DNA from: Amphiura filiformis
Lineage: Eukaryota; Echinodermata; Ophiuroidea; Amphilepidida; Amphiuridae
NCBI RefSeq assembly: GCF_039555335.1
Contig: NC_092641.1
Coordinates: 30,626,848 to 30,690,847, forward strand
DNA: 64,000 nucleotides
Direction: 5' to 3'
Shown: one piece after another, positions 1 to 64,000 of the stretch
Layout of the letters: every line of letters starts with the position of its first letter
Numbering within the stretch: the stretch's first letter is position 1
The notes under the pieces: generated by a model
What the model was told of the DNA's origin: nothing
Seen by the model: only the letters and a program-made list of their open reading frames with translations
Database searches by the model: none
Translations under genes and position numbers: made by a program

Positions 1-700
1 GGTCAGGACAAGTATTATAGGTAACGGGCGTTGGGTAATTAGAGATAGGCCTATCACGAGAACCGCCCAACCCGAGAACCGCGAAATCTAGTGTTTTATA
101 ATATGAAATCATAACAACTTACACTGAATTTCAAAATCTATTGAAATCGCATATCTATGTTCTAAAGACAGAATTTTTTTTGAATAAGGACCTTAAAATA
201 TCCCAATTTTTGATCCTTTTTAACCCATATTTTAATTATTCAAAAATTGTTTTGAATCTTTAGAACATAAATATGCAGTTTTTTTTTGTTCGTTTTCCAG
301 CTAAAAATAAAGGCGGCAGCCACTATGAAATTGGCTATACCATCTTGAAAAAATAATGGATTACCTCATATCCAAAATAATTGTTCTACAGCTAGAGCAC
401 TATAATATTTCTGGTTGATTTTATACCAATAATAGGTGAAAGAGGTGTCCTGTATATGTACATGTGTTTGTTGTTGTTGTTTTCAGGCAGTTGTTAAGGC
501 AGCGGCCATTTTAAAAATGGCGGCACATCTTGAAAAAATAAACCAGAATTGTTTAGTCTTTATTGCTGTATTACTCGCATTATAAAGGTAAACAAAATGC
601 TTTGTCAACTCTTTAATAACATTATGTTAAAATCGTGCATCTATTTTTCAAAAGTGTTTTTAGAACGTTATTAAAACGTTTTATACCTTCACTGAAAACG
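1..700. other. AT-rich non-coding DNA with a weak internal duplication
   Basis: No credible coding region. Two stretches (about 262-375 and 455-545) share a poly-T/GTT block followed by a 'GGCGGCAGCC...CATCTTGAAAAAATAA'-like segment, suggesting an old diverged tandem duplication. Nothing else recognised. Confidence 0.4.
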
Positions 701-719
701 AAACTTGGGGTGACTAACT

Positions 720-1870
720 AAGGAAAAGTTAGTTAAAACAATGTCAAGTACGACTAACCTGTAACTAATACGGCTGGACTGTACTAAACTATATGTTAGT
801 AGGTCAGGATACACTAGGGACTTAACTATCAAAATACTAGTTCAACCTTGACCTACTAATATAATAAATTAGTTCAACTAGACCTACTAGAGCTTACTAG
901 GGACTCTACTAATATATTGGGGTGTTCTACTAATGGGCTCTACTATCAAAAACGATGTCAAGTACGACTATTTTTTTTAATAGGGCATTCTGTACTAATG
1001 TTCGACTAGTTCAGCTGACTGAACTAGTCTGTGGAACTAGCCCAATTCTAGCCCGGTAGAAGTGGTCGAAGATATGGAAACTCACGTTTTATTGACCTTT
1101 TTTCCCAACCTTGTATTTTTTAATAACTTACAAACCGTTTTAGCATGGTTAGAATTTGAAAAACAGATTTGGCCCCGTTTTTTTAGCCCTGTTTTCTACT
1201 ACACACGGCATGATGAAGGTTTCCACGAATTCGGCAGCCATGGCAGCCTCAACCATGCATGCACAAACCCACGGTCCATGATCATGACATTTGTGTTCCG
1301 ATTTACAATCTCATTTCAAATTCTAACGGTTTGTAAGTTATTCAAAAACAAGCTTGGGAAAAATGTCAATAAAACATACCTTTCCATTTCTTCGACCATT
1401 TCTAACGGGCTAGAATCGGGGCTAAAATGTCCATCTCAAGACGCTAGATGTGCTATGTGAATGTCTACAGCTGCATGTGTGAAATGTCGTCTATATAAGC
1501 TAGTAGAGACTAGCTCTACTAGCTTAATTTGTCCATGGAAGAAAGAGATAAGAGTCATGTCATGTGATCAAAAGGGCGGTAAATTCAACTTTAGTACAAC
1601 CCTTGGTACGGTCCACAACCATGATTCGTTCTACCAATTCGTAAAGCCAGAAAAGTTAGTTGGACCAACTTTTGCGGTGCAACTAATTTTCACTTATTAG
1701 TAAAGTACCATAATTTGGCATAGTTCGGCATGTCCGTACTAACAATTTCCCTCACTGCATGCTGTACTAGCCAAGCATACTAGATGGACGTTTAGTCCGA
1801 CATTAAAAACTAGTTTACCAGGGGAAACTAGTGGTCCTACTAAACAAAAGCTTAGTTCAGCTTACATAAT
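720..1870. repeat. TACTA/TAGT-rich repeat with foldback arms
   Basis: The block is densely packed with ACTAGT, TACTA and TAGTA words. Within it, 1045-1160 and 1314-1416 are imperfect inverted copies of each other: both carry CTAGCCCG, GGTCGAAGA, TTTTATTGAC, AACTTACAAACCGTT and GAATTTGAAA in mirrored order. Inverted arms of about 100 bp around a 150-bp centre indicate a foldback or MITE-type element. Two open frames lie here (1062-1460 and 1461-1700), but one covers both arms and neither resembles a protein, so they are not called. The family is not identified. Confidence 0.6.
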
Positions 1871-2224
1871 ACGAGTTTTTGTTTTCAGTGTTTATATAAA
1901 CCGACAATAACACGTTATCTGTAAAACGTTTTGTGTTTGCTTGGCAACTCAACTTGAAGGCTCTACGACGACGTTGAAAAATTGATATGATGATGATATA
2001 TAAATGTCAAAGTTCAAGGTAACTCGACTTATGGCCTAAAACGCGACGCTTACTTTGCACCTAAAATCTATGGAAAGCTATTTAGGATTTGAAGGGTAAA
2101 AATAGGTCAAATCATCAAATTGAGGCTATTACGATAAACTGATATGAAAAGGTGAGAAATTAGCAAAATCGGATACCAAGAAGATTCCAAAAAGTTGCAT
2201 GTTTACTAAATGGTGGCCATCTTG
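1871..2224. other. Unannotated AT-rich stretch
   Basis: No coding, RNA or repeat signal recognised beyond general AT richness. It leads directly into the GGTCAAAAATGT tandem array. Confidence 0.3.
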
Positions 2225-2692
2225 AAACAAAAATGTGATTTTTGGTCAAAAATTAGATTTTTGACAAAATGTGTTTTAGGTAATAATGTGATTTTTGGTC
2301 ATAAATGTGATTTTTGGTCAAAAATGTGTTTTTATTTCAAAATATGTTATTTTGGTCAGGGGTCAAAAATGTGATTTATGGTCAAAAATGTGAATCTTGG
2401 TCAAAAATGTAATTTTTAGTCAAAAATGTAATTTTTGGTCAAAAAAGTGATTTTTGGTCCAAAATGTGATTTTCGGTCAAAAATGTAATTTTTAGTCAAA
2501 AATGTAATTTTTGGTCAAAAATGTTATTTTTGGTCCAAAATGTGCTTTTCGGTCCAAAATGTGATTTTTGGTCAAAATGTGATTTTTGGTCAAAATGTGA
2601 TTTTTGGTCAAAATGTGATTTTTGGTCAAAATGTGATTTTTGGTCAAAATTGTGATTTTTGGTCAAAAATGTGATTTTTGATCAAAAACATG
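2225..2692. repeat. Short tandem array, ~20-bp unit (GATTTTTGGTCAAAAATGT)
   Basis: About two dozen consecutive variants of a 17-22-bp unit are visible, differing mainly by one A (AAAAT versus AAAAAT) and by T/G changes. The last five to six units (about 2555-2650) are nearly identical, so that end was probably amplified most recently. No coding potential. Confidence 0.9.
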
Positions 2693-2712
2693 ACCGCCGT
2701 TCACGGCCCTCC

Positions 2713-2985
2713 GACTCCATACCCGGTTGACTCCCGCGTATGGATGCCGACTGCACCAGCCCTCTGCACCGACAACGAGGCGTGACCACTGCGCAGCTCA
2801 CCACGACTCCACACCCGGTTGCATCCCGCGTATGGATGCCGACTGTACCGTCCCTCTGCACCGACAACGACGGCGTGACCACTGCGCGCGGCTCACCACG
2901 ACTCCACACCCGGTTGCATGCCGCGTATGTGTGCCGACTGCACCGACAACGACGGCGATACCAGTTACCCAGGGGCGATACCAGG
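2713..2985. repeat. GC-rich minisatellite, 92-95-bp unit, about three copies
   Basis: Units start with GACTCCA at about 2713, 2805 and 2900 (spacing 92 and 95) and carry CCCGGTTG, CGCGTATG, GCCGACTG and CACCGACAACGA. The third copy is shortened. GC content contrasts sharply with the flanking AT-rich DNA. Overlapping open frames on both strands are a by-product of the repeat and are not called. Confidence 0.85.
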
Positions 2986-3344
2986 CCTAGCCTATAATCA
3001 TGAATTCATGATAATATTCTCCCAGACGGACCACAGCGGTGAGGTCCGGGGTGAGGTTCTACACGGGTACGTATAAATATATTACTATAGGCCTATAATA
3101 ATTATAATTATTTAAATAAATATCAGGTTAAAATCGGATTGAATTCAGGTTGAAATTAGGTTGAAATTTCGACGTCAATACAACGTGGGATTCAGGTTGA
3201 AATTAGGTTGAAATTTCGACGTTGAATCAACGTTGAAATCGGGTTGAAATCGGGTTAGGGGCGATTTGCAAATACAACGTGATTTCAACGTCGAAACGTC
3301 AACCTGATTTCAACGTGATTTCAACGTCGGGTGTGCCCACTGGG
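2964..3344. mobile_element. Possible MITE with GTTGAAAT-type internal repeats
   Basis: The segment is bounded by TTACCCAG on the left and CTGGGTAA on the right (inverted). Its right half (3125-3330) is made of GTTGAAAT/ATTTCAAC words in both orientations, so it can fold back. The right end reads GTGTGCCCACTGGG, an end type seen in dispersed GTTGAAAT-containing repeats of many animals (recalled, not searched). The left boundary is uncertain. Confidence 0.45.
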
Positions 3345-3962
3345 TAACCCTGACCCGAACCCTTACAATAACCCTAATACTATACTTAAGCCTAAGCCTA
3401 ACTATAACCATAACCAGGGTACACGGTTACTAACCCTAACACTAACCCTAATTCTAACCCTAAAAATTCGGACTGATGGTGGTTCGGACGGACGGGGAGA
3501 CCCAAAGCCTTACCCTAACCCTAGGTTCTTAGCAGTTGTTCCGACGTCTAACCCTAACCAATCAGTATTACGGTCAAGTTTTGAGAACAGGTAATTCTTC
3601 CGGTGTCAAACCCGAACCCTTGCCCTAACCATGACCATAACCCTAACCCTAACCTTTACCATAACCCTAACGATAAGCCTAACCCTAAGCCTAATACTAA
3701 CCCTAAGCCTATCCCTAACCCTAAGCTTAAACATAACCCTAATCCTAAACCGAAGCATTACCCTAACCCTAGGTTCTTATGAGTTATTCCGGCGTCTAAC
3801 CCTAACCCTGACCAGAACCCGAACCTTAACCGTAACCCTAATCCTTACCCTAACCCTAAGTTCTTAGGAGTTGTTCCGGCGTCTAACACTAACCTTTACA
3901 CGAACCCTAACCCAAACCATCACCCTAACCCTAATACTAAATTTATTCCTAACCCTAACCCT
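3345..3962. repeat. Degenerate telomere-like array (CCCTAA orientation)
   Basis: Irregular CCCTAA/CCTAAC variants are interrupted by recurring non-telomeric pieces such as 'GAGTT(G/A)TTCCGGCGTC' near 3780 and 3868. It is too diverged to be a functional telomere. The same interrupting pieces recur at 12.3-13.9 kb and 18.6-20.8 kb, so this is one repeat family. It ends where the (CAAT)n tail of the minus-strand LINE begins. Confidence 0.85.
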
Positions 3963-4442
3963 TCAATCAATCAATCAATCCCTGAAACTTATATAGCGCC
4001 TAAAACCAAGAAAACTTGCACTAAGGCGCTGGACACATACAAAGATCATCATATGCAAACAAATGAAAAGAAATACATACATAATATCAATTCAAAATAT
4101 ACACAATAACAAAGAAAGTTAATGCTTATACGCAATTCCAAACAGGTGATGTTTAACCAGTTTCTTAAAAATGACAATGGATTCTGCATTTCTGATGTGT
4201 TTGGGCAGTTTGTTCCAGATGCGGGGTCCATAGCAGGAGAAAGACCTGTCCGCGAATGTTGAATGTTGAGTTCTTTGTTCAATAAATAGTGTTGTTGATG
4301 TTGTGGAGCGAAGGCGTCTGCGACCAGTTTGTTCATGAAGCATATCGGAAATGTAATCCGGAGTTTGTTTGTGAGAAGATTTGTAAACGAGGACCAGGAT
4401 TTTAAAATCAACTCGTTGCTCATAGACTTTCAATGGCCGCCA
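3963..4442 (-). pseudogene. 3' end of a CR1/L2-like LINE, part 2: RT C-terminus, 3' UTR and (ATTG)n tail
   Basis: Read on the minus strand from 4442, the frame gives RVDFKILVLVYK, then TPDYISDMLHEQ, then GPRIWNKLPKHIRNAESI and FKKLVKHHLF. This is the typical extreme C-terminus of CR1/L2/Jockey-group reverse transcriptases; the third LINE in this window ends the same way at 17.9-18.0 kb. The stop is near 4119. A UTR with TATATAGCGCC follows, then a (GATT)n tail at 3964-3981 on the plus strand. This piece continues the RT that breaks off at about 10456; the two halves are separated by the plus-strand LINE inserted between them. Confidence 0.85.
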
Positions 4443-4654
4443 TGCTATAAGGACGTGTGTCATACGGAGCTCCCGAGAACCACCGGGATAATCATAATTT
4501 TCTTGATCGTTTACTTTATGTGCTTGACTTATCACTATTATATACCGTGTGTGCATCATTTTGTGATCATTTGTGAGGAAAAACGTGGATTTATATGACT
4601 TTTATTGCACGATATTCATCTGGAATTGAATCCTATAATACTTCCCGCGGCACA

Positions 4655-5403
4655 TCATGGCCGACAACAACGCACCATCCACGAGTACACTTGAGCAGTC
4701 AATTGCATCGATCGATATGGTCAAGCTATACACAATGCTATCCAAAATGGACATTGACATGAAAACACGCTTTGATGGTTTATCGCGTCAGCTGTGTGAT
4801 GTTCAGAAGGAAATTAAAACACTGAATAAAACATGATGTGGAGGAACTTGATAGAGGTTTGAAATATGCAGATGAGGAAATAACGGAGCTGAAAGAAGAA
4901 ATAGTGCCCAAGATTAAAACAGAACTGATGGAGAAGATTGATGCATTGAACAAATGTAGACTTGAAACGGAACTATACAGTAAAAAATCTAATTTACTGT
5001 TCTTCAATGTCCCACAGTCAACTGAATCAGAGGATAGTGAGGATGTCTTGAGAGACGTTCTGTCCAAGACCAAAATCCCCAGTCAACAAGACATCATATT
5101 TTCCAATGTCCACCGACTGCCTACTAGAGCCCATACCAACAACAGCAAACCAATCATTGCCAAGTTCGTTCGGATGCGTGACCGTGAGATGGTTCTTAAT
5201 GGAATAACTGAAGCCGAAATCAGCTTGCAAGGAAAAGGGTAATTGCTGTCCCCACCTTCCAGCACCTATGCAGGAGGAGAGAAAGCGTCTGATGACGATT
5301 CGCAAGAAACTTAGAGCAGAAGGTAAAGATGCCAAGATCCGAGTGACCGGGACAAAGGTACTCATATTTGTAAACAATGTTGTTTGGAATGAAACGGAGT
5401 AAT
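4655..5403 (+). pseudogene. LINE ORF1p-like protein: coiled coil, RRM-like core, C-terminal domain
   Basis: ATG at 4655 opens MADNNAPSTSTLEQSI. The frame breaks at the AAAA run 4828-4831 and resumes as VEELDRGLKYADEEITELK, a heptad-like coiled coil. It then runs through KSNLLFFNVPQ and IIFSNVHRLPTR...KPIIAKFVRMRDREMV, which match the RRM-like region of L1-type ORF1 proteins. A second break near 5236-5240 (AAAAGGG) leads to a lysine-rich tail (MQEERKRLMTIRKKLRAEGK), as in the ORF1p C-terminal domain, ending at TAA 5401-5403. In characterised L1 elements ORF1p is an RNA-binding trimeric chaperone; function here is by homology. Whether it belongs to the same element as the ORF at 6872 rests on both lying in one insertion. 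Confidence 0.7.
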
Positions 5404-6871
5404 AACTTTTAGTTCTACTCTACTAGCCATGTAAGTCTACCTGTTTATGAGTAGCATGAAATAAACTTTTCTCGTGTATAATATACTTTGTGTTTACAAA
5501 AACAGTCTTCCCGCTGCTGCCGGATTTGTACCACTCGCTTTTTCAAACTGAACTTTTTCGCGATTACGCTGTGAATTAACAATGATATTTTGCCTTACTC
5601 CATGCCTGGATCGGTTGAACTATATACTTATTTGGATAATATCGCGTTTTGAAGTGTTTGCGCTATGAAATTGAAATTGAAAATCTGTATGTATCATGAT
5701 TTGGACTTGTACAATATCTCTTTCTGATATGTTGCATTCGTTTAGTTTTATTAATAATTTATTAATAATATTTTAAAGTAATAAATAATGTTCTAAATAA
5801 TTTGTTTATAAATGTTGTTAGTTATATGGTTTGTACTATTGGGCGCTGCACGAAGGGTCATTGGTTCGGGTCGTCCTCCGGACGCGCTCCGGTGGACATG
5901 CTGATGCAGGGAGTGTATTCCCAATCACCTGTTTTTCCCGTTGTGATCAATTTAATTCTTTTTGTACTACATGTGTCTTCTGGGGCGTGTGTGGGGGATG
6001 ATTAGGGCTGGTGACCTTCCGTGCATGCACTCTGTATTAATTTGTTTATTATTGTTTGTAGTATGAACTGTCTGTATCAGATGACCCAATTTTCACGGAT
6101 GCTTTGGTTTGAATGATGGCTGCATTTTTTTTCTTGTTCCTGGTCTCTGTGCTCAGCCTGGTTCTCTTTGTATTTCTGATTATAGCCACTGATGTCATCC
6201 TTGCACCTGTCTTATCAGAGCTACTTGATTGAGGGTTCATCTTTTACTATGTTTTCCATAATGTTGTCTTTCCTTTGATTTTTTTTTCCTCGTTTTTTTT
6301 TTTTAAATGTCTTTATTCATATGCATTTCTTTAATTGTTTAATTACTTATTTACTTGATTTATTTCTTGTCATTTACTTTAACTTGTTTTAAATTTAACT
6401 GTCCATGACATTTTCTGAATCATTGTGTTCATTGGCGGGTGATTGAACATGTTTTTCTTTCCATTATCTTCGCCATTTGCTTACTTGCCTGCTATTTTCA
6501 CCTTGATTGCTGGAATGTCGTGATCAATTTTCCCCTTTTTGTTTGTGTATTTTCAAGTCATATTTAGTACTAGGTTTCCAATCGTTGTGATCTTTTTTTT
6601 TTCTTTTTAAATAAAATTCCTTTATATTATTATTTCTGTATCTATTATTGATTTGTATTTGTTTATGCATTAGCCTTTTATTTATGGTATATTTATCAGT
6701 TACCTGGTGGTTTTCCGTGCTCGTATGATTCTGTCCTATATGCTTTTTGGCCCCTAATTTGTTTTCATCACCTACTTTAAACTTCAGTGTTTAGTGTAAC
6801 CTTTTTTTTTTTTTGTGTGTGTGTGTTTTTTTTTTTTTGTTGTTGTTGTGTGTGTTTGACGTTGGATCTTC
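5404..6871 (+). other. T-rich spacer between the two LINE ORFs
   Basis: Nearly 1.5 kb without a credible ORF. It is strongly T-rich on the plus strand, with poly-T and TG runs just before the second ORF (6803-6855). A GC-richer island at about 5840-5935 stands out. It could be an inter-ORF region, the 5' UTR of a second element, or an old internal insertion; I cannot tell which. Confidence 0.4.
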
Positions 6872-9800
6872 ATGGCAAATTGTAAAAAATGTTTGAAGAA
6901 CATTGCACATGATCGTATATTGTTAACTTGTAAATACTGTAATAATTTATATCATAAAAAATGTGTTTATGGCAATATTGATGATGATAACTGGATGTGT
7001 TTTAGTTGTACTGGTACTTTATTTCCATTCAATCACATCCTTGATGATAATGAATTTAAATTTAATCTTTGTTATTTCAATAACTCCATTGAATATAATA
7101 AGCTGCTGAGTCTAAAATTGAATCCTTTCTTGTATGATGATATTGTTGATAATGCTATGCCAAAGAATCTGTTTAAACCCAATTGTGTTAACTCTTGTAA
7201 CTATTACTTTGATAATTCACTGGATATTGATGCTTCGTTTAGTGACAGTTTTTCAATTTTACATTTAAATTCTCGTAGTTTTAACAAAAACCGTGACAAC
7301 ATCGAAATTTTCTTATCAAATTTGAAACACACTTTTCTGTAATTGCAATGTCAGAAACTTGGTTTAAGGAGGATCAATCTAATTTAATCGATATTACCAA
7401 TTATAATTTAATTAGTGTACCACGGAAGAACAGGAAAAGTGGTGGTGCTGCTTTGTACATTCATAATTCGCTTTCTTTTAAATTAAGAAAGGATCTTGAT
7501 CTAATTCAGCATGACTCTTCTGTTAATGTTATTGATCATTCTGAGTCTATCTTCGTTGAAATTATGAATTCAAAGTGTAAGAATATAATTATTGGTAATG
7601 TTTATCGTGCTCACAAAACTGACGTTGATTCATTTAATTCTGATTTAAACCGTTGTCTTGATGTTATTGCAAATGAAAACAAGCATTGCTATATTTCAGG
7701 TGATTTTAACTTAGACCTTTTACAGCACGAGAATGATTTAAAAATTCAGAATTTCCTTACAAATTTCTTTGATCATAATATGTTTCCACTTATAGATCGC
7801 CCCACCAGGATAACGTCACATTCTGCCACACTTCTTGATAATATTTTCACTAATGTTTTTGATAAGAAAATTAAGTCTGGTATATGTGTGTCTGACATCA
7901 CGGATCATTACCCTATTTTTCAATTTACTGATTCTATTTCATTGAAATATAATTTTGTTGGATCCACACATGGTCGTTCATTTACTCAACGGAACATTCA
8001 TTCATTTACAAATCACCTTCAATTAACTAATTGGAATCATGTTCTTAATGAGGAATCTGTTAGCCAAGCGTATAAGTTATTTATTGATAAACTGTCTGTA
8101 TTATATAATCGTTGTTTTCCCGTTAAGGCTAAACGTGTGAATTTAAGTTATAAGCGTATTCCTCATAAACCATGGATTACAACTGCTATTTTAACATCCA
8201 TCAATCGTAAGGATAAGCTGTACCGTAAATTTAAATCTTCTCCAACAGATGCCAATAAGCGTTTACTAGTAAGTTATAGAAATACTCTTACCAGTCTGAT
8301 TCGTAATTCTAAAAAAATGTATTATTGTAATTTGCTCAGTGAACAAAAGCACAATCTCAAACAAACCTGGAAAATCCTTAATGATCTTTTAGGAAGGAAG
8401 CGTAAGCAACCTCTTCCAGATTGTTTTGATATAAATGGCACACCAACAACTAATCCTGAAATGATTGCAAATGGTTTTAATGATTTCTTCACCAATATTG
8501 GTCCTAAATTAGCTAAAATATTCCTCCTACACATGTTTCTTTTGATCACTTTTTGAATAATATTCCTTCTCCCCAGAATTCACTTTTTCTTACACCAACG
8601 GACACGAATGAAGTTATCAAAATATGTGCTTCTCTTAGATCTGGTGCAAGTCCCGGATATGATGAAATTAGACCTGATATTGTAAAACATGTTAAACATC
8701 TGATTGCTTCTCCGTTGGTTCACATATTTAATTTGTCTATTTCTAATGGAATTTTTCCAGATGAGCTTAAGCACGCTAAAGTTGTTCCTATTTTTAAAGC
8801 TGGCGACTCCCATTTATGTAACAATTATCGCCCAATTTCAATCCTTCCTGTGTTTTCAAAAATATTTGAGCGTATTATTCACAAGAGACTTTATAATTTT
8901 CTTACATTTTATTCATTACTTCATCAAAGTCAATTTGGTTTTAGGACAAATTATTCATCCTACATGGCTGTTTTAGAGGCCTACAATATGATAGTTTCTA
9001 ACCTTGATAAAGGTCACCATACTTTGGGTATATTCCTGGACCTCTCCAAGGCTTTCGATACGATCAATCATGATATTCTCATTGAGAAACTTCACCATTA
9101 TGGAGTACGTGGAAAGGCTTTGGAGTGGTTCAGGAGCTATCTTACCAACAGAAAACAATTTGTGGTGTTTAATAATTGTAAATCTTCTTCAAGTACAGTT
9201 CAATGTGGTGTTCCCCAAGGTTCTGTATTGGGTCCCCTTCTTTTTATTATTTTCCTTAATGATATTGTTTATTCTTCGAAAGATTTGTCCTTTTTTATTT
9301 ATGCAGATGATACAAATGCTATTATGTCCAATCCGAACCTTGATGAACTTATTTGTTCTGTTAATAATCAATTAACTAATATTTCTGTATGGTTCAAAGC
9401 CAATAAGTTGTCCCTTAATGTTCAAAAACGAATTATATTATGTTTAAAACCGTCATAGCAATCGCACATACCACAATACTCATATATTTATAGATGGCAA
9501 TGAACTTATTAAAGTAACTCGTACTAAATTTTTGGGTGTTATTCTTGATGAATCTCTGACATGGTATGATCATACCTCTTATGTTACCAATATTGTTTCA
9601 AGATATAGTGGAATATTATTTCGTCTAAAGCACATTCTTTCGTGTGATACGTTATTTACCTTGTACAATACATTAGTTCTACCTCATCTACACTACTGTA
9701 ATATAATTTGGGCAGATCCTAACAATTGTAATTTGAATTCTATCTATGTGAAACAAAAGAGAATTATCAGGTTATGTACCAATTCTAGCTGGCTGGCCCA

Positions 9801-10130
9801 TACATCACCTTTATTTGGACAGTTAAATACTTTGAATATTTTTGATATTCATAAACTTATCAAAGCTTTATTTATGTATAATTTCAGTATTAACAACATG
9901 CCTTGTAATTTTGCCAATTATTTTGTTAAAATATGGCCATCCACACTTATTCAACACGCTCATCCAATTTGTTTCGCCCTACAATATTCAATTATGATTT
10001 GGCCAGAAATACCATTAGAAGGCAGGGCCCATTGCTCTGGAATTCTATCCCCGATGATATCAAAATCGCCTTGTCTCCTAATTCATTCAAACGCAGCTAT
10101 AAAGATTATCTGATTTCTTTATACTCATAA
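6872..10130 (+). pseudogene. LINE ORF2: PHD finger, APE-type endonuclease, reverse transcriptase
   Basis: ATG 6872 starts a C4HC3 PHD-type finger (C4, C7, C20, C23, H28, C31, C43, C46). An exonuclease/endonuclease-phosphatase domain follows (MSETWFKEDQ, GNVYRAHK, SGDFNLDLL, TDHYPIF). The RT domain has NNYRPISILP, FLDLSKAFDTINHDIL, CGVPQGSVLGPLLF and the catalytic IYADDTN (about 9297). The true C-terminus is GPLLWNSIPDDIK...YKDYLISLYS, stop at 10128-10130. The frame is interrupted at T-run 7333-7336, A-run 8515-8518, A-run 9424-9428, once more near 9440-9490, and A-run 9928-9931. All catalytic motifs are otherwise intact. The clade within CR1/Jockey is not resolved. The enzyme would nick target DNA and prime cDNA synthesis at the nick. 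Confidence 0.85.
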
Positions 10131-10455
10131 ATTTATTGCTTCATAAATGCCCTGTATCATAACATTCTATTTTGTACTGTATAAAGTTAATGCATTTTTT
10201 TTTTAATCGACTTTTGTTTATATGCTATTGCCATTGCCAACGTCATTGTCTGTCTGCACTAGTCCTGTCAGTCTGCCGTTTTTCACCCCGTCCTTGTCTG
10301 TTGTCTGTAGGCGTCTTTTGTTTGTTTTTTTGCACCGAGGGCAATCATGTCTTACGAGATTTGCTCTTGTGATTGTCCTACCATCCCTTTCTTGAATATT
10401 TTGTTATTGTATATAATATGATGGTGAAATAAACTTGAACTTGAACTTAATGTGT
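10131..10455 (+). other. 3' UTR and (TTGAAC)n tail of the plus-strand LINE
   Basis: T-rich UTR ending GATGGTGAAATAAACTTGAAC, with a short TTGAAC repeat at about 10433-10449. Simple-repeat 3' tails of this kind are normal for CR1/L2-type LINEs, which lack poly(A). AATAAA is present just before the tail. Confidence 0.7.
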
Positions 10456-12300
10456 AACCAGTGCATGTCAATGAGATCATTTGTGATGGAGTCATACTTG
10501 CGTTTCCTGGTAATTAGGCGTGCAGCAGTACGCTGGATATTTTGAAGACGCTTGAAAAGTGTTTCGCTGATGCCGACAAGTAAACTATTTAGTCGAGCCT
10601 TGAGGTGACAAGAGTATGAATGGCGAGTTTGGTAGATTCGGTGGTTAGCATTTTACGAGCACGTCCAATGTTAATCAGCTGGAAATTGGCAGATTTTGCA
10701 ATATTAGCCACCTGCGCAGACATAGTCATGCTGCGGTCAAACATGACCCCAGGTTCTTTACGGGATTACCCAGAACAGGGATATCAATGCCAGCGATATT
10801 CATAGATGAAAGATTGAACTTGGCAAGCTGAGCGTGGAAACCAAACACAATGACTTCGGTTTTTTCGGCATTGGGTTTCAAGAAATTATGAGACATCCAT
10901 GTCTGAACCTCGTTAACACATTGCTCAAGTGTTGCCACAGCACTCTTCACACCGTCAGCTGATGTAGGACAGATGGAAACATATATCTGAGTGTCGTCAG
11001 CGTATATGTGTAGTTTCATGCCATACTTGCGAATGACCGAGCCAATGGGGAGAATGTAAATTAAAAATAGGAGCGGTCCGAGTACCGACCCCTGTGGCAC
11101 GCCATAGCGGAGGAACTGTCGGTTGGAGAAAGTTCCATTAATGCACCCGCGTTGCGTCCTATTTGACAAATATGACTTGAACCAGTCAAAAGGAACATTA
11201 TTGATTCCGAGGATGTCTTGGAGTCTTGTGAGTAACACCATATGATCAATGGTGTCGAATGCACTACTGAGATCGAGCAGCAGAAGTATGGTGACACCTT
11301 GCATTTCCATAGCCCACAAGATATCGTTGTGGACCTTAATCAAAGCTGTTTCTGTGCTGTGAAACTGTTTGTATGCTGACTGAAGGGGCTCGTGAAGGTG
11401 GTGTTTGGACATATGATCAGTCAACTGTTTTGCAACTACACGCTCAAGCACTTTGGAAATGTAAGGAAGGTTACTCACAGGACGGTAGTGTTTAAGTATA
11501 TTGTGGTCCAGGTTGTGTTTCTTGAGCAAAGGTATTACGATAGCAGATTTCAGAGGATCTGGGACCACACCTTCCTCTAAGGACATGTTTATGATGGATG
11601 TTATTGCTGGCATAAGAGCATCCAACTGTTGCTTGACCAACCAAGAAGGGGAGGGTCAAGCAGACAAGAAGGGCATGGAGATTTGATAATTATCTCCTTA
11701 ACGTGAGCTTCGGACACAGTGGTGAAATTGTTCCACAGTAAGTTCCTCTGCAGCTGATTGGAAGTTGCAGCATCTGACCCACCAGATGGTAAATTAGATC
11801 TGATAGTCACAATCTTAGACATGAAGAAGTCCGCAAATTGGTTTACTAAGACACCTGGACAGTCATGATCAGGAAACTTAGAAGGTTGCTTATTGTGAAG
11901 GATGTCACCGATGATTGAGAACATAGTCTTGAAGTCATTGCCACAGTCCACAATCTTGTTGTTATAGAAAGTGCATTTGGCAAGATAGAGAGAACTATTG
12001 TATTTATTTCGGATTGCTTTGAAGATCTCAAAGTCAACAGTTAAGCCACTTACAATCCACCTTCTTCGATCTCTTTTCATCTGGTGTAGAGAATCCGAAA
12101 ACCAGGGCTGTTGAATTATGGGCACCACAGATCGTGTACGGGGTGGTGCATGTTGGTCTGACAAACAGGAAAGTGTTTCATTATACTGGTTAACAGCGTC
12201 AGTGACATTGGAAGCAGGAGAGGTAGATAAATCAAATGTGACAATGTCCTCTTTGAAAGCGACCGGGTCAATTGATTTGAATTTCCTGGATGTTATTAGT
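10456..12300 (-). pseudogene. CR1/L2-like LINE, part 1: linker and reverse transcriptase, 5'-truncated
   Basis: Read on the minus strand from about 12295: a post-endonuclease linker (LSDQHAPPRTRSV, QQPWFSDSLHQMKRDRRRW), then the RT with [52 protein letters not shown] and HIYADDTQIY (about 11000). The frame shifts near 11600-11640 and near 10745, then runs to NDLIDMHWL, where the plus-strand LINE interrupts it. The endonuclease domain is missing: the 5' end meets telomere-like repeats at about 12305. With the 3963-4442 piece the copy spans about 2.3 kb. Confidence 0.85.
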
Positions 12301-12304
12301 TTCT

Positions 12305-13268
12305 TACATTAACCCTAACCCTAATCCTAAATTTAAGCCTAACCATAGCCCTAAGCCTAACCCTAGCCCGAACCCTAACATTAAGCCTAACCCTTACCCA
12401 TACCCTATCACTAATCCTAACCCTAACCCTTTAAACCTAACCCTAATCCTAAACTTAAGCCTAACCCTAACAATAAACATAACCATAACCCTACGCCTAA
12501 CCCGAACCATAACCCTAAACTAAGCATAACCCTAACACTGACCCGAACCATAACCTTAGCCCTAACCCTAACCCTAAACTTAAGCCTAACCCGAACCCTT
12601 ACATCAACCTAACCTTAACCCTAACCCAAGCCTAACGTAGGCACCATCTGGTATAATAATTGTGCCTAACCTTTACCCTAACCATGAGCCTAACCCGAAC
12701 CCTAGTCCTAACCTTAACCCTACCCTACACCTACACCCAATCCTAACCCTATCCCTAAGCCTAAGCCAAACCATAAGCCTTAACCTAACCCTAATCCTAT
12801 ACCGAAGCATTAGCCTAACCCTAGGTTTTTAGGAGTTGTTCCGGCGTCTAATCCTAACCCTGACCAGACCCGAACCCTAACCTTAACCTTAACCGTAACC
12901 CTAATCCTTACCCTAACCCTAGTATCTTAGGAGTTGTTCCGGCGTCTAATACATACTAACCCTTACCCGAACCCTTACTCAAACCCTCATCCTAACCCTA
13001 GTGCCAAACTTAAGCCTAACCCTAACATTAACCCTAACCCTAAGCCTTACCCTAACCATAGGTTCTTATGAGTTGTTCCGGCGTCTAACCCTAACCCTAA
13101 CCGTAACCCAAACCCTAATCCTGAACCTGAACCCAACCCTTAACCCTAATCCTAAACTTAGGCCTAACCCTAACAATAACCATAACCATAACCTTACGCC
13201 TAACCCTAACCCAACCTTAACTGATTGCATTATAATAGGTGCAATAGGCACAATTATACCCGATGGTG
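12305..13268. repeat. Degenerate telomere-like array, CCCTAA orientation
   Basis: Continuous CCCTAA variants interrupted by 'TAGGAGTTGTTCCGGCGTCTAA' near 12832, 12932 and 13070, and by 'GTAGGCACCATC...AATTGTGCC' near 12640. It continues the 3345-3962 block across the LINE insertion. Long open frames with Leu/Thr or Asn/Pro periodicity are translations of the repeat, not genes. Confidence 0.85.
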
Positions 13269-13860
13269 CCTACGTTAAGCTTCGGTTAGGGTTAGGAGTA
13301 GGGTTAGGTTAGGGTTCGGGTAAGGGTTAGGCTTAGGATTGGGTTAGAGTATGCATTAGGGTTAGGGTTATTGTTAGGGTTAGGCTTAAGTTCAGGATTA
13401 AGGTTAGGGTTAAGGGTTAGGTTTAGGTTAAAGGTTGGGATTAAGATTAGGGATAGGGTATGGGTAAGGGTTAGGGTTAGCCTTAAGGTTCGGGTTGGGG
13501 TTAGGCTTAGGGTTATGGTCAGGCTTAAGTTTACGATTAGGGTGAGGGTTAAGGTTTGGGTTACTGTTAGGGTAAGAGTTAGGGTTAGACGCCGGAACAA
13601 CTGGTTAAGGTAAGGATTAGGGTTACGGTTAAGGTTAGGGAATGGGTTCTGGTCAGGGTTAGGGTTAGACGACGGAACAACTCCTAAGATCCTAGGGTTA
13701 GGGTAATGCTTCAGTTTCGGATTAGGGTTAGGTTTAGGCTTAGTATTAGGGTTAGGCGTAGGCTTATGGTTAGGATTAGGCTTAGGTTTAGGTTAGGGTT
13801 AATGTTAGGGCTGGGGTTCGGGTTAGGGTCATTGTTAGGGTAAGGGTTTGGGTTTGACGC
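13269..13860. repeat. Degenerate telomere-like array, TTAGGG orientation
   Basis: After 13269 the same family runs in the opposite orientation (GGTTAGGGTTAGG), with inverted interrupting pieces 'GACGCCGGAACAACT' near 13590 and 13668. The switch lies in a segment reading AGGTGCAATAGGCACAATTATACCC (given here in two parts: 13236-13250 and 13246-13260), close to an inverted version of the piece near 12640. Confidence 0.85.
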
Positions 13861-14639
13861 CAGAAGACCTCCTAAGAACCTTCACTGATTGCCTTGTGGT
13901 CGTGTGTCTTGAGCTCGCCACCAAAAAAAGGTGGCGACGTTACATTTTGCCAAAGTCGACTCAAAACAAATGATGATATCTCTGTCAAGCAAGACGTTAT
14001 TGTCATGCTTGTGGTCTCATTTTATTGCTAAATAAAATGCACTTTCAACCCTGTAAAAAGAAACACTTGAACTTTTCTAATACTGACACTGTGCTTCATA
14101 GAATTCAGAATGGGCAGGGTGGCGGTGGTGGGGGATGTGTGGGGGATGTGGTACACACAAACTCTATGGGATTGGTATTTTTAGTGCGTAATCTGCTTCT
14201 GTAAAGGCTGTAAATTGGATTTCGGCTCTATTTAGCATCTGAACGACTCACGGCCTTACAGCTAAACAATTCTACTAATTGTTTTTAATCATTTATGATT
14301 GGTTTAGTGTAGAAAATACAAACTTTTCCATACAAAACTACCCGTTGTCATATTAAACACTGTAGTAAGTAATGCAGATGTCTTCAAAATCTGAAAGTTA
14401 CTGTAAAATTTTAATTACTTATCCTATCATAGTCAAAGTATAGATTTTCTGAAGGGAAATTTGACGAGGAATCTAAATATGGACATATTTTTTCTGTATG
14501 GGTTATGGGGAAAATGTTTAGGTTCAAAATATGCCGTTTTTCTGCATTTTATGTGTTATTTTGGAACTAGTACTGTGCCAAAATACAACTACAGTATATC
14601 AGGTATCTTCATATAGGCCTAGGCCTATCTACCTGTGGA
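13861..14639. other. Intergenic stretch, nothing recognised
   Basis: No ORF with recognisable similarity and no clear repeat structure beyond a G-rich patch near 14110-14150. It separates the telomere-like block from the next LINE. Confidence 0.4.
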
Positions 14640-15803
14640 GTGATCATCCTACTCAACCTAATCATCATCGACCTTCCAGTGAAGTGCTTTTACCAACTAA
14701 CTGTAACTGATCCTACTATTGAATGCTGGACTGAAAGTGATTATCCTACTGTTGATTATTTGACTGTAAGTGATTATCCCTTATCTTGTGATTCTCAAGA
14801 GCCCATCATCATCATGGAGTGTGATCCACCAGTTTTACAGTTACCTGTGTATGCAATAGCAGGCCTACTGCACTATTCCACCATATTTCTACATGGAATG
14901 AATACTACCTATGATGAGTGTCCATTAAGCATTGAAACATGCCAAAACTTGAACTCTTTGAACATATTGCGCAACCCATGTCCAAATCATAATAACTCGA
15001 TCTCGCTGCCTGATTACAAAGAAATTAGGAAGCAACCAAGAAGACGTTGGCGACATAGGGGCAGCAGAGGCGGCAAGCGTTTACATATTAGACCTAACCC
15101 TGAGCATCAAGAGGGTTTCTCAAACTTGTCCCAAACCACATCCCAGCCTTATGTTGTTGACTTGAACAGATACCTTCATCTGTCCGCTTGGAACGCTCGG
15201 TCAATTAGATACAAAACAACACTCCTTGCAGATTTTCTGATTCAAAATGACATTGATGTAATGTTCCTTACTGAGACCTGGATAAATGAGAACGATGATT
15301 CAGTCATTAGAGAATGTACACCACCATTTTACTCTTTCTCCAACTTTCCAAGAGGCACAAGCAATCATGGCGGAATCGGTATAATAAGCAAAGACTCTGT
15401 GAACCTTCGTACTGTACAAACTGGTTTTACTACTGTAAATTTTGAACATGCAAGTGTTGTTGATTTAACGAGTGGAATTCAGTATATTGTAATATATAGA
15501 CCACCCCCTTCTTCCGTAAATCGTTTACGTACTTCAAACTACTTAACTGAGTTTGATGAATTTATTGGCGAGGTATCACTTTTCCCCAATAAAGTAGTGT
15601 TATTAGGCGATCTTAACATACATGTAAATGAGCCTTGGAAGTCTGAAGTTAAGAGGTTCATTAGATCTTATGAGACTGCTGGTTTTTATCAGTATGCTGA
15701 GGGTCCTACACACATATCTGGTAATACCATCGACCTTTTCCTGGCTCGACTTGAGGATGGGATTATTCTTAGATGTGAGTCCCAAGTAAATCTTTTTTTC
15801 TGA
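14640..15803 (+). pseudogene. LINE endonuclease segment
   Basis: The N-terminal ~150 residues are unrecognised except for a basic patch (RKQPRRRWRHRGSRGGKR). The APE-type endonuclease follows: HLSAWNARSI, FLTETWI, GGIGIIS, IVIYRPPPSS, VVLLGDLNIHV, GNTIDLFLA. The frame breaks in a seven-T run at 15793-15799 just before the terminal SDHF motif, which reads on in another frame from about 15800. This nuclease nicks target DNA to prime reverse transcription. Its catalytic Glu and Asp/Asn motifs look intact. Confidence 0.85.
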
Positions 15804-18018
15804 CCACTTCATGATGCATTGTTATGTAAACAGAAATAAACCTACTCTAACCAAAAAATCTGTCAAGGTCCGTAACTTCAAACAAATGGACCAGGTAGCG
15901 TTTCAGGCTGATGTCACTAAAGCACTGTGTACTATCTCAGATGAGTTAACTTTAGATGAGTTGGTTACTGAGTATGACTCTAAAGTTCTAACAATTCTTG
16001 ACCAACATGCCCCTGCAAAGGTGAAGGTGCGTACAAATAGACCCCGTTTTCCCTGGTACAGTAGTGAAATCAAGACTGAAACACAGGTTCGCCGAAAATA
16101 TGAACGTAGGTGGCGAAAATCTCGAACGTCTGAAGATAGGAAGGCGTACATTGATCAAAAGCAAAAGGTTAATCAACTTATTGAAACTAATAAAACCAAG
16201 TATTACAAAGACAAATTATCTGATGCTGACACAAAGGGTGTGTTTAAAACTGTAAACAATCTGTTGAACAAAGATAACCGTACCTTACCATCATGTGACT
16301 CAACTAAGTCACTGTGTCATCAGTTTGCAAACTACTTTGAAGAAAAGGTCTCGAAAATCAGAAATGATCTGGACAGTATTGAGTCTGAAACTAATGAATG
16401 TACTGCTTATGATGTTAGATCAAATCATAATGTTCATAGTTTTAATGAATTCACCATTATGTCCCCTGATGAAGTAAGAAGACTAGTGAGGGATTGTAAT
16501 AGCAAGTCTAGTGTCATAGACCCCATTCCCACATGGTTATTGAAAGAAAATCTTGAAGTATTTCTTCCAACGCTCACCCGTATTATAAATTCATCTTTGA
16601 GTACTGGTATATTCCTAAATCACTTGGAAGAGCTGTGATATCTCCGATCTTAAAGAAGCCATCATTAGATCGGAATAATTTAAAGAATTATAGGCCAGTA
16701 TCAAATATTTTGTTTGTGTCAAAAGTTATTGAAAAGGTTGTGACAAACCAACTTAACGACCACATGGCCAAATATAATCTGGGTGAAGTTTACCAGTCTG
16801 CATATAAGTCAAATTGTAGTACAGAAACAGCGTTACTCAAAGTAAAAAGTGATGTACTGAATGCTGTAGACAGACAAGAAGTGGTTTTCATGGTCCTTCT
16901 TGATCTGTCTGCAGCATTCGATACAGTGGATCACGGTTTGCTACTTGATCGTCTGAAAAATGATATAGGTGTGTCTGGTACTGTACTTAAGTGGTTCGAT
17001 AGTTATCTGAGTTCTCGATGTAGTAGTGTAAGTATTGATAATGTTTTTCTGAACAGTCAAAACTAGTTTATGGTGTCCCACAGGGTTCCGTCATTGGACC
17101 ACTTCAATTTGTTATATATACACAACCGATGGGAGCTATTATTCGTAGTCACAATGTTTCTTTTCATTCATATGCTGATGACACTCAGCTTTATGTATCA
17201 TTCAACCCAAAGATAGCAGGTGCTGCTGAAACAGCACTTGCAAAACTTGAAGCAGTGCATCGCCGAAATAAAGGAATGGATGAATCAAAACAAACTCAAA
17301 TTGAACAATGATAAAACTGAATTTTTATAGCCGGGTCATACCAAAGCCTTCAAAAGCTCCCCAAAGTACAGTTAAAGGTCGCCGACATCCATATTGAACC
17401 ATCATGTAACATCCGAAACCTTGGAATAATTTTTGACTCGAATATGACAATGTGTAAACAAGTTAACAGTCTGGTTTCATCTGGAAACTATCAATTACGC
17501 AATATCCGCCGCATATGCCGTTATCTTGACCAGGACACACGTCACCTTGTCGTCCGAGCATTGTTTCTCCCGTCTTGATTACGGCAATGCCCTCTTGTAT
17601 GGCGCAAACTCACAAGACCTAGTTCGCCTCCAGTCCCTTCAAAACCGAGCGGCAAAACTGATCTTCTATGCAGCCAGACTCGATAGTCCGTCACCCCTTC
17701 TGAAAAAACTGCACTGGTTACCGGTCACAAAACGTATTCAATTTAAGATATGTCTTCATGTTTACAAATGTCTCAATGACTGTGGTCCTGAATATCTTGC
17801 CAACTTACTTGCTCACATAAATCGCCCTTCAACGGCTCCGGTTACACGGTCTGCAACAGACAAGACTCTTCTTGCAATACCATTTAGTAAGAAATGTATA
17901 GGTGAACCAGCCTTCTCTGTTGCAGGCCCATCACTTTGGAACTCACTTCCGCAGCATGTAAGAAATGCCGGCTCAATTGCAGTTTTCAAAAAACTCTTGA
18001 AAACTCATTTGTTTTAAT
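15800..18018 (+). pseudogene. LINE reverse transcriptase and C-terminus (several frame breaks)
   Basis: The linker and RT run 15811-16638, then 16635-17066 (NYRPVSNILFVSKVIEKVV, VLLDLSAAFDTVDH), then [13 protein letters not shown] and [11 protein letters not shown] (17170-17200), and the C-terminus 17526-18017. Breaks occur at the CC at 16614-16615, A-run 17059-17062, near 17255 and near 17325. The first two are single-base run-length changes that would restore conserved motifs. The catalytic YADD is present. Confidence 0.85.
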
Positions 18019-18147
18019 CTGAATTTGTATTTTTGCTTTGTATTATATTTCATGTGGTATTATTTGTTGTATTTTGTATGGCGCCTTGATCATACTGGAT
18101 ATTGCGCCTTATAAGAATTTAATGTATGTATGTATGTATGTATGTAT

Positions 18148-18588
18148 GAATTGTAACAAACTCTAACATACTTTGGGACACCCTATATTCCGAGATTTCC
18201 AAACAGCTGTGATTTTGGTTTCTTCCGAAGTAAGTTGGCTCTCCATTTCCTCTAATCAAATGAATGTTGTTTACTTCCAGTTTATTACTGTAAGTTGGTA
18301 ATAAGCAATGCATTGAGTGACCCATTTTTTATCAAAATCTTTTTTATTCCACCCTGTATAACTTGCAGGTCACCCTGTATAAGGAGTTGTGAAATGTATA
18401 TTGGAATTGGTGATGCATTCAGCTTTCCAAAAATGTATACTTTTGCTAGTTTAGGGTTGATGATTGTTGAGATAATCTAATTAGAAACCCGGTTGGTGTA
18501 AAAATTCATAATATTTGTCATGTAACGCTAAGGGTGGCGAGTTCAGGACACACGGCCTTATAATAGGTGCACAATTATACCCGATGAT
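18148..18588. other. Short intergenic stretch
   Basis: Nothing coding recognised. A segment near 18540-18590 (AATAGGTGCACAATTATACCCGATG) is already part of the telomere-like repeat family that follows. Confidence 0.4.
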
Positions 18589-19700
18589 GCTTGGGTTAGG
18601 GTTAGGATTAGGGTTAGGTTCGGGTAAGGGTTATGCTTAGGCTTAGGGTTAGGGTATGCGTTAGGGTTATGGTTATTGTTAGGGTTAGGCTTAAGTTTGT
18701 GGATTAGGATTAGGGTAAGGGTTAGGGTTAATGTAAGGTTTCGGATCAGGGTTAGGGTTAGGCTTAGTGTTATGGTTCAGCTTGGGGTTAGGCGTAGGGT
18801 TATGGTTATTATTAGGGTTAGGCTTAAGTTTAGGGTTAGTGTTAAGGGTTAGGTTTAGGTTTATGGTTAAGTATTAGGGATGGGTTTAGGATAAGGGATA
18901 GGGGTAGGGTTAGGGTTAGGGTTGGGCTTAAGTTTAGGGTTAGGGTCAATAGGCTTAAGTTTAGGATTAGAGTTAGGGTTAAAGTTTGGGATAGGGTTAG
19001 ACCCCGGAACAACTCATAAGAACCTAGGGTTAGGGTAAGGCTTAGGGTTAGGGTTAATGTTAGGGTTAGGCTTAGGGTTATCGGTTATGGGGGTCTCCCC
19101 GTCAGTCGAAACACCGTCAGTCGAACCACCGTCAGTCCGAATATGGGGGTTAGGTTTAGGGTTAGTGTTAGGGTTAGTAATCCTAAAAATAAGTACTGAC
19201 GGTTGTTCGGACTGACGGTGTTTCGGAATGACGGGTGTACCCTGGTTATGGTTAGGGCTAGGCTTAAGTTTAGGATTAGGGTTAGGGTTTGGGTCCGGGT
19301 TAGGGTTAGACGCCTAAATAACTCAGGGTTAGGGCAAGGCTTAGGGTTAGGCTTCGGTTTAGAATTAGGGTTAGGCTTCGGGTTAGTTAAGGATTAGGGT
19401 TAGGTTTAGGGTTAAGGTAAGGGATAGACTTAGGCTTAAGTTCAGGATTAGGGTTAGGTTTAAGGTTAGGGGTTGGGTTCGGGTCAGGGTTAGGCACCGG
19501 AACAACTCCTAAGATCCTACGGTTAGGGTAGTGCTTAGGGTTATTGTTAGGGTTCGGTTTAGGGTTAGGCTTAGGGTTAGTTTAGGGTTAGGTTTAGGGT
19601 TAGTTTAGGCTTAGGGTTAGGTTTACGATTAGGGTTAGGAGCAGGTTAAGGTTCGTGTTAGGGTTAGGGTTCGGGTTTGCGTCATGGTTAGAGTTAAGGT
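18589..19700. repeat. Degenerate telomere-like array, TTAGGG orientation
   Basis: TTAGGG variants are interrupted by inverted 'CCGGAACAACT' pieces near 19012 and 19495. A CAGTCGAA/CCGTCAGTC patch near 19100-19230 resembles one near 3470-3500 ('GGACTGATGGTGG'). Organisation matches the 13.3-kb block. Confidence 0.85.
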
Positions 19701-20308
19701 TTGACGCCGGACTAAGAACATTAACCTGTTCTCAAAACTTGAACTTAATACTGATTGCTAGTGCATTATACAAGGTGCTATATGCACAATACCCGATGGT
19801 CCTGAGGACTAAGACGCCGGAACAACTCCTGAGAGCCTGTTCTCGAAACTTACCCTTAATACGGATTGCTAGTGCCTTATACTAGGTGCTATAGGATTAA
19901 GACGTCGGAACAACTCCTAAGAACCAGTTCTTAAAACATTGCTAGTTCTTTATGCTAGGTGCTATAGGCACAATTAGACACGGCGGTCTCGAGGATTAAG
20001 ACGCTGGAACCTGTTCTCAAAACTTGCCCTCAATACTTATTAGGCTACTAGTGTCTTATACTAGATGCTATAGCCTAGGCACAATTTGACTCGATGGTCC
20101 CGAAGATTAAGACACCTGAATAACTCCTAAGAACCTGTTCTCAAACCTTACCCGTCATACTGATAGCCAATGCCTTATTAAAGGTACTATATGCTAAATT
20201 AGACCCGATGCTCCCGAAAATTAAGACACCGGAACAACTCTTAAGAACCAGTTCTCAAATTTTACCCTTAATACTGATTGCTAGTGCCTTATACTATAGG
20301 TTCTATAG
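19701..20308. repeat. ~110-bp tandem unit inside the telomere-like block
   Basis: Units start with GAC(G/A)CC(G/T)G at about 19703, 19813, 19901, 20000, 20111 and 20225 (spacings 110, 88, 99, 111, 114). Each carries GGAACAACTCCTAAGAACC, TGTTCTCAAA, CTGATTGCTAGTGCC and a TAGGTGCTATAGGCACAATT segment. These are the same short pieces that interrupt the TTAGGG arrays, so this is probably the full ancestral unit of the family. Confidence 0.8.
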
Positions 20309-20870
20309 TATTAAGGGCAAGTCAGTTTTGAGAACAGGGTCTTAGGAGTTGTCCCGCCGTCTTAATCCTCGGGAGCAGTTGTTCCGGCGTCTAACCCTAA
20401 CCATGACCTGAACCCGAACCCTAACACTAACCTTAACCCTAAACCCTAAGCCTAACCCGAAGCCTAATCTTAACCCTGGTCCTAAGCCGAAACCTAATCC
20501 GAACCCAAATCCTAACCCTGACCTTGACGTTAATCCTAACCTAAGCCTAATCCTAACCTAGGGACTATCGTCTTAATCCTCGCGGGAGCAGATGTTCCGC
20601 GTCTAACCCTAACCCTGACCTAAACCCTAATCCTAACCCTAATGCTAACCATGACCCTAAGCCGAACCATAATCCTAACCCAAATCCTAACTATAACCCT
20701 AACTTTAACCCTGAACCTAATCCTAACCTTAATCCTAACCCTAACATAGGGACCATCGGATCTAATTTGTGCCTATATCATCTAGTATTTAAGGCACTTA
20801 GTGGCAAGTTTTGGGAACAGGTTCTATGTTCAGCGTTTTAATCATCGGGAGCATCGGGTTTAATGTTCAT
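20309..20870. repeat. Inverted continuation of the telomere-like block, CCCTAA orientation
   Basis: From 20309 the ~110-bp unit appears reversed (TTAAGGGCAAG, GAGAACAGG, TTAGGAGTTGTCCCG) and then grades into CCCTAA variants to about 20755. It ends with a reversed 'GGGACCATCGGAT...TTGTGCCTAT' piece at 20750-20785. The block is therefore symmetric about roughly 20305. Confidence 0.8.
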
Positions 20871-20894
20871 GGTTTTTTTTTAATTCGGACTAGC

Positions 20895-21190
20895 CTGATG
20901 ACGTGCTTTTCAGATTCAGACTAACGACATGTTTTTCAGATTCGGACTGATGACGTGTTTTTCAGATTCGGACTGACTACGTGCTTTTCAGATTCGGACT
21001 AACGACGTGTTTTTCAGATTCGGACTAAAGACGTGTTTTACAGATTCGGACTAAAGACGTGTTTTTCAGATTCGGACTGACGACGTGTTTTTCAGATTCG
21101 GACTGACGACGTGTTTTTCAGATTCGGACTGACAACGTTTCGGAGGGAAGACGTTTCGGACTGAAGACGTTTCGGACTGATGCGGGCACC
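20895..21190. repeat. 26-bp tandem array (CAGATTCGGACTGACGACGTG)
   Basis: About nine units with the core TTTTTCAGATTCGGACT and variable ACGACGTG follow at a spacing near 26 bp, ending in a degenerate part with GACGTTTCGGACTGAAGACG. The open frame on the minus strand here is a repeat translation. A related GGACTGACGG patch lies in the telomere-like block near 19205. Confidence 0.85.
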
Positions 21191-21194
21191 CCGC

Positions 21195-21366
21195 CCCTTT
21201 ACGTACTGAATCATCATCTAGAACGCGTGTTAGGCAAGGTTTTTGGAACATTATTATTTTCTATGTTTTTTGCTTTGCTTGCTATCTGCTGAAGATAGCC
21301 ATTAGGGTCTACGAAGAAAATAATTAATACCTCCAGCGGAATCTGTTACAAAATCTTTTCGTATAT
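21195..21366 (+). repeat. Palindrome-bearing dispersed repeat ('R' family), copy 1
   Basis: Carries CGTACTGAATCATCATC, AACGCGTGTTAGGCAA and the near-perfect palindrome GCTATCTGCTGAAGATAGC (about 21279-21297). The same ordered pieces recur near 22430, 23160-23375, 42.2 kb and 43.55-43.75 kb. The copy is interrupted by the foldback that starts at 21367. Confidence 0.65.
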
Positions 21367-21850
21367 AAACATCTCAATAAAACTAACCCCCTTAAATAAT
21401 GGCTATTATTCAAAAAGGGGCTATTGTATTACAAATCTGCAAAATGCGTTGGAAGCAGAATTTATTTCTGTGCATTTGACACCTCATTTGATACGATAGC
21501 CCAGAAAACAATAAAACACCGGTCAATTTAATGTAGTGAGGTCCAGATTTGAAAGTTGCACTTACATACAAATTTTAACAATACAAAAACACTCGGATAT
21601 CATTACACAGATTTCCTTCCATTACACTGAATACAAAATCAATAAAATTTACTGCAACTTTCAAATCTTGGGTTACATTGATTAAAATTTACGATGTGAC
21701 ATCAATATTTAGTCAATTGCTGCAAATGAGGTGTCAAAATGTGCAGAAATTAATTCTGCTTCCAACGCATTTTACAGATTTGTAATACAATCACCCGTTT
21801 TTGAATAATGGTCATTATTTAAGGGGTTAGTTACTTTTTTGAGATGTTTA
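21367..21850. mobile_element. Foldback element with ~190-bp inverted arms
   Basis: Left arm 21367-21560 and right arm 21655-21850 are inverted copies (AAACATCTCA, CCTTAAATAATG, TTGTATTACAAATCTG, AATGCGTTGGAAGCAGAATT, TTTGACACCTCATTTG, TTTGAAAGTTGCA), around a ~95-bp centre. No ORF. It sits inside the R-family repeat; no target duplication could be assigned because the flanks are also repeated. Confidence 0.8.
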
Positions 21851-22290
21851 TTTTATTTTATTTATGTTTAATGATTTTTTTAAATTTTCACTATCTACTA
21901 AAGATAGCAATTAGGACCTAAAAAGAAAATAATGGTCATTATTTAAGGGGGGTTAGTTACTTTTTTTGAGATGTTTATTTTATTTTATTTATGTTTAATG
22001 ATTTTTTTTTAAATTTTCACTATCTACTAAAGATAGCAATTAGGACCTAAAAAGAAATTAATGGTCATTATTTAAGGGGGGTTAGTTACTTTTTTGGAGA
22101 TGTTTATTTTATTTTATTTATGTTTAATGATTTTTTTTTAATTTTCACTATCTACTAAAGATAGCAATAAGGACCTAAAAAGAAAATAATTAATACCTCC
22201 AGCGGAATCTGTTAAAAAATCTTTTCGTATACACTTTTTTCTTTGTTTAATGATTTTTTTTAAATTTTGACTATCTACTGAAGATAGCAA
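21841..22290 (+). repeat. Three-copy ~128-bp tandem repeat around the R-family palindrome
   Basis: CTATCTACTAAAGATAGC occurs at about 21891, 22020 and 22148 (spacings 129 and 128), with a fourth diverged hairpin at 22271. Each unit carries TTAGGACCTAAAAAGAAA, GGTCATTATTTAAGGGG and GTTAGTTACTTTTTTGAGATG. Part of the foldback's right end is included in the unit, so the tandem amplification happened after the foldback insertion. Confidence 0.8.
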
Positions 22291-22487
22291 TTACATCGAG
22301 TTTATATAAGACAAAGGATAATTTCTTAAATTTTGTTCAGCTTCGTCATTTTAGCATTTCTTTATAGCTAGCTTTGCATTTGGCCTATTGGCTATTTTTT
22401 TTCCTAAGCGCGCGGTCAATTAGTATGGTCCGTTGCGTACTGAATCATCATCCAGAACGCGTGTTAGGCAATGTTGTTTTGGAACAT
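22291..22487 (+). repeat. R-family repeat, copy 2 (left part)
   Basis: Contains CAGCTTCGTCATTTTAGCAT, TTTATAGCTAGCTTTGCATT, GGCCTATTGGC and then CGTACTGAATCATCATCC with AACGCGTGTTAGGCAATG. It is interrupted at about 22488 by the second foldback. Confidence 0.6.
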
Positions 22488-23155
22488 TATATACTGCTCC
22501 AAGAAAGTATCCTTACACTTGGAAAAATAATCACAATTTCAAAACTGAACCATATTGGGGTAAATCTGTTTTTTGAATTGATGCACTATCTAATCCGGCA
22601 CATTTTGACACCCCATTGAATCCAATGTGACTTCAAGAAGCAAAGTTACAAGCATTTGATTAGACGAAGGTCCCGTTTTAAAAGTGACACACTGGCCTAT
22701 TCAAAACTCTACGGACTAGACATTTGGTTTGAGAGTGTAAATGGCTAATTTGTGTGTGCCTTTAATTTAAAACAAAAGGAACAAAAGAAACTGAAACAAC
22801 AGAGCTGACAAATAAAATGCAAGTTATGAAAAGTACAGGGAAGTAAAAACTGAAATGAATACTGCTTTCAATAAAGTTTCATTGAAGAAACTGTGTAGTC
22901 TCTTTGTTGCGCTTGTTGGAATCTTTTTGCGCCTTGTATAGGCAAGTTTGTCACTTTTCAAACTGGACCTTCGTCTATTCAATTGCTTGTAACTTTACTT
23001 CTTGAGGTCACATTGGATTCAACGTGGTGTCATAATGTGCAGGATTAGATGGTGCATCTATTGCAAAAACAAATTTACCCCAATATGGTTCAGTGTTGAA
23101 ATTGTGATTATTTGTCCAAGTGTAAGGATACTTTCTTGGTGCAGTATATTATTTT
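22488..23155. mobile_element. Second foldback element with ~210-bp inverted arms
   Basis: Left arm 22488-22695 and right arm about 22945-23155 mirror each other (AAAGTATCCTTACACTTGG, AATAATCACAATTTC, CCATATTGGGGTAAAT, GATGCACTATCTAATCC, TGTGACTTCAAGAAG, GACGAAGGTC), around a ~250-bp centre. Open frames at 22374-22619 and 23002-23187 lie in the arms and are not genes. It inserted into the R-family copy, which resumes at 23156. Confidence 0.8.
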
Positions 23156-23376
23156 TGCTGTTTTTTGCTTTGCTTGCTATCTTCTGAAGATAGCATTTAG
23201 GGCCTACCAAGAAAATAATAGTAATACATCCAGTGGAATTTGTTTTAAAATCTTTTCGTACACATTTTTTCTTTATGTTTAATGATATTTATTTTTTTTA
23301 TTTGACTATCTACTGAAGATAGCAATTACGCCGGGTTTATATAAGACAAAGGATAATCTTGCGCCGTACTGAATCA
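23156..23376 (+). repeat. R-family repeat, copy 2 (right part) and copy 3 start
   Basis: Holds TTTGCTTTGCTTGCTATC, the 19-bp palindrome GCTATCTTCTGAAGATAGC (about 23176), a second ACTATCTACTGAAGATAGC hairpin near 23304, and CGCCGTACTGAATCATCATT at about 23354-23373. Confidence 0.65.
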
Positions 23377-23999
23377 TCATTCTTTTTTTTTAATATCAGC
23401 CATGTTTTGCATTTTTGTTCCTTAATTTGTTCCCCTTCATGTTCCTGACAATTAAAGCGACTAGTCAGATGTATTTCACACATGCCAAGCACAGGTCACC
23501 CAATTTTGAAAACTGGAAGTTGAATGTACAGTCTCATGAATATTGATTGACAACATTTTCCAATATGTCAGCGCTCAAGTCGGACACAATAGATGATTAG
23601 ATATGCTGCTGTCCATTGGTTGCTCCCACCAAATTTCATGAACCTACAACAATAAAGTCTGCATAATATGGGAACCGCAAAATGAAGGTGAAATTTTGCG
23701 TTTACCGGCCCACTATTTGGGAGGGAGGGGGTAGCAAAGCAAATCATTGTGAGGGGGGAATGCACCTAACACTACCACCAGCCAGGAGTGATGACTACAA
23801 GGTACCCCTGCAAAGATCACAGCCAATGAGAGAAAACCATTATGTTCTTGTACTTTGATTTTTTATACCATTTATTGAATACAAAATGTACACATTTAGT
23901 AAGGATGGAGCCTTGATCAAGATTAAAAGTTCAGTGCCCCCCCAACTTTGAATGAAAGAGGTGGCTTGTAGAAGATGACACTGTAAATCTGTGTAGCTT
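23377..23999. other. Unannotated intergenic DNA
   Basis: No convincing ORF or repeat boundary seen. A G-rich patch at 23719-23762 is the only compositional feature. Confidence 0.35.
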
Positions 24000-24143
24000 T
24001 TGGTGTTTGACTAAGAAATCCTTACTTGTAAAGCCTTTGTTGCAGTATTGACATACAAATGGACGACGCCAATGTGCATTCTTGGGTGCTCTAACTGCGT
24101 ATATTTTTGCGCTTGAACCCTTTATTGCAAAAGCTAACAGACA
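24000..24143 (-). pseudogene. Partial copy of the zinc-finger gene's last exon
   Basis: This 144-bp segment closely matches about 27950-28090 of the zinc-finger exon: shared blocks include TTTGACTAAGAAATCC, TTACTTGTAAAGCC and GTATATTTTTGCGC. It covers part of fingers 10 and 11 with several substitutions and small indels (e.g. GCGCTTGAACCC versus GCGCGAACCC) that break the frame. No flanking exon sequence is duplicated. It lies about 3.5 kb downstream of the gene in the same orientation. Inference: a degraded local duplication, not an expressed gene. Confidence 0.85.
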
Positions 24144-24228
24144 ATATTAAATAATCGAAAATAAAACAGATCTAAGCTTGTTAAAATTTGTTTCTATATT
24201 TTATTCTTAGAAACCCCACCAGGCATGA

Positions 24229-24324
24229 CCTTAATCTTCCACACAGGGAGTGTGAATTTCAAATGCGGTTACCTGAATGGGTGATTCCATTTGAAATTTA
24301 CACCCCCAGTGTGGGAGATTAAGA
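24229..24324. mobile_element. Small palindromic MITE-like hairpin
   Basis: Left arm 24229-24273 (CTTAATCTTCCACACAGGG) and right arm 24280-24324 (CAGTGTGGGAGATTAAGA) are inverted copies with a 6-bp loop. A further partial copy (GTCTTCCATCTGCGAGTGTG) follows at 24327-24352. Length and structure suit a hairpin MITE; the family is not named. Confidence 0.65.
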
Positions 24325-24454
24325 TTGTGTCTTCCATCTGCGAGTGTGGATTTCAAGCAGAATAGCCCATTGATACCAAAAGTAAAAACATTGATTAACT
24401 CAAACAAAAGCAAAGATTCAACTCTCGGTTATTCCTTCATGCAATTTTACACGA

Positions 24455-24578
24455 AATTAGGGTTAGGGTTAGGGTTAAGGTTAGGGTTAGGATTAGGATT
24501 AGTGTTAGGATTAGGGTTATGATTAGGATTAGGCTTAGGGTTAGGGTTAGGATTAGGGTTAGAGTTAGGATTAGATTA
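24455..24578. repeat. Short TTAGGG-like array
   Basis: About twenty TTAGGG/TTAGGA variants flanked by a duplicated TTACACGAAAT (24447 and 24575-24585). It lacks the CCGGAACAACT pieces of the larger blocks. Interstitial, not a chromosome end. Confidence 0.85.
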
Positions 24579-24589
24579 CACGAAATAAT

Positions 24590-26428
24590 TACATGAAGGA
24601 TCGACCCAACTCTCCAGCCTGATGTGAAAAGTTCATCATATCAAATACAGCAGTAACTCCTATTTTCAGCGATGTTTCTCCGATACTCTTTACCAATTTC
24701 TTCAGAAACCTACACCGCAGCTCATTGTCCTTTTGAAAACTTTGGAGACTGCTATAGAGGGAATGGCAGGGGTTAAAGATGTTATGGTACTTGCAGCACC
24801 CCCCCCCCCACACTTACATGTTATAAAGACAAACATGAGGAAGGGGTCTACAAGTTACACATCTTTGACCGATTATAAGACCAACATAAATATCACTGAA
24901 AATGTGAGTAAATGTGGACTTGATATAATGAACTTTCCAAATCATGCATCAAAACAATCCAGATGAACTTGTTAAAAAAAACGACACTACCAACTATAGG
25001 CTGGCAGCGCAATAACTTCAACTTCAAAAGAAGGTGCCTATTGACAGGCACATACCGTCACTTCAAAAGTTGAGTCCCCCCCCCCCATTCTTTTTTACAT
25101 GAATTATTTACACAATTTTGACAAATATTTCCCAAAATTTTTTACACCAACGGGCAATTTTCCTGCCTGAAACTTTTAAAGTGGGCCCCCCCTTTCACTA
25201 ACCTGGCTCCACTCCTGGATGATTACAAGCAACATATGTGACACAATCAAGTGAAATGAGTCGGATGTCTCTAATATTGATTTTGAGATATTGGCAAAGA
25301 AAGTGTTAAAATTCTTTTGTTTTATATTGTTTTCAATGGTTGATAAATTGACTTAACTTCGTAAAGAAAAGTTGTATCAACAGTTTCTGAAAGCTCTAAA
25401 TGTCCTCTATAGAAAAATTTGTAAAACTCATTTTCGACCAGGGTTGACATGTGACTCATTCCCCTTGATCATGTGATTCATGTCACATATTATACAAGTG
25501 CCCTTAACACAAAACACTGTTAAATTCTGCTTACAAATATATGAAATAATATAATTATCATGAATCATAGTATATGGATGAACATCAAGACCAATTTCAA
25601 CATCATTTGGTACATTGCGGGGCTTTGGGAACAAAGCACAAGTTTGATGACGTTCAAAAACAAAAGGGAAGTGGGTCATTAAATCCAGTTACATTAAACA
25701 TATTGGTCATTATGGTCAAAGTTGATTTTTCGGGTTGGAACTTTCAACATTTTACACTTGCATTTCAGGGAGGGATAGGGTCAGCCTCCTGATGAAAGCA
25801 CTTTATTCATAGGATGTCACACATCATCAAACTTTTGGTTTGTTCCTTACCTAAAGTTTTATCGGCTTATAATAGGTGAAGAAAAAAAGACTTGTATCAC
25901 CATGTATTGATATAGAATAGCATGCATGCAGTTGAGCGCAGCACTCATGCTAGTTGTATGTTGCGTAATGCGTGACTGGCGCACGCTTTAATATGTGAAT
26001 TTATGTGAGCGTGAATTGGGACGCGAAGTAACAAAAACGAATAAGTTTTGTCTATTAGCCGAACTAACTTTACGAGTGACAATATAGCACTAACCAATAG
26101 ATTTTGATATCAGAGTATCGGTTCACTAGACAGGAAAATTATCATGCACATTGTCACTGTTACTAATTTGGCAGGTAAGAGTGACAAATTATTCAATTTA
26201 ACAATATTGTCAATTTGCAGGAATCAGAAAAACTACACAACTGTTCCAAAATATTTGGGTTTTTTTGTTAAGTGTGTTTTATGACGTACCCTGCGAAATG
26301 AAAACACCATCAAATTTGATATTTTGCTGAACATTACATATTTGCCATATCGATAACAGCGCAAATGGACATGAGGTTTCCTCCTGCCTAAAAATTCTTT
26401 CATGATTATGTTTTAAATTATGACCTGT
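24590..26428. other. Unannotated intergenic DNA
   Basis: About 1.8 kb with poly-C patches (24800, 25078, 25186) and no ORF resembling a known protein. The small open frames are isolated and show no conserved pattern. Confidence 0.35.
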
Positions 26429-26436
26429 TTTCAAAT

Positions 26437-26757
26437 CCGGGGGTCACTCCCATTGTGGCCTGTACACCATCCGCGATAATGAAAAGCAGCGTAAAAGGGT
26501 AGTTTTTCGTGGGTAAGCACGATACGCGCGTAACGCGTTTAGGGTGTCAAAAACATGAAATATTGGAAAAAAGGGTAGCAAAATTGCAATTGCTATAATA
26601 CGTGGAAATGAAATTTAGGGTATGAAATTTGATGCAAGGAATAAAATCCCTGTTTAGGGTATTGTTTTACCCAAGGGTTAAATCCTTGTTTAGGGTGCTT
26701 TTCAAAAGTTGATTATCGCGGATGGTGTACAGGCCACAATGGGAGTGACCCCCCGGG
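26437..26757. mobile_element. 321-bp MITE with 8-bp target duplication TTTCAAAT
   Basis: Terminal inverted repeats of about 45 bp (GGGGGTCACTCCCATTGTGG, TGTACACCATCCGCGATAAT; mirrored at 26710-26754). TTTCAAAT flanks both sides (26429-26436 and 26758-26765). An 8-bp duplication fits hAT or P-type transposition. No ORF; non-autonomous. Confidence 0.75.
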
Positions 26758-27340
26758 TTTCAAATACACAATTAGAACTTTGGGTCCAAGTAACACATAA
26801 AAGTTGTGAGTACAGAAAAGCACTGTTGGTTAAAAATCTCAAATACTTGAGAGCTAGTTGTGGCACTGGTTTTGTGCGTCAGCCTCGTAATAATGATCAT
26901 TGCTTGGTTAAAGAATTTCAATGAATATCCAATGATATTGATATTATTTCTTTTCATGCAGGCATCAACTGCTGATGACAAGTTCGAAACATTTTTCAAA
27001 ATTCAATAATTTCAGAATTGTAAATTTTCGTGACCATATTTAAAATCAGTATGAAAAATGCATTAAAATGATAACAAACAAGTCCAGCATTGGTTCAGTG
27101 GTTCTTAAGATATTTTGAGAAAATATCTCAGAACTTGCACTTTTATGTTGAAGGCTATGGCTATAGCATGATTGTAGAGCATTACAATTTTTTTTTCAAT
27201 TGGTTGATTGGATTGGAACCAAGTGCTGGGCATGTGACTGCAGTACCAGGAAATTACTTTCAAATTTGACCACCCAGATTTGGACTTCCCTGGATAACTG
27301 CAGCCAACTTGAAACTGCAGGTGCAAACGGTACACAATAG

Positions 27341-27541
27341 CAGTGGCGTAACTATGGGGCAAGAGGGGGGGCAACATGCCCCGGGCGCTACCACTAGGGG
27401 GTGCCAAATCGGCCTCACTTAAAAAAATATTGAACCAATGCCATTCCCACACCCCCGCGTCTAAGATACTCTCGGGTGGGGAGTAGGGGCACCAATTTTT
27501 CTTTCTTGCCCCAGGCGCTACCAAACCTAGTTACGCCACTG
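27341..27541. mobile_element. 201-bp hAT-type MITE with 8-bp target duplication CACAATAG
   Basis: Perfect 14-bp inverted ends CAGTGGCGTAACTA / TAGTTACGCCACTG. CACAATAG is duplicated at 27333-27340 and 27542-27549. The CAG...CTG ends and the 8-bp duplication are hallmarks of the hAT superfamily. It lies 77 bp beyond the stop codon of the zinc-finger gene, so it may be part of the 3' UTR. The open frame 27105-27524 runs through it by chance. Confidence 0.9.
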
Positions 27542-27600
27542 CACAATAGTGATCACTGTTGGATGTTGGTGCAACACCTTGTGTGTTTAGGAACTTTTAC

Positions 27601-27606
27601 TTTATT
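27601..27606 (-). promoter_or_regulatory. Candidate AATAAA polyadenylation signal after the zinc-finger ORF
   Basis: TTTATT on the plus strand gives AATAAA on the minus strand 12 bp after the stop codon. If used, the 3' UTR would be very short; other sites further left are possible. Confidence 0.3.
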
Positions 27607-27617
27607 TAATGTGTTTT

Positions 27618-29920
27618 TTAAATCTCTTTTCCTGCAGGAAGTATTGTCACTGTGATTGGTACCTCAACAGACCCACCATGCCACACCTCATGTTCTGTCA
27701 ACTCAAGCTTCTTTGCAAAGCTCTTGTCGCAACGATTACATTTAAAAGGGCGCCCTCCTGTATGAGTCCTCAGATGTCGAATCAAGTCCCCGCTTGTGAC
27801 AAATGCTACAAAACAGAACTGACACTTGTGTTCCTTAATTCCCTTATGTCGTTTCTCGTGATTCGTCCATGCCGTTTTGTTTGCAAATTTAGCGTTGCAT
27901 TCTTTGCACTGAAAGGGCCGTTTGGGTTGTACTCTAGTGGTATGGATCTTTTTGTGTTTGACTAAGAAATCCTTACTTGTAAAGCCTTTGTTGCAGTATT
28001 GGCATACAAATGGACGTACGCCCATGTGCATTCTTCGGTGCACTAACAGCGTATATTTTTGCGCGAACCCTTTATTGCAAAACGAACAGACATGTGCAGA
28101 CTTCTCTTGGTGAATCCGTTCGTGACTCTGCTGTTGTTGCTTCGTAAAAAACCCAGTACCGCATATCCGACACTTGTAGCTTCGTTCTCCCATGTGAGCA
28201 CTTCTCATATGTTTATTAAGTATTCCTTGCGAGTGATACGATTTTGAACAAAGCCCACATTTATGGGCGTTTGGAACAGCACGTGACTTATGATATGCCT
28301 GATGCAGACGGTACACGGACGGTCGTGTGAAAGTCTTCCCGCATAATTCGCACAGATACGATTTCTTGCTGGTGTGCTCCAGCTTGTGATCGTTGAGCGT
28401 TTCTTTGTTCTTATACACCAGCCCGCACACATCGCACTGATGTTGCTCGTATTTTTTATGAGCTGTTGCGAGGTGCCGTTTCAATTTATACCTCTGCCCG
28501 AATGAAAGATCGCATTCTGTACACTTGTGTTGTTTCTCGTCTGCATGAACCAACATGTGCAGCTGTAAATAGTGTGCAGTTCTACAGACTTTATCACAAT
28601 GTTGGCATGGAAAGTTAGTTTCTTTCTCATGAATTTTTTCGTGTCTTCTTAAATTGCGTGCAATTGTGAACTCCTTCCCACAGATGGTGCATGCCGATGG
28701 CCCTTTTTTCCTTTCTTGCGAAACTTGTTTCGGCTGCCGACTACCATTTCTATCAGAACCTTTACTGCGTACTTGAGGTTTCTGTGGTTTGAAATGTGCC
28801 GCCATATGACGCTCCAAGTAACATAATGTTTTACACACTTTATCGCAGAATTTACATGGGTGTTGATTGTGATTCGGTTCGTGGACGACCATGTGTCTCT
28901 TGAGCAGAGTCCGCGATTTAAAACGCTTTGCACAAACGTTGCATTGTGCTGGATAGCCTTTCACAGGCTTATCATCGTGCGTGTTCTGCACCTTCTCTCG
29001 CTTCACAGGCACCAAGTCAGATTTATGTGCAACTGATTTTGTGCTAACTTTCGATTTTTTCGACAAGGTTTCATCAACTAGATCATCATCATCAACGTTA
29101 TCTTTAGTACCGCCAGTGCGATTTGAGCGAAGATTTCTTTGTGTTCGCTTTGGTCGTTTCAAAGACGTTTCTTCTTCAATTTCCCTGGTCCAGTTAGGAT
29201 CATTAATCTCGCTATCATCTCCACCCTCCTCCTCCTCCTCCTCATTTTCTTGACCCACCCTCTCGTCCTTTCTAACGATATCTCCTGAAACCCTTGTTTT
29301 GTTTCTAGCATCATTTCCAATGGCCTCTGAATCAGATGTAGAGCATTCTAGGTCTTCTACACATGCTAACGCAACAATTTTTAGACTTTTCTCTTGTTTC
29401 ACGCCATACTGTACTTGGGTACTCCTTTCCGACTCTTCTACCGTCTGAACCCCTACGCTCCTCTTTTTCACTCCGGCACAAATTGGTTTCATCCCTATAT
29501 CTACTCCACTCACTTGCAACGTGACGCCAACTTTCACCGTGTTATGACCGAATGCCACGCCCGTCTGTTGCATGCATGTGGTATTGTGGGTGTTAATGAT
29601 CATATCAAGTAGATCCTTCCACCTGATGCCAGTCATATGGACACACTTTCCGTGTCCGGCAGGGAATTCCTCCAATTGGGACACTTGGATCACCTGTTGA
29701 CTTACAAGATCGGCAACCATCTCCAGACAGAGGTCGCTCCATGTTGACGACTGCGTCTCGGAGTTTCTGGTTGTACCTGCCGGTGGAGTGTTGATCTCTA
29801 CTAGCACTGGGAGTGGTGGAATACCAGATGGAACGGGGACTTGTTCGTCGTTTGTATACTGCACTTGAATTTCGACCATCTCATCGAGGGGTGCGTTGGT
29901 GAATGTCTGGTGAGGTGGAG
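27618..29920 (-). CDS. C2H2 zinc-finger protein, exon 3 (last exon, 14 fingers)
   Basis: Read 29920 to 27618. The acceptor TGAATTTCAG ends at 29921, the frame enters in phase 1, ATG GTC lies at 29879, and the stop is at 27618. The exon encodes 767 of 837 residues. The N-terminal part has no named domain I recognise (DLCLEMVADLVSQQVIQVSQ...). An acidic run (NEEEEEEGGDDSEINDPNW) and a basic, NLS-like segment (KRPKRTQRNLRSNR) come next. Fourteen C2H2 fingers follow, from CNVCAKRFKSRTLLKRHMVVH to CNRCDKSFAKKLELTEHEVWH. Linkers are only partly TGEKP-like (GERSYK, MGVRPF, TGGRPFK). Likely a nuclear DNA-binding regulator; target unknown. The exon is intact over 2.3 kb, unlike the mobile-element ORFs around it. 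Confidence 0.92.
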
Positions 29921-31035
29921 CTGAAATTCACATAAAAATAAAATAGAGATTTGTAGTACTTCTTTTAATAATGTGTTGAATTAAATTGTTTTTTCAAAAC
30001 CTAAAAAATCTTGCTCTGTCACCAAAAGACCCTATTTCACTTTTGATCTGTCAAAATTGATTTTGTGAAATTTTGCAACCTTCGCATGACATTAAAAAAA
30101 AAAAAAAAAAAAAAGCGCAGTGATTTATAGTGCGCTACGCACAGGCACAACGCCTAGACGTTGATCCACAAGCCTCTGCACACTTTACAGGTTGTCGCTG
30201 ACCACTATGGCCCCACATCATTCCATAAACCATTAAACAACAATTCAGGGACTTTGCTGCTTCAAGAGCGCACACCCTAGACATTCCACAAATAACCATC
30301 GCAACCAGGATCAGCTCCCGAGTTTCGTGACGGGTTACAACGAGACAAATTAGCAGTGAGTTCCTTGTCCAAGGGAATTTCAAGCTAACTCATAATTCCT
30401 TGGTGTGTTGACAGCCCTGCTTATAAGCATCACAGAACATATATTTTTATAGAAGGCATCTTGTGAACATCTTCCCATTCCCACAGATGGCGCTAGTCCA
30501 CTTTCGTAGACCCTTTTAATTTATCATCCATGTATTCCCTCTGACCATGGGAATGCCACCTAGCCTGTTCTGATCCAACAGCTATAAATCTTCAATGTTG
30601 ATGGCTCACTCCGAAAACCACTGTCCCCCGCAGAACTGCACCACCGAGAAATGACATAGCATAGCAGTCACTGGGGATGTGTTGTGTTTTATGCATTGGT
30701 GTTAATTTTGTATCAAAAAGGAATGCAACCTAGCAGTCTAAGATGGCGCATGCCGATGGGCTGGCCCTTTGAGATGCATCATCAAGTGAATACAAGAAGG
30801 TTATATACGTGCATGTTTAGATCTTCTTGTATTCAATTGTTGCTGTAAATATATGCATATATTCTCTGCTTTCACAGAAGTGAAAGGCTTTTAGGAAACA
30901 TGTCTAAAATTGGTCAAAACCTGAGTATCACATTTAAAATAACCAAATTGGGGGGAAAATGCCTCAAATTCACATCAGAATGCCTGAAATCCTGTCAGTT
31001 GCAGGAAAATTTTAATCCTTGTGCTCTTTTCTTAC
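29921..31035 (-). other. Intron 2 of the zinc-finger gene
   Basis: Bounded by donor G|GTAAGA (31035-31034) and acceptor TTTCAG (29921-29926), read on the minus strand. It contains a 22-A run (30092-30113), a SINE-like repeat (30114-30415) and a small inverted pair around 30790-30840 (GAATACAAGAAG / CTTCTTGTATTC). Confidence 0.7.
30114..30415 (-). repeat. SINE-like dispersed repeat in intron 2
   Basis: On the minus strand it contains GGACAAGGAACTCACTGCTA, GGGAGCTGATCCTGGTTGCG and TGTGCGTAGCGCACTATAAA, ending in a T run. It resembles a SINE repeat I recall from marine deuterostome genomes (recall, not a search). I see no clear tRNA-type B box, so the class stays open. Confidence 0.4.
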
Positions 31036-31161
31036 CCTGTGGCATTCCTGTACTAACACTCTCCATGGTAGACAGTTGGCCTTGTTCTCCACTGCTGATA
31101 GCACTTCTAACAATTCCATTTTCATATTCTGTGGAAGAATTAAGAAATGATACAGAGGCCC
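31036..31161 (-). CDS. Zinc-finger protein, exon 2
   Basis: 126 bp, read 31161 to 31036. Acceptor TTCATTCAAG precedes it and donor GGTAAGAAAAG follows. It enters and leaves in phase 1 and encodes GASVSFLNSSTEYENGIVRS plus 22 further residues ending TGMPQ. Ser/Glu-rich, probably disordered. Phase agreement with both neighbouring exons is the main support. No homology was checked. Confidence 0.8.
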
Positions 31162-31220
31162 CTTGAATGAAAAATATTACATTATTTGAGTCAGACAGTA
31201 TCTGCTCCATGTGGGTCAAA

Positions 31221-31715
31221 GGCCGGGGGGCACTCAGCTACATTGGTGTACACATGCGTGAACAACGGTTTTAAAAACACCCCCTAAACAGGTTCTACCC
31301 AGTTTTTCAAAATCACCCCCTTAACAGGTTTTTAACGCGCTTTCCCCCCAAAAAGTACCCCCTAAACAGGTTCTGATCAAAATTGGACCCCTTAGCAGGT
31401 TTTTTTTGTTAATATCAACAATACACTTTAATGGAGAGGGTCACAATGGCTAAAAAAGGAATTACATTTTGTACAATGTACAGTTCTTTTAAAATTCATC
31501 AGGTAAGAATTTATTTCAAATACCGTAGAAAGCAATATATCAAACTATGAAATCTGGTAAACTACCCCCTTAACACGTTTTGCTGGTTACCAAAAAAACA
31601 CCCCTTTTTGTTGAAAAATTGCGTTTTAGACCCCTAAACACGGAACGTGCGTTCCGCGCTTTTTTGTTCACGCATGTGTACACCAATGTAGCTGAGTGCC
31701 CCCCCCCCCCCGGGC
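31221..31715. mobile_element. ~495-bp MITE in intron 1 (GGCCGGGGGGCACTC ends)
   Basis: Inverted ends: GGGGGGCACTCAGCTACATT at 31225-31244 and AATGTAGCTGAGTGCCCCCC at 31686-31705, extending about 45 bp (ACACATGCGTGAACAA). AAA flanks both sides. No ORF. Internal ACCCCCTAAACAGG words repeat four times. A MITE with a similar GGGGGCACTC end sits at 38.5-38.9 kb. Confidence 0.75.
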
Positions 31716-31859
31716 CAAAGGAGGTATTTTTGAAAATGGAAGCCCATGGGATTGATGAGAAATTTGGGTGGGGGGGGGGGGTGAAATGAAAAAGCGTGTG
31801 CATACAAGTAACAAAGTGTAACCGCTCACAACTTGAGCACTCTGGTTACACTCGGATGA

Positions 31860-32225
31860 GGCCAAAAAATAATATTGTTGTGTTGCCCTCAACCATCCTA
31901 CCCTAAATCCTGAAAAATCAGGGTTGCAATTTTTTTTTTCTTGAATGATGATTTTTACAGATTTGTTCAAAAACTCAATGTTTTTCACTTAAATTTAATA
32001 TTTTATTGTAAGACTAGTCTTTAATTGTTGTCTAACAGGTATCCAGAAGTCAAAATTGACAAATGTCCCCTAATTGAACAAGCATTATTTAATATTTGAG
32101 GGGATTTTTAAAAACTGAAGGTTTAAAAAAAAAAAAAGAAAAAAAAAAAAAAAAGAATCCGACCGTCCTACCCAAATTTCCCATTTTTCCACTTGAGGGC
32201 AACACAACAATATTGTTTTTTGGCC
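31860..32225. mobile_element. 366-bp MITE in intron 1, 33-bp inverted ends, TGA duplication
   Basis: The first 33 bp (GGCCAAAAAATAATATTGTT...) and last 33 bp are inverted copies with one mismatch. TGA flanks both sides (31857-31859 and 32226-32228). A 3-bp duplication fits PIF/Harbinger-type transposition, though the usual target is TWA. Poly-A and poly-T runs inside. Confidence 0.75.
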
Positions 32226-32406
32226 TGACTGCTACATGTAGGTCGCCAGGTTTGAACGCTCCATCTGCATCAACCAAATCCAAGCATGCTTACTCACTCA
32301 GAGCCAGAGGGAACAGGCATGGGACGATTCAATCTGTGGTATTATTAATCTACCGTTGGTTGGAATTTAGAAATTGATAGAAAACTTGACTGTGTTTTGA
32401 ACCAAC

Positions 32407-32503
32407 CTTGTGTGAGTTGCGCTGCTTGCAATATGGCCGACACTGCAGCTGCTTCCGACTGCTGATGAGAAGCCAATGTTTCTGGATCCATTTGTGTCCA
32501 ATT
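32407..32503 (-). CDS. Zinc-finger protein, exon 1 with start codon
   Basis: ATG at 32491 (minus strand) opens MDPETLASHQQSEAAAVSAI and then LQAAQLTQ, 28 codons plus one base. The donor is CAAG|GTTGGT at 32407/32406. An upstream acceptor CTGGCAG (ending 32504) suggests a short 5' UTR portion at 32492-32503 and at least one more 5' exon not located here. The Ala/Gln-rich helix-like start is typical of transcription-factor N-termini, but no named domain is seen. Support is the exact phase-1 join to exon 2. Confidence 0.75.
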
Positions 32504-34078
32504 CTGCCAGTTTTTAAAAAGACACAAAAATGCATTATTTAACAATGTTACATTGGACCTGTACACAAAGTTCACAAATCCGGGCAGTGTTCGATTTTCC
32601 ACCTGCAAGTCCTGCATGCTGCACATATACAGGTGACTTTGATAATAATAATAAGAGATGATTATGTGCAGGTACTTTTTCAAATGTACCTGCACAAGTG
32701 CATGTAGAATTTATTAAATGTTGTAAATTACACAGTTCGCATCAGAAACATACAATGTGCCTCTAAATCAAAGAAGTATAAATATCCCTTACGAAATGAG
32801 CACCAATTTTTACTTTTCATCTGCAAAAAAGATGATAAGTTTCACGGCACAAACTTCTTATTTTACATGTACATGTGGTTAAATTGTGTGCAAGTTACTT
32901 TCACTTTGTGCAAGTAGATTTTATATGTTACCTGCACAAATGCAAAAACTTGTAACTTTTTATTGGTAACTCGAACACTGAATCCAAGCCTTTTGTTTTG
33001 AGGAGAGCAGGATCTGTCACATGTGCTCCTACAGCTCTCCTTAAATTATTGTGGTTTTTAGCTATAAATCACTTCCCTTAAATGCACTCAGGGGAGCTGT
33101 TTTTTTCTGACTTTACCCAATAGTTTTGCAGAACTTTATTCACAAATTGTGACCAAAATAAATATCATTAAAACATACTAGAAGATTTTTATACCCAATT
33201 TAAATTCAAAATTACACTTTTTGCTTCCTATCTCGCCCACCACCACTCTCCATAACAGCTTGACTAGGCCTACTCTCCTTAAAAATGTCTGGGGAGTGGT
33301 TTGAACAGCTCTCCTTATACCCTCAAGGGGAGCTGTTGACAGCTCGCCTGGAAAATCAGGCCTGAAATCAAGAAATTTAACTATAGCAATAGTTGAACGT
33401 AAATTCCTCCTCTTGAAGCAGCACTGAATCAAGCTTCGTAAAGATGAAACAAAAATACGCAGATTCCACAAGACGATCCTACTGAGCATCCCATTTTCCA
33501 TGTCATTACCATGTCAACTGAGAAGTGAATTCTAGAATTTCTGAGAGAATCCTTGGTCACAAAATCAATTCCAAAGGTCTGGGTATTCACTCAGGCAAGT
33601 CCAGGAAAATATTACATAATATGGGAAGAGCAAGTTTTGTTTACCCAGAACATGTTTTTTGAAATTTTGGAAACTCAGTGCACACTTTGGCGTGCTTTTG
33701 AAATTTATTTTTTATAATATAGAGATAATAGTAGTTTTTTTGTTTGTTTTCTACTTGTTTACCTTTTTATGACAAGTTCTGGCGAAATAATAAAACTTAT
33801 AAAGCACAAATAAGGATATTTGATAGTTGTAAATATGTCACTCTAATCTCCTCTTACAAATGTACATTTAATTTTAAAATTAAAAATACAACACCGGGTT
33901 TATTGTGTAATAAAGATTTGAATTCAATTTAAAGTTTACGTAATTTTTTTACAAGTAAACAAATTATTTTAGCTTACAAAAGAATGGAATATGTTATCAT
34001 TGCAAAATTGGAAAGTGATCATCTTGCTGATGCTCTGTAAAGCTAGCAAGCAAGTTGACATCTTCAGTACCATTTTAC
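32504..34078. other. Unannotated region upstream of the zinc-finger exon 1
   Basis: No coding segment recognised. The first non-coding exon and promoter of the zinc-finger gene may lie here. Two similar CTCTCCTTA(A/T)... stretches (33035-33105 and 33275-33345, each with GGGGAGCTGT) hint at a small duplicated or dispersed repeat. Confidence 0.35.
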
Positions 34079-34082
34079 TTAA

Positions 34083-34433
34083 GGGGGTACTACACCCCTG
34101 CCCAATTGTGTGCCTATTTTTGCATTTTTCTCAAAATTATAGCGCATTGGTGACAAGTAAGATATGTATATTATAGGGGCAAGGACTACAACTACTGCAC
34201 TGGAAATTTTATTTCTACACAGACAATAGTTGTGGAGATACAGTCAAAAATGAGGGAAAACCAATATTTGATCAATAAATCAATAACTACTTGCCTTGAG
34301 TTGCTGAATTTTCAGTGCAGTAGTTTTAGTCTTTGCCCCTATAATATACATATCTTACTTCATATCAATGCGCTATAATTTTTGAGAAAAATGCAAAAAT
34401 AGGCACAAAATTGGCCAGGGGTGTAGTACCCCC
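34083..34433. mobile_element. 351-bp TTAA-flanked MITE (GGGGGTACTACACCCCTG ends)
   Basis: Inverted arms of about 135 bp: GGGGGTACTACACCCCTG at 34083-34100 and its mirror at 34416-34433, continuing through TTTTTGCATTTTTCTCAAAA, ATAGCGCATTG and GACTACAACTACTGCA. TTAA lies at 34079-34082 and 34434-34437. TTAA target duplications are typical of piggyBac-type transposition. Confidence 0.85.
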
Positions 34434-34437
34434 TTAA

Positions 34438-35305
34438 TTTACTTATTTTACCATATTTTACCACGGTAAATTAAGATGGCGGTAAATTACCGGTAATTTA
34501 CCATGTAAATTAACCGGTAATTTACAGACTCACAACACTGAACATGTATGTGCTACTAGCATGACTAGCACTGTAGTGCTAGCCTAAATTAAATACATTT
34601 ACCTTTTTATTTGTTTACTTGTTTGTTTACAGCAAATCATGACATGAAGTATTGATAAACAACATGTTTTAGCAGACTGATCCATACGAAGTTATCCCTA
34701 CAGATACAGAGATCTAGCCCTAGAACTCTGGCCATATAGTATCCATTTTTTACTTCTACTAGGGCCAGAGGCACTTACATTGAAAAATTTGTTGGAGATG
34801 CTTGAACGATCCAGTACAAAAAATGACAGCATTTCAATGCTTGACCGAACCAATACAAATGTGTGTCAGGTCACTAATTAACATGATAAAACCCACTTGA
34901 GAACACACAATCGCCGGTCATTTCTAAAGATGCATTTATACTCAATCGCTTTTGCAGAAACCTGAATCGCACGCATGATCAGTGTACTAAATCGCCGTCG
35001 TATTTGCCTGCTGAGCATGCGCATGATTCACTGTTTTTCAGAAGTGACACGTAGGCCTATATTGACACCCCCTGTCGGTTAGCGTTCTCTAAAATTGTAC
35101 ACATAACTTGTGTAGTTAAGTTAGCGACAATGATTCAGTCTGATGATGAGTAACCCATGGGTATAAACACACCCCTACACAATGACTAATTTACATCTAG
35201 CACAAAAGACCGTGTTCATGTACCGTTATACTCAGCCAAACATGGCAGAGTAGGTCCCGGATCTTCGGTACGGTACATGTTCCTATCTTCTCAACGTTAT
35301 ACCTT
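34438..35305. other. Unannotated DNA with a TTACCGGTAA-rich patch
   Basis: A dyad-rich patch at 34445-34525 repeats GGTAAATTA / TAATTTACC in both orientations, so it could fold. Nothing coding seen. A (CTT)n stretch at 35308-35330 marks the 3' tail of the following LINE. Confidence 0.4.
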
Positions 35306-35462
35306 TCTTCTTCTTCTTCTTCCAGTTATAGTGAAGGCTTCTTGAAAAGAAGATTGCTCACTGCAGAGTGGTGGGTGCGCAGACATATGACGCAGACGAG
35401 AGATCACAGGTGCAAAATATGTACAGTGAAGTGCTGATTAAAAATTTGATGCTGTCTGCTGT

Positions 35463-36740
35463 CTAGATGGAGCCGTCCCTCAATGCCATCTTGAAGGCAT
35501 TGAGTGTTGGGAAGGCTGCTGGATCCTTCTTTAAGGAATTCCAATCCCTACTTGTGCGTGGGAAGAAGGAAGATAGGTACACTTGCGAGCTGCAGTATGG
35601 CGTCCAGATGCGGGAGTTATGACCTCTGGTGTTGGATGTTGCTTCAGTGACGTGATCTTTCCAACTGATGTCAACCAGATCGGAGTGAATCCTGTAGAGC
35701 ATGGTTAGCCGGCTTTGGCGACGTCTACTTTGTAGAGATGGCCACTGGAGCTCACTCAGCAGGGGGTAACACTTGATCTGCGGTCATAGGTGTTGGTAAC
35801 GTATCTGGCACTGGACTGGTTCGCTGGACTTGTTCCACTTTCTTGATGTTTCTTTGAGTGTGAGGGTCCCATACTGCAGCTGCATACTCAGCAGTAGGTC
35901 TTACATAAGTCGTGTACGTAGCCTCCTTAATCCTCCGACTGCTGTGGTAGAAGTTGCGCTGGAGAAATGCACGGGTGGAATTTGCTTTTTTGGTGGTGAT
36001 GTCTACATGGTCGTTGAAACTCAGCTTGTTGTCTATGTTGAGACCAAGATATTTGGCAGATGACACTTCTTCAAGAGTGATACCATGAATGCTGTAGGAG
36101 AAGGTGATTGGTTTCCTCTTCTTGGTAACACGCACCACCTGGCATTTGGCTGGATGAAATTGCATTTGTGTTCCCACTTCTGCAAAGCATTGAGATCTTC
36201 TTGTAGTAAGGAAGCATCATGATGGGACGATATCCTCTTGTACAGTGCAGTATCATCAGCAAACAGGCGGGTTGTCGAGCTCTTTACGCAGTCCGGAAGG
36301 TCGTTGATGAATGCCAAGAAGAGCAAAGGTCCCAGAACGCTGCCTTGTGGTACGCCTGATTTGGCCATCAACCAGGACTTGCTGTGTACGGTGGCGGAGG
36401 AAGTCCGTAACCCATTGAAGAGTAGGTCCACGTATGCCGTAGTGCTGGAGCTTGTGTAGGAGAAGCCTATGTGAAACCTTATCGAAGGCTTTAGCGAAGT
36501 CCAACAATATCATGTCTGTTTGCCCTTTTTCTTCGATCCCCTTGGCCAGATCGTTGATAGTCAGGATTAGCTGTGTGTCGCATGATCTGTTCTTTCTGAA
36601 GCCATGCTGTGCATCGGACAAGATCTTTTGTTCAGACAGATGGTTGATTATTGCACTATGGACCACATGCTCGCATAGCTTACACAGAATGGCGGTGAGA
36701 GATATAGGTCTATAATTTGCTGGTGACGATCGGCTGCCCT
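35463..36740 (-). pseudogene. Reverse transcriptase and C-terminus of the 2A LINE (frame-broken)
   Basis: On the minus strand: ILSDAQHGFRKNRSCDTQL, ILLDFAKAFDKVSHRLLLHK, KSGVPQGSVLGPLLFLAFIN, the catalytic LFADDTALY (about 36255), [19 protein letters not shown], and a C-terminus ending SSFFPRTSRDWNSL...NAFKMALRDG. Frame changes occur near 36380, 36170, 35830 and 35740. All RT core motifs are recognisable. This C-terminus type is common in CR1/Jockey-group LINEs of invertebrates. Confidence 0.85.
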
Positions 36741-36742
36741 TC

Positions 36743-38290
36743 TTAAATATATGGAACTACCAGTGCTTTCTTCCACGCAGATGGGACAGATCCTTGGTCG
36801 AGGGATGCTTGGTAGAGGAGGCAGATGGCTGGAGCGATCTCTTCCGCAGTTTCCTTCAGAAGTCTGGCAGGCACGCCGTCAGGACCAGAAGCCTTGTATG
36901 GGTTAAGATTCTTCAGCAACTTGACAATGCCTTGATTGGTGATCTGGATACCATTCATTGGTGGATGAGTGCTGGGTCCAAGATCAGGTAGAGTTGATGA
37001 ATCATCCTTGGTAAAAACTGATGCAAATTGGCGATTCAGCAGATTGGCCTTGGTCTTTGGGTCACTGAAGAGATGATTGCCTTCCTTCAGAGGAGCAATA
37101 CCAGCTTGATCACAACGCTTGGCTTTGATAATGGCCCCCAGTCTTCTACTTGCACCAGGTTCACTGCGTATTATGTCAGTAAGGTACTTGTTGTAGGCCT
37201 GACGACAGGTAATTTGGCTCTGCTTCTTCAATTGCCTAAATCTCCTCCAATCACGGTCTCTGTTTGTCTTCCTAGCTTTCTTGAAATCCCTTGCTTTCCT
37301 TCGACAGATCCGTTTGGTAGAGGTGTTAAACCATGGCTGGTTGAATCTGGTGGAGCTGAGCTTGGAAGGTACTCTGTCATGGAGTATTTTCTGAAGATAC
37401 TGTTCAATCTCCCTGGATAACAGTTCCACTGGAGTAGATGTTGTGTTGCGAGAGACAAACTTGTCTGCCCATTCCTTGGTCTCCTGACGGATCAAATCAA
37501 AATCAGCATGATTCCACAGGAAGATCTTGCGACAGGATGGTTTCACTCTGCTGGCCTGAGCATTCCAATCTGCATACACAATGTCATGGTCACCCAAAGC
37601 TGGCAACCCCTCACAGCGGTTGATTAGAGAGGGTCGATTGGTAATGATGATGTCAAGTAACATACTTTCATTGCGGGTTGGAAAGTCAACAAGTTGTTCC
37701 ATTCCAGTTCGAGCCAGCATCTGCAGGAAGGATTCATTTAATTCAAGTGGATAGTATAACTGGATACTGGTGGCCGACGACTCGGTCTGTAACCCAATCG
37801 ATGTCTGGTAAGTTGGCATCACCTGCAATCCATACTGCCACACCTGGGTTGGAAAGGCATATTTCCTCAATAACCTGGTTTAAGACATTCATGTAAGGCT
37901 GTTTGCTGCTAGGGGGACGATACAGTGCACCAATGATGATGGTTTGTTTACCACTGATGATTTTGGCACCCACTTAACTCTGCTTCGGACTCAATCTGGA
38001 GTTGTTGGCTGATTAAGCTAGAATGGACACCAAGCAGGACTCCTCCCCAGCCATGTTTACGGTCTTTTCTATACAGGTTGTAGCCTGGTGGAAAGATTTC
38101 ACCTTTGCTCATATCAGGTTTCAACCAGGTTTCGCAACCATATATAAATATCTGGTTTGGTGGCATCTACAAGGCTCCAAAACTCCTCCTTCTTACCGTA
38201 CAAACTTTGGAAGTTAATGGTGAGGGTACGAAGGTTAGAACCAGTGTTGCTCGCTTTAGCAGATGGTTTAGCTGGAGACGATTGAGCAGA
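36743..38290 (-). pseudogene. Endonuclease and linker of the 2A LINE
   Basis: On the minus strand: LTINFQSLYGKKEEFWSLVD, GCETWLKPDMSKGEIFPPGY, TIIIGALYRPPSSKQPYMNV, WIAGDANLPDIDW, LLDIIITNRPSLINRCEGLP and LGDHDIVYADWN. Together these are the APE-type endonuclease core. A 375-codon frame (37870-36743) continues through a basic linker (RRKARDFKKARKTNRDRDWR) to the RT fingers (LNPYKASGPDGVPARLLKE). Breaks near 38120, 37970 and 37790 split the endonuclease. Catalytic Asn/Glu/Asp/His positions look present. Confidence 0.85.
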
Positions 38291-38429
38291 TGGGGATCCT
38301 GGCTCTGAAGAACTACAGCTGCCTGTTGAACTACGGTTGCTGCGGTCAAACACATCTCCAGAGGCTGACGAGTCGATGCTACAATCACCAATGATGGAGT
38401 CAAACAAGCTGGCTGATATATTTGGCAAG

Positions 38430-38545
38430 CCACAGCTAGTGCACTCCCATGGTAAGTCAGATCTGCCCATGCAGGAGAACATGTCTTCAGACATTTTAAT
38501 GCAGTCAGCATGGAACCAGGTGTTACATTCTTATGCTCCCCAGGA
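38430..38545 (-). pseudogene. PHD-like zinc cluster of the 2A LINE
   Basis: Reads ECNTWFHADCIKMSEDMF, then SCMGRSDLPWECTSCG. The H-x2-C and W-x-C-x2-C spacing is that of the second half of a PHD finger. The first C-x2-C pairs are missing because the MITE inserted just upstream (at about 38545-38550). Confidence 0.7.
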
Positions 38546-38889
38546 ATTTTGAGGTGGTGAGTCTTTGGAAGCAGACTACGTACCGGTAAAAGGGGTATTT
38601 CGGAGCTGCGAACGGGCTGTGAACAAGTAAAATGGGGTCTTTTGGGGCTGCGAAAAGTCAAAATCAAGGGTCTTTCTTGGCTTTTTTGGTTGAAAATCGC
38701 CTGAAAAAATAAGAAATATGAGGAATGAGCAATTTTGGGGTCTTTTATAGCTGAAATTATCAAAATCAAGGGTCTTTCGGAGCGTTATTTTGGTCAAATA
38801 TAGGGGTCTTTCGAGCTGTGAAACCCAAAAGGGGGGTCTTTCCGGGGAGCATACCCGTATGGTCATTTGTGTTGAGTGCCCCCGGGAAG
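38533..38889. mobile_element. MITE inserted inside the 2A LINE
   Basis: GCTCCCC near 38536 and GGGGAGC near 38845 are inverted, and the right end continues to GTTGAGTGCCCCCGGG at 38873-38888. The internal GGGGTCTTTC(G/T)GGGC word repeats about six times. It separates the 2A N-terminus from the PHD-like cluster. The left boundary is only approximate. Confidence 0.6.
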
Positions 38890-39046
38890 ATACCGGTACT
38901 TGCTTTTGCACCTTTATAGTCAGTACATGCTCCTCTACATTCACCACGGGTACTTCGGTAACCTTTGGGCCTGGATTGCTCTCTACGTCACCTGCTTTAA
39001 CAGGAGGCCCAGGATAATACATAAAGTCTATATTCTGTCGGTCCAT
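38890..39046 (-). pseudogene. 2A-peptide N-terminus of the LINE ORF
   Basis: ATG at 39046 opens MDRQNIDFMYYPGPPVKAGD, and residues 19-27 are GDVESNPGP (38992-38966). This matches the 2A ribosome-skipping consensus D-V/I-E-x-N-P-G-P. 2A motifs at the N-terminus of APE-type LINE ORFs are established in sea urchin, amphioxus and mollusc elements; there they give translational skipping between Gly and Pro or act as signal sequences. The frame continues about 35 residues (KVTEVPVVNVEEHVLTIKVQ) before the MITE. Confidence 0.85.
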
Positions 39047-39100
39047 GTCACGTCACTTCCGGTTGATGATGTTCGAGTGAAAACAAGTCCCTGATTCGAT

Positions 39101-39318
39101 TTTTGTTGGTGATTTCTGTCATTGGTGTTTTGTAAATTTCGATCGCAAATAGTCAGTGGAATCAAACAACCGCCTCTAAGTCTTCAGAGTGAAAAGAAAC
39201 TTACTTCATTTACCGCTTATATACTGACAAACTTAAAATTAAATTCCATGGTCGAAAGTGTCGTTTTTCCAAATTGAATGCCACTCCAACAACATCGCTA
39301 TGTAGCCTCCTTCACAGC
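39101..39318. other. Probable 5' UTR of the 2A LINE
   Basis: No ORF. It lies between the 2A start codon and the 169-bp tandem duplication. No boundary or target duplication was found. Confidence 0.35.
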
Positions 39319-39657
39319 CGGTTTCTGTTGTTCACAACAAACCGTGAGCCACATGCAGTTTGGGCCCAAGACTAGAGATAGCCCGGATGTCCGACCGACA
39401 GAATACATTGTATACGGTTAACAACATTGGTGGATGACATTTTCAATATGTCCATGTCCTTTCCAACAAGGAAAGAGATACGAAAAGCGGTTTCTGTTGT
39501 TCACAACAAACCGTGAGCCACATGCAGTTTGGGCCCAAGACTAGAGATAGCCCGGATGTCCGACCGACAGAATACATTGTATACGGTTAACAACATTGGT
39601 GGATGACATTTTCAATATGTCCATGTCCTTTCCAACAAGGAAAGAGATACGAAAAGC
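39319..39657. repeat. Two-copy 169-bp tandem duplication
   Basis: GGTTTCTGTTGTTCACAACA occurs at about 39320 and 39489. The two 169-bp copies appear nearly identical along their length (CATGCAGTTTGGGCCCAAGA, GATAGCCCGGATGTCCGACC, TCCTTTCCAACAAGGAAAGA). It lies upstream of the 2A LINE's start codon in its orientation. It could be a tandem promoter-like 5' UTR or an independent duplication, or an assembly duplication. Confidence 0.8.
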
Positions 39658-39829
39658 GAACGTCTACAGAGATCATGCATCATGTTTGTCAACCCTGCTC
39701 AATTTTGCACCCAACATGCCCAAAGCCTCAGGCCAAGCATCAAATAGTAAAATCCTCTAAAACCAAATATTATCCTGGATAATCCCGACAAATCCATGTA
39801 TATTTTTTACCGGTAATTTGTGTGACTTC

Positions 39830-41290
39830 TCTCTCTCTCTCTGTGTCAGGTGGCGCTGTGTAGCGCTGCTGTGGTCTTCACAAGAGTACGCCATCTCACT
39901 CGATCCGATGCCAAGTTTGTTGCACCTTGCATTCCCTGGTTAGAAACCAGCTTCACGCCATTAGTCCAAGATGTTGGTGGACGCCCTCTTCCTCGCTTGC
40001 CTTCCATGGCCCCTTGCAAAATCTGTTTTTCTACACCTCCATGTTTCCTGACAATATGGCCAAAGTACTTCAGCTTTCTCCATTATGCCGCTTCTGATGG
40101 TTAGACTTGTACCAATCTTGTCAAGGATCCAGGAATTTGTTCTCCTGTCTTTCCATGTCACTCGTAGAAGCCTCCTGTAACCCCACATCTCAAGAGCATC
40201 TACTCTTTTCCTATCATTCTTGGTCATAGCCCAAGACTCAGATCCATAAGTGGCAATGGAAAACACAGTTGCACGAAGTAGGCGTACCTTGAGGTCAATG
40301 GATAGGCCTCTGCTTTTCCATATGCTTGACATGCCCTGCACAGTTGTCCTTGCAATAGCCAGTCTTCTCTTAACTTCAGTTGTGCTGTCACCACTGTTGT
40401 TAATCATTGAACCCAGATATTCAAATTGCTTCACCTCCTCAATCTGTTGTCCATCTATCACAAACTCATCACTTTTCTCTCTCTGTCTACAACCATTATT
40501 TTTGTCTTCTTTGTGTTCAGGAGAAGGTGTTTTTTTTCACTGTCCTCTTTGATGCGCTTCAAAAGATCAATCAGCTCTACTCTGCTGCTACAAATAAGAG
40601 TGGTATCATCTGCGTACCTCAGGTTAGTAATTCTTGTACCGCCAAACTTCACTCCACCTTCAAACCCCTCCAAAGCTGTTCTCATTATGTCTTCAGAGTA
40701 GATGTTAAATAGGTTTGGTGATAGCACACAGCCCTGTCGTAAGCCTCTTCCAATCTTGAACCAATCTGTGTCTCCACTACTTGTTCTGACTGCCGATTCT
40801 TGGTCTTCATATAAGCAGCTGATCAGATCCACAAGATGACTTGGAAACAGTGTTCGAAATAAGTACTTATCCTCTTGTCCTCTTGTCCAAAAATCACTGG
40901 GGACAACCATATTGAGCTATGTACTTATCCCCTGGACAATCACTATATTTTACCTCCTAAAGTATGACACATTATGGGGACAACCAAAATGTATTGAGGA
41001 CAAGCAGAATTTATGCTTTAATTATCCTCGGGATAACCTCCAGATTTTCCTTATTTCGGACACTGCTTGGAAAACCCATCTTTTTCATAGTTTCCCACAT
41101 CTGAGGGTGGCTAACACAGTCAAAAGCTTTACTGTAATCTATGAAGCACATGTAAAGAGGAAGTCTATGCTCTCTGCATTTCTCAATCACATTCCTGATA
41201 TTGACAATTTGGTCCCTAGTACCCCTTCCTTCACGAAATCCTGCCTGCTCATCAGATATTTCCTGCTCCATTTTGTGTCTTACCTTTTTA
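39830..41290 (-). pseudogene. RTE/BovB-like reverse transcriptase fragment
   Basis: On the minus strand: ISDEQAGFREGRGTRDQIVN, MCFIDYSKAFDCVSHPQMWE, then after the MITE, GRGLRQGCVLSPNLFNIYSE, LRYADDTTLI (about 40630), FEYLGSMINNSGDSTTEVKR and YGSESWAMTKNDRKRVDALE, WGYRRLLRVTWKDRRTN. The motif order and the RQGCVLSPxLFN block are typical of the RTE/BovB group and differ from the CR1-group LINEs elsewhere in this window. The frame breaks near 40460 and 40060. It is 5'-truncated (no endonuclease) and ends near 39845, followed by a (GA)n tail at about 39828-39842. Confidence 0.85.
40848..41065. mobile_element. 218-bp hAT-type MITE inside the RTE fragment, 8-bp duplication CTTGGAAA
   Basis: Ends CAGTGTTCGAAATAAG and CTTATTTCGGACACTG (15 of 16 inverted matches). 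CTTGGAAA is duplicated at 40840-40847 and 41066-41073, and removing the element plus one copy restores the RT reading. The internal sequence has mirrored GGGGACAACC / CTTATCC words. Clear hAT hallmarks, non-autonomous. Confidence 0.93.
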
Positions 41291-41500
41291 AAAATGAGAT
41301 ATACTCGGTAGTATCCCGGGTAGTATCAAGCTGAAACATATAAAGTATTCGGTTTAAAAGTACAAGACGGACCGTGATTGGAAATATCTGAGCGAACAGG
41401 TCTAGAAAAATAATCGATCAATTGATTTTTGGGCGCATAATTGGGCGAAAAAGATTTGGGCTAAATTTGGGCGTCACGCGTCATGTCGTCACCAGGCGTA

Positions 41501-41745
41501 GGGGGCTGGCATTTTCTTCGGAAGGGGGGTCACAAAAATACTGGGGGTCATAGAATTTTCAGACCCAAAATAGGGGGGGTTATAATTTTTTTAACACCCA
41601 AAATAGGGGGGGTTATAGAATTATTAAGGGCTGGTGACTTAAAATTTTCGTAAAAAAAATTTGCCCGCGATAGGGGGGTCATAAAAAATTGACTCCGGTC
41701 ACCGACATATTTGTGACCCCCCTTCCGAAGAAAATGCCAGCCCCC
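41501..41745. mobile_element. 245-bp MITE with ~37-bp inverted ends and TA flanks
   Basis: GGGGGCTGGCATTTTCTTCG at 41501-41520 mirrors CGAAGAAAATGCCAGCCCCC at 41726-41745, extending to GGAAGGGGGGTCACAAA. TA lies directly outside on both sides, as with Tc1/mariner-type insertion. The inside contains repeated ATAGGGGGG(G)TTATA words. Confidence 0.85.
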
Positions 41746-42180
41746 TAATGTCTTCCCTATGTGGTGTACAGGCCTGGTGGCTGTGGTGGTAGCAGATGGT
41801 GGTGTAGGCCCCCTATGCCCAATGCCACAGCAAACACAAACAGTTAAAAAAAGTTAGGACCCTAGGCCTAAAACGTGTTTATACCGGTATCGATCAGCAA
41901 TTAGGCATATAGGCCTAGGCTATCATATAAAGTCGTGAAAACATTTTTTTCATGACAAAATAAATACCGTGCCTAGGCCTATGTGAGATTGCTATCTTCA
42001 GTAGGCCTAGATATAGCGAAAAAAAATCCTAAAACGCGCACGGTTACTCTGCCCGAATTTAAAAAAAACATCGGCATTCGGTCTATATAATAGGCCTATG
42101 TCGCGCTATTAAAACAAAACAGGGGGGAAGAGGTTAAAATAGAGAAACAGGCAAATGATAATCTCTGCTTTATAAGTGCC
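41746..42180. other. Unannotated DNA rich in TAGGCCTA words
   Basis: Several TAGGCCTA/AGGCCTAGG words (41870, 41910, 41975, 42003, 42098) and a half palindrome GCTATCTTCAGTAGG near 41990 related to the R-family hairpin. No ORF. Confidence 0.4.
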
Positions 42181-42279
42181 GTTTTAAATTTTGGTCAGCT
42201 TCGTCATTTTTACATTTCTTTATAGCTCTGCAGTCGACCTGATGCCGATTTTTCTCTGAGCGAGCAACCCCGTTCAATG
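42181..42279 (+). repeat. R-family repeat, copy 4 (left of the Penelope insertion)
   Basis: TTTTGGTCAGCTTCGTCATT, TTTCTTTATAGCTCTGCAG and GATGCCGATTTTTCTCTGAG, ending in AACCCCGTTCAATG (42266-42279), which is the target duplication of the Penelope-like element. The copy resumes at 43544. Confidence 0.7.
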
Positions 42280-43529
42280 TGACTGAAGAGGTTCATCAGG
42301 TCTGTTAATTAATCAGCTATTTAGAGTTTATTTGTCAAGACCAAGTGAATTTTTCTGCTGACAGTTTCGCCAGAAACCTTCTGGCTTTCTCAAAGCATTG
42401 ATGATGTTATTGATCCACCTGCTTGGAGCGGGAAACTTGACCGGATGTTTTGGTTTTCCCGGAAGTAGTACTCCTGTCTCCCGGGGTCTTGAGCAGAGGA
42501 TCAAAGATGTGACATAGAAAGAACGTGCCCTCGTCTCTGTTCATGGTCTTGTCCCCTCTCTTGCGAATCCAAATCGCTTCCTTCACCCATCTTGCTCTGC
42601 GATTTTCTTCTCTGTCGATGATTGATGAACTGGTGTCATACGCACTTTGCTAGACAGAGGTGAAAAGATCATCACCGAGGATGAGGACAAAATCGCAGAA
42701 GAGAATCACATCAAGAACGCGTTAGAAAGGTGCGGCTATCCTGTGGACAATGGAAAAAGTTAAAACAGACAGAGCCAACAAAGTCAAAAATAAGCCAAAC
42801 AACAAAGACAATCCAAATGCGGAAAAGAACAAAGGATGCGTAGTGATCCCATACATAGCCGGCGTCTCGGAAAAGATAAGCCGTATCATGAAAAAGCACA
42901 ACATCTCGACGGCCATGAAGCCCCATACTACCATCAAAAAGATGCTTGTTCACCCCAAGGACAAACAAGAGAAAGAAAGAACTGCAAATTGTGTTTACGA
43001 GATACCATGCAAAAGTTGTCCCCAAACATACATCGGTGAGACCAAAAGGCAATTTGGCGTCCGTATGAGTGAGCATAAACGGGAAGCAGAAAAAGCGGGC
43101 CAGCTTAAATACACACGCTCCAAAAGAACGGAATCTCTTACGGAAATAAATAAATCCGCAATTACTGATCATGTGTCAAGAGAAAACCATATCATAGACT
43201 GGGACAGTTCATCAATCATCGACAGAGAAGAAAATCGCAGAGCAAGATGGGTGAAGGAAGCGATTTGGATTCGCAAGAGAGGGGACAAGACCATGAACAG
43301 AGACGAGGGCACGTTCTTTCTAAGTCACTTCTTTGATCCTCTGCTCAAGACCACCGCTGGAGACAGGAGTACTACTTCATCGGGAAAACCAAAACATCCG
43401 GTCAAGTTTCCCGCTCCAAGCAGATGGATCAATAACATCATCAATGCTTTGAGAAAGCCAGAAGGTTTCTGGCGAAACTGTCAGCAGAAAAACGCAAGTT
43501 TTTCACTTGGTCTTGAATAAACTCTAAAT
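42280..43529 (+). mobile_element. 5'-truncated Penelope-like element with inverted tail copy
   Basis: The 14-bp AACCCCGTTCAATG is directly repeated at 42266-42279 and 43530-43543, defining the ends. The right part (about 42640-43529) encodes the last part of a Penelope-like ORF. The left part (about 42318-42636) is the reverse complement of the 3' end (43200-43528): e.g. CTTGGAGCGGGAAACTTGAC mirrors GTCAAGTTTCCCGCTCCAAG. Truncated copies with an inverted terminal piece are characteristic of Penelope-like elements. Confidence 0.88.
42640..43520 (+). pseudogene. Penelope-like ORF, C-terminal part with GIY-YIG endonuclease
   Basis: It begins in the linker after the RT (LLDRGEKIITEDEDK, NHIKNALERCGYP), shifts frame near 42745, and continues as one frame from 42750. 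VIPYIAGVSEKISRIMKKHN is followed by the GIY-YIG domain: VYEIPCKSCPQTYIGETKRQ, FGVRMSEHKREAEKAG and later AITDHVSRENHIIDWDSSSI, NRRARWVKEAIWIRKR. The tail is RWINNIINALRKPEG. The GIY-YIG nuclease nicks the insertion site. The RT domain itself is absent. Stop at 43518-43520. Confidence 0.9.
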
Positions 43530-43543
43530 AACCCCGTTCAATG

Positions 43544-43765
43544 CAGTTCTGCCGTTTCGCGCCGTACTGAATCATCATCTACAACGCGTGCTAGGCAATA
43601 GGTTTTTTGGGGTTTTTTTTTTGGGGGGTTAATATATTATTATTATTATTATTATTTCGCTTGCTATCTTCTGAAGATAGCAATTTTGGTCAGCTTCGTC
43701 ATTTTAACATTTCCTTATAGCTTTGCATTCGGCCTAGTGCCGATTTTCATACTAAAAGAAAATGT
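43544..43765 (+). repeat. R-family repeat, copy 4 (right part)
   Basis: CGCGCCGTACTGAATCATCA, AACGCGTGCTAGGCAATAGG, a (TTA)n stretch, the palindrome GCTATCTTCTGAAGATAGC (about 43664-43682), then GGTCAGCTTCGTCATTTTAA and GGCCTAGTGCCGATTTTC. It contains the most complete order of the family's pieces in the window. Confidence 0.7.
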
Positions 43766-43839
43766 GGCGAGACATGCCGTAATTTCAGGTAGCTAACGAG
43801 GTAGAATTCCACGATCTGAGAGTGAAGAGGAGAGCACAC

Positions 43840-43975
43840 AAATAGGCCAAATCATTGATTTGAGAGTCTCTCAGATGCGCTAAAACATCGATCTGAGAGT
43901 CTCTCAAATCGGCTAAATCATCGATTTGAGAGTCTCTCAAATCGGCTAAATCATCGATATGAGAGTATTGCAGAT
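43840..43975. repeat. 36-bp minisatellite, four units
   Basis: ATCGATTTGAGAGTCTCTCAAATCGGCTAAATC-type units (shown by their cores ATCGATTTGAGAGTC and TCTCAAATCGGCTAA), spaced 36 bp from about 43851. Each unit has a GAGAGTCTCTC dyad. Because 36 is divisible by 3, the minus strand stays open as a repeated SQIDDLADLRD peptide, probably fortuitous. Confidence 0.85.
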
Positions 43976-44499
43976 TCAATGGGTTATTGATTTTAGAGGA
44001 GGAAGTGCACGAACGGATCGTTGCTCCCGGATATGGCCCCCATCAATGGTCTGTATTAAATAAAGCATATCGCGACTCGCAAGTAAACATTAAATTTCAA
44101 AATAATTAGGTGCAAAGTTTTCATGGTTTTCAGAGCATTTTTCAGTTCAACTTTAAGATACTTTAATTTGAATTTTTGTTCAATAAGACTTCTGTTGTAG
44201 TCGTTTAAAATTTCGCACGTGTGATTTGACCAAGCTTTCTTTGGTGTTTACGATATCGGCCTTTCATAAAAATGAATACTGGTATCATTGCCGGCGCGGC
44301 GTGTATTTATTAGAAAATAATGATATTATTAGGGAGAGGCTTATAGTATAAATAATACCGGTAGGCATTAAGAAAATTTATTGCATCTAATTTCAAACAT
44401 TGAATGTTGGAAGCATTGTATAAGCCTATACACATGCAAAAATAACATACAAAAAAAAACAAAAAAAAACGATCATTTTTATCATAATTATTTTTTTTT
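43976..44499. other. Unannotated AT-rich DNA
   Basis: A first diverged unit of the following 199-bp repeat may lie at 44180-44235 (GACTTCTGTTGTAGTCG). Otherwise nothing recognised. Confidence 0.35.
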
Positions 44500-44895
44500 C
44501 ATAGACTTCCGTTGCAGTCGTTTTGGAATTCGCATGTGGTTTTTCGGTCTTTTGTCATTCCACCCTTGATGAAATATTTGATTTCCGAATTTGAGAAATT
44601 TAAGAAAGGAGTTTATACAAACAAAATAATGCATTGTTAACCAGAATTGAGGCGTCAGATCGTGCCTATGTCCTTAATAACGAGTTGCCTAATTTGTTCA
44701 TAGACTTCCGTTGCAGTCGTTTTGGAATTCGCATGTAGATTTTCGGACTTTCACTCTTTCAAGTTTCATTCTTCTGCATAATATAACTCTAAATATTTGA
44801 TTTCTGAATTTGAGAAGTATGTACAAACAAAATAGTGCATTGTTAACACTGAAGCGTCATCAGATCGCGCCTCTGTCCTTTGCAGACCGAAGTTG
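44500..44895. repeat. Two-copy ~199-bp tandem repeat
   Basis: TAGACTTCCGTTGCAGTCGT starts at 44502 and 44701. Both copies continue with GGAATTCGCATGT, ATTTGATTTC(C/T)GAATTTG, ACAAACAAAATA and GCATTGTTAAC. A minus-strand open frame (45011-44766) lies here without recognisable content. Confidence 0.75.
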
Positions 44896-45580
44896 GTATG
44901 CTGGCGGGTATGCTGGTCACTTTTGAGAAAACAAAATGACATGATGGACGAGCAAACAATCTTTGTCAAATGAGCTAGATATTTGTTCTCTTTGCACTTA
45001 AATAGACACAAGAAATAGATCGGATCTCTTTCTTTGTTCTGTATTTGTTTCTTTCTTTTTCAGAATGTCATTGTAATGACAAATTGATAATTTTAGCCCA
45101 TTATTGTACCACAATAAATAGGCTTACATGCGCACCCCTAAAACCCCCTGTTTTTGTTTTGTTTTTGTTTTTTGTATGTAGGCCTATGTTTTTTGTTTTT
45201 GGCCCGTTTACCCCACCGTATGAGACCTCATATTTTACTAGTGCCTTCCCAAGATTCCCCAGCACCATATTTTTCTTGTTCTCCTCCAAAAAGGCAATTA
45301 ATGCTCTAATATTATGAGATTCATGCAATCCCCGACCCCATAATGCCTTGTCATTCCTCCCAAAACTGCATATTTTTGCACCCAATACCCTACTGTTACA
45401 ACACTCTGCTCCAAAAGACCCAATATTTAGCATCTGACCCTATACTGAACCCATTTTAGGATCTTGACCATCTTTAACGGTCATAGGGTGAGCTGAAACA
45501 ATTGACTCTGATCGACTCATAGTCATAATTCAGCTGAACATTGGAGTGGAAGAATCCTGGGGATTCACTTCAATTTGAAA
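44896..45580. other. Unannotated region
   Basis: C-rich and A-rich segments, no recognisable coding sequence. ORFs on both strands at 45045-45433 overlap each other and lack any conserved pattern. Confidence 0.3.
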
Positions 45581-45584
45581 TGGA

Positions 45585-45930
45585 TATAGGAGTAGGCACT
45601 TCCGCACTAAGGGCATTCGGTGAGAGCAAAATGTAAAAAATATGGGGTCATTGGGTGAGAGCATGGTTTTAAGCATTCGGTGAGAGCAAAATGTAAAAAA
45701 TATCATCGGGGTCATTGGGTGAGAACATAACCTTTTTAAATGGAATCTGGGTGAGAACCAAAACAGCGCCACAGAAACCTCGAAATGAATCGAATTTCTA
45801 GTTCTAAATGGCTTCAAATGTCTTCATTTTTCAAAATAAGCAGCAAAATCAGTGATAAACCAAGTTGCTGTTCAAATTGAACTGGCAAGGGTCTTTGGGT
45901 GACAGATCAAATGGAAAAATAAGGGTCTTC
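45585..45930. repeat. Repeats of GGGTGAGAGCA / GGTGAGAACC words
   Basis: GCATTCGGTGAGAGCAAAAT followed by GTAAAAAATAT occurs twice (about 45611 and 45673), with further GGGTGAGA words at 45652, 45715, 45748 and 45929. It looks like an internally repetitive MITE or minisatellite; ends not defined. Confidence 0.55.
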
Positions 45931-45942
45931 GGGTGAAAGAGC

Positions 45943-47410
45943 ATCATCCGTCCATATCTAGGTATATCAAACACCCAGATTTGGAAGCATTAATAGTGGA
46001 TCGGTTTTGTGCCGTGTGCATGGTCAGGTTGTCGACACAAATAATAGCACCTATTTCTTAAATAAAGTAAGATGACTTTCTTTTTCAAATTAAAAAATAT
46101 AATATATTTCTTTCTCTCTTTCAGTAACTTTCTTTTAATTTTATTCCACATTTTAACAAAACATTGCTTTGTCTTTTTAGCATGTTTTTGTCTATAAACA
46201 CTATCCCTATACTCAAACATATTCAGCATTCAAACATGTCATCCGTCCATATCTAGGTATATCAAACATCATCCGTCCATATCTAGGTATATCAAACACC
46301 CAGATTTGGAAGCATTAATAGTGGATCGGTTTTATGCCGTGTGCATGGTCAGGCTGTCGACACAAATAATAGCACCTATTTCTTACATAAAGTAAGATGG
46401 CTTTCTTTTTCATATTAAAAAATATAATATATTTCTTTCTCTCTTTCAGTAACTTTTTAAAATTTTATTCCACATTTTAACAAAACATTGCTTTGTCTTT
46501 TTAGCATGTTTTTGTCTGTAAACACTATCCCTCAATATACTCAACATGTTCAGCATTCAAACATGTCATCCGTCCATATCTAGGTATATCAAACATCATC
46601 CGTCCATATCTAGGTATCAAACACCCAGATTTGGAAGCATTAATAGTGGATCGGTTTTATGCCGTGTGCATGGTCAGGCTGTCGACAGAAATAATAGCAC
46701 CTATTTCTTACATAAAGTAAGATGACTTTCTTTTTCAAATTAAAAAATATAATATATTTCTGGCTCTCTTTCAGTAACTTTCTTTTAATTTTATTCCACA
46801 TTTTAACAAAACATTGCTTTGTCTTTTTAGCATGTTTTTGTCTGTAAACACTATCCCTCAATATACTCAAACATGTTCAGCATTCAAACATGTCACCCGT
46901 CCATATCTAGGTATATCAAACATCATCCGTCCATATCTAGGTATATCAAACACCCAGATTTGGAAGCATTAATAGTGGATCGGTTTTATGCCGTGTGCAT
47001 GGTCAGGCTGTCGACACAAATAATAGCACATATTTCTTACATAAAGTAAGATGACTTTCTTTTTCAAATTAAAAATATAATATATTTCTTTCTCTCTTTC
47101 AGTAACTTTCTTTTAATTTTATTCCACATTTTAACAAAACATTGCTTTGTCTTTTTAGCATGTTGTTGTCTATAAACACTATCCCTCAATATACTCAAAC
47201 ATGTTCAGCATTCAAACATGTCATCCGTCCATATCTAGGTATATCAAACATCATCCGTCCATATCTAGGTATATCAAACACCCAGATTTGGAAGCATTAA
47301 TAGTGGATCGGTTTTATGCCGTGTGCATGGTCAGGCTGTCGACACAAATAATAGCACCTATTTCTTACATAAACTAAGATGACTTTCTTTTTCAAATTAA
47401 AAAATAATAT
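45943..47410. repeat. Satellite array, 325-329-bp unit, four and a half copies
   Basis: CACCCAGATTTGGAAGCATT recurs at 45972, 46297, 46622, 46951 and 47279 (spacings 325, 325, 329, 328). Each unit carries a doubled 30-bp subunit CATCCGTCCATATCTAGGTA, the segment GCCGTGTGCATGGTCAGG and TTTTAACAAAACATTGCTTT. Units look more than 95% alike. Minus-strand open frames of 76-79 codons inside successive units are the same repeat translation, not separate genes. Confidence 0.92.
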
Positions 47411-47498
47411 ATTTATATTTGGTTATAATAGTTAAAGAACATTCAAGGCTACTATTAGACATCAAAATCATTTTCCTAAAATTTTATATTCATTTTAA

Positions 47499-48155
47499 GG
47501 GATCCAAAATGAGCGTTTATTGCGTTTCGACAGTATTTTTTGTGGGACATGAGAGCACCTCAGACCTATCGAATTGCATTCTGAATACGAAGCATGTCTT
47601 TCTGATATCAAATAATTTTCATTTTTAAAAATCACAATATAATACAAATTTTATGACAAATTATAAAAATTTGATATTTTTCAAATTTTTGATATATAAC
47701 AGTCCTCGAAGTAAATTATTAAAATGTAATGATATATTCTTAAAGTGTATGTAGCAGGGAGGAAAAGCCGACGATCAATTGAAAATTTTGACCTTTCATA
47801 TTGAAGATACGGATTTTTTCCCCAAAAGACCTAATTTTTTTGGTGTTTTGGGAAAAAATCCATATCTTCAATACGAAAGGTCAAAATTTTCAATTGATCG
47901 TCGGCTTTTCATCCCACCTACATACACTTTAAGTATAAATCATCAGATTTATAAAGTTTACTTCAAGTACTGTTAAATATCAAAAATATCAATTTTAATG
48001 ATTTGCCATAAAATTTGTATTAAATTGCGAATTTCAAAAAATCAAAATTATTTGATATCAGAATGACATTCTTCATATTCAGAATGCAATTCGATATGTC
48101 TGATGTGCTCTATTGTCCCAAAATAAATACTGTCCAAACGTTCATACCCCAGCCC
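47499..48155. mobile_element. 657-bp TTAA-flanked foldback element
   Basis: Long inverted arms (about 47499-47825 and 47850-48155) mirror each other around 47838: GAAAATTTTGACCTTTC, CCGACGATCAATTG, AAAGTGTATGTAG, TCTGATATCAAATAATT, GAATTGCATTCTGAATA, GACAGTATTT. TTAA is present at 47495-47498 and 48156-48159. No coding potential. The outer part of the arms is more diverged than the centre. Confidence 0.85.
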
Positions 48156-48159
48156 TTAA

Positions 48160-48954
48160 GTTCAGATTTCCGGAAACGGGAAATATATGATATCTCCAGA
48201 AGGGAAGGTGGTATGAAGATCAAACAACCACCAAAATGTGTATTTTTACCAACACTATAATGTCATGCCAATAACTCAATTTCAGCCAGAGGTAGACCCT
48301 CCCTCGGGTCCGTGGAGAACGACTGGTAATGTAGATTACATAGCATTAAAAATCAACGGTCACTGAAATTTAGCGTTCAATATAGGAGGTGTGATTAGTG
48401 TAGTGGCATCAATTTGTGTAAAAAGAGGAATTGGTTTTGGGCGCTGTGAATTGGTTTTGGGCGCTGTGTATTTAGAATCGGGGGGGTGAAGGACTATGGC
48501 ATATTTTGATAGGCTATTATGTTATTATGTAGGCCTATCGTTCCATTATCCAGGCCAGACCGAACCGAGACTGTGGGACAGTCTAAGCCAGAGGTGGATG
48601 TAAGGGCTTTTGCAACAAAGCTCTTCATATGATAGTATTTGGCAATATTTGGTCAACCCTGAATTATATTATCATATATTTCCTATCTCTATTGAAATGT
48701 TTATTGTGTAAACCCTTGTCACAAACGCATCTCACAGATTAAGGAAATATAAATTGAATTAAATCTGTTTTGGATGAGTGGCATTTTTAAATGTGTTAAA
48801 ATTATTTGATATGAAAAACACGAACAAATTAACTGTACGATATTTCTAAATTGCCATACTAGTAATTTCAATGCAAGTATTTCCCAGTAATTTCCGATAT
48901 CAGAGATGCCACCTTTTCTTCTTTTGCCCGAATTCCTTCTTTTATAAAGTCATA
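48160..48954. other. Unannotated DNA left of the Ty3/gypsy element
   Basis: A doubled GAATTGGTTTTGGGCGCTGT at 48428-48467 is the only repeat noticed. No recognisable coding sequence. Confidence 0.35.
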
Positions 48955-48958
48955 CTTT

Positions 48959-49662
48959 TGTAAATATTGAAGCTGTAGGTTGATTTACGATGACTATTTA
49001 AAACATGGTTAGTAGACGATATTAATACACGTAGGCGAACTCACACAGACATTTATAACAGTTCCAAGCCTCGGACAGCCAAACGGCCGTCTTTTATTTC
49101 TTCAGCAAGCCATCTTAATAGTATTCTTACACAGGTAGATAAATGTTGCTCCGTAAAAGAACTGACCAAGATCTGGGGAGACAACTCCCCTTATATAGTT
49201 TTTTTGCCCGCATTCCTTTCCAGAACCTATTGTTCTGGTCAGGATGCGGGTGTGAATTGTCTTGGGGGCTTTTGGTATTATTAATGGTTTTAAGAGAAAA
49301 TACAATAGAATGAGGATCATGTTTTGACAACCCGATTGTGTTGTCCAAACATGATCGCAATAATTACAAAGGGGATGAGGTAAGTCACAAGACTGTGTTT
49401 GTATAACTGAACTCGTTTATACAAACACAGCCTTGAGTAAACTAAAGAGAGTAATTAAATGGGGTAACTTCGGCAGGATAAGAGACATTATGTTTACTTT
49501 AACACTTAAAGATCCTGGCGATTGAGACTTAATGTCTGTTAAGTGATGGGTGTTGGTAGGTATTGTTGACATAAAACATGTTAACATATTAATAATATTT
49601 GGATAGTCACTCGTTATGGGATTAGGTAATAATACTATTTTGGTAGGTTTGTACCTCTTACA
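48959..49662 (-). repeat. 3' LTR of the Ty3/gypsy element (704 bp)
   Basis: Starts TG and ends CA on either strand. On the minus strand it has a TATATAA box (TTATATA at 49191-49197) and AATAAA (49093-49098) about 95 bp later, a normal U3/R spacing. Two strong hairpins sit in the U3 part (49315-49356 and 49393-49430). By eye it differs from the other LTR only in four homopolymer lengths. Confidence 0.93.
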
Positions 49663-49665
49663 TTC

Positions 49666-49680
49666 ACATCCCCCCTTGGA
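49666..49680 (-). other. Polypurine tract
   Basis: On the minus strand CCAAGGGGGGATGTGAA precedes the 3' LTR start (TGTAAGAGG). The purine run AAGGGGGGA ends a few bases before the LTR, the expected place for the plus-strand primer. Confidence 0.6.
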
Positions 49681-51675
49681 AAAGTAACGCTCCCGCGTTA
49701 TGAACTTGAACTGACAGTAGTGGATATCCACTACTATAAGTTCGTTCGGTGGGAGGTGCCTTTGGGGGCATGAATGTAAGTAGATAAGTTTGGGATTGAA
49801 AAAAAAAAAAAAATGAATTTGAAATGGGCTGGGTGGTACCGAGGAATGGAAAAGGTATAACATACTAGTACATATATACATATTTATACAATTATAATGA
49901 ACAAGCATTTGTATGGACGTAACGAATTTGTCATGTGGAATGAACAGAAAGAGGAACATGAACATGTAAATTCAAGCCAAATGTGAGGTAGTTTCGGTTA
50001 TAGTTCTAGTACAATGTACATGTACCTCCTGTTCATTCCATTATACATACACGAAGATTATAAATAATATGAATGAAATTTACACAACATAAATAGTTGA
50101 CTAGCTACACAAGTAATTTATGAATCATTTGGTTTTCATAACTTCAGTATTGCTTGGTACCTGTTTGTTGGCCTACAAGAGCATGTTTGCTCATTATGTG
50201 TATTGGCATGATGCGGGGACCTGAGACGGGTGCCAAGCCATTACTGATAAGTCGATTACTCTAGCAGTGCTTGCGCAAAACCTGTAAAATTCTAGTGTTT
50301 GTTTTGGTTTATCTTTGAATATACTAATATCAACTTTGTTTGTATCGCTGGTAGTGATAGTTTACACTATAGGATGTGTAAACATGCTTATAAATATAAT
50401 TGGTTTGTAACGGTTTTGCGATTCACTGATAGGGTATCTATTACTACAAAGAAAATACAGAGATTTGTAATTGATGTGGTGGTGTTGTTTTAATGTTGTG
50501 TGTGATTTTGTGATTGAATATTATGACGCCATGATGCTGAGAAGTTGGCTAATGAAATGATTTGGAAATGGGGATGCCTTAAGCGTCAAACTTTCCGTAT
50601 CACCCTGTGGACCCAGTTTGACTGAGCGGCTTATCACATCACTCTGTTAAGGGATTGTCCAGCTGGTATATCCGAATGATGCTTTACCTAGTCTCCATGG
50701 AGTACTACCAGATCGGTGCGCTTACAAACTCCGTGTTTTTACTTCTTAAGAAGAGCTGAATAAAATTAAATAAATATATTGGGCTGTATATGCAGTCAAA
50801 GCAGGAGCTCATGTAACGGTAGGTGCCTTGTCGCGTTTACCCGCCTCATTTGTGGTGAGGGATCATGGCTAAGGTATATGAAAATGAAGGTACAGTATAA
50901 AATCATAGATTGTGAAAACATAATATGATAAAATAAGATTTCAAAATATTGTGATCATGGCGTGTGTGTGTTGGGTGGGGGTGTGTTAATGATTGCTATG
51001 TATCTGTATTTTCATATTAATTCACACTTTTGTTATGACATAAGAATGTATATATATATAATATCTTCACACACAAGTTAGTAAAATGTTTGTACAAATA
51101 CATCTGAGGTAGATTTTAAATATGCACCGTTATAGTTGTAAAGTACTTTACATACAATATAGTGAATAAATATATTTGAATTTGGTTACACATAAAGATT
51201 TAGTACACATATGTGTTCTTTTAAGATTAAACCTTTTCGTCATAATCACACACAATATTGAAAGGTACAAATTTTTCTGAGGTAGATTGGATATAGATGT
51301 ACTGTTAATGTTTTAACTAAACTACTTCACACACAAAATACTTAAGGTACACATATTTATTATAGATGCACTTGCATAGACTCATAGATGAGATTCTCAC
51401 ACACAATCATGTTAAAAGTATTTACAATAATTTGGTGGCTGTCTTGAGATTATTTGTTTGGTAAGTCCGAAAGTTTTAATTTGAGTGGTATAGTATAGAT
51501 CCTGTTGAATAGATGTAAATGAAGGGGGAAGGACGGAGTTAATATTGAATTGGTATCATTGTTGAATCATTTATACCTTCATTTATCTGACTTGTTTCGT
51601 TTACATATACTTATTTTTCCTTTTTGGGTAGGGGTGGGTTGATATGGCTTAAACAAAGTGGGTTATAGGGTGAAA
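49681..51675 (-). other. 2-kb non-coding region between the RING-like ORF and the 3' LTR
   Basis: AT-rich, with poly-A at 49799-49812 and repeated 'CACACA(C)AA...AGGTA(G/C)A' patches at about 51070-51400 (AAAGTACTTTACATAC, CACACAATATTG, CTGAGGTAGATT twice). No coherent ORF. It could carry cis-acting signals or be leftover accessory sequence. Confidence 0.5.
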
Positions 51676-53121
51676 TCACTCAAGGGTAGGTTGGTTGGTA
51701 TTTGGAGGGTCAGTGTTGTTAGTGTCAGTCTCTTGGTTGAGTGTGGGTTCGGGACTGGCTGGGGGTTGGGGACTGGCTGGGGACATGGGATTCTGACCGC
51801 ACTGGATGCAGATTGTGGTGAATCCAAAGAGTGTGGGTTCAGAATGAAACGTTTCCCAGCACTGTAAATGTACTGGGTAAGCGCAACATGGGAGTACAAA
51901 TTTTCGTCTGGCTGGAGGGTCCATTTCTCCTTGGTGGGAGCAGATTGCGCACATGAACTGATTTTGCGCCAGACGAGCTTGTTCTTGTAGTTCTGTGTCG
52001 TGAAGGTTGGTTATTGATGTAATCCAAAGGTAAAGGGGGGTCATATCGATTGGTGAGGGTGGGGGCAACTGCCAATGCTGGTTGGTTGGTGGGTGGGTAG
52101 TGGTGGGTGGTAATACAAGGAAGGGTGTTCGTTGGGGAAATGCGTGCGGGTTTATTATTAAATCGAATATGGCTTCTGTGTCCGGGAAAAGGTCAGGGTA
52201 GAGATTGAGGGGGTAGAGGGTCCGGAGATGGTCGATTGCTATTTTTAGTGGGGGTGGTATATCTACGATGTTGGCGGGTGGTTTTCTGCATGTCTGTCTA
52301 GCGATTGCTGCTATTGTTGAAGGGGCATTAACCAGGGTCATCCGTTTTATGAGTTTGTTTGCCCATTCAAAACGTAAACAATTGGAATCTAAAAAATTGG
52401 CTACATCGAGGATATCGTGGGCGGGGACTTCTGTAAGTTCGGAGTCTGCTGGTTGGTTTTGGGCGTATTTTGCAAGGAAATGGAGGCAGCGGACGAGGGA
52501 GTAAGCTCGTAAGGGTAGGGGACTATATTCTCGGGCAAAGTATAATGGGGCATCAGGGGTCCTATCTAGGGCTGGTGAAGGTGGGGGATTATTGGTGTCC
52601 GGTTCTACTGGGAATTTGAGGTCTACACGCAAGGTGTGTGCCTCGATGGATGATTGACATGTAGGTGTTGGTTTGTGGATGCAGGTAGTATTACGTTCCA
52701 CGGACGGTAATGTTTTCTGGAACCATCTTCGGATGTAGATCGAATATTTCGATAATAGGGCAATAGCCGTAATTGTAAATGGGACTGATTTGTAAGTTGT
52801 ATCCATGATAGAAAGAAACAGGCCGTTTAGCCGTTGAGGTTGGGGGTTATTGTTAGTCATGATGGACATACATGTAAATAAAAGAATGTAAAAAAAAACA
52901 ATAACAGATATTTGTAACATCAAAACAAAATGATTGCACAGGGTCGCTGGTTTGAGATACATAGCTATGATGTAAATAAAAAAAAACATGTCATTATAGC
53001 CTGGAGTACGCGCAAAGTGAAAGGTGTTGCGACGTTTCGTCGTTAAGTAAATATGGATGTTTGCCCACATTAATTTGTATGAAATGTGCTTCACTTTATT
53101 TTGTTTAATGTGGGTGTCCAT
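51676..53121 (-). CDS. Accessory ORF with C-terminal RING-like zinc cluster
   Basis: 481 codons if read from 53121. The N-terminal ~100 residues contain hydrophobic stretches (FFFIYIIAMYLKPATL, ISVIVFFYILLFTC), but a better start may be MSIMTNNNPQPQRLNG (about 52867). A middle part has no known domain (YSLVRCLHFLAKYAQNQPAD...). A C-terminal zinc cluster has C391-x2-C394-x17-C412-C413-x4-H418-x2-C421-x16-C438-x2-C441 (CAIC ... LPCCAYPVHLQCW ... CIQC), which resembles a variant RING finger. A Pro/Thr/Asn-rich tail follows. It lies between pol and the 3' LTR, the position of env in retrovirus-like elements, but has no signal-peptide/fusion/anchor layout. RING proteins usually act as ubiquitin ligases; that role is inference. 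The frame is intact over 1.4 kb. Confidence 0.75.
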   Translation of the reverse strand: MDTHIKQNKVKHISYKLMWANIHIYLTTKRRNTFHFARTPGYNDMFFFIYIIAMYLKPATLCNHFVLMLQISVIVFFYILLFTCMSIMTNNNPQPQRLNGLFLSIMDTTYKSVPFTITAIALLSKYSIYIRRWFQKTLPSVERNTTCIHKPTPTCQSSIEAHTLRVDLKFPVEPDTNNPPPSPALDRTPDAPLYFAREYSPLPLRAYSLVRCLHFLAKYAQNQPADSELTEVPAHDILDVANFLDSNCLRFEWANKLIKRMTLVNAPSTIAAIARQTCRKPPANIVDIPPPLKIAIDHLRTLYPLNLYPDLFPDTEAIFDLIINPHAFPQRTPFLVLPPTTTHPPTNQHWQLPPPSPIDMTPLYLWITSITNLHDTELQEQARLAQNQFMCAICSHQGEMDPPARRKFVLPCCAYPVHLQCWETFHSEPTLFGFTTICIQCGQNPMSPASPQPPASPEPTLNQETDTNNTDPPNTNQPTLE

Positions 53122-53870
53122 TTGTTTTTCTTTCTTTTGCTTTGAAAGGTCGCAATAGCTTATTAAAGTTTGTGCGTACTACATGTCAGTGTATCTCAAA
53201 CCAGGGAAGTGTGATTATGTGTTCGTGCATGATTGATACAAAGGTATAAATGGTGATCATTGTGTGGCCTAGATGTGTATCGAAATGCAAGTACATGTGG
53301 TAAAGTGTTCAGCCTAGGCGTTGAATATTATGTATTATTTGGCCTAATAAGCTGGTACATCTTAGAAACCTAATATACATATAGATATTGGATTACATAA
53401 AAGACTAAACATATTAAACGGAGATACATACAGTAAATATAAACACATGTAAATACAGACATAAAATTTTAAAAAAAAACAACATACATATACATAAAAT
53501 TGTAAATCATCCTGCAGGGTCTTAATATACGACTGGTTCATGTGAATAAATACATAATGCATGGTATCAATAATGACATATTGGGTATTGATTACAAAGG
53601 TAAATATTTGAGGATCAGCAAGAGGTTTATATTGCGTTGACATATATTGTAGGTTTTATTGATAGAGTACGTAATCATTTAATTTTGTAGGGAGAATACG
53701 CCTACGACCTGTTCTGGAAGGAGTGAGTTCGGGATTTGGTGAGTTTGATAATTGCGAGTTGGGAGTCGCGGATGCATCAGTTAAATTGGCAGTAGGCGCA
53801 AGTGATGTCGCGCGCAGCGTGACTGTTGGCGGGGAGGGTCGGTACTGGGGTTGGCGTGGATTGATGGGGT
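53122..53870 (-). other. Gap between pol and the RING-like ORF
   Basis: Contains one 93-codon frame (53643-53362) with hydrophobic, Cys/Tyr-rich content (FYVYVCCFFLKFYVCIYMCL). It could be a membrane protein or chance in AT-rich DNA; I do not call it as a gene. Confidence 0.35.
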
Positions 53871-56408
53871 TTAAGTTAGTGGGAATGTCATGTGAAACTG
53901 TTGGGGGTAATATGGTTTTAACTTGTCATAATGCACTGTCGTGGGGCGTGCTGATGCTGACATGTGGTTAATTATTCTGTAATTTCTGCCATCTTCTGTT
54001 CTGTCGATTACTTTAAAGGGGCCTAGCCAACGTGGCGTTAATTTTGTGGGTCTCCTCTCATTGCGTAACATGACCAAATCCAATCGTTCATATGGGGTAA
54101 ATCTGGTTGATCTATCATAATAGTGGGCTTGTGATTGTTTACTCGTTGCAGAATGTGACTGGACTAGTTCATAAGCGGTACGCAAACGTGTTTGTAAATT
54201 GTTGAGGTACCTATGATGATCATCGGGTAAATGTACTTGGGTGTCATTTGAGTCATCGATATTACCTAAAAGGATGTGTATAGGTAGTAACGGTTCCTCA
54301 CCTTTTTCGAGTGAATACGGGGAGAATCCTGTTGTTGAGTGAACTGTGGCGTTATAACAAAGTTTAACTTGCCCGAGTATGTCTATCCATGAATGTAAGT
54401 CTAGTCCATTTGCTTCTAAACGTCTAGTCAGTTGGTCTTTGAGGGTTTTATGAAAACGTTCAACTTGACCATTGCAATTAGGCCTATAACTAGTTGTGCG
54501 CGTTTTTGTTACACCTGATTGTTTCAATAGTGACTGAAATACGCGTGATTCGAAAGCAGCGCCTCGATCTGAATGGATACTAATTGGTAGACCATGATTT
54601 GGTACATAATGGTCAAATAAAGCTTCTATAACTGATATGGCTGTCTGATTTTTCATTGGGTACAATTCGATATATTTTGTGAATAAATCGGTTACCGTGA
54701 GAATACAGCAATGGCCGGATGGTGTCACAGGCATATCAGTTATGTCAATTGCAATATGGCTTCGCCTTGGCTTCTGTATTGGGCGCAGTGGCGCTTTCAT
54801 GGTGGGGACAGGGTTTGCATGTTTCTGACATGCTTCACATGTAGTGCAATAATCATATATGTCATCTGCCATGCGTGGCCAATAGCAGCACGAGCTTGCA
54901 ATTTGTAGCGCTTTTTGCGTCGATGCGTGTCCAGAAAGAGGTGTGCCATGTAATTGACCTAATACTGTTGGTACGTGTTGTTCTGGAATTATGACTTGCA
55001 TAATGGGTTCAACATATTGTGGGTTGGTATATTTCTTATATAGAAGTTTATTTGGGGCAATTATTAAATGTTTGCGCTGTTTCCAAAGTCCTAATAGATA
55101 CTGATCCTTCTGTTTGGGTAGTCTTGGTTTGTTGTCATGTAGCCATGAAATTGCTGTTCTGATATGTGGGTCAGCCTGTTGTAATTCATATAGGTCGTCT
55201 TCGTAAAAAGAGAGAATGTTTTCTGGTGAGTTGTCGGCATTTGGAGTTTCGTCACCATCTGGACCTAGAATGTCTTGGTTATTCATATTATTTGTGGTGT
55301 CATGGTCAATCACGAATATGTCTTGTACTGGTAGCTCGTTGTTACTGGTTTCAGCGTCAGAGTAGGGATAGCGGCTGAGGCTATCTGCATTTGTATGCTT
55401 AGATCCAGACTTGTGTATGATAGTGAAGTCTAGAGGGTCTAATTCTAATGCCCATCTTGTGCGTTTGCCTGTTAGGTCAGAGGTCAAATCTAATTTGCGT
55501 AATGCTAAAAGTGGTCGGTGGTCAGTAATGATAGTGAATGTCGATTCTCTGAGGTAATGTCTGAACCTACGTATGGATGCTACAATGGCATAGAATTCTC
55601 TGTCAAATGTGGACCATTTGCGCTCTGTTTTAGAGAGAGAAGCTGAAAAATATGCAACAACATGCTCTTTGCCGTTGAGGTCACGTTGTGCTAGTACGCT
55701 ACCTATGCTGGTGTTTGAAGCATCGGTATACAAAGTCCAAGGCAGAGAGAAGTCAGGATGTGAGACGATGGGTGACGACGTTAAAGCCGTCCTGAGGGTG
55801 GTGAAAGCTTTCTCACATTCATCATCCCAAATGAAGGGTACATCTTTCTGAGTTAATTTGTTTAGTGGATTGGCAATTTCACTGAAACTCTTGATAAAAC
55901 GTCTATAATAAGATCCTAGTGAACAAAATCCACGTACTTGGGTTGCGTTCGTGGGGCGTGGCCAGTCTTTGACCTTTTGAATGTTACGGGGGTCAGGTGA
56001 GCATCCTTGACCTGAGATCACGTGACCTAAGAAGTGAACTTCTTTGCTGAAAAATGTGCATTTCTTGGGGTTTAGTTTAAGGCCTGCTGCTTGTAAACGT
56101 TCAAAGACTTCTCGGAGGTTCGATAATTTTTCTTCAAATGTACGTCCAAAACAGCAAATGTCGTCTAAGTAGCAGACGACCTTTGACCATCTTATACCTC
56201 GGAAGACCTTCTCGATTAGGCGCTGAAACGACTGACCAGCGTTACAAAGGCCAAAGGGCATGACCTTCCACTGGTAGAGGTTGACCCCAGTCGTAAACGC
56301 AGTCTTCGGACGATCCTGGGGGGTCATTGGTATCTGATGGTATCCAGAGGACAGATCCATGCAACTGAAAAATTTATTTCCGCCTAAACTCTCAATTGTT
56401 TCTTCCAA
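53871..56408 (-). CDS. pol: Ty3/gypsy pol: reverse transcriptase (rest), RNase H, integrase
   Basis: 845 codons from the first open codon at 56408. RT: SGYHQIPM, PFGLCNAGQSFQRL and the catalytic YLDD (residues 80-83). RNase H: YTDAS (D229), REFYA (E271), ITDHRP (D296). Integrase: zinc-binding H487/H494 with C524-x2-C527, then a DDE core of D555, D614 (HSDRGAAF) and E650 (NGQVERFHKTL), D-x35-E spacing. A C-terminal LGPFKVIDR block is the GPF/Y module. No chromodomain. All catalytic residues are present and the frame is uninterrupted for 2.5 kb. It is joined to the protease part across three one-base breaks at 56409-56650. Confidence 0.95.
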   Translation of the reverse strand: MEETIESLGGNKFFSCMDLSSGYHQIPMTPQDRPKTAFTTGVNLYQWKVMPFGLCNAGQSFQRLIEKVFRGIRWSKVVCYLDDICCFGRTFEEKLSNLREVFERLQAAGLKLNPKKCTFFSKEVHFLGHVISGQGCSPDPRNIQKVKDWPRPTNATQVRGFCSLGSYYRRFIKSFSEIANPLNKLTQKDVPFIWDDECEKAFTTLRTALTSSPIVSHPDFSLPWTLYTDASNTSIGSVLAQRDLNGKEHVVAYFSASLSKTERKWSTFDREFYAIVASIRRFRHYLRESTFTIITDHRPLLALRKLDLTSDLTGKRTRWALELDPLDFTIIHKSGSKHTNADSLSRYPYSDAETSNNELPVQDIFVIDHDTTNNMNNQDILGPDGDETPNADNSPENILSFYEDDLYELQQADPHIRTAISWLHDNKPRLPKQKDQYLLGLWKQRKHLIIAPNKLLYKKYTNPQYVEPIMQVIIPEQHVPTVLGQLHGTPLSGHASTQKALQIASSCCYWPRMADDIYDYCTTCEACQKHANPVPTMKAPLRPIQKPRRSHIAIDITDMPVTPSGHCCILTVTDLFTKYIELYPMKNQTAISVIEALFDHYVPNHGLPISIHSDRGAAFESRVFQSLLKQSGVTKTRTTSYRPNCNGQVERFHKTLKDQLTRRLEANGLDLHSWIDILGQVKLCYNATVHSTTGFSPYSLEKGEEPLLPIHILLGNIDDSNDTQVHLPDDHHRYLNNLQTRLRTAYELVQSHSATSKQSQAHYYDRSTRFTPYERLDLVMLRNERRPTKLTPRWLGPFKVIDRTEDGRNYRIINHMSASARPTTVHYDKLKPYYPQQFHMTFPLT

Positions 56409-56650
56409 AGAGGGACAGGGTGCGAATCTTTCTTTGTGGATCGATTTACGGCTCTATAATCTAAAAACGAGCCTGTAGGTAGGGGGTTCATTGCCAATTG
56501 GTTTCTTTTTAACTAATATTACTGGAGATGACCAGGGACTATCACTGGTCTCAATCAAGTCTTGCTCTAGAAGTTTATTACACTGCCTATCGATTTCAGC
56601 TCTGATTTTTGGTGAGTTTCTATATGCTCGTTGTTTGACTGGGGATTATC
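56409..56650 (-). pseudogene. pol: Frame-broken link between protease and RT in pol
   Basis: The N-terminal RT region is readable only by changing frame three times: at the G-run 56641-56644, the A-run 56463-56467 and the G-run 56412-56414 (plus strand). In between, conserved RT blocks are recognisable (NSPKIRAEID, ETSDSPWSSPVILVKKK, DYRAVN). Each break equals one base too many or too few in a homopolymer. Confidence 0.8.
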
Positions 56651-57663
56651 CCTGTATCAATAGAATGTGTAGTTAGGTCTGTTTGACCATAGGGGTGCTC
56701 CTCTGTAGAAAACACGTCAGCATACTCAAGAAGTAAAGATTGAACTTGTTGTTTTTGAGTCTTGGTCAGGTCCGTATGTGACAAGTCAAATATGGGGCTT
56801 TGTTTGTTAACTTTGTTTGCAGTTGGCACTCGGTCTGACATTTGGTTATTAGCTGTGAGGATTTGAAAATATCCAACGGGGATATTTGCACATGGGTACA
56901 ATTTGCCTATAATAGTGCCCAATTGTAATTCAATAGGTTGATCTGTAAAGTTTGCTATGTTGACAGGGACTTCATTGTTTACTGATTTGACGACGCTGTG
57001 TGCTATTTGAACGAAATCATTATCTAGTTTGGTGGCTTCAAAAACTGAATCATAGCCTGTGAAATGTTCTCTAGCGCTACTGAGGTGATCAATATTCAGA
57101 AATCCTTGAACAATAGTTTCAGATCTTGCTGGGAGTATTACATTGGTAGGTAGAAAAACTTTGCAAGGTTCAGGTATAAGGTCCCTTTTCCTTAAGAGTG
57201 GAATTTGGTGTTGTTGACAACGGAGGTTACCGTGTTTGAAATGGATTGAAATATCATGTTTTGATAGAAAATCTAGCCCGAGGAGGATGGGTTTCATCCT
57301 GCCCTGTGGCGAAATTACATGAAAAATATGCCGCATAGTAGTATTGTTAATTGACAATGATAATTGAACAGATCCTAACAACTTTAATGGTGTGCCCGTC
57401 ACTGTAACTAAAGCAATATTAGGTGTACCGATGAAGACGGGGTTATTTTGTGTCAGGTAAAGTAAGGTGTCATGCCTGATTAGGCTGGCCCCGGAACCTG
57501 TATCAAGATATGTATGAACATTATGGCCATTAATTTTGGTGATAATGGTTTGAGAAAATTCATTTACTGAAGTATCTGCGTTCAGTTCGTTGAATTCTAC
57601 ATTTACCTGGGTCACATGACTGTTAGTATGGGGGTTTTGTGAGGCAGGTGGTGATTGACCCAC
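56620..57663 (-). CDS. pol: Ty3/gypsy pol: aspartic protease and N-terminal RT leader
   Basis: The pol frame is entered by -1 frameshifting from gag, so no start codon of its own is expected (the first open codon at 57663 is GTG). The retropepsin motif TYLDTGSGASLI has D54-T55-G56, with the ILLGLDFLS block about 70 residues later (flap and hydrophobic-Gly region). A linker follows up to VFSTEEHPYGQTDL and the start of RT (HSIDTG). The frame ends early at 56620 because of the run-length change at 56641-56644. Confidence 0.9.
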   Translation of the reverse strand: MGQSPPASQNPHTNSHVTQVNVEFNELNADTSVNEFSQTIITKINGHNVHTYLDTGSGASLIRHDTLLYLTQNNPVFIGTPNIALVTVTGTPLKLLGSVQLSLSINNTTMRHIFHVISPQGRMKPILLGLDFLSKHDISIHFKHGNLRCQQHQIPLLRKRDLIPEPCKVFLPTNVILPARSETIVQGFLNIDHLSSAREHFTGYDSVFEATKLDNDFVQIAHSVVKSVNNEVPVNIANFTDQPIELQLGTIIGKLYPCANIPVGYFQILTANNQMSDRVPTANKVNKQSPIFDLSHTDLTKTQKQQVQSLLLEYADVFSTEEHPYGQTDLTTHSIDTGIIPSQTTSI

Positions 57664-57687
57664 ATCACCACCTAGCGACGGTTTCCC
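57646..57687 (-). promoter_or_regulatory. Programmed -1 ribosomal frameshift signal (gag-pol)
   Basis: On the minus strand the slippery heptamer G GGA AAC (57687-57681) lies in the gag frame, nine bases before the gag stop. After a 7-nt spacer (CGTCGCT, 57680-57674) comes a perfect 10-bp stem, AGGTGGTGAT (57673-57664) paired with ATCACCACCT (57655-57646), with an 8-nt loop and a possible extra U-G pair. pol is in the -1 frame and open from the heptamer onward. Heptamer, spacer and stem all match known retroviral -1 frameshift sites; GGGAAAC is a used slippery sequence in retroviruses. Confidence 0.9.
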
Positions 57688-59000
57688 TGTAAATTGAAAG
57701 TTACTCTACGGTCGCGTTGTGGTGACTGTGATGGGGAACGGCCCTGCGAGGGTGAACGGTTTGGGTAAGGACTATTATAGCGCCTAAAATTACCTTGAGG
57801 CCTACGGTCACCTGAAAATGATCTATCTGGTCGGCCGTTGTACGCGCTGCGATCTCGGTTGAATGAGGGCGAGCTCCTATTGCGCGTGTCTTGACGCCAC
57901 GGTGGGGGTCCATTGCCGTTTTGGCGGGGGCGTTCAAAAGAAGATGATCTTGCACGCGAATCACGTGAGTGATCGTAAGACGAGCTAAAATTTCGTGATC
58001 TATCATAATTTGGATTGAAATCGCGTGCTCGATCAAAAGACATAGACCTATGTTGGTAGCGAGCGCCGTTGCCGTAATTGTCGCGGCGACGGTCATAGCC
58101 ACGAGAGCGGTTGTTGTCGCGCCGCTCTGTGGTGTAATCGGGGCGCATGTTTGAAGCGATGCGCTGTAAAGTGTCACCCTGACGCTTTATTTCCTCCAAA
58201 ATATTCTTTGAATCTGCATTGTTGGAGGTGGAGAGGTTTTTGAATTCCTCCAAAAGTTGTTGTAAGATAGGGTCAGGGTTATTGACGGGTTGAATTAAAT
58301 CAACTGACTCGATTTGGGCCACAATTGGTACATGGGCAGATGCAGAATCAATGTGTGGAGTGTTTTTATACTCCAATTGGGCTCTTTCGTTGTTTTTGCA
58401 AACTCTGATGGCAGTGGCGATGTCTTGAACATCATTCTCATGTAATTTTGCTCTGAGAAAGGGGGAGACACCTGCAATCAAACGGCGCAGTGTTTCCTGT
58501 TGTTTTTGGGGAACTGAATAATCTGGAAATGCTTGGCTTGTGAGATTTTTCAGTTCCGCGATATAGACTTCAATATTCTCCTCGGGTTTACGAGGTCTGG
58601 CTGTCAAAGAGCCTTGGAAAATTCGTATGAAATCTTGGTTATTAAAAACATCGCAAAGATGTTCTTTGCACGCGTCGTAGTCCTCTTTTGTGTCTCGGGT
58701 AAAGTCTCTGTAGACTTTGTACGCGTTCCCGGCTAATTTTTGGGGGAGGATTGATATTAGACGAGTGTTCAGATCGTCATCGTCCTCGGCAAGAGGGCGT
58801 ATTGAATCTTCGATCCTTGAAAACCAATCGGCGATGTTATCCGTTGGTTTACCATGAAATTGGGGTAAATCCAAAGTCATTTGGAATTGGTTTTGCATCG
58901 CCATGTTGTATTTTTTGTTGACAAGAGTCCAAAAATAAATGTAATGTTTTGAACTGAACTCACCCTTCCGTAACGGGTTGTAGGGTAATAGTAAGGACAC
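57672..59000 (-). CDS. gag: Ty3/gypsy gag with Arg/Ser-rich tail, no zinc knuckle
   Basis: 442 codons from 59000; a later Met (MAMQNQFQMTLDLPQFHG, residue 33) is the likelier start. The capsid-like domain (about residues 45-200) has ADWFSRIEDSIRPLAED, LISILPQKLAGNAYKVYRDF and FQGSLTARPRKPEENIEVYI, LRRLIAGVSPFLRAKL, as in Ty3/gypsy Gag. A predicted helical segment (residues 250-285) follows. The last 150 residues are dominated by R, S, G, N, Y and D (RSRGYDRRRDNYGNG, FDRARDFNPNYDRSRNFSSS). There is no CCHC zinc knuckle, so RNA binding is presumably by this basic tail. It assembles the particle and packages RNA. Confidence 0.92.
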   Translation of the reverse strand: MSLLLPYNPLRKGEFSSKHYIYFWTLVNKKYNMAMQNQFQMTLDLPQFHGKPTDNIADWFSRIEDSIRPLAEDDDDLNTRLISILPQKLAGNAYKVYRDFTRDTKEDYDACKEHLCDVFNNQDFIRIFQGSLTARPRKPEENIEVYIAELKNLTSQAFPDYSVPQKQQETLRRLIAGVSPFLRAKLHENDVQDIATAIRVCKNNERAQLEYKNTPHIDSASAHVPIVAQIESVDLIQPVNNPDPILQQLLEEFKNLSTSNNADSKNILEEIKRQGDTLQRIASNMRPDYTTERRDNNRSRGYDRRRDNYGNGARYQHRSMSFDRARDFNPNYDRSRNFSSSYDHSRDSRARSSSFERPRQNGNGPPPWRQDTRNRSSPSFNRDRSAYNGRPDRSFSGDRRPQGNFRRYNSPYPNRSPSQGRSPSQSPQRDRRVTFNLQGNRR

Positions 59001-59141
59001 TCAAGAGTATACAAAATATTTGCTGAGTGGAGATGCCTGGGGTTAAACACTAGAGCATCAGTGAGAAGTTAAGCTTTTACAAACTAACATATGTAAATAG
59101 TAAATAGTTAAAGCAAATAAGCTGAGTGCAGTACAGGCCAA

Positions 59142-59438
59142 TTATGCCTGATTAGCTACTACGAATCCTTCTGAATATACCTCGGCAGGAGAAGTGTATC
59201 TGATGGTCAGTGCATACCGTGATTGTGGTAAAGGGGCTAATGTAACACCTCGAATCAATTGTTGCCACTGGCTAAAAAATTGAATAAGTTCAATAGCCTG
59301 TGAAATTGTCAAGTTGTTAAAACGGACTTGAATTGTACTCCTAAAAGTATTTTGGTTGACGGGTACAATGGAGACTGAAAGGAGTGTTGGCTGAAAGTTT
59401 TCTGACCACACAGCTGGGATACTTATGTAAATACTCAT
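59142..59438 (-). CDS. Accessory small protein, paralogue 1 (98 residues)
   Basis: MSIYISIPAVWSENFQPTLL opens the frame, followed by SVSIVPVNQN and VRFNNLTISQAIELIQFF. It shares its layout with the ORFs at 59605-59943 and 60021-60242: M-S-(I/F)-x-(I/L), P-x-x-W, P-x-x-(I/L)-x-x-x-S-I, then F-(N/E)-(N/E)-L followed by an amphipathic helix. No known family recognised; no signal peptide or membrane segment. It lies 140 bp upstream of gag. Function unknown. Confidence 0.65.
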   Translation of the reverse strand: MSIYISIPAVWSENFQPTLLSVSIVPVNQNTFRSTIQVRFNNLTISQAIELIQFFSQWQQLIRGVTLAPLPQSRYALTIRYTSPAEVYSEGFVVANQA

Positions 59439-59604
59439 GCCCAGGGAGATTCAGTAAGATTCTAAGAACTAACGATAATATGCAAAATGTGGAACATGTA
59501 CAGATTTAAAAAAAATATATATAGACATGTAACAATAATTGATTGGAAGATGGGTAAAATCGGAAGGTGGAAAAGGGTAAATAATTATTATATAGATAAT
59601 TTAT

Positions 59605-59943
59605 TTAATTTTGATCTACAAACACAACGTCTGACCAATTATTATAGGTGATTAGACTATTATCGGACAAAATTGAGAACGTTACACCGTATTCAATAAA
59701 AAGTGAAAATGTATTTTGGTGGGTGTCGATATATTTAATGTTAAAAATATGACAACTATTGTTTCTCATTTCCTGAATTATTTGCAAATTTTGGTCGCCC
59801 GTTAGATTTTCGAATTTGATCTCGGCTAATATGCAGACAAGTTGTGTATTATGTGAAGATGGTTCTATTGAAACATAAATTATTGTTGGATTAAAGGGGG
59901 GTGGCCATGAGGGTGGGATTTGAATGTTAATGCTCATAGCCAA
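59605..59943 (-). CDS. Accessory small protein, paralogue 2 (112 residues)
   Basis: MAMSINIQIPPSWPPPFNPT then IIYVSIEPSSHN and EIKFENLTGDQNLQIIQEM, clearly related to paralogues 1 and 3. It is the longest of the three, with a beta-rich C-terminal part (FSLFIEYGVTFSI). Conservation of the Trp-Pro, Ser-Ile and F-x-N-L positions between copies that differ widely in DNA sequence argues that they have been maintained as proteins. Function unknown. Confidence 0.65.
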   Translation of the reverse strand: MAMSINIQIPPSWPPPFNPTIIYVSIEPSSHNTQLVCILAEIKFENLTGDQNLQIIQEMRNNSCHIFNIKYIDTHQNTFSLFIEYGVTFSILSDNSLITYNNWSDVVFVDQN

Positions 59944-60020
59944 TCATTGTGTATTAATGGACGAAATTTGAGTGTGATAAGCAAATTGGAGACTGTGCTG
60001 GGGATTAGATCCTGAGTGAG

Positions 60021-60242
60021 CTACGGGGTGCACCAATGGCCAATTAAAAATGTATTTGGGTTTTGTAGTATTGCTTCTAAAATAAGGTGACAGTGAGAAT
60101 GGTCTTGTAATTCGTTAAAAACGGCACCAACGACAACGGTATACAATTCAGAAGCGGGGTTTTCGGAAATGGAATACAAAAGAATACGTTGCGGGGTGTA
60201 CTGGGGTGGCCAAGCACGGGGGTAAATTAATGTAAATGACAT
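60021..60242 (-). CDS. Accessory small protein, paralogue 3 (73 residues)
   Basis: MSFTLIYPRAWPPQYTPQRI then LLYSISENPAS and VFNELQDHSHCHLILEAI. Same N-terminal layout as paralogues 1 and 2 but it stops earlier (GHWCTP), so it may be shortened. Unknown family. Confidence 0.6.
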   Translation of the reverse strand: MSFTLIYPRAWPPQYTPQRILLYSISENPASELYTVVVGAVFNELQDHSHCHLILEAILQNPNTFLIGHWCTP

Positions 60243-60315
60243 GGAAGACTAAAGAAGGTGTATTTATGATAGTAGTGGTATAATTAATGAGATACAATAT
60301 AAAATAAATATTACC

Positions 60316-60708
60316 TTATCTGGGAGGATTAGATATCACCACATATAAACACAAAATAAACATATAAATTGGAGTGAATACCACACTGAAAGTTCTTACA
60401 GGTTGAAGAATAACTCCGGGTAGGATTCCAATGAATAGTGAATAATCTGCACACGTAGTTGTCGACACAGTCCAGTAGAAAATTTCGTCTTCTGAAGAAT
60501 ATGCGACGGTGATCCGAAAGTCAAAATTGAATAGGCGATGAAATGATGCTGAATTAAAATCTATAGTGATCCGGGGCGAACTGGAGCTAAAAGTTATCAA
60601 AATGGTGATGACATTATATTGTTCCGGTGGTAATCCACAGGTGAAGTGTAAAACATGTCCAAAAGTTATAGCGATGAAAAATATGAGCGTTGATGCGTCG
60701 AGGTCCAA
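60316..60708 (-). CDS. Accessory ORF with N- and C-terminal hydrophobic segments (130 residues)
   Basis: MDLDASTLIFFIAITFGHVL is a possible signal or anchor segment. A middle part (PPEQYNVITILITFSSSSPR, FNSASFHRLF) vaguely recalls the P-P-x-Y...I-L...S pattern of the neighbouring paralogues. A second hydrophobic segment (VVFTPIYMFILCLYVVI) ends the protein. It could be a two-pass membrane relative of the three small proteins. Unrecognised; moderate doubt that it is real. Confidence 0.45.
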   Translation of the reverse strand: MDLDASTLIFFIAITFGHVLHFTCGLPPEQYNVITILITFSSSSPRITIDFNSASFHRLFNFDFRITVAYSSEDEIFYWTVSTTTCADYSLFIGILPGVILQPVRTFSVVFTPIYMFILCLYVVISNPPR

Positions 60709-60889
60709 AAGTTAAAGCAAATGATGAAACAATAAAGTGACGAAATGGAGACTTCCTTCGGGGCAAATGGTGATGAAAATAAAAGTGATGGTCGAGATGC
60801 GCCGGTAATCCAAAAGTTAAATCAGACGATAAAATGAAGAATTGCAAGTATCAAAATGTCCACGGCAGGGTAAAGGCTGACTGAACTGG

Positions 60890-61117
60890 TTAAACTTCTG
60901 TTTCCTGCTCTCCTCCGTTGGCATAAATTAAAACTTGTGCTATGAGTTGCATAAAGTGTGCTTGCCTATAGCGAATTTCTGATTCTGTGATCCATCGGCT
61001 GATAAATGCTGTAGTAAGCATAAGAAATGCAAATGAGATGATGAGCATAAGCGCTAGGATAACCAGTGCTGCATCGGTGGCTAGGTGGTACTGATATGAC
61101 ATCAGGTCACAGTCCAA
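60890..61117 (-). CDS. Accessory ORF, single-pass membrane protein (75 residues)
   Basis: MDCDLMSYQYHLATDAALVI runs into one strong membrane segment (VILALMLIISFAFLMLTTAF), then a polar tail (SRWITESEIRYRQAHFMQLI) ending GGEQETEV. First ORF after the primer-binding site, 56 bp downstream of it. No family recognised. Confidence 0.5.
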   Translation of the reverse strand: MDCDLMSYQYHLATDAALVILALMLIISFAFLMLTTAFISRWITESEIRYRQAHFMQLIAQVLIYANGGEQETEV

Positions 61118-61172
61118 AACAGAGTAGTAGATGCTAGTAGATGCCAGTACATGTAGAGGCTACGGGACGATT

Positions 61173-61185
61173 GGTGTGGGAACCA
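61173..61185 (-). other. Candidate primer-binding site
   Basis: On the minus strand TGGTTCCCACACC starts two bases after the 5' LTR end (...TTTACA, then C). TGG matches the CCA end of a tRNA primer; I could not assign the tRNA. Confidence 0.55.
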
Positions 61186-61186
61186 G

Positions 61187-61891
61187 TGTAAATATTGAAG
61201 CTGTAGGTTGATTTACGATGACTATTTAAAACATGGTTAGTAGACGATATTAATACACGTAGGCGAACTCACACAGACATTTATAACAGTTCCAAGCCTC
61301 GGACAGCCAAACGGCCGTCTTTTATTTCTTCAGCAAGCCATCTTAATAGTATTCTTACACAGGTAGATAAATGTTGCTCCGTAAAAGAACTGACCAAGAT
61401 CTGGGGAGACAACTCCCCTTATATAGTTTTTGCCCGCATTCCTTTCCAGAACCTATTGTTCTGGTCAGGATGCGGGTGTGAATTGTCTTGGGGGCTTTTG
61501 GTATTATTAATGGTTTTTAAGAGAAAATACAATAGAAATGAGGATCATGTTTTGACAACCCGATTGTGTTGTCCAAACATGATCGCAATAATTACAAAGG
61601 GGGATGAGGTAAGTCACAAGACTGTGTTTGTATAACTGAACTCGTTTATACAAACACAGCCTTGAGTAAACTAAAGAGAGTAATTAAATGGGGTAACTTC
61701 GGCAGGATAAGAGACATTATGTTTACTTTAACACTTAAAGATCCTGGCGATTGAGACTTAATGTCTGTTAAGTGATGGGTGTTGGTAGGTATTGTTGACA
61801 TAAAACATGTTAACATATTAATAATATTTGGATAGTCACTCGTTATGGGATTAGGTAATAATACTATTTTGGTAGGTTTGTACCTCTTACA
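61187..61891 (-). repeat. 5' LTR of the Ty3/gypsy element (705 bp)
   Basis: Direct repeat of 48959-49662, with TATA box (TTATATA at 61419-61425, minus strand) and AATAAA at 61321-61326. Transcription would start about 30 nt beyond the TATA box (near 61390) and run leftwards. The same two U3 hairpins are present (about 61545-61587 and 61622-61660). Confidence 0.93.
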
Positions 61892-61895
61892 CTTT

Positions 61896-62255
61896 CCACA
61901 CTTTTAGGCATCTTCAGCCCATTTGGGGACTTTTTAAAATCTAAATTTACACATTACAAAAAAAGTCTGTCCACAAAAGTACAAACCAAATCTGTGGCAT
62001 CGGGGGTCGATGCTTTGCGTCACACGCGAGCGCGACGCGACTCATAAAGAGCGTGGTGCACAAATCGCGCAGCAGTTGGCGCGCCAAGAAGCATTGCACT
62101 GAAATATCTATTCTCATACCTCCAGTTTCCGAGGTCTATTTACTTTGTACTTCTATGTGGACAGACTATATTTCAGGCATTTTTTTCCACAAACTGGTTT
62201 AATTTTAAGCTTCATATAAATAACTCGTTATGTTTCCTATTCACGCGCGCACATA
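61896..62255. other. Intergenic DNA right of the Ty3/gypsy element
   Basis: A small inverted pair (AGTCTGTCCACA near 61964 and TGTGGACAGACT near 62156) encloses a CpG-rich patch (GCGAGCGCGACGCGACTC at about 62027). Possibly a small MITE. No ORF. Confidence 0.45.
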
Positions 62256-62730
62256 GGTCTTCCATATCTAGGTATATCAAATACCAAGATTTGGAAGCAT
62301 AGAAAGTGGGTCGGTTTTTGCCGTGTGCTTAGTCAGGCTGTAGCCATTTCATAGATAATTATTAAACATCTTTGTAAAGGGGATAACTTTCTGCATCAAA
62401 ATTAAAAATAAAATATATTTCTTTCTTATTTTGTTTTCTCTTTCAGTGACTTTCTTTCAATTTAATTCCACAAACCAGTCCTTCAAGTTGTCTATTTTGC
62501 CTGCTTTTTGGATGTTTTTTGTATAATAGGCCGATATATTAAACAGTTTTGAACTGATTTTCTTTCCTTCATTTGTTTTTTTTTCTTCCTTTCTTTTCAT
62601 ATAAAATCGGGCTAATTATCTGTTTGAAGGCAGAATGAATAGGAAAACCATGTTTGTGTCTTTCTTCATTCATTTCGAAGGTCTATAAACATTAACCCTC
62701 ATACTCAAACATGTTTCACATTTAAACATG
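62256..62730. repeat. Single diverged copy of the 325-bp satellite unit
   Basis: TCCATATCTAGGTATATCAAA, given by its core CCATATCTAGGTATATCAAA at about 62261, then GATTTGGAAGCAT, GCCGTGTGCTTAGTCAGGCTG, AAATATATTTCTTTC, TCTTTCAGTGACTTTC and CATACTCAAACATG follow in the same order as the 45.9-47.4-kb array, but with insertions and many substitutions. The copy is spread over about 450 bp. Confidence 0.75.
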
Positions 62731-62859
62731 TTTACAAAGTGATGACAAGAGTGCGATAATATAGGGGCATTGATTTAATTTTAAACTATAGCTTTTAGCC
62801 TTTTATACAATAACATGCACATCATATACTTCTAGCAAACACCTACAATGTAAATCCAA

Positions 62860-63240
62860 ACGTTTAGGTTTTAAGCACTTATTTAATCACCCCAGATATG
62901 AAGGTGTAACACTTTTAAAACACAAATGTGTTTATTTCGTCCATGGTGTGTTTACAACCTACACACTCTGCGTAATGGATAAACACATTTAGTGTTGCAG
63001 TATTAAACATGTTTAATATCACGAACACTGCACTCAGACACAAATAGACACTAAACCAAACATTCTGTTTAAGTTATCAACACTTTGTTTATTAAAATAA
63101 ACACACATTGCATTTATTAATTAAACACATGTACATGTAAGTGTTTATCAGGCTGTAACAATTTTTAAACACAGCAAGGTATTTACTTTACCAATACTAA
63201 ACACAATGTTGAAAATACAGTTGAAATTAAACACATGTAC
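62860..63240. repeat. AAACAC/GTGTTT-rich segment
   Basis: More than twenty AAACAC, AACACA or GTGTTT words in about 380 bp, without fixed spacing. It looks like a decayed short repeat. The words overlap forkhead-type TAAACA sites, but there is no independent sign of regulation. Confidence 0.5.
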
Positions 63241-64000
63241 AAAGTACACACATTGGTGTATATGGTCAATTCCAGCCAAAGCGGGACAAAATTCTCTCTG
63301 GGGGCCATTTTGAAAATGTTTTCCTTTTCAATTCTAGACTTATCAAATGAGACGACCATATCTAGTGAATCATCAGGTGGAAGTGCCATCGGATTGAAAA
63401 ATAACTTTTCTTGCTAGACCAAATAAAGTGTTAAATGCGCATATGCATGTTACCCACTTAATTCAAGCCTTTTTCACCTGTTGTACGCCATAAAATTTCA
63501 CTTTCTTTAATATCTTTCAATATTTTATGTGTGACTCATATACACTAGAAATCGGTGAAGACTTGAACGTAAAATAGAATTTATTACATATATCTACAGA
63601 GAAATATTTTGGTTATTACAAATTTTAAGAAAGAACCAGGTGTACAGTTAAGATTGTGTCAATTCTTGAACTCTTTCCAAAGTGGCTGTCATTTAACATT
63701 ACTGTATTATTTGAAAGATTAGAATAAATGCTTCATATAAATATAAAGTTAGATTTTGTATCTCGTCGCAGGATGAGGATCTCGGATGGATTCGTGGGTA
63801 ACAGCGTCTGGAAAATAGCAATTCCTATTAATTTTTTTAAATAAAAATAAAAAACACTTTTCCGTATGTCAATAATTCAGGCTGCAATGGCACTAAAATG
63901 AATTTTAATCAAAATACAAACTACATGGAATATTTAGAATGGATCATTATGGCATTTTGGGTATAAAAATGTTGAGAATAATGAAGTTGCCAAATTCAAA
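63241..64000. other. Unannotated AT-rich DNA
   Basis: A segment near 63262-63300 (GTCAATTCCAGCCAAAGCGG) reads like the end of a dispersed repeat. Nothing coding recognised. Confidence 0.35.

Follow-up and report, generated by a model that had tools for sequence, protein, structure and literature searches.

Why should a retrotransposon keep about 2.28 kb between its primer-binding site and gag, and are the small open reading frames (ORFs) found there genes? We addressed this for one element in the window (the whole 64,000-nucleotide stretch of DNA analysed). An earlier reading, made from the letters alone (hereafter the sequence-only reading), put the interval at 2 kb and described five minus-strand ORFs within it as a module of accessory genes, three of them paralogous and two with membrane segments. 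The long gap is confirmed, with gag starting at the ATG at 58904. All five ORFs are also present, at roughly the positions given, and the starts of three (here called B, E and D) have been corrected.

The leader belongs to a recently inserted Ty3/gypsy element

The host structure, on the minus strand, is a complete Ty3/gypsy element, as the sequence-only reading had it in naming the type, and is 12.9 kb long. Pfam places protease, reverse transcriptase (RT), RNase H and integrase in that order, the long terminal repeats (LTRs) have TG...CA ends, and AAAG, the target duplication, is present at both flanks. The parts of the element, in the direction of transcription, are listed below.

61187..61891, minus strand: 5' LTR, 705 bp, with TG...CA ends and the AAAG target duplication outside
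61168..61185, minus strand: primer-binding site, TGGTTCCCACACC..., starting one base after the LTR
57672..58904, minus strand: gag, 410 aa, ATG at 58904 in the strong context AACATGG; sub-threshold Pfam matches only
56620..57663, minus strand: protease ORF (Pfam aspartic protease)
53871..56408, minus strand: RT (main part), RNase H and integrase (Pfam)
51676..53121, minus strand: ORF X, 481 codons, between pol and the 3' LTR
49663..49677, minus strand: polypurine tract, AAGGGGGGATGTGAA, adjoining the 3' LTR
48959..49662, minus strand: 3' LTR, 704 bp

We take bases 1-13 of the primer-binding site to be a match to the 3' end of tRNA-Glu. The LTR pair aligns over 707 columns with 0 mismatches and 4 gap openings. 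Hence, the insertion is recent. Note that the N-terminal stretch of RT, from 56620 to 56408, occupies more than one frame, with several switches, so pol in this copy looks broken or mis-sequenced. Each LTR also holds a near-palindrome of 48 bp (61617-61664 and 49388-49435) that is 83% complementary.

Decayed extra copies elsewhere in the window were considered and rejected, the best tblastn match of nine proteins outside the element having an E value of 1.1. A tandem repeat, with a unit of ~325-329 bp, occupies 46000-47438, and 58 bp of related sequence are found beyond the other end of the element (62261-62318). Hence, this repeat family either surrounds or adjoins the element. Long inverted repeats at 47523-48140, of 147 bp (87%) and 110 bp (88%), form a possible fold-back element. 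The window also includes a GIY-YIG endonuclease domain (42750-43520, plus strand; Pfam E 2e-5), of a kind found in Penelope-like elements. An ORF at 38576-39046 (minus strand), which has RT-like ORFs close by in the same orientation and no Pfam match, contains GDVESNPGP, the 2A-type ribosome-skipping motif. Finally, an open C2H2 zinc-finger ORF of 753 aa is found at 27618-29879 (minus strand). Searches for Rfam families, at gathering thresholds, and for tRNAs each gave 0 matches.

Leader frames are open beyond chance

The five leader ORFs, with corrected starts, are as follows.

60890..61102, minus strand: ORF E, 70 aa, ATG start; candidate sORF2/FAST-like protein, with a predicted transmembrane segment near the N terminus and 3 Arg in the tail that follows
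60316..60708, minus strand: ORF D, 130 codons, without an ATG start; doubtful gene
60021..60242, minus strand: ORF C, 73 aa; putative third paralogue, lacking the C-terminal portion found in A and B
59605..59937, minus strand: ORF B, 110 aa; paralogue
59142..59438, minus strand: ORF A, 98 aa; paralogue

The first ATG of B is at 59937 (59943 is a TTG) and that of E is at 61102 (61117 is a TTG). ORF D begins at a TTG, one codon after a stop, and its sole in-frame ATG leads to a 15-aa tail. Hence, D is not counted as a gene here.

One explanation is that the frames are open by chance, the leader being AT-rich, and that any likeness of motif is accidental. To judge this, we counted ATG-started ORFs of at least 70 codons in the sense orientation, which are E (70 aa), C (73), B (110) and A (98). 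Against these 4, the mean was 0.87 in 1000 dinucleotide shuffles of 59001-61186, and 3 of the 1000 held 4 or more (0.003). For ORFs of at least 90 codons, the count was 2 compared to 0.32 in dinucleotide shuffles, with a fraction of 0.037 reaching it. The antisense strand of 59001-61186 contains 0 ORFs of at least 60 codons. Some observations do suit chance: a single ATG ORF of at least 105 codons is unremarkable, being expected in 13% of shuffles (fraction 0.134), and D has no ATG start. Set against these is the overall excess of ORFs over shuffles. We conclude that the leader frames are open beyond chance, and we regard chance as a scarcely credible account of them.

Among the five leader ORFs, the only Pfam match was a sub-threshold one between DNA_pol3_delta and B (E 0.036). 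Alignment scores, compared with shuffles, gave no similarity of D or E to the trio A, B and C, or to each other.

Sequence comparison supports an old duplication of A and B

The assignment of A, B and C as paralogues is upheld for two pairs and weak for the third. Local alignment of A with B scores 111 against a shuffle mean of 29 (z 15), and that of B with C scores 56 against 26 (z 6). Neither score is reached in any of 3000 shuffles, contrary to what accidental likeness would give. The A-C alignment, at 36 against 25, is reached in 71 of 3000 shuffles and, by itself, is near to chance. Hence, homology of A and C rests mainly on B. When residues 1-18 are anchored at the start, the observed score is reached in 0 (A-B), 0 (B-C) and 7 (A-C) of 20000 shuffles. 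All three ORFs open with MS(I/F) and have in common, in A numbering, P8, W11, P17, S23, P26, F40, L43 and I52. In tblastn searches over the window, at E 10, A and B are linked (1.6e-4 and 8e-9) and C is not retrieved with either. C is thus the least certain member of the trio.

Identity between A and B, by codon position, is 40, 56 and 31 of 98. At the protein level, the two agree in 31 of 98 residues (NG86 dN 0.88, dS 4.2; dS is saturated and imprecise once above 2). Codons for the same amino acid are identical in 11 of 29 cases, compared to 12.6 expected from codon usage. Hence, synonymous sites are saturated, yet nearly a third of the residues are kept, which points to selection on the protein in the past. 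For B and C, 18 of 70 residues are identical, with dN 0.93 and a similarly saturated dS of 2.3. The A-C pair, with dN 1.36 and dS 1.34, bears no sign of constraint. We read these values as past purifying selection on A and B at least. The idea that these are duplicated and retained genes is favoured by A and B, and constraint is unseen between A and C. Overall, the comparison supports A and B as protein genes duplicated long ago, and C less certainly so.

A different possibility is that the small ORFs are relics of former genes: a gene that was duplicated would be decaying within a long untranslated leader, its frames still open only because this copy is recent. Several observations fit. The mismatch-free LTRs mean that there was little time to decay in place, C is the shortest of the three, and no frame downstream of it, judged by eye, supplies the C-terminal part that A and B have. 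Furthermore, dN is about equal to dS for A-C and pol in this copy looks broken. However, although their synonymous sites are saturated, A and B keep their full length and their starts align, which a relic would not do. Equally, four open ATG frames exceed what shuffles give. We consider decay unlikely as the explanation.

The model of B is a beta-beta-alpha-beta-beta arrangement of low confidence, made from a three-sequence alignment (mean pLDDT 62, pTM 0.55). The sequence-only reading had proposed HMM and structure searches for the trio. Once run, these gave no homologue and no convincing fold match: the trio profile drew 27 candidates from the protein database, none at E 1 or better, no candidate shared three words with B alone, and no structure match was convincing. 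Note that the protein search relies on shared exact words, of which short proteins may have none, so relatives may exist. Derivation of the trio from gag or X was rejected (hhalign probability <=0.1 per cent).

ORF E is predicted to encode a small membrane protein

Two leader ORFs had been credited with membrane segments. For E the signal is strong (Kyte-Doolittle 19-residue mean 2.96): among 4100 ORFs of at least 60 aa from shuffled leaders, 1 is as hydrophobic. The value for D is 2.37, in what is itself a doubtful gene. Either side of the E segment, there are no K or R residues before and 3 Arg after, suggesting, by the positive-inside rule applied by eye, an N-out/C-in topology. The N terminus, MSYQYHL, lacks the N-myristoylation motif MGxxxS/T. 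The three Arg of the tail are separated, and mixed with Glu, with no clear polybasic run. At 70 aa, with one transmembrane segment, E has the size and segment number of sORF2/FAST-like proteins, described in the accessible text of a preprint as 63-107 aa long with one such segment (PMC11952523). The hydrophobicity of E is also hard to reconcile with chance, an explanation already mostly ruled out where A, B and E are concerned.

Upstream ATGs and possible routes to gag

From the primer-binding site to gag there are 24 ATGs. Hence, despite the strong context of the gag ATG, scanning alone is unlikely to deliver ribosomes. A structured, IRES-like leader was rejected, since no excess of RNA structure was found in the leader (mean z +0.19, lowest -1.54, 31 windows).

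We also scanned for splice sites with a simple position weight matrix. A strong donor-like AGG|GTGAGT (58958..58966, minus strand; score 12.6), whose GT begins at 58963, precedes the gag ATG by 59 nt. A donor-like GTGAGT is in the LTR at 61272, downstream of a TATATAA box (score 6.3), and an acceptor-like site is at 59036 (score 7.0); both of these scores are middling. Splicing from 61272 to 59036 would remove the entire small-ORF leader and yield a gag RNA with a short leader. Alternatively, ribosomes might get past the leader through reinitiation or by entering internally, for which the structure scan gave no sign. The site at 58963 could serve splicing to X. Expression probably draws on an unspliced LTR-to-LTR RNA. 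Shorter leader RNAs may perhaps end near an AATAAA (59605-59600) that overlaps the final base of the B stop codon, a single such hexamer being unremarkable in AT-rich DNA.

ORF X, downstream of pol

ORF X is part of the same element and was absent from the finding of the sequence-only reading. Residues 101-330 (core about 52821-52132) are 42% identical to a 273-aa protein (P0001) from a 25-kb ENA contig. Hence, at least the X core is a conserved protein. This was the one homologue among 3521 candidates in the protein database. Searches of viral contigs gave no relatives of X, pol, gag, protease, the X plus P0001 profile or the trio profile, and searches of genome contigs none of the X plus P0001 profile or pol. 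Phage records gave 1 short match. Plasmid records matching pol numbered 22 and the best among the 20 listed, at 35% identity, is labelled Wolbachia (L001). This record (1-5332) is a circular 5.3-kb "plasmid", from Wolbachia of the moth Corcyra, with genes for protease, RT and RNase H of Ty3/gypsy type. It is probably a host retroelement circle misfiled as a plasmid.

A cluster of Cys and His near the C terminus of X (51951-51799) reads, by eye, C,C / C,C / H,C / C,C, and the spacing is not that of a canonical RING. Although the structural model is poor (pLDDT 38), BTB proteins make up 21 of 24 Foldseek rows, 16 of them SPOP, with a best E value of 3.0. The match of X to a BTB/SKP1-like adaptor is thus a lead only: X had no match in Pfam at E 10, and sequence tests gave none for this identity.

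Lentiviral accessory proteins turn host restriction factors over to cullin ligases. By a similar logic, X might combine a BTB/SKP1-like adaptor with a zinc-binding module at its C terminus, and the trio might be partners that recruit substrates or act as regulators, so that host restriction factors would be passed to a cullin ligase. We think such counter-defence distinctly improbable.

A probable leader of accessory genes

The explanation that we favour, and think somewhat probable, is that the leader encodes a membrane-transfer protein, E, together with duplicated soluble accessory proteins, A, B and C. By analogy with sORF2 of the Drosophila MDG1 group, E would be a small single-pass protein of the plasma membrane, most likely involved in capsid transfer between cells. 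The trio would derive from one ancestral gene, duplicated inside the element. Their products may be small and soluble and, as for MDG1-group sORF1, would most likely act in the producing cell, each perhaps adapted to a somewhat different partner. Gag would be reached from an RNA with the leader spliced out, or by an unconventional path past the upstream ORFs.

A bolder reading, rather improbable in our view, extends this. The trio could be an undescribed family of host-factor antagonists, diversified by duplication inside one retrotransposon. With a FAST-like E, for cell-to-cell transfer, and X as a ubiquitin adaptor with BTB and zinc modules, the element would then own a lentivirus-like kit of at least five genes.

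Should other copies retain these frames, accessory genes before gag would come in greater variety than the two ORFs described for the MDG1 group. A gene family that has expanded within a single element is what an arms race with the host would be expected to produce, and it would offer a testable system for the roles of retrotransposon accessory proteins.

Comparison with known systems

No described LTR-element family with such a module was known to the sequence-only reading. Precedents do exist, in the accessible parts of papers on the MDG1 group (PMC11952523), Ogre (PMC1142308) and WDSV (PMC3185748). In Drosophila, the Ty3/gypsy elements of the MDG1 group (412, mdg1, Stalker and Blood) have two small ORFs, sORF1 and sORF2, upstream of gag. 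As far as the available text of the preprint goes, sORF1 is ~110 aa, nuclear, and has a potential helix-turn-helix. The transmembrane sORF2, ~70 aa, is implicated in cell-to-cell transfer, and is membrane-located where capsids are transferred into the oocyte. Both have low dN/dS and detected peptides, with RNA and microscopy data also reported. The RNAs include an unspliced full-length species, with both pre-gag ORFs, and a short one ending after sORF1 (PMC11952523).

Our element is similar: its LTR and gag are also separated by small sense ORFs, here four ATG ORFs of at least 70 codons. E resembles sORF2 in length, membrane segment and location before gag, and A, B and C (73-110 aa) are near sORF1 in size, B being 110 aa. 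There are also differences. Here, one soluble family occurs in three putative paralogous copies, and the low-confidence B model is beta-beta-alpha-beta-beta rather than helix-turn-helix. The membrane ORF comes first, whereas in the MDG1 group it follows the soluble one. E, in contrast to sORF2, has neither an N-myristoylation motif nor a clear polybasic run, although Stalker1/2 sORF2 likewise lacks the former (PMC11952523). Finally, our element carries a long ORF, X, in its 3' part and measures 12.9 kb, compared to MDG1-group transcripts of ~7 kb.

Ogre, a plant Ty3/gypsy element, also has coding sequence 5' of gag, in the form of one 550-codon ORF of unknown function. The longest ATG ORF in our leader is 110 aa, and small paralogues are not mentioned in the accessible part of the Ogre paper (PMC1142308). 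In WDSV, an epsilonretrovirus, orf c is directly 5' of gag and presumed to be translated from genomic RNA, and there are further accessory genes, orf a and b (PMC3185748). A small ORF just before gag, alongside other accessory genes, is thus shared. Conversely, WDSV is a retrovirus with env and a single pre-gag ORF. Plant LTR retrotransposons can carry extra conserved genes (aORFs), mostly between pol and the 3' LTR, which is the position of X; duplicated small pre-gag ORFs are not described in the text available (PMC7264820). In the literature searched, mostly open-access, we found no precedent for a paralogous set of ORFs before gag. We conclude that pre-gag ORFs as such are already known, from MDG1, Ogre and WDSV and that, judged by this literature, a duplicated family in that position is the new part.
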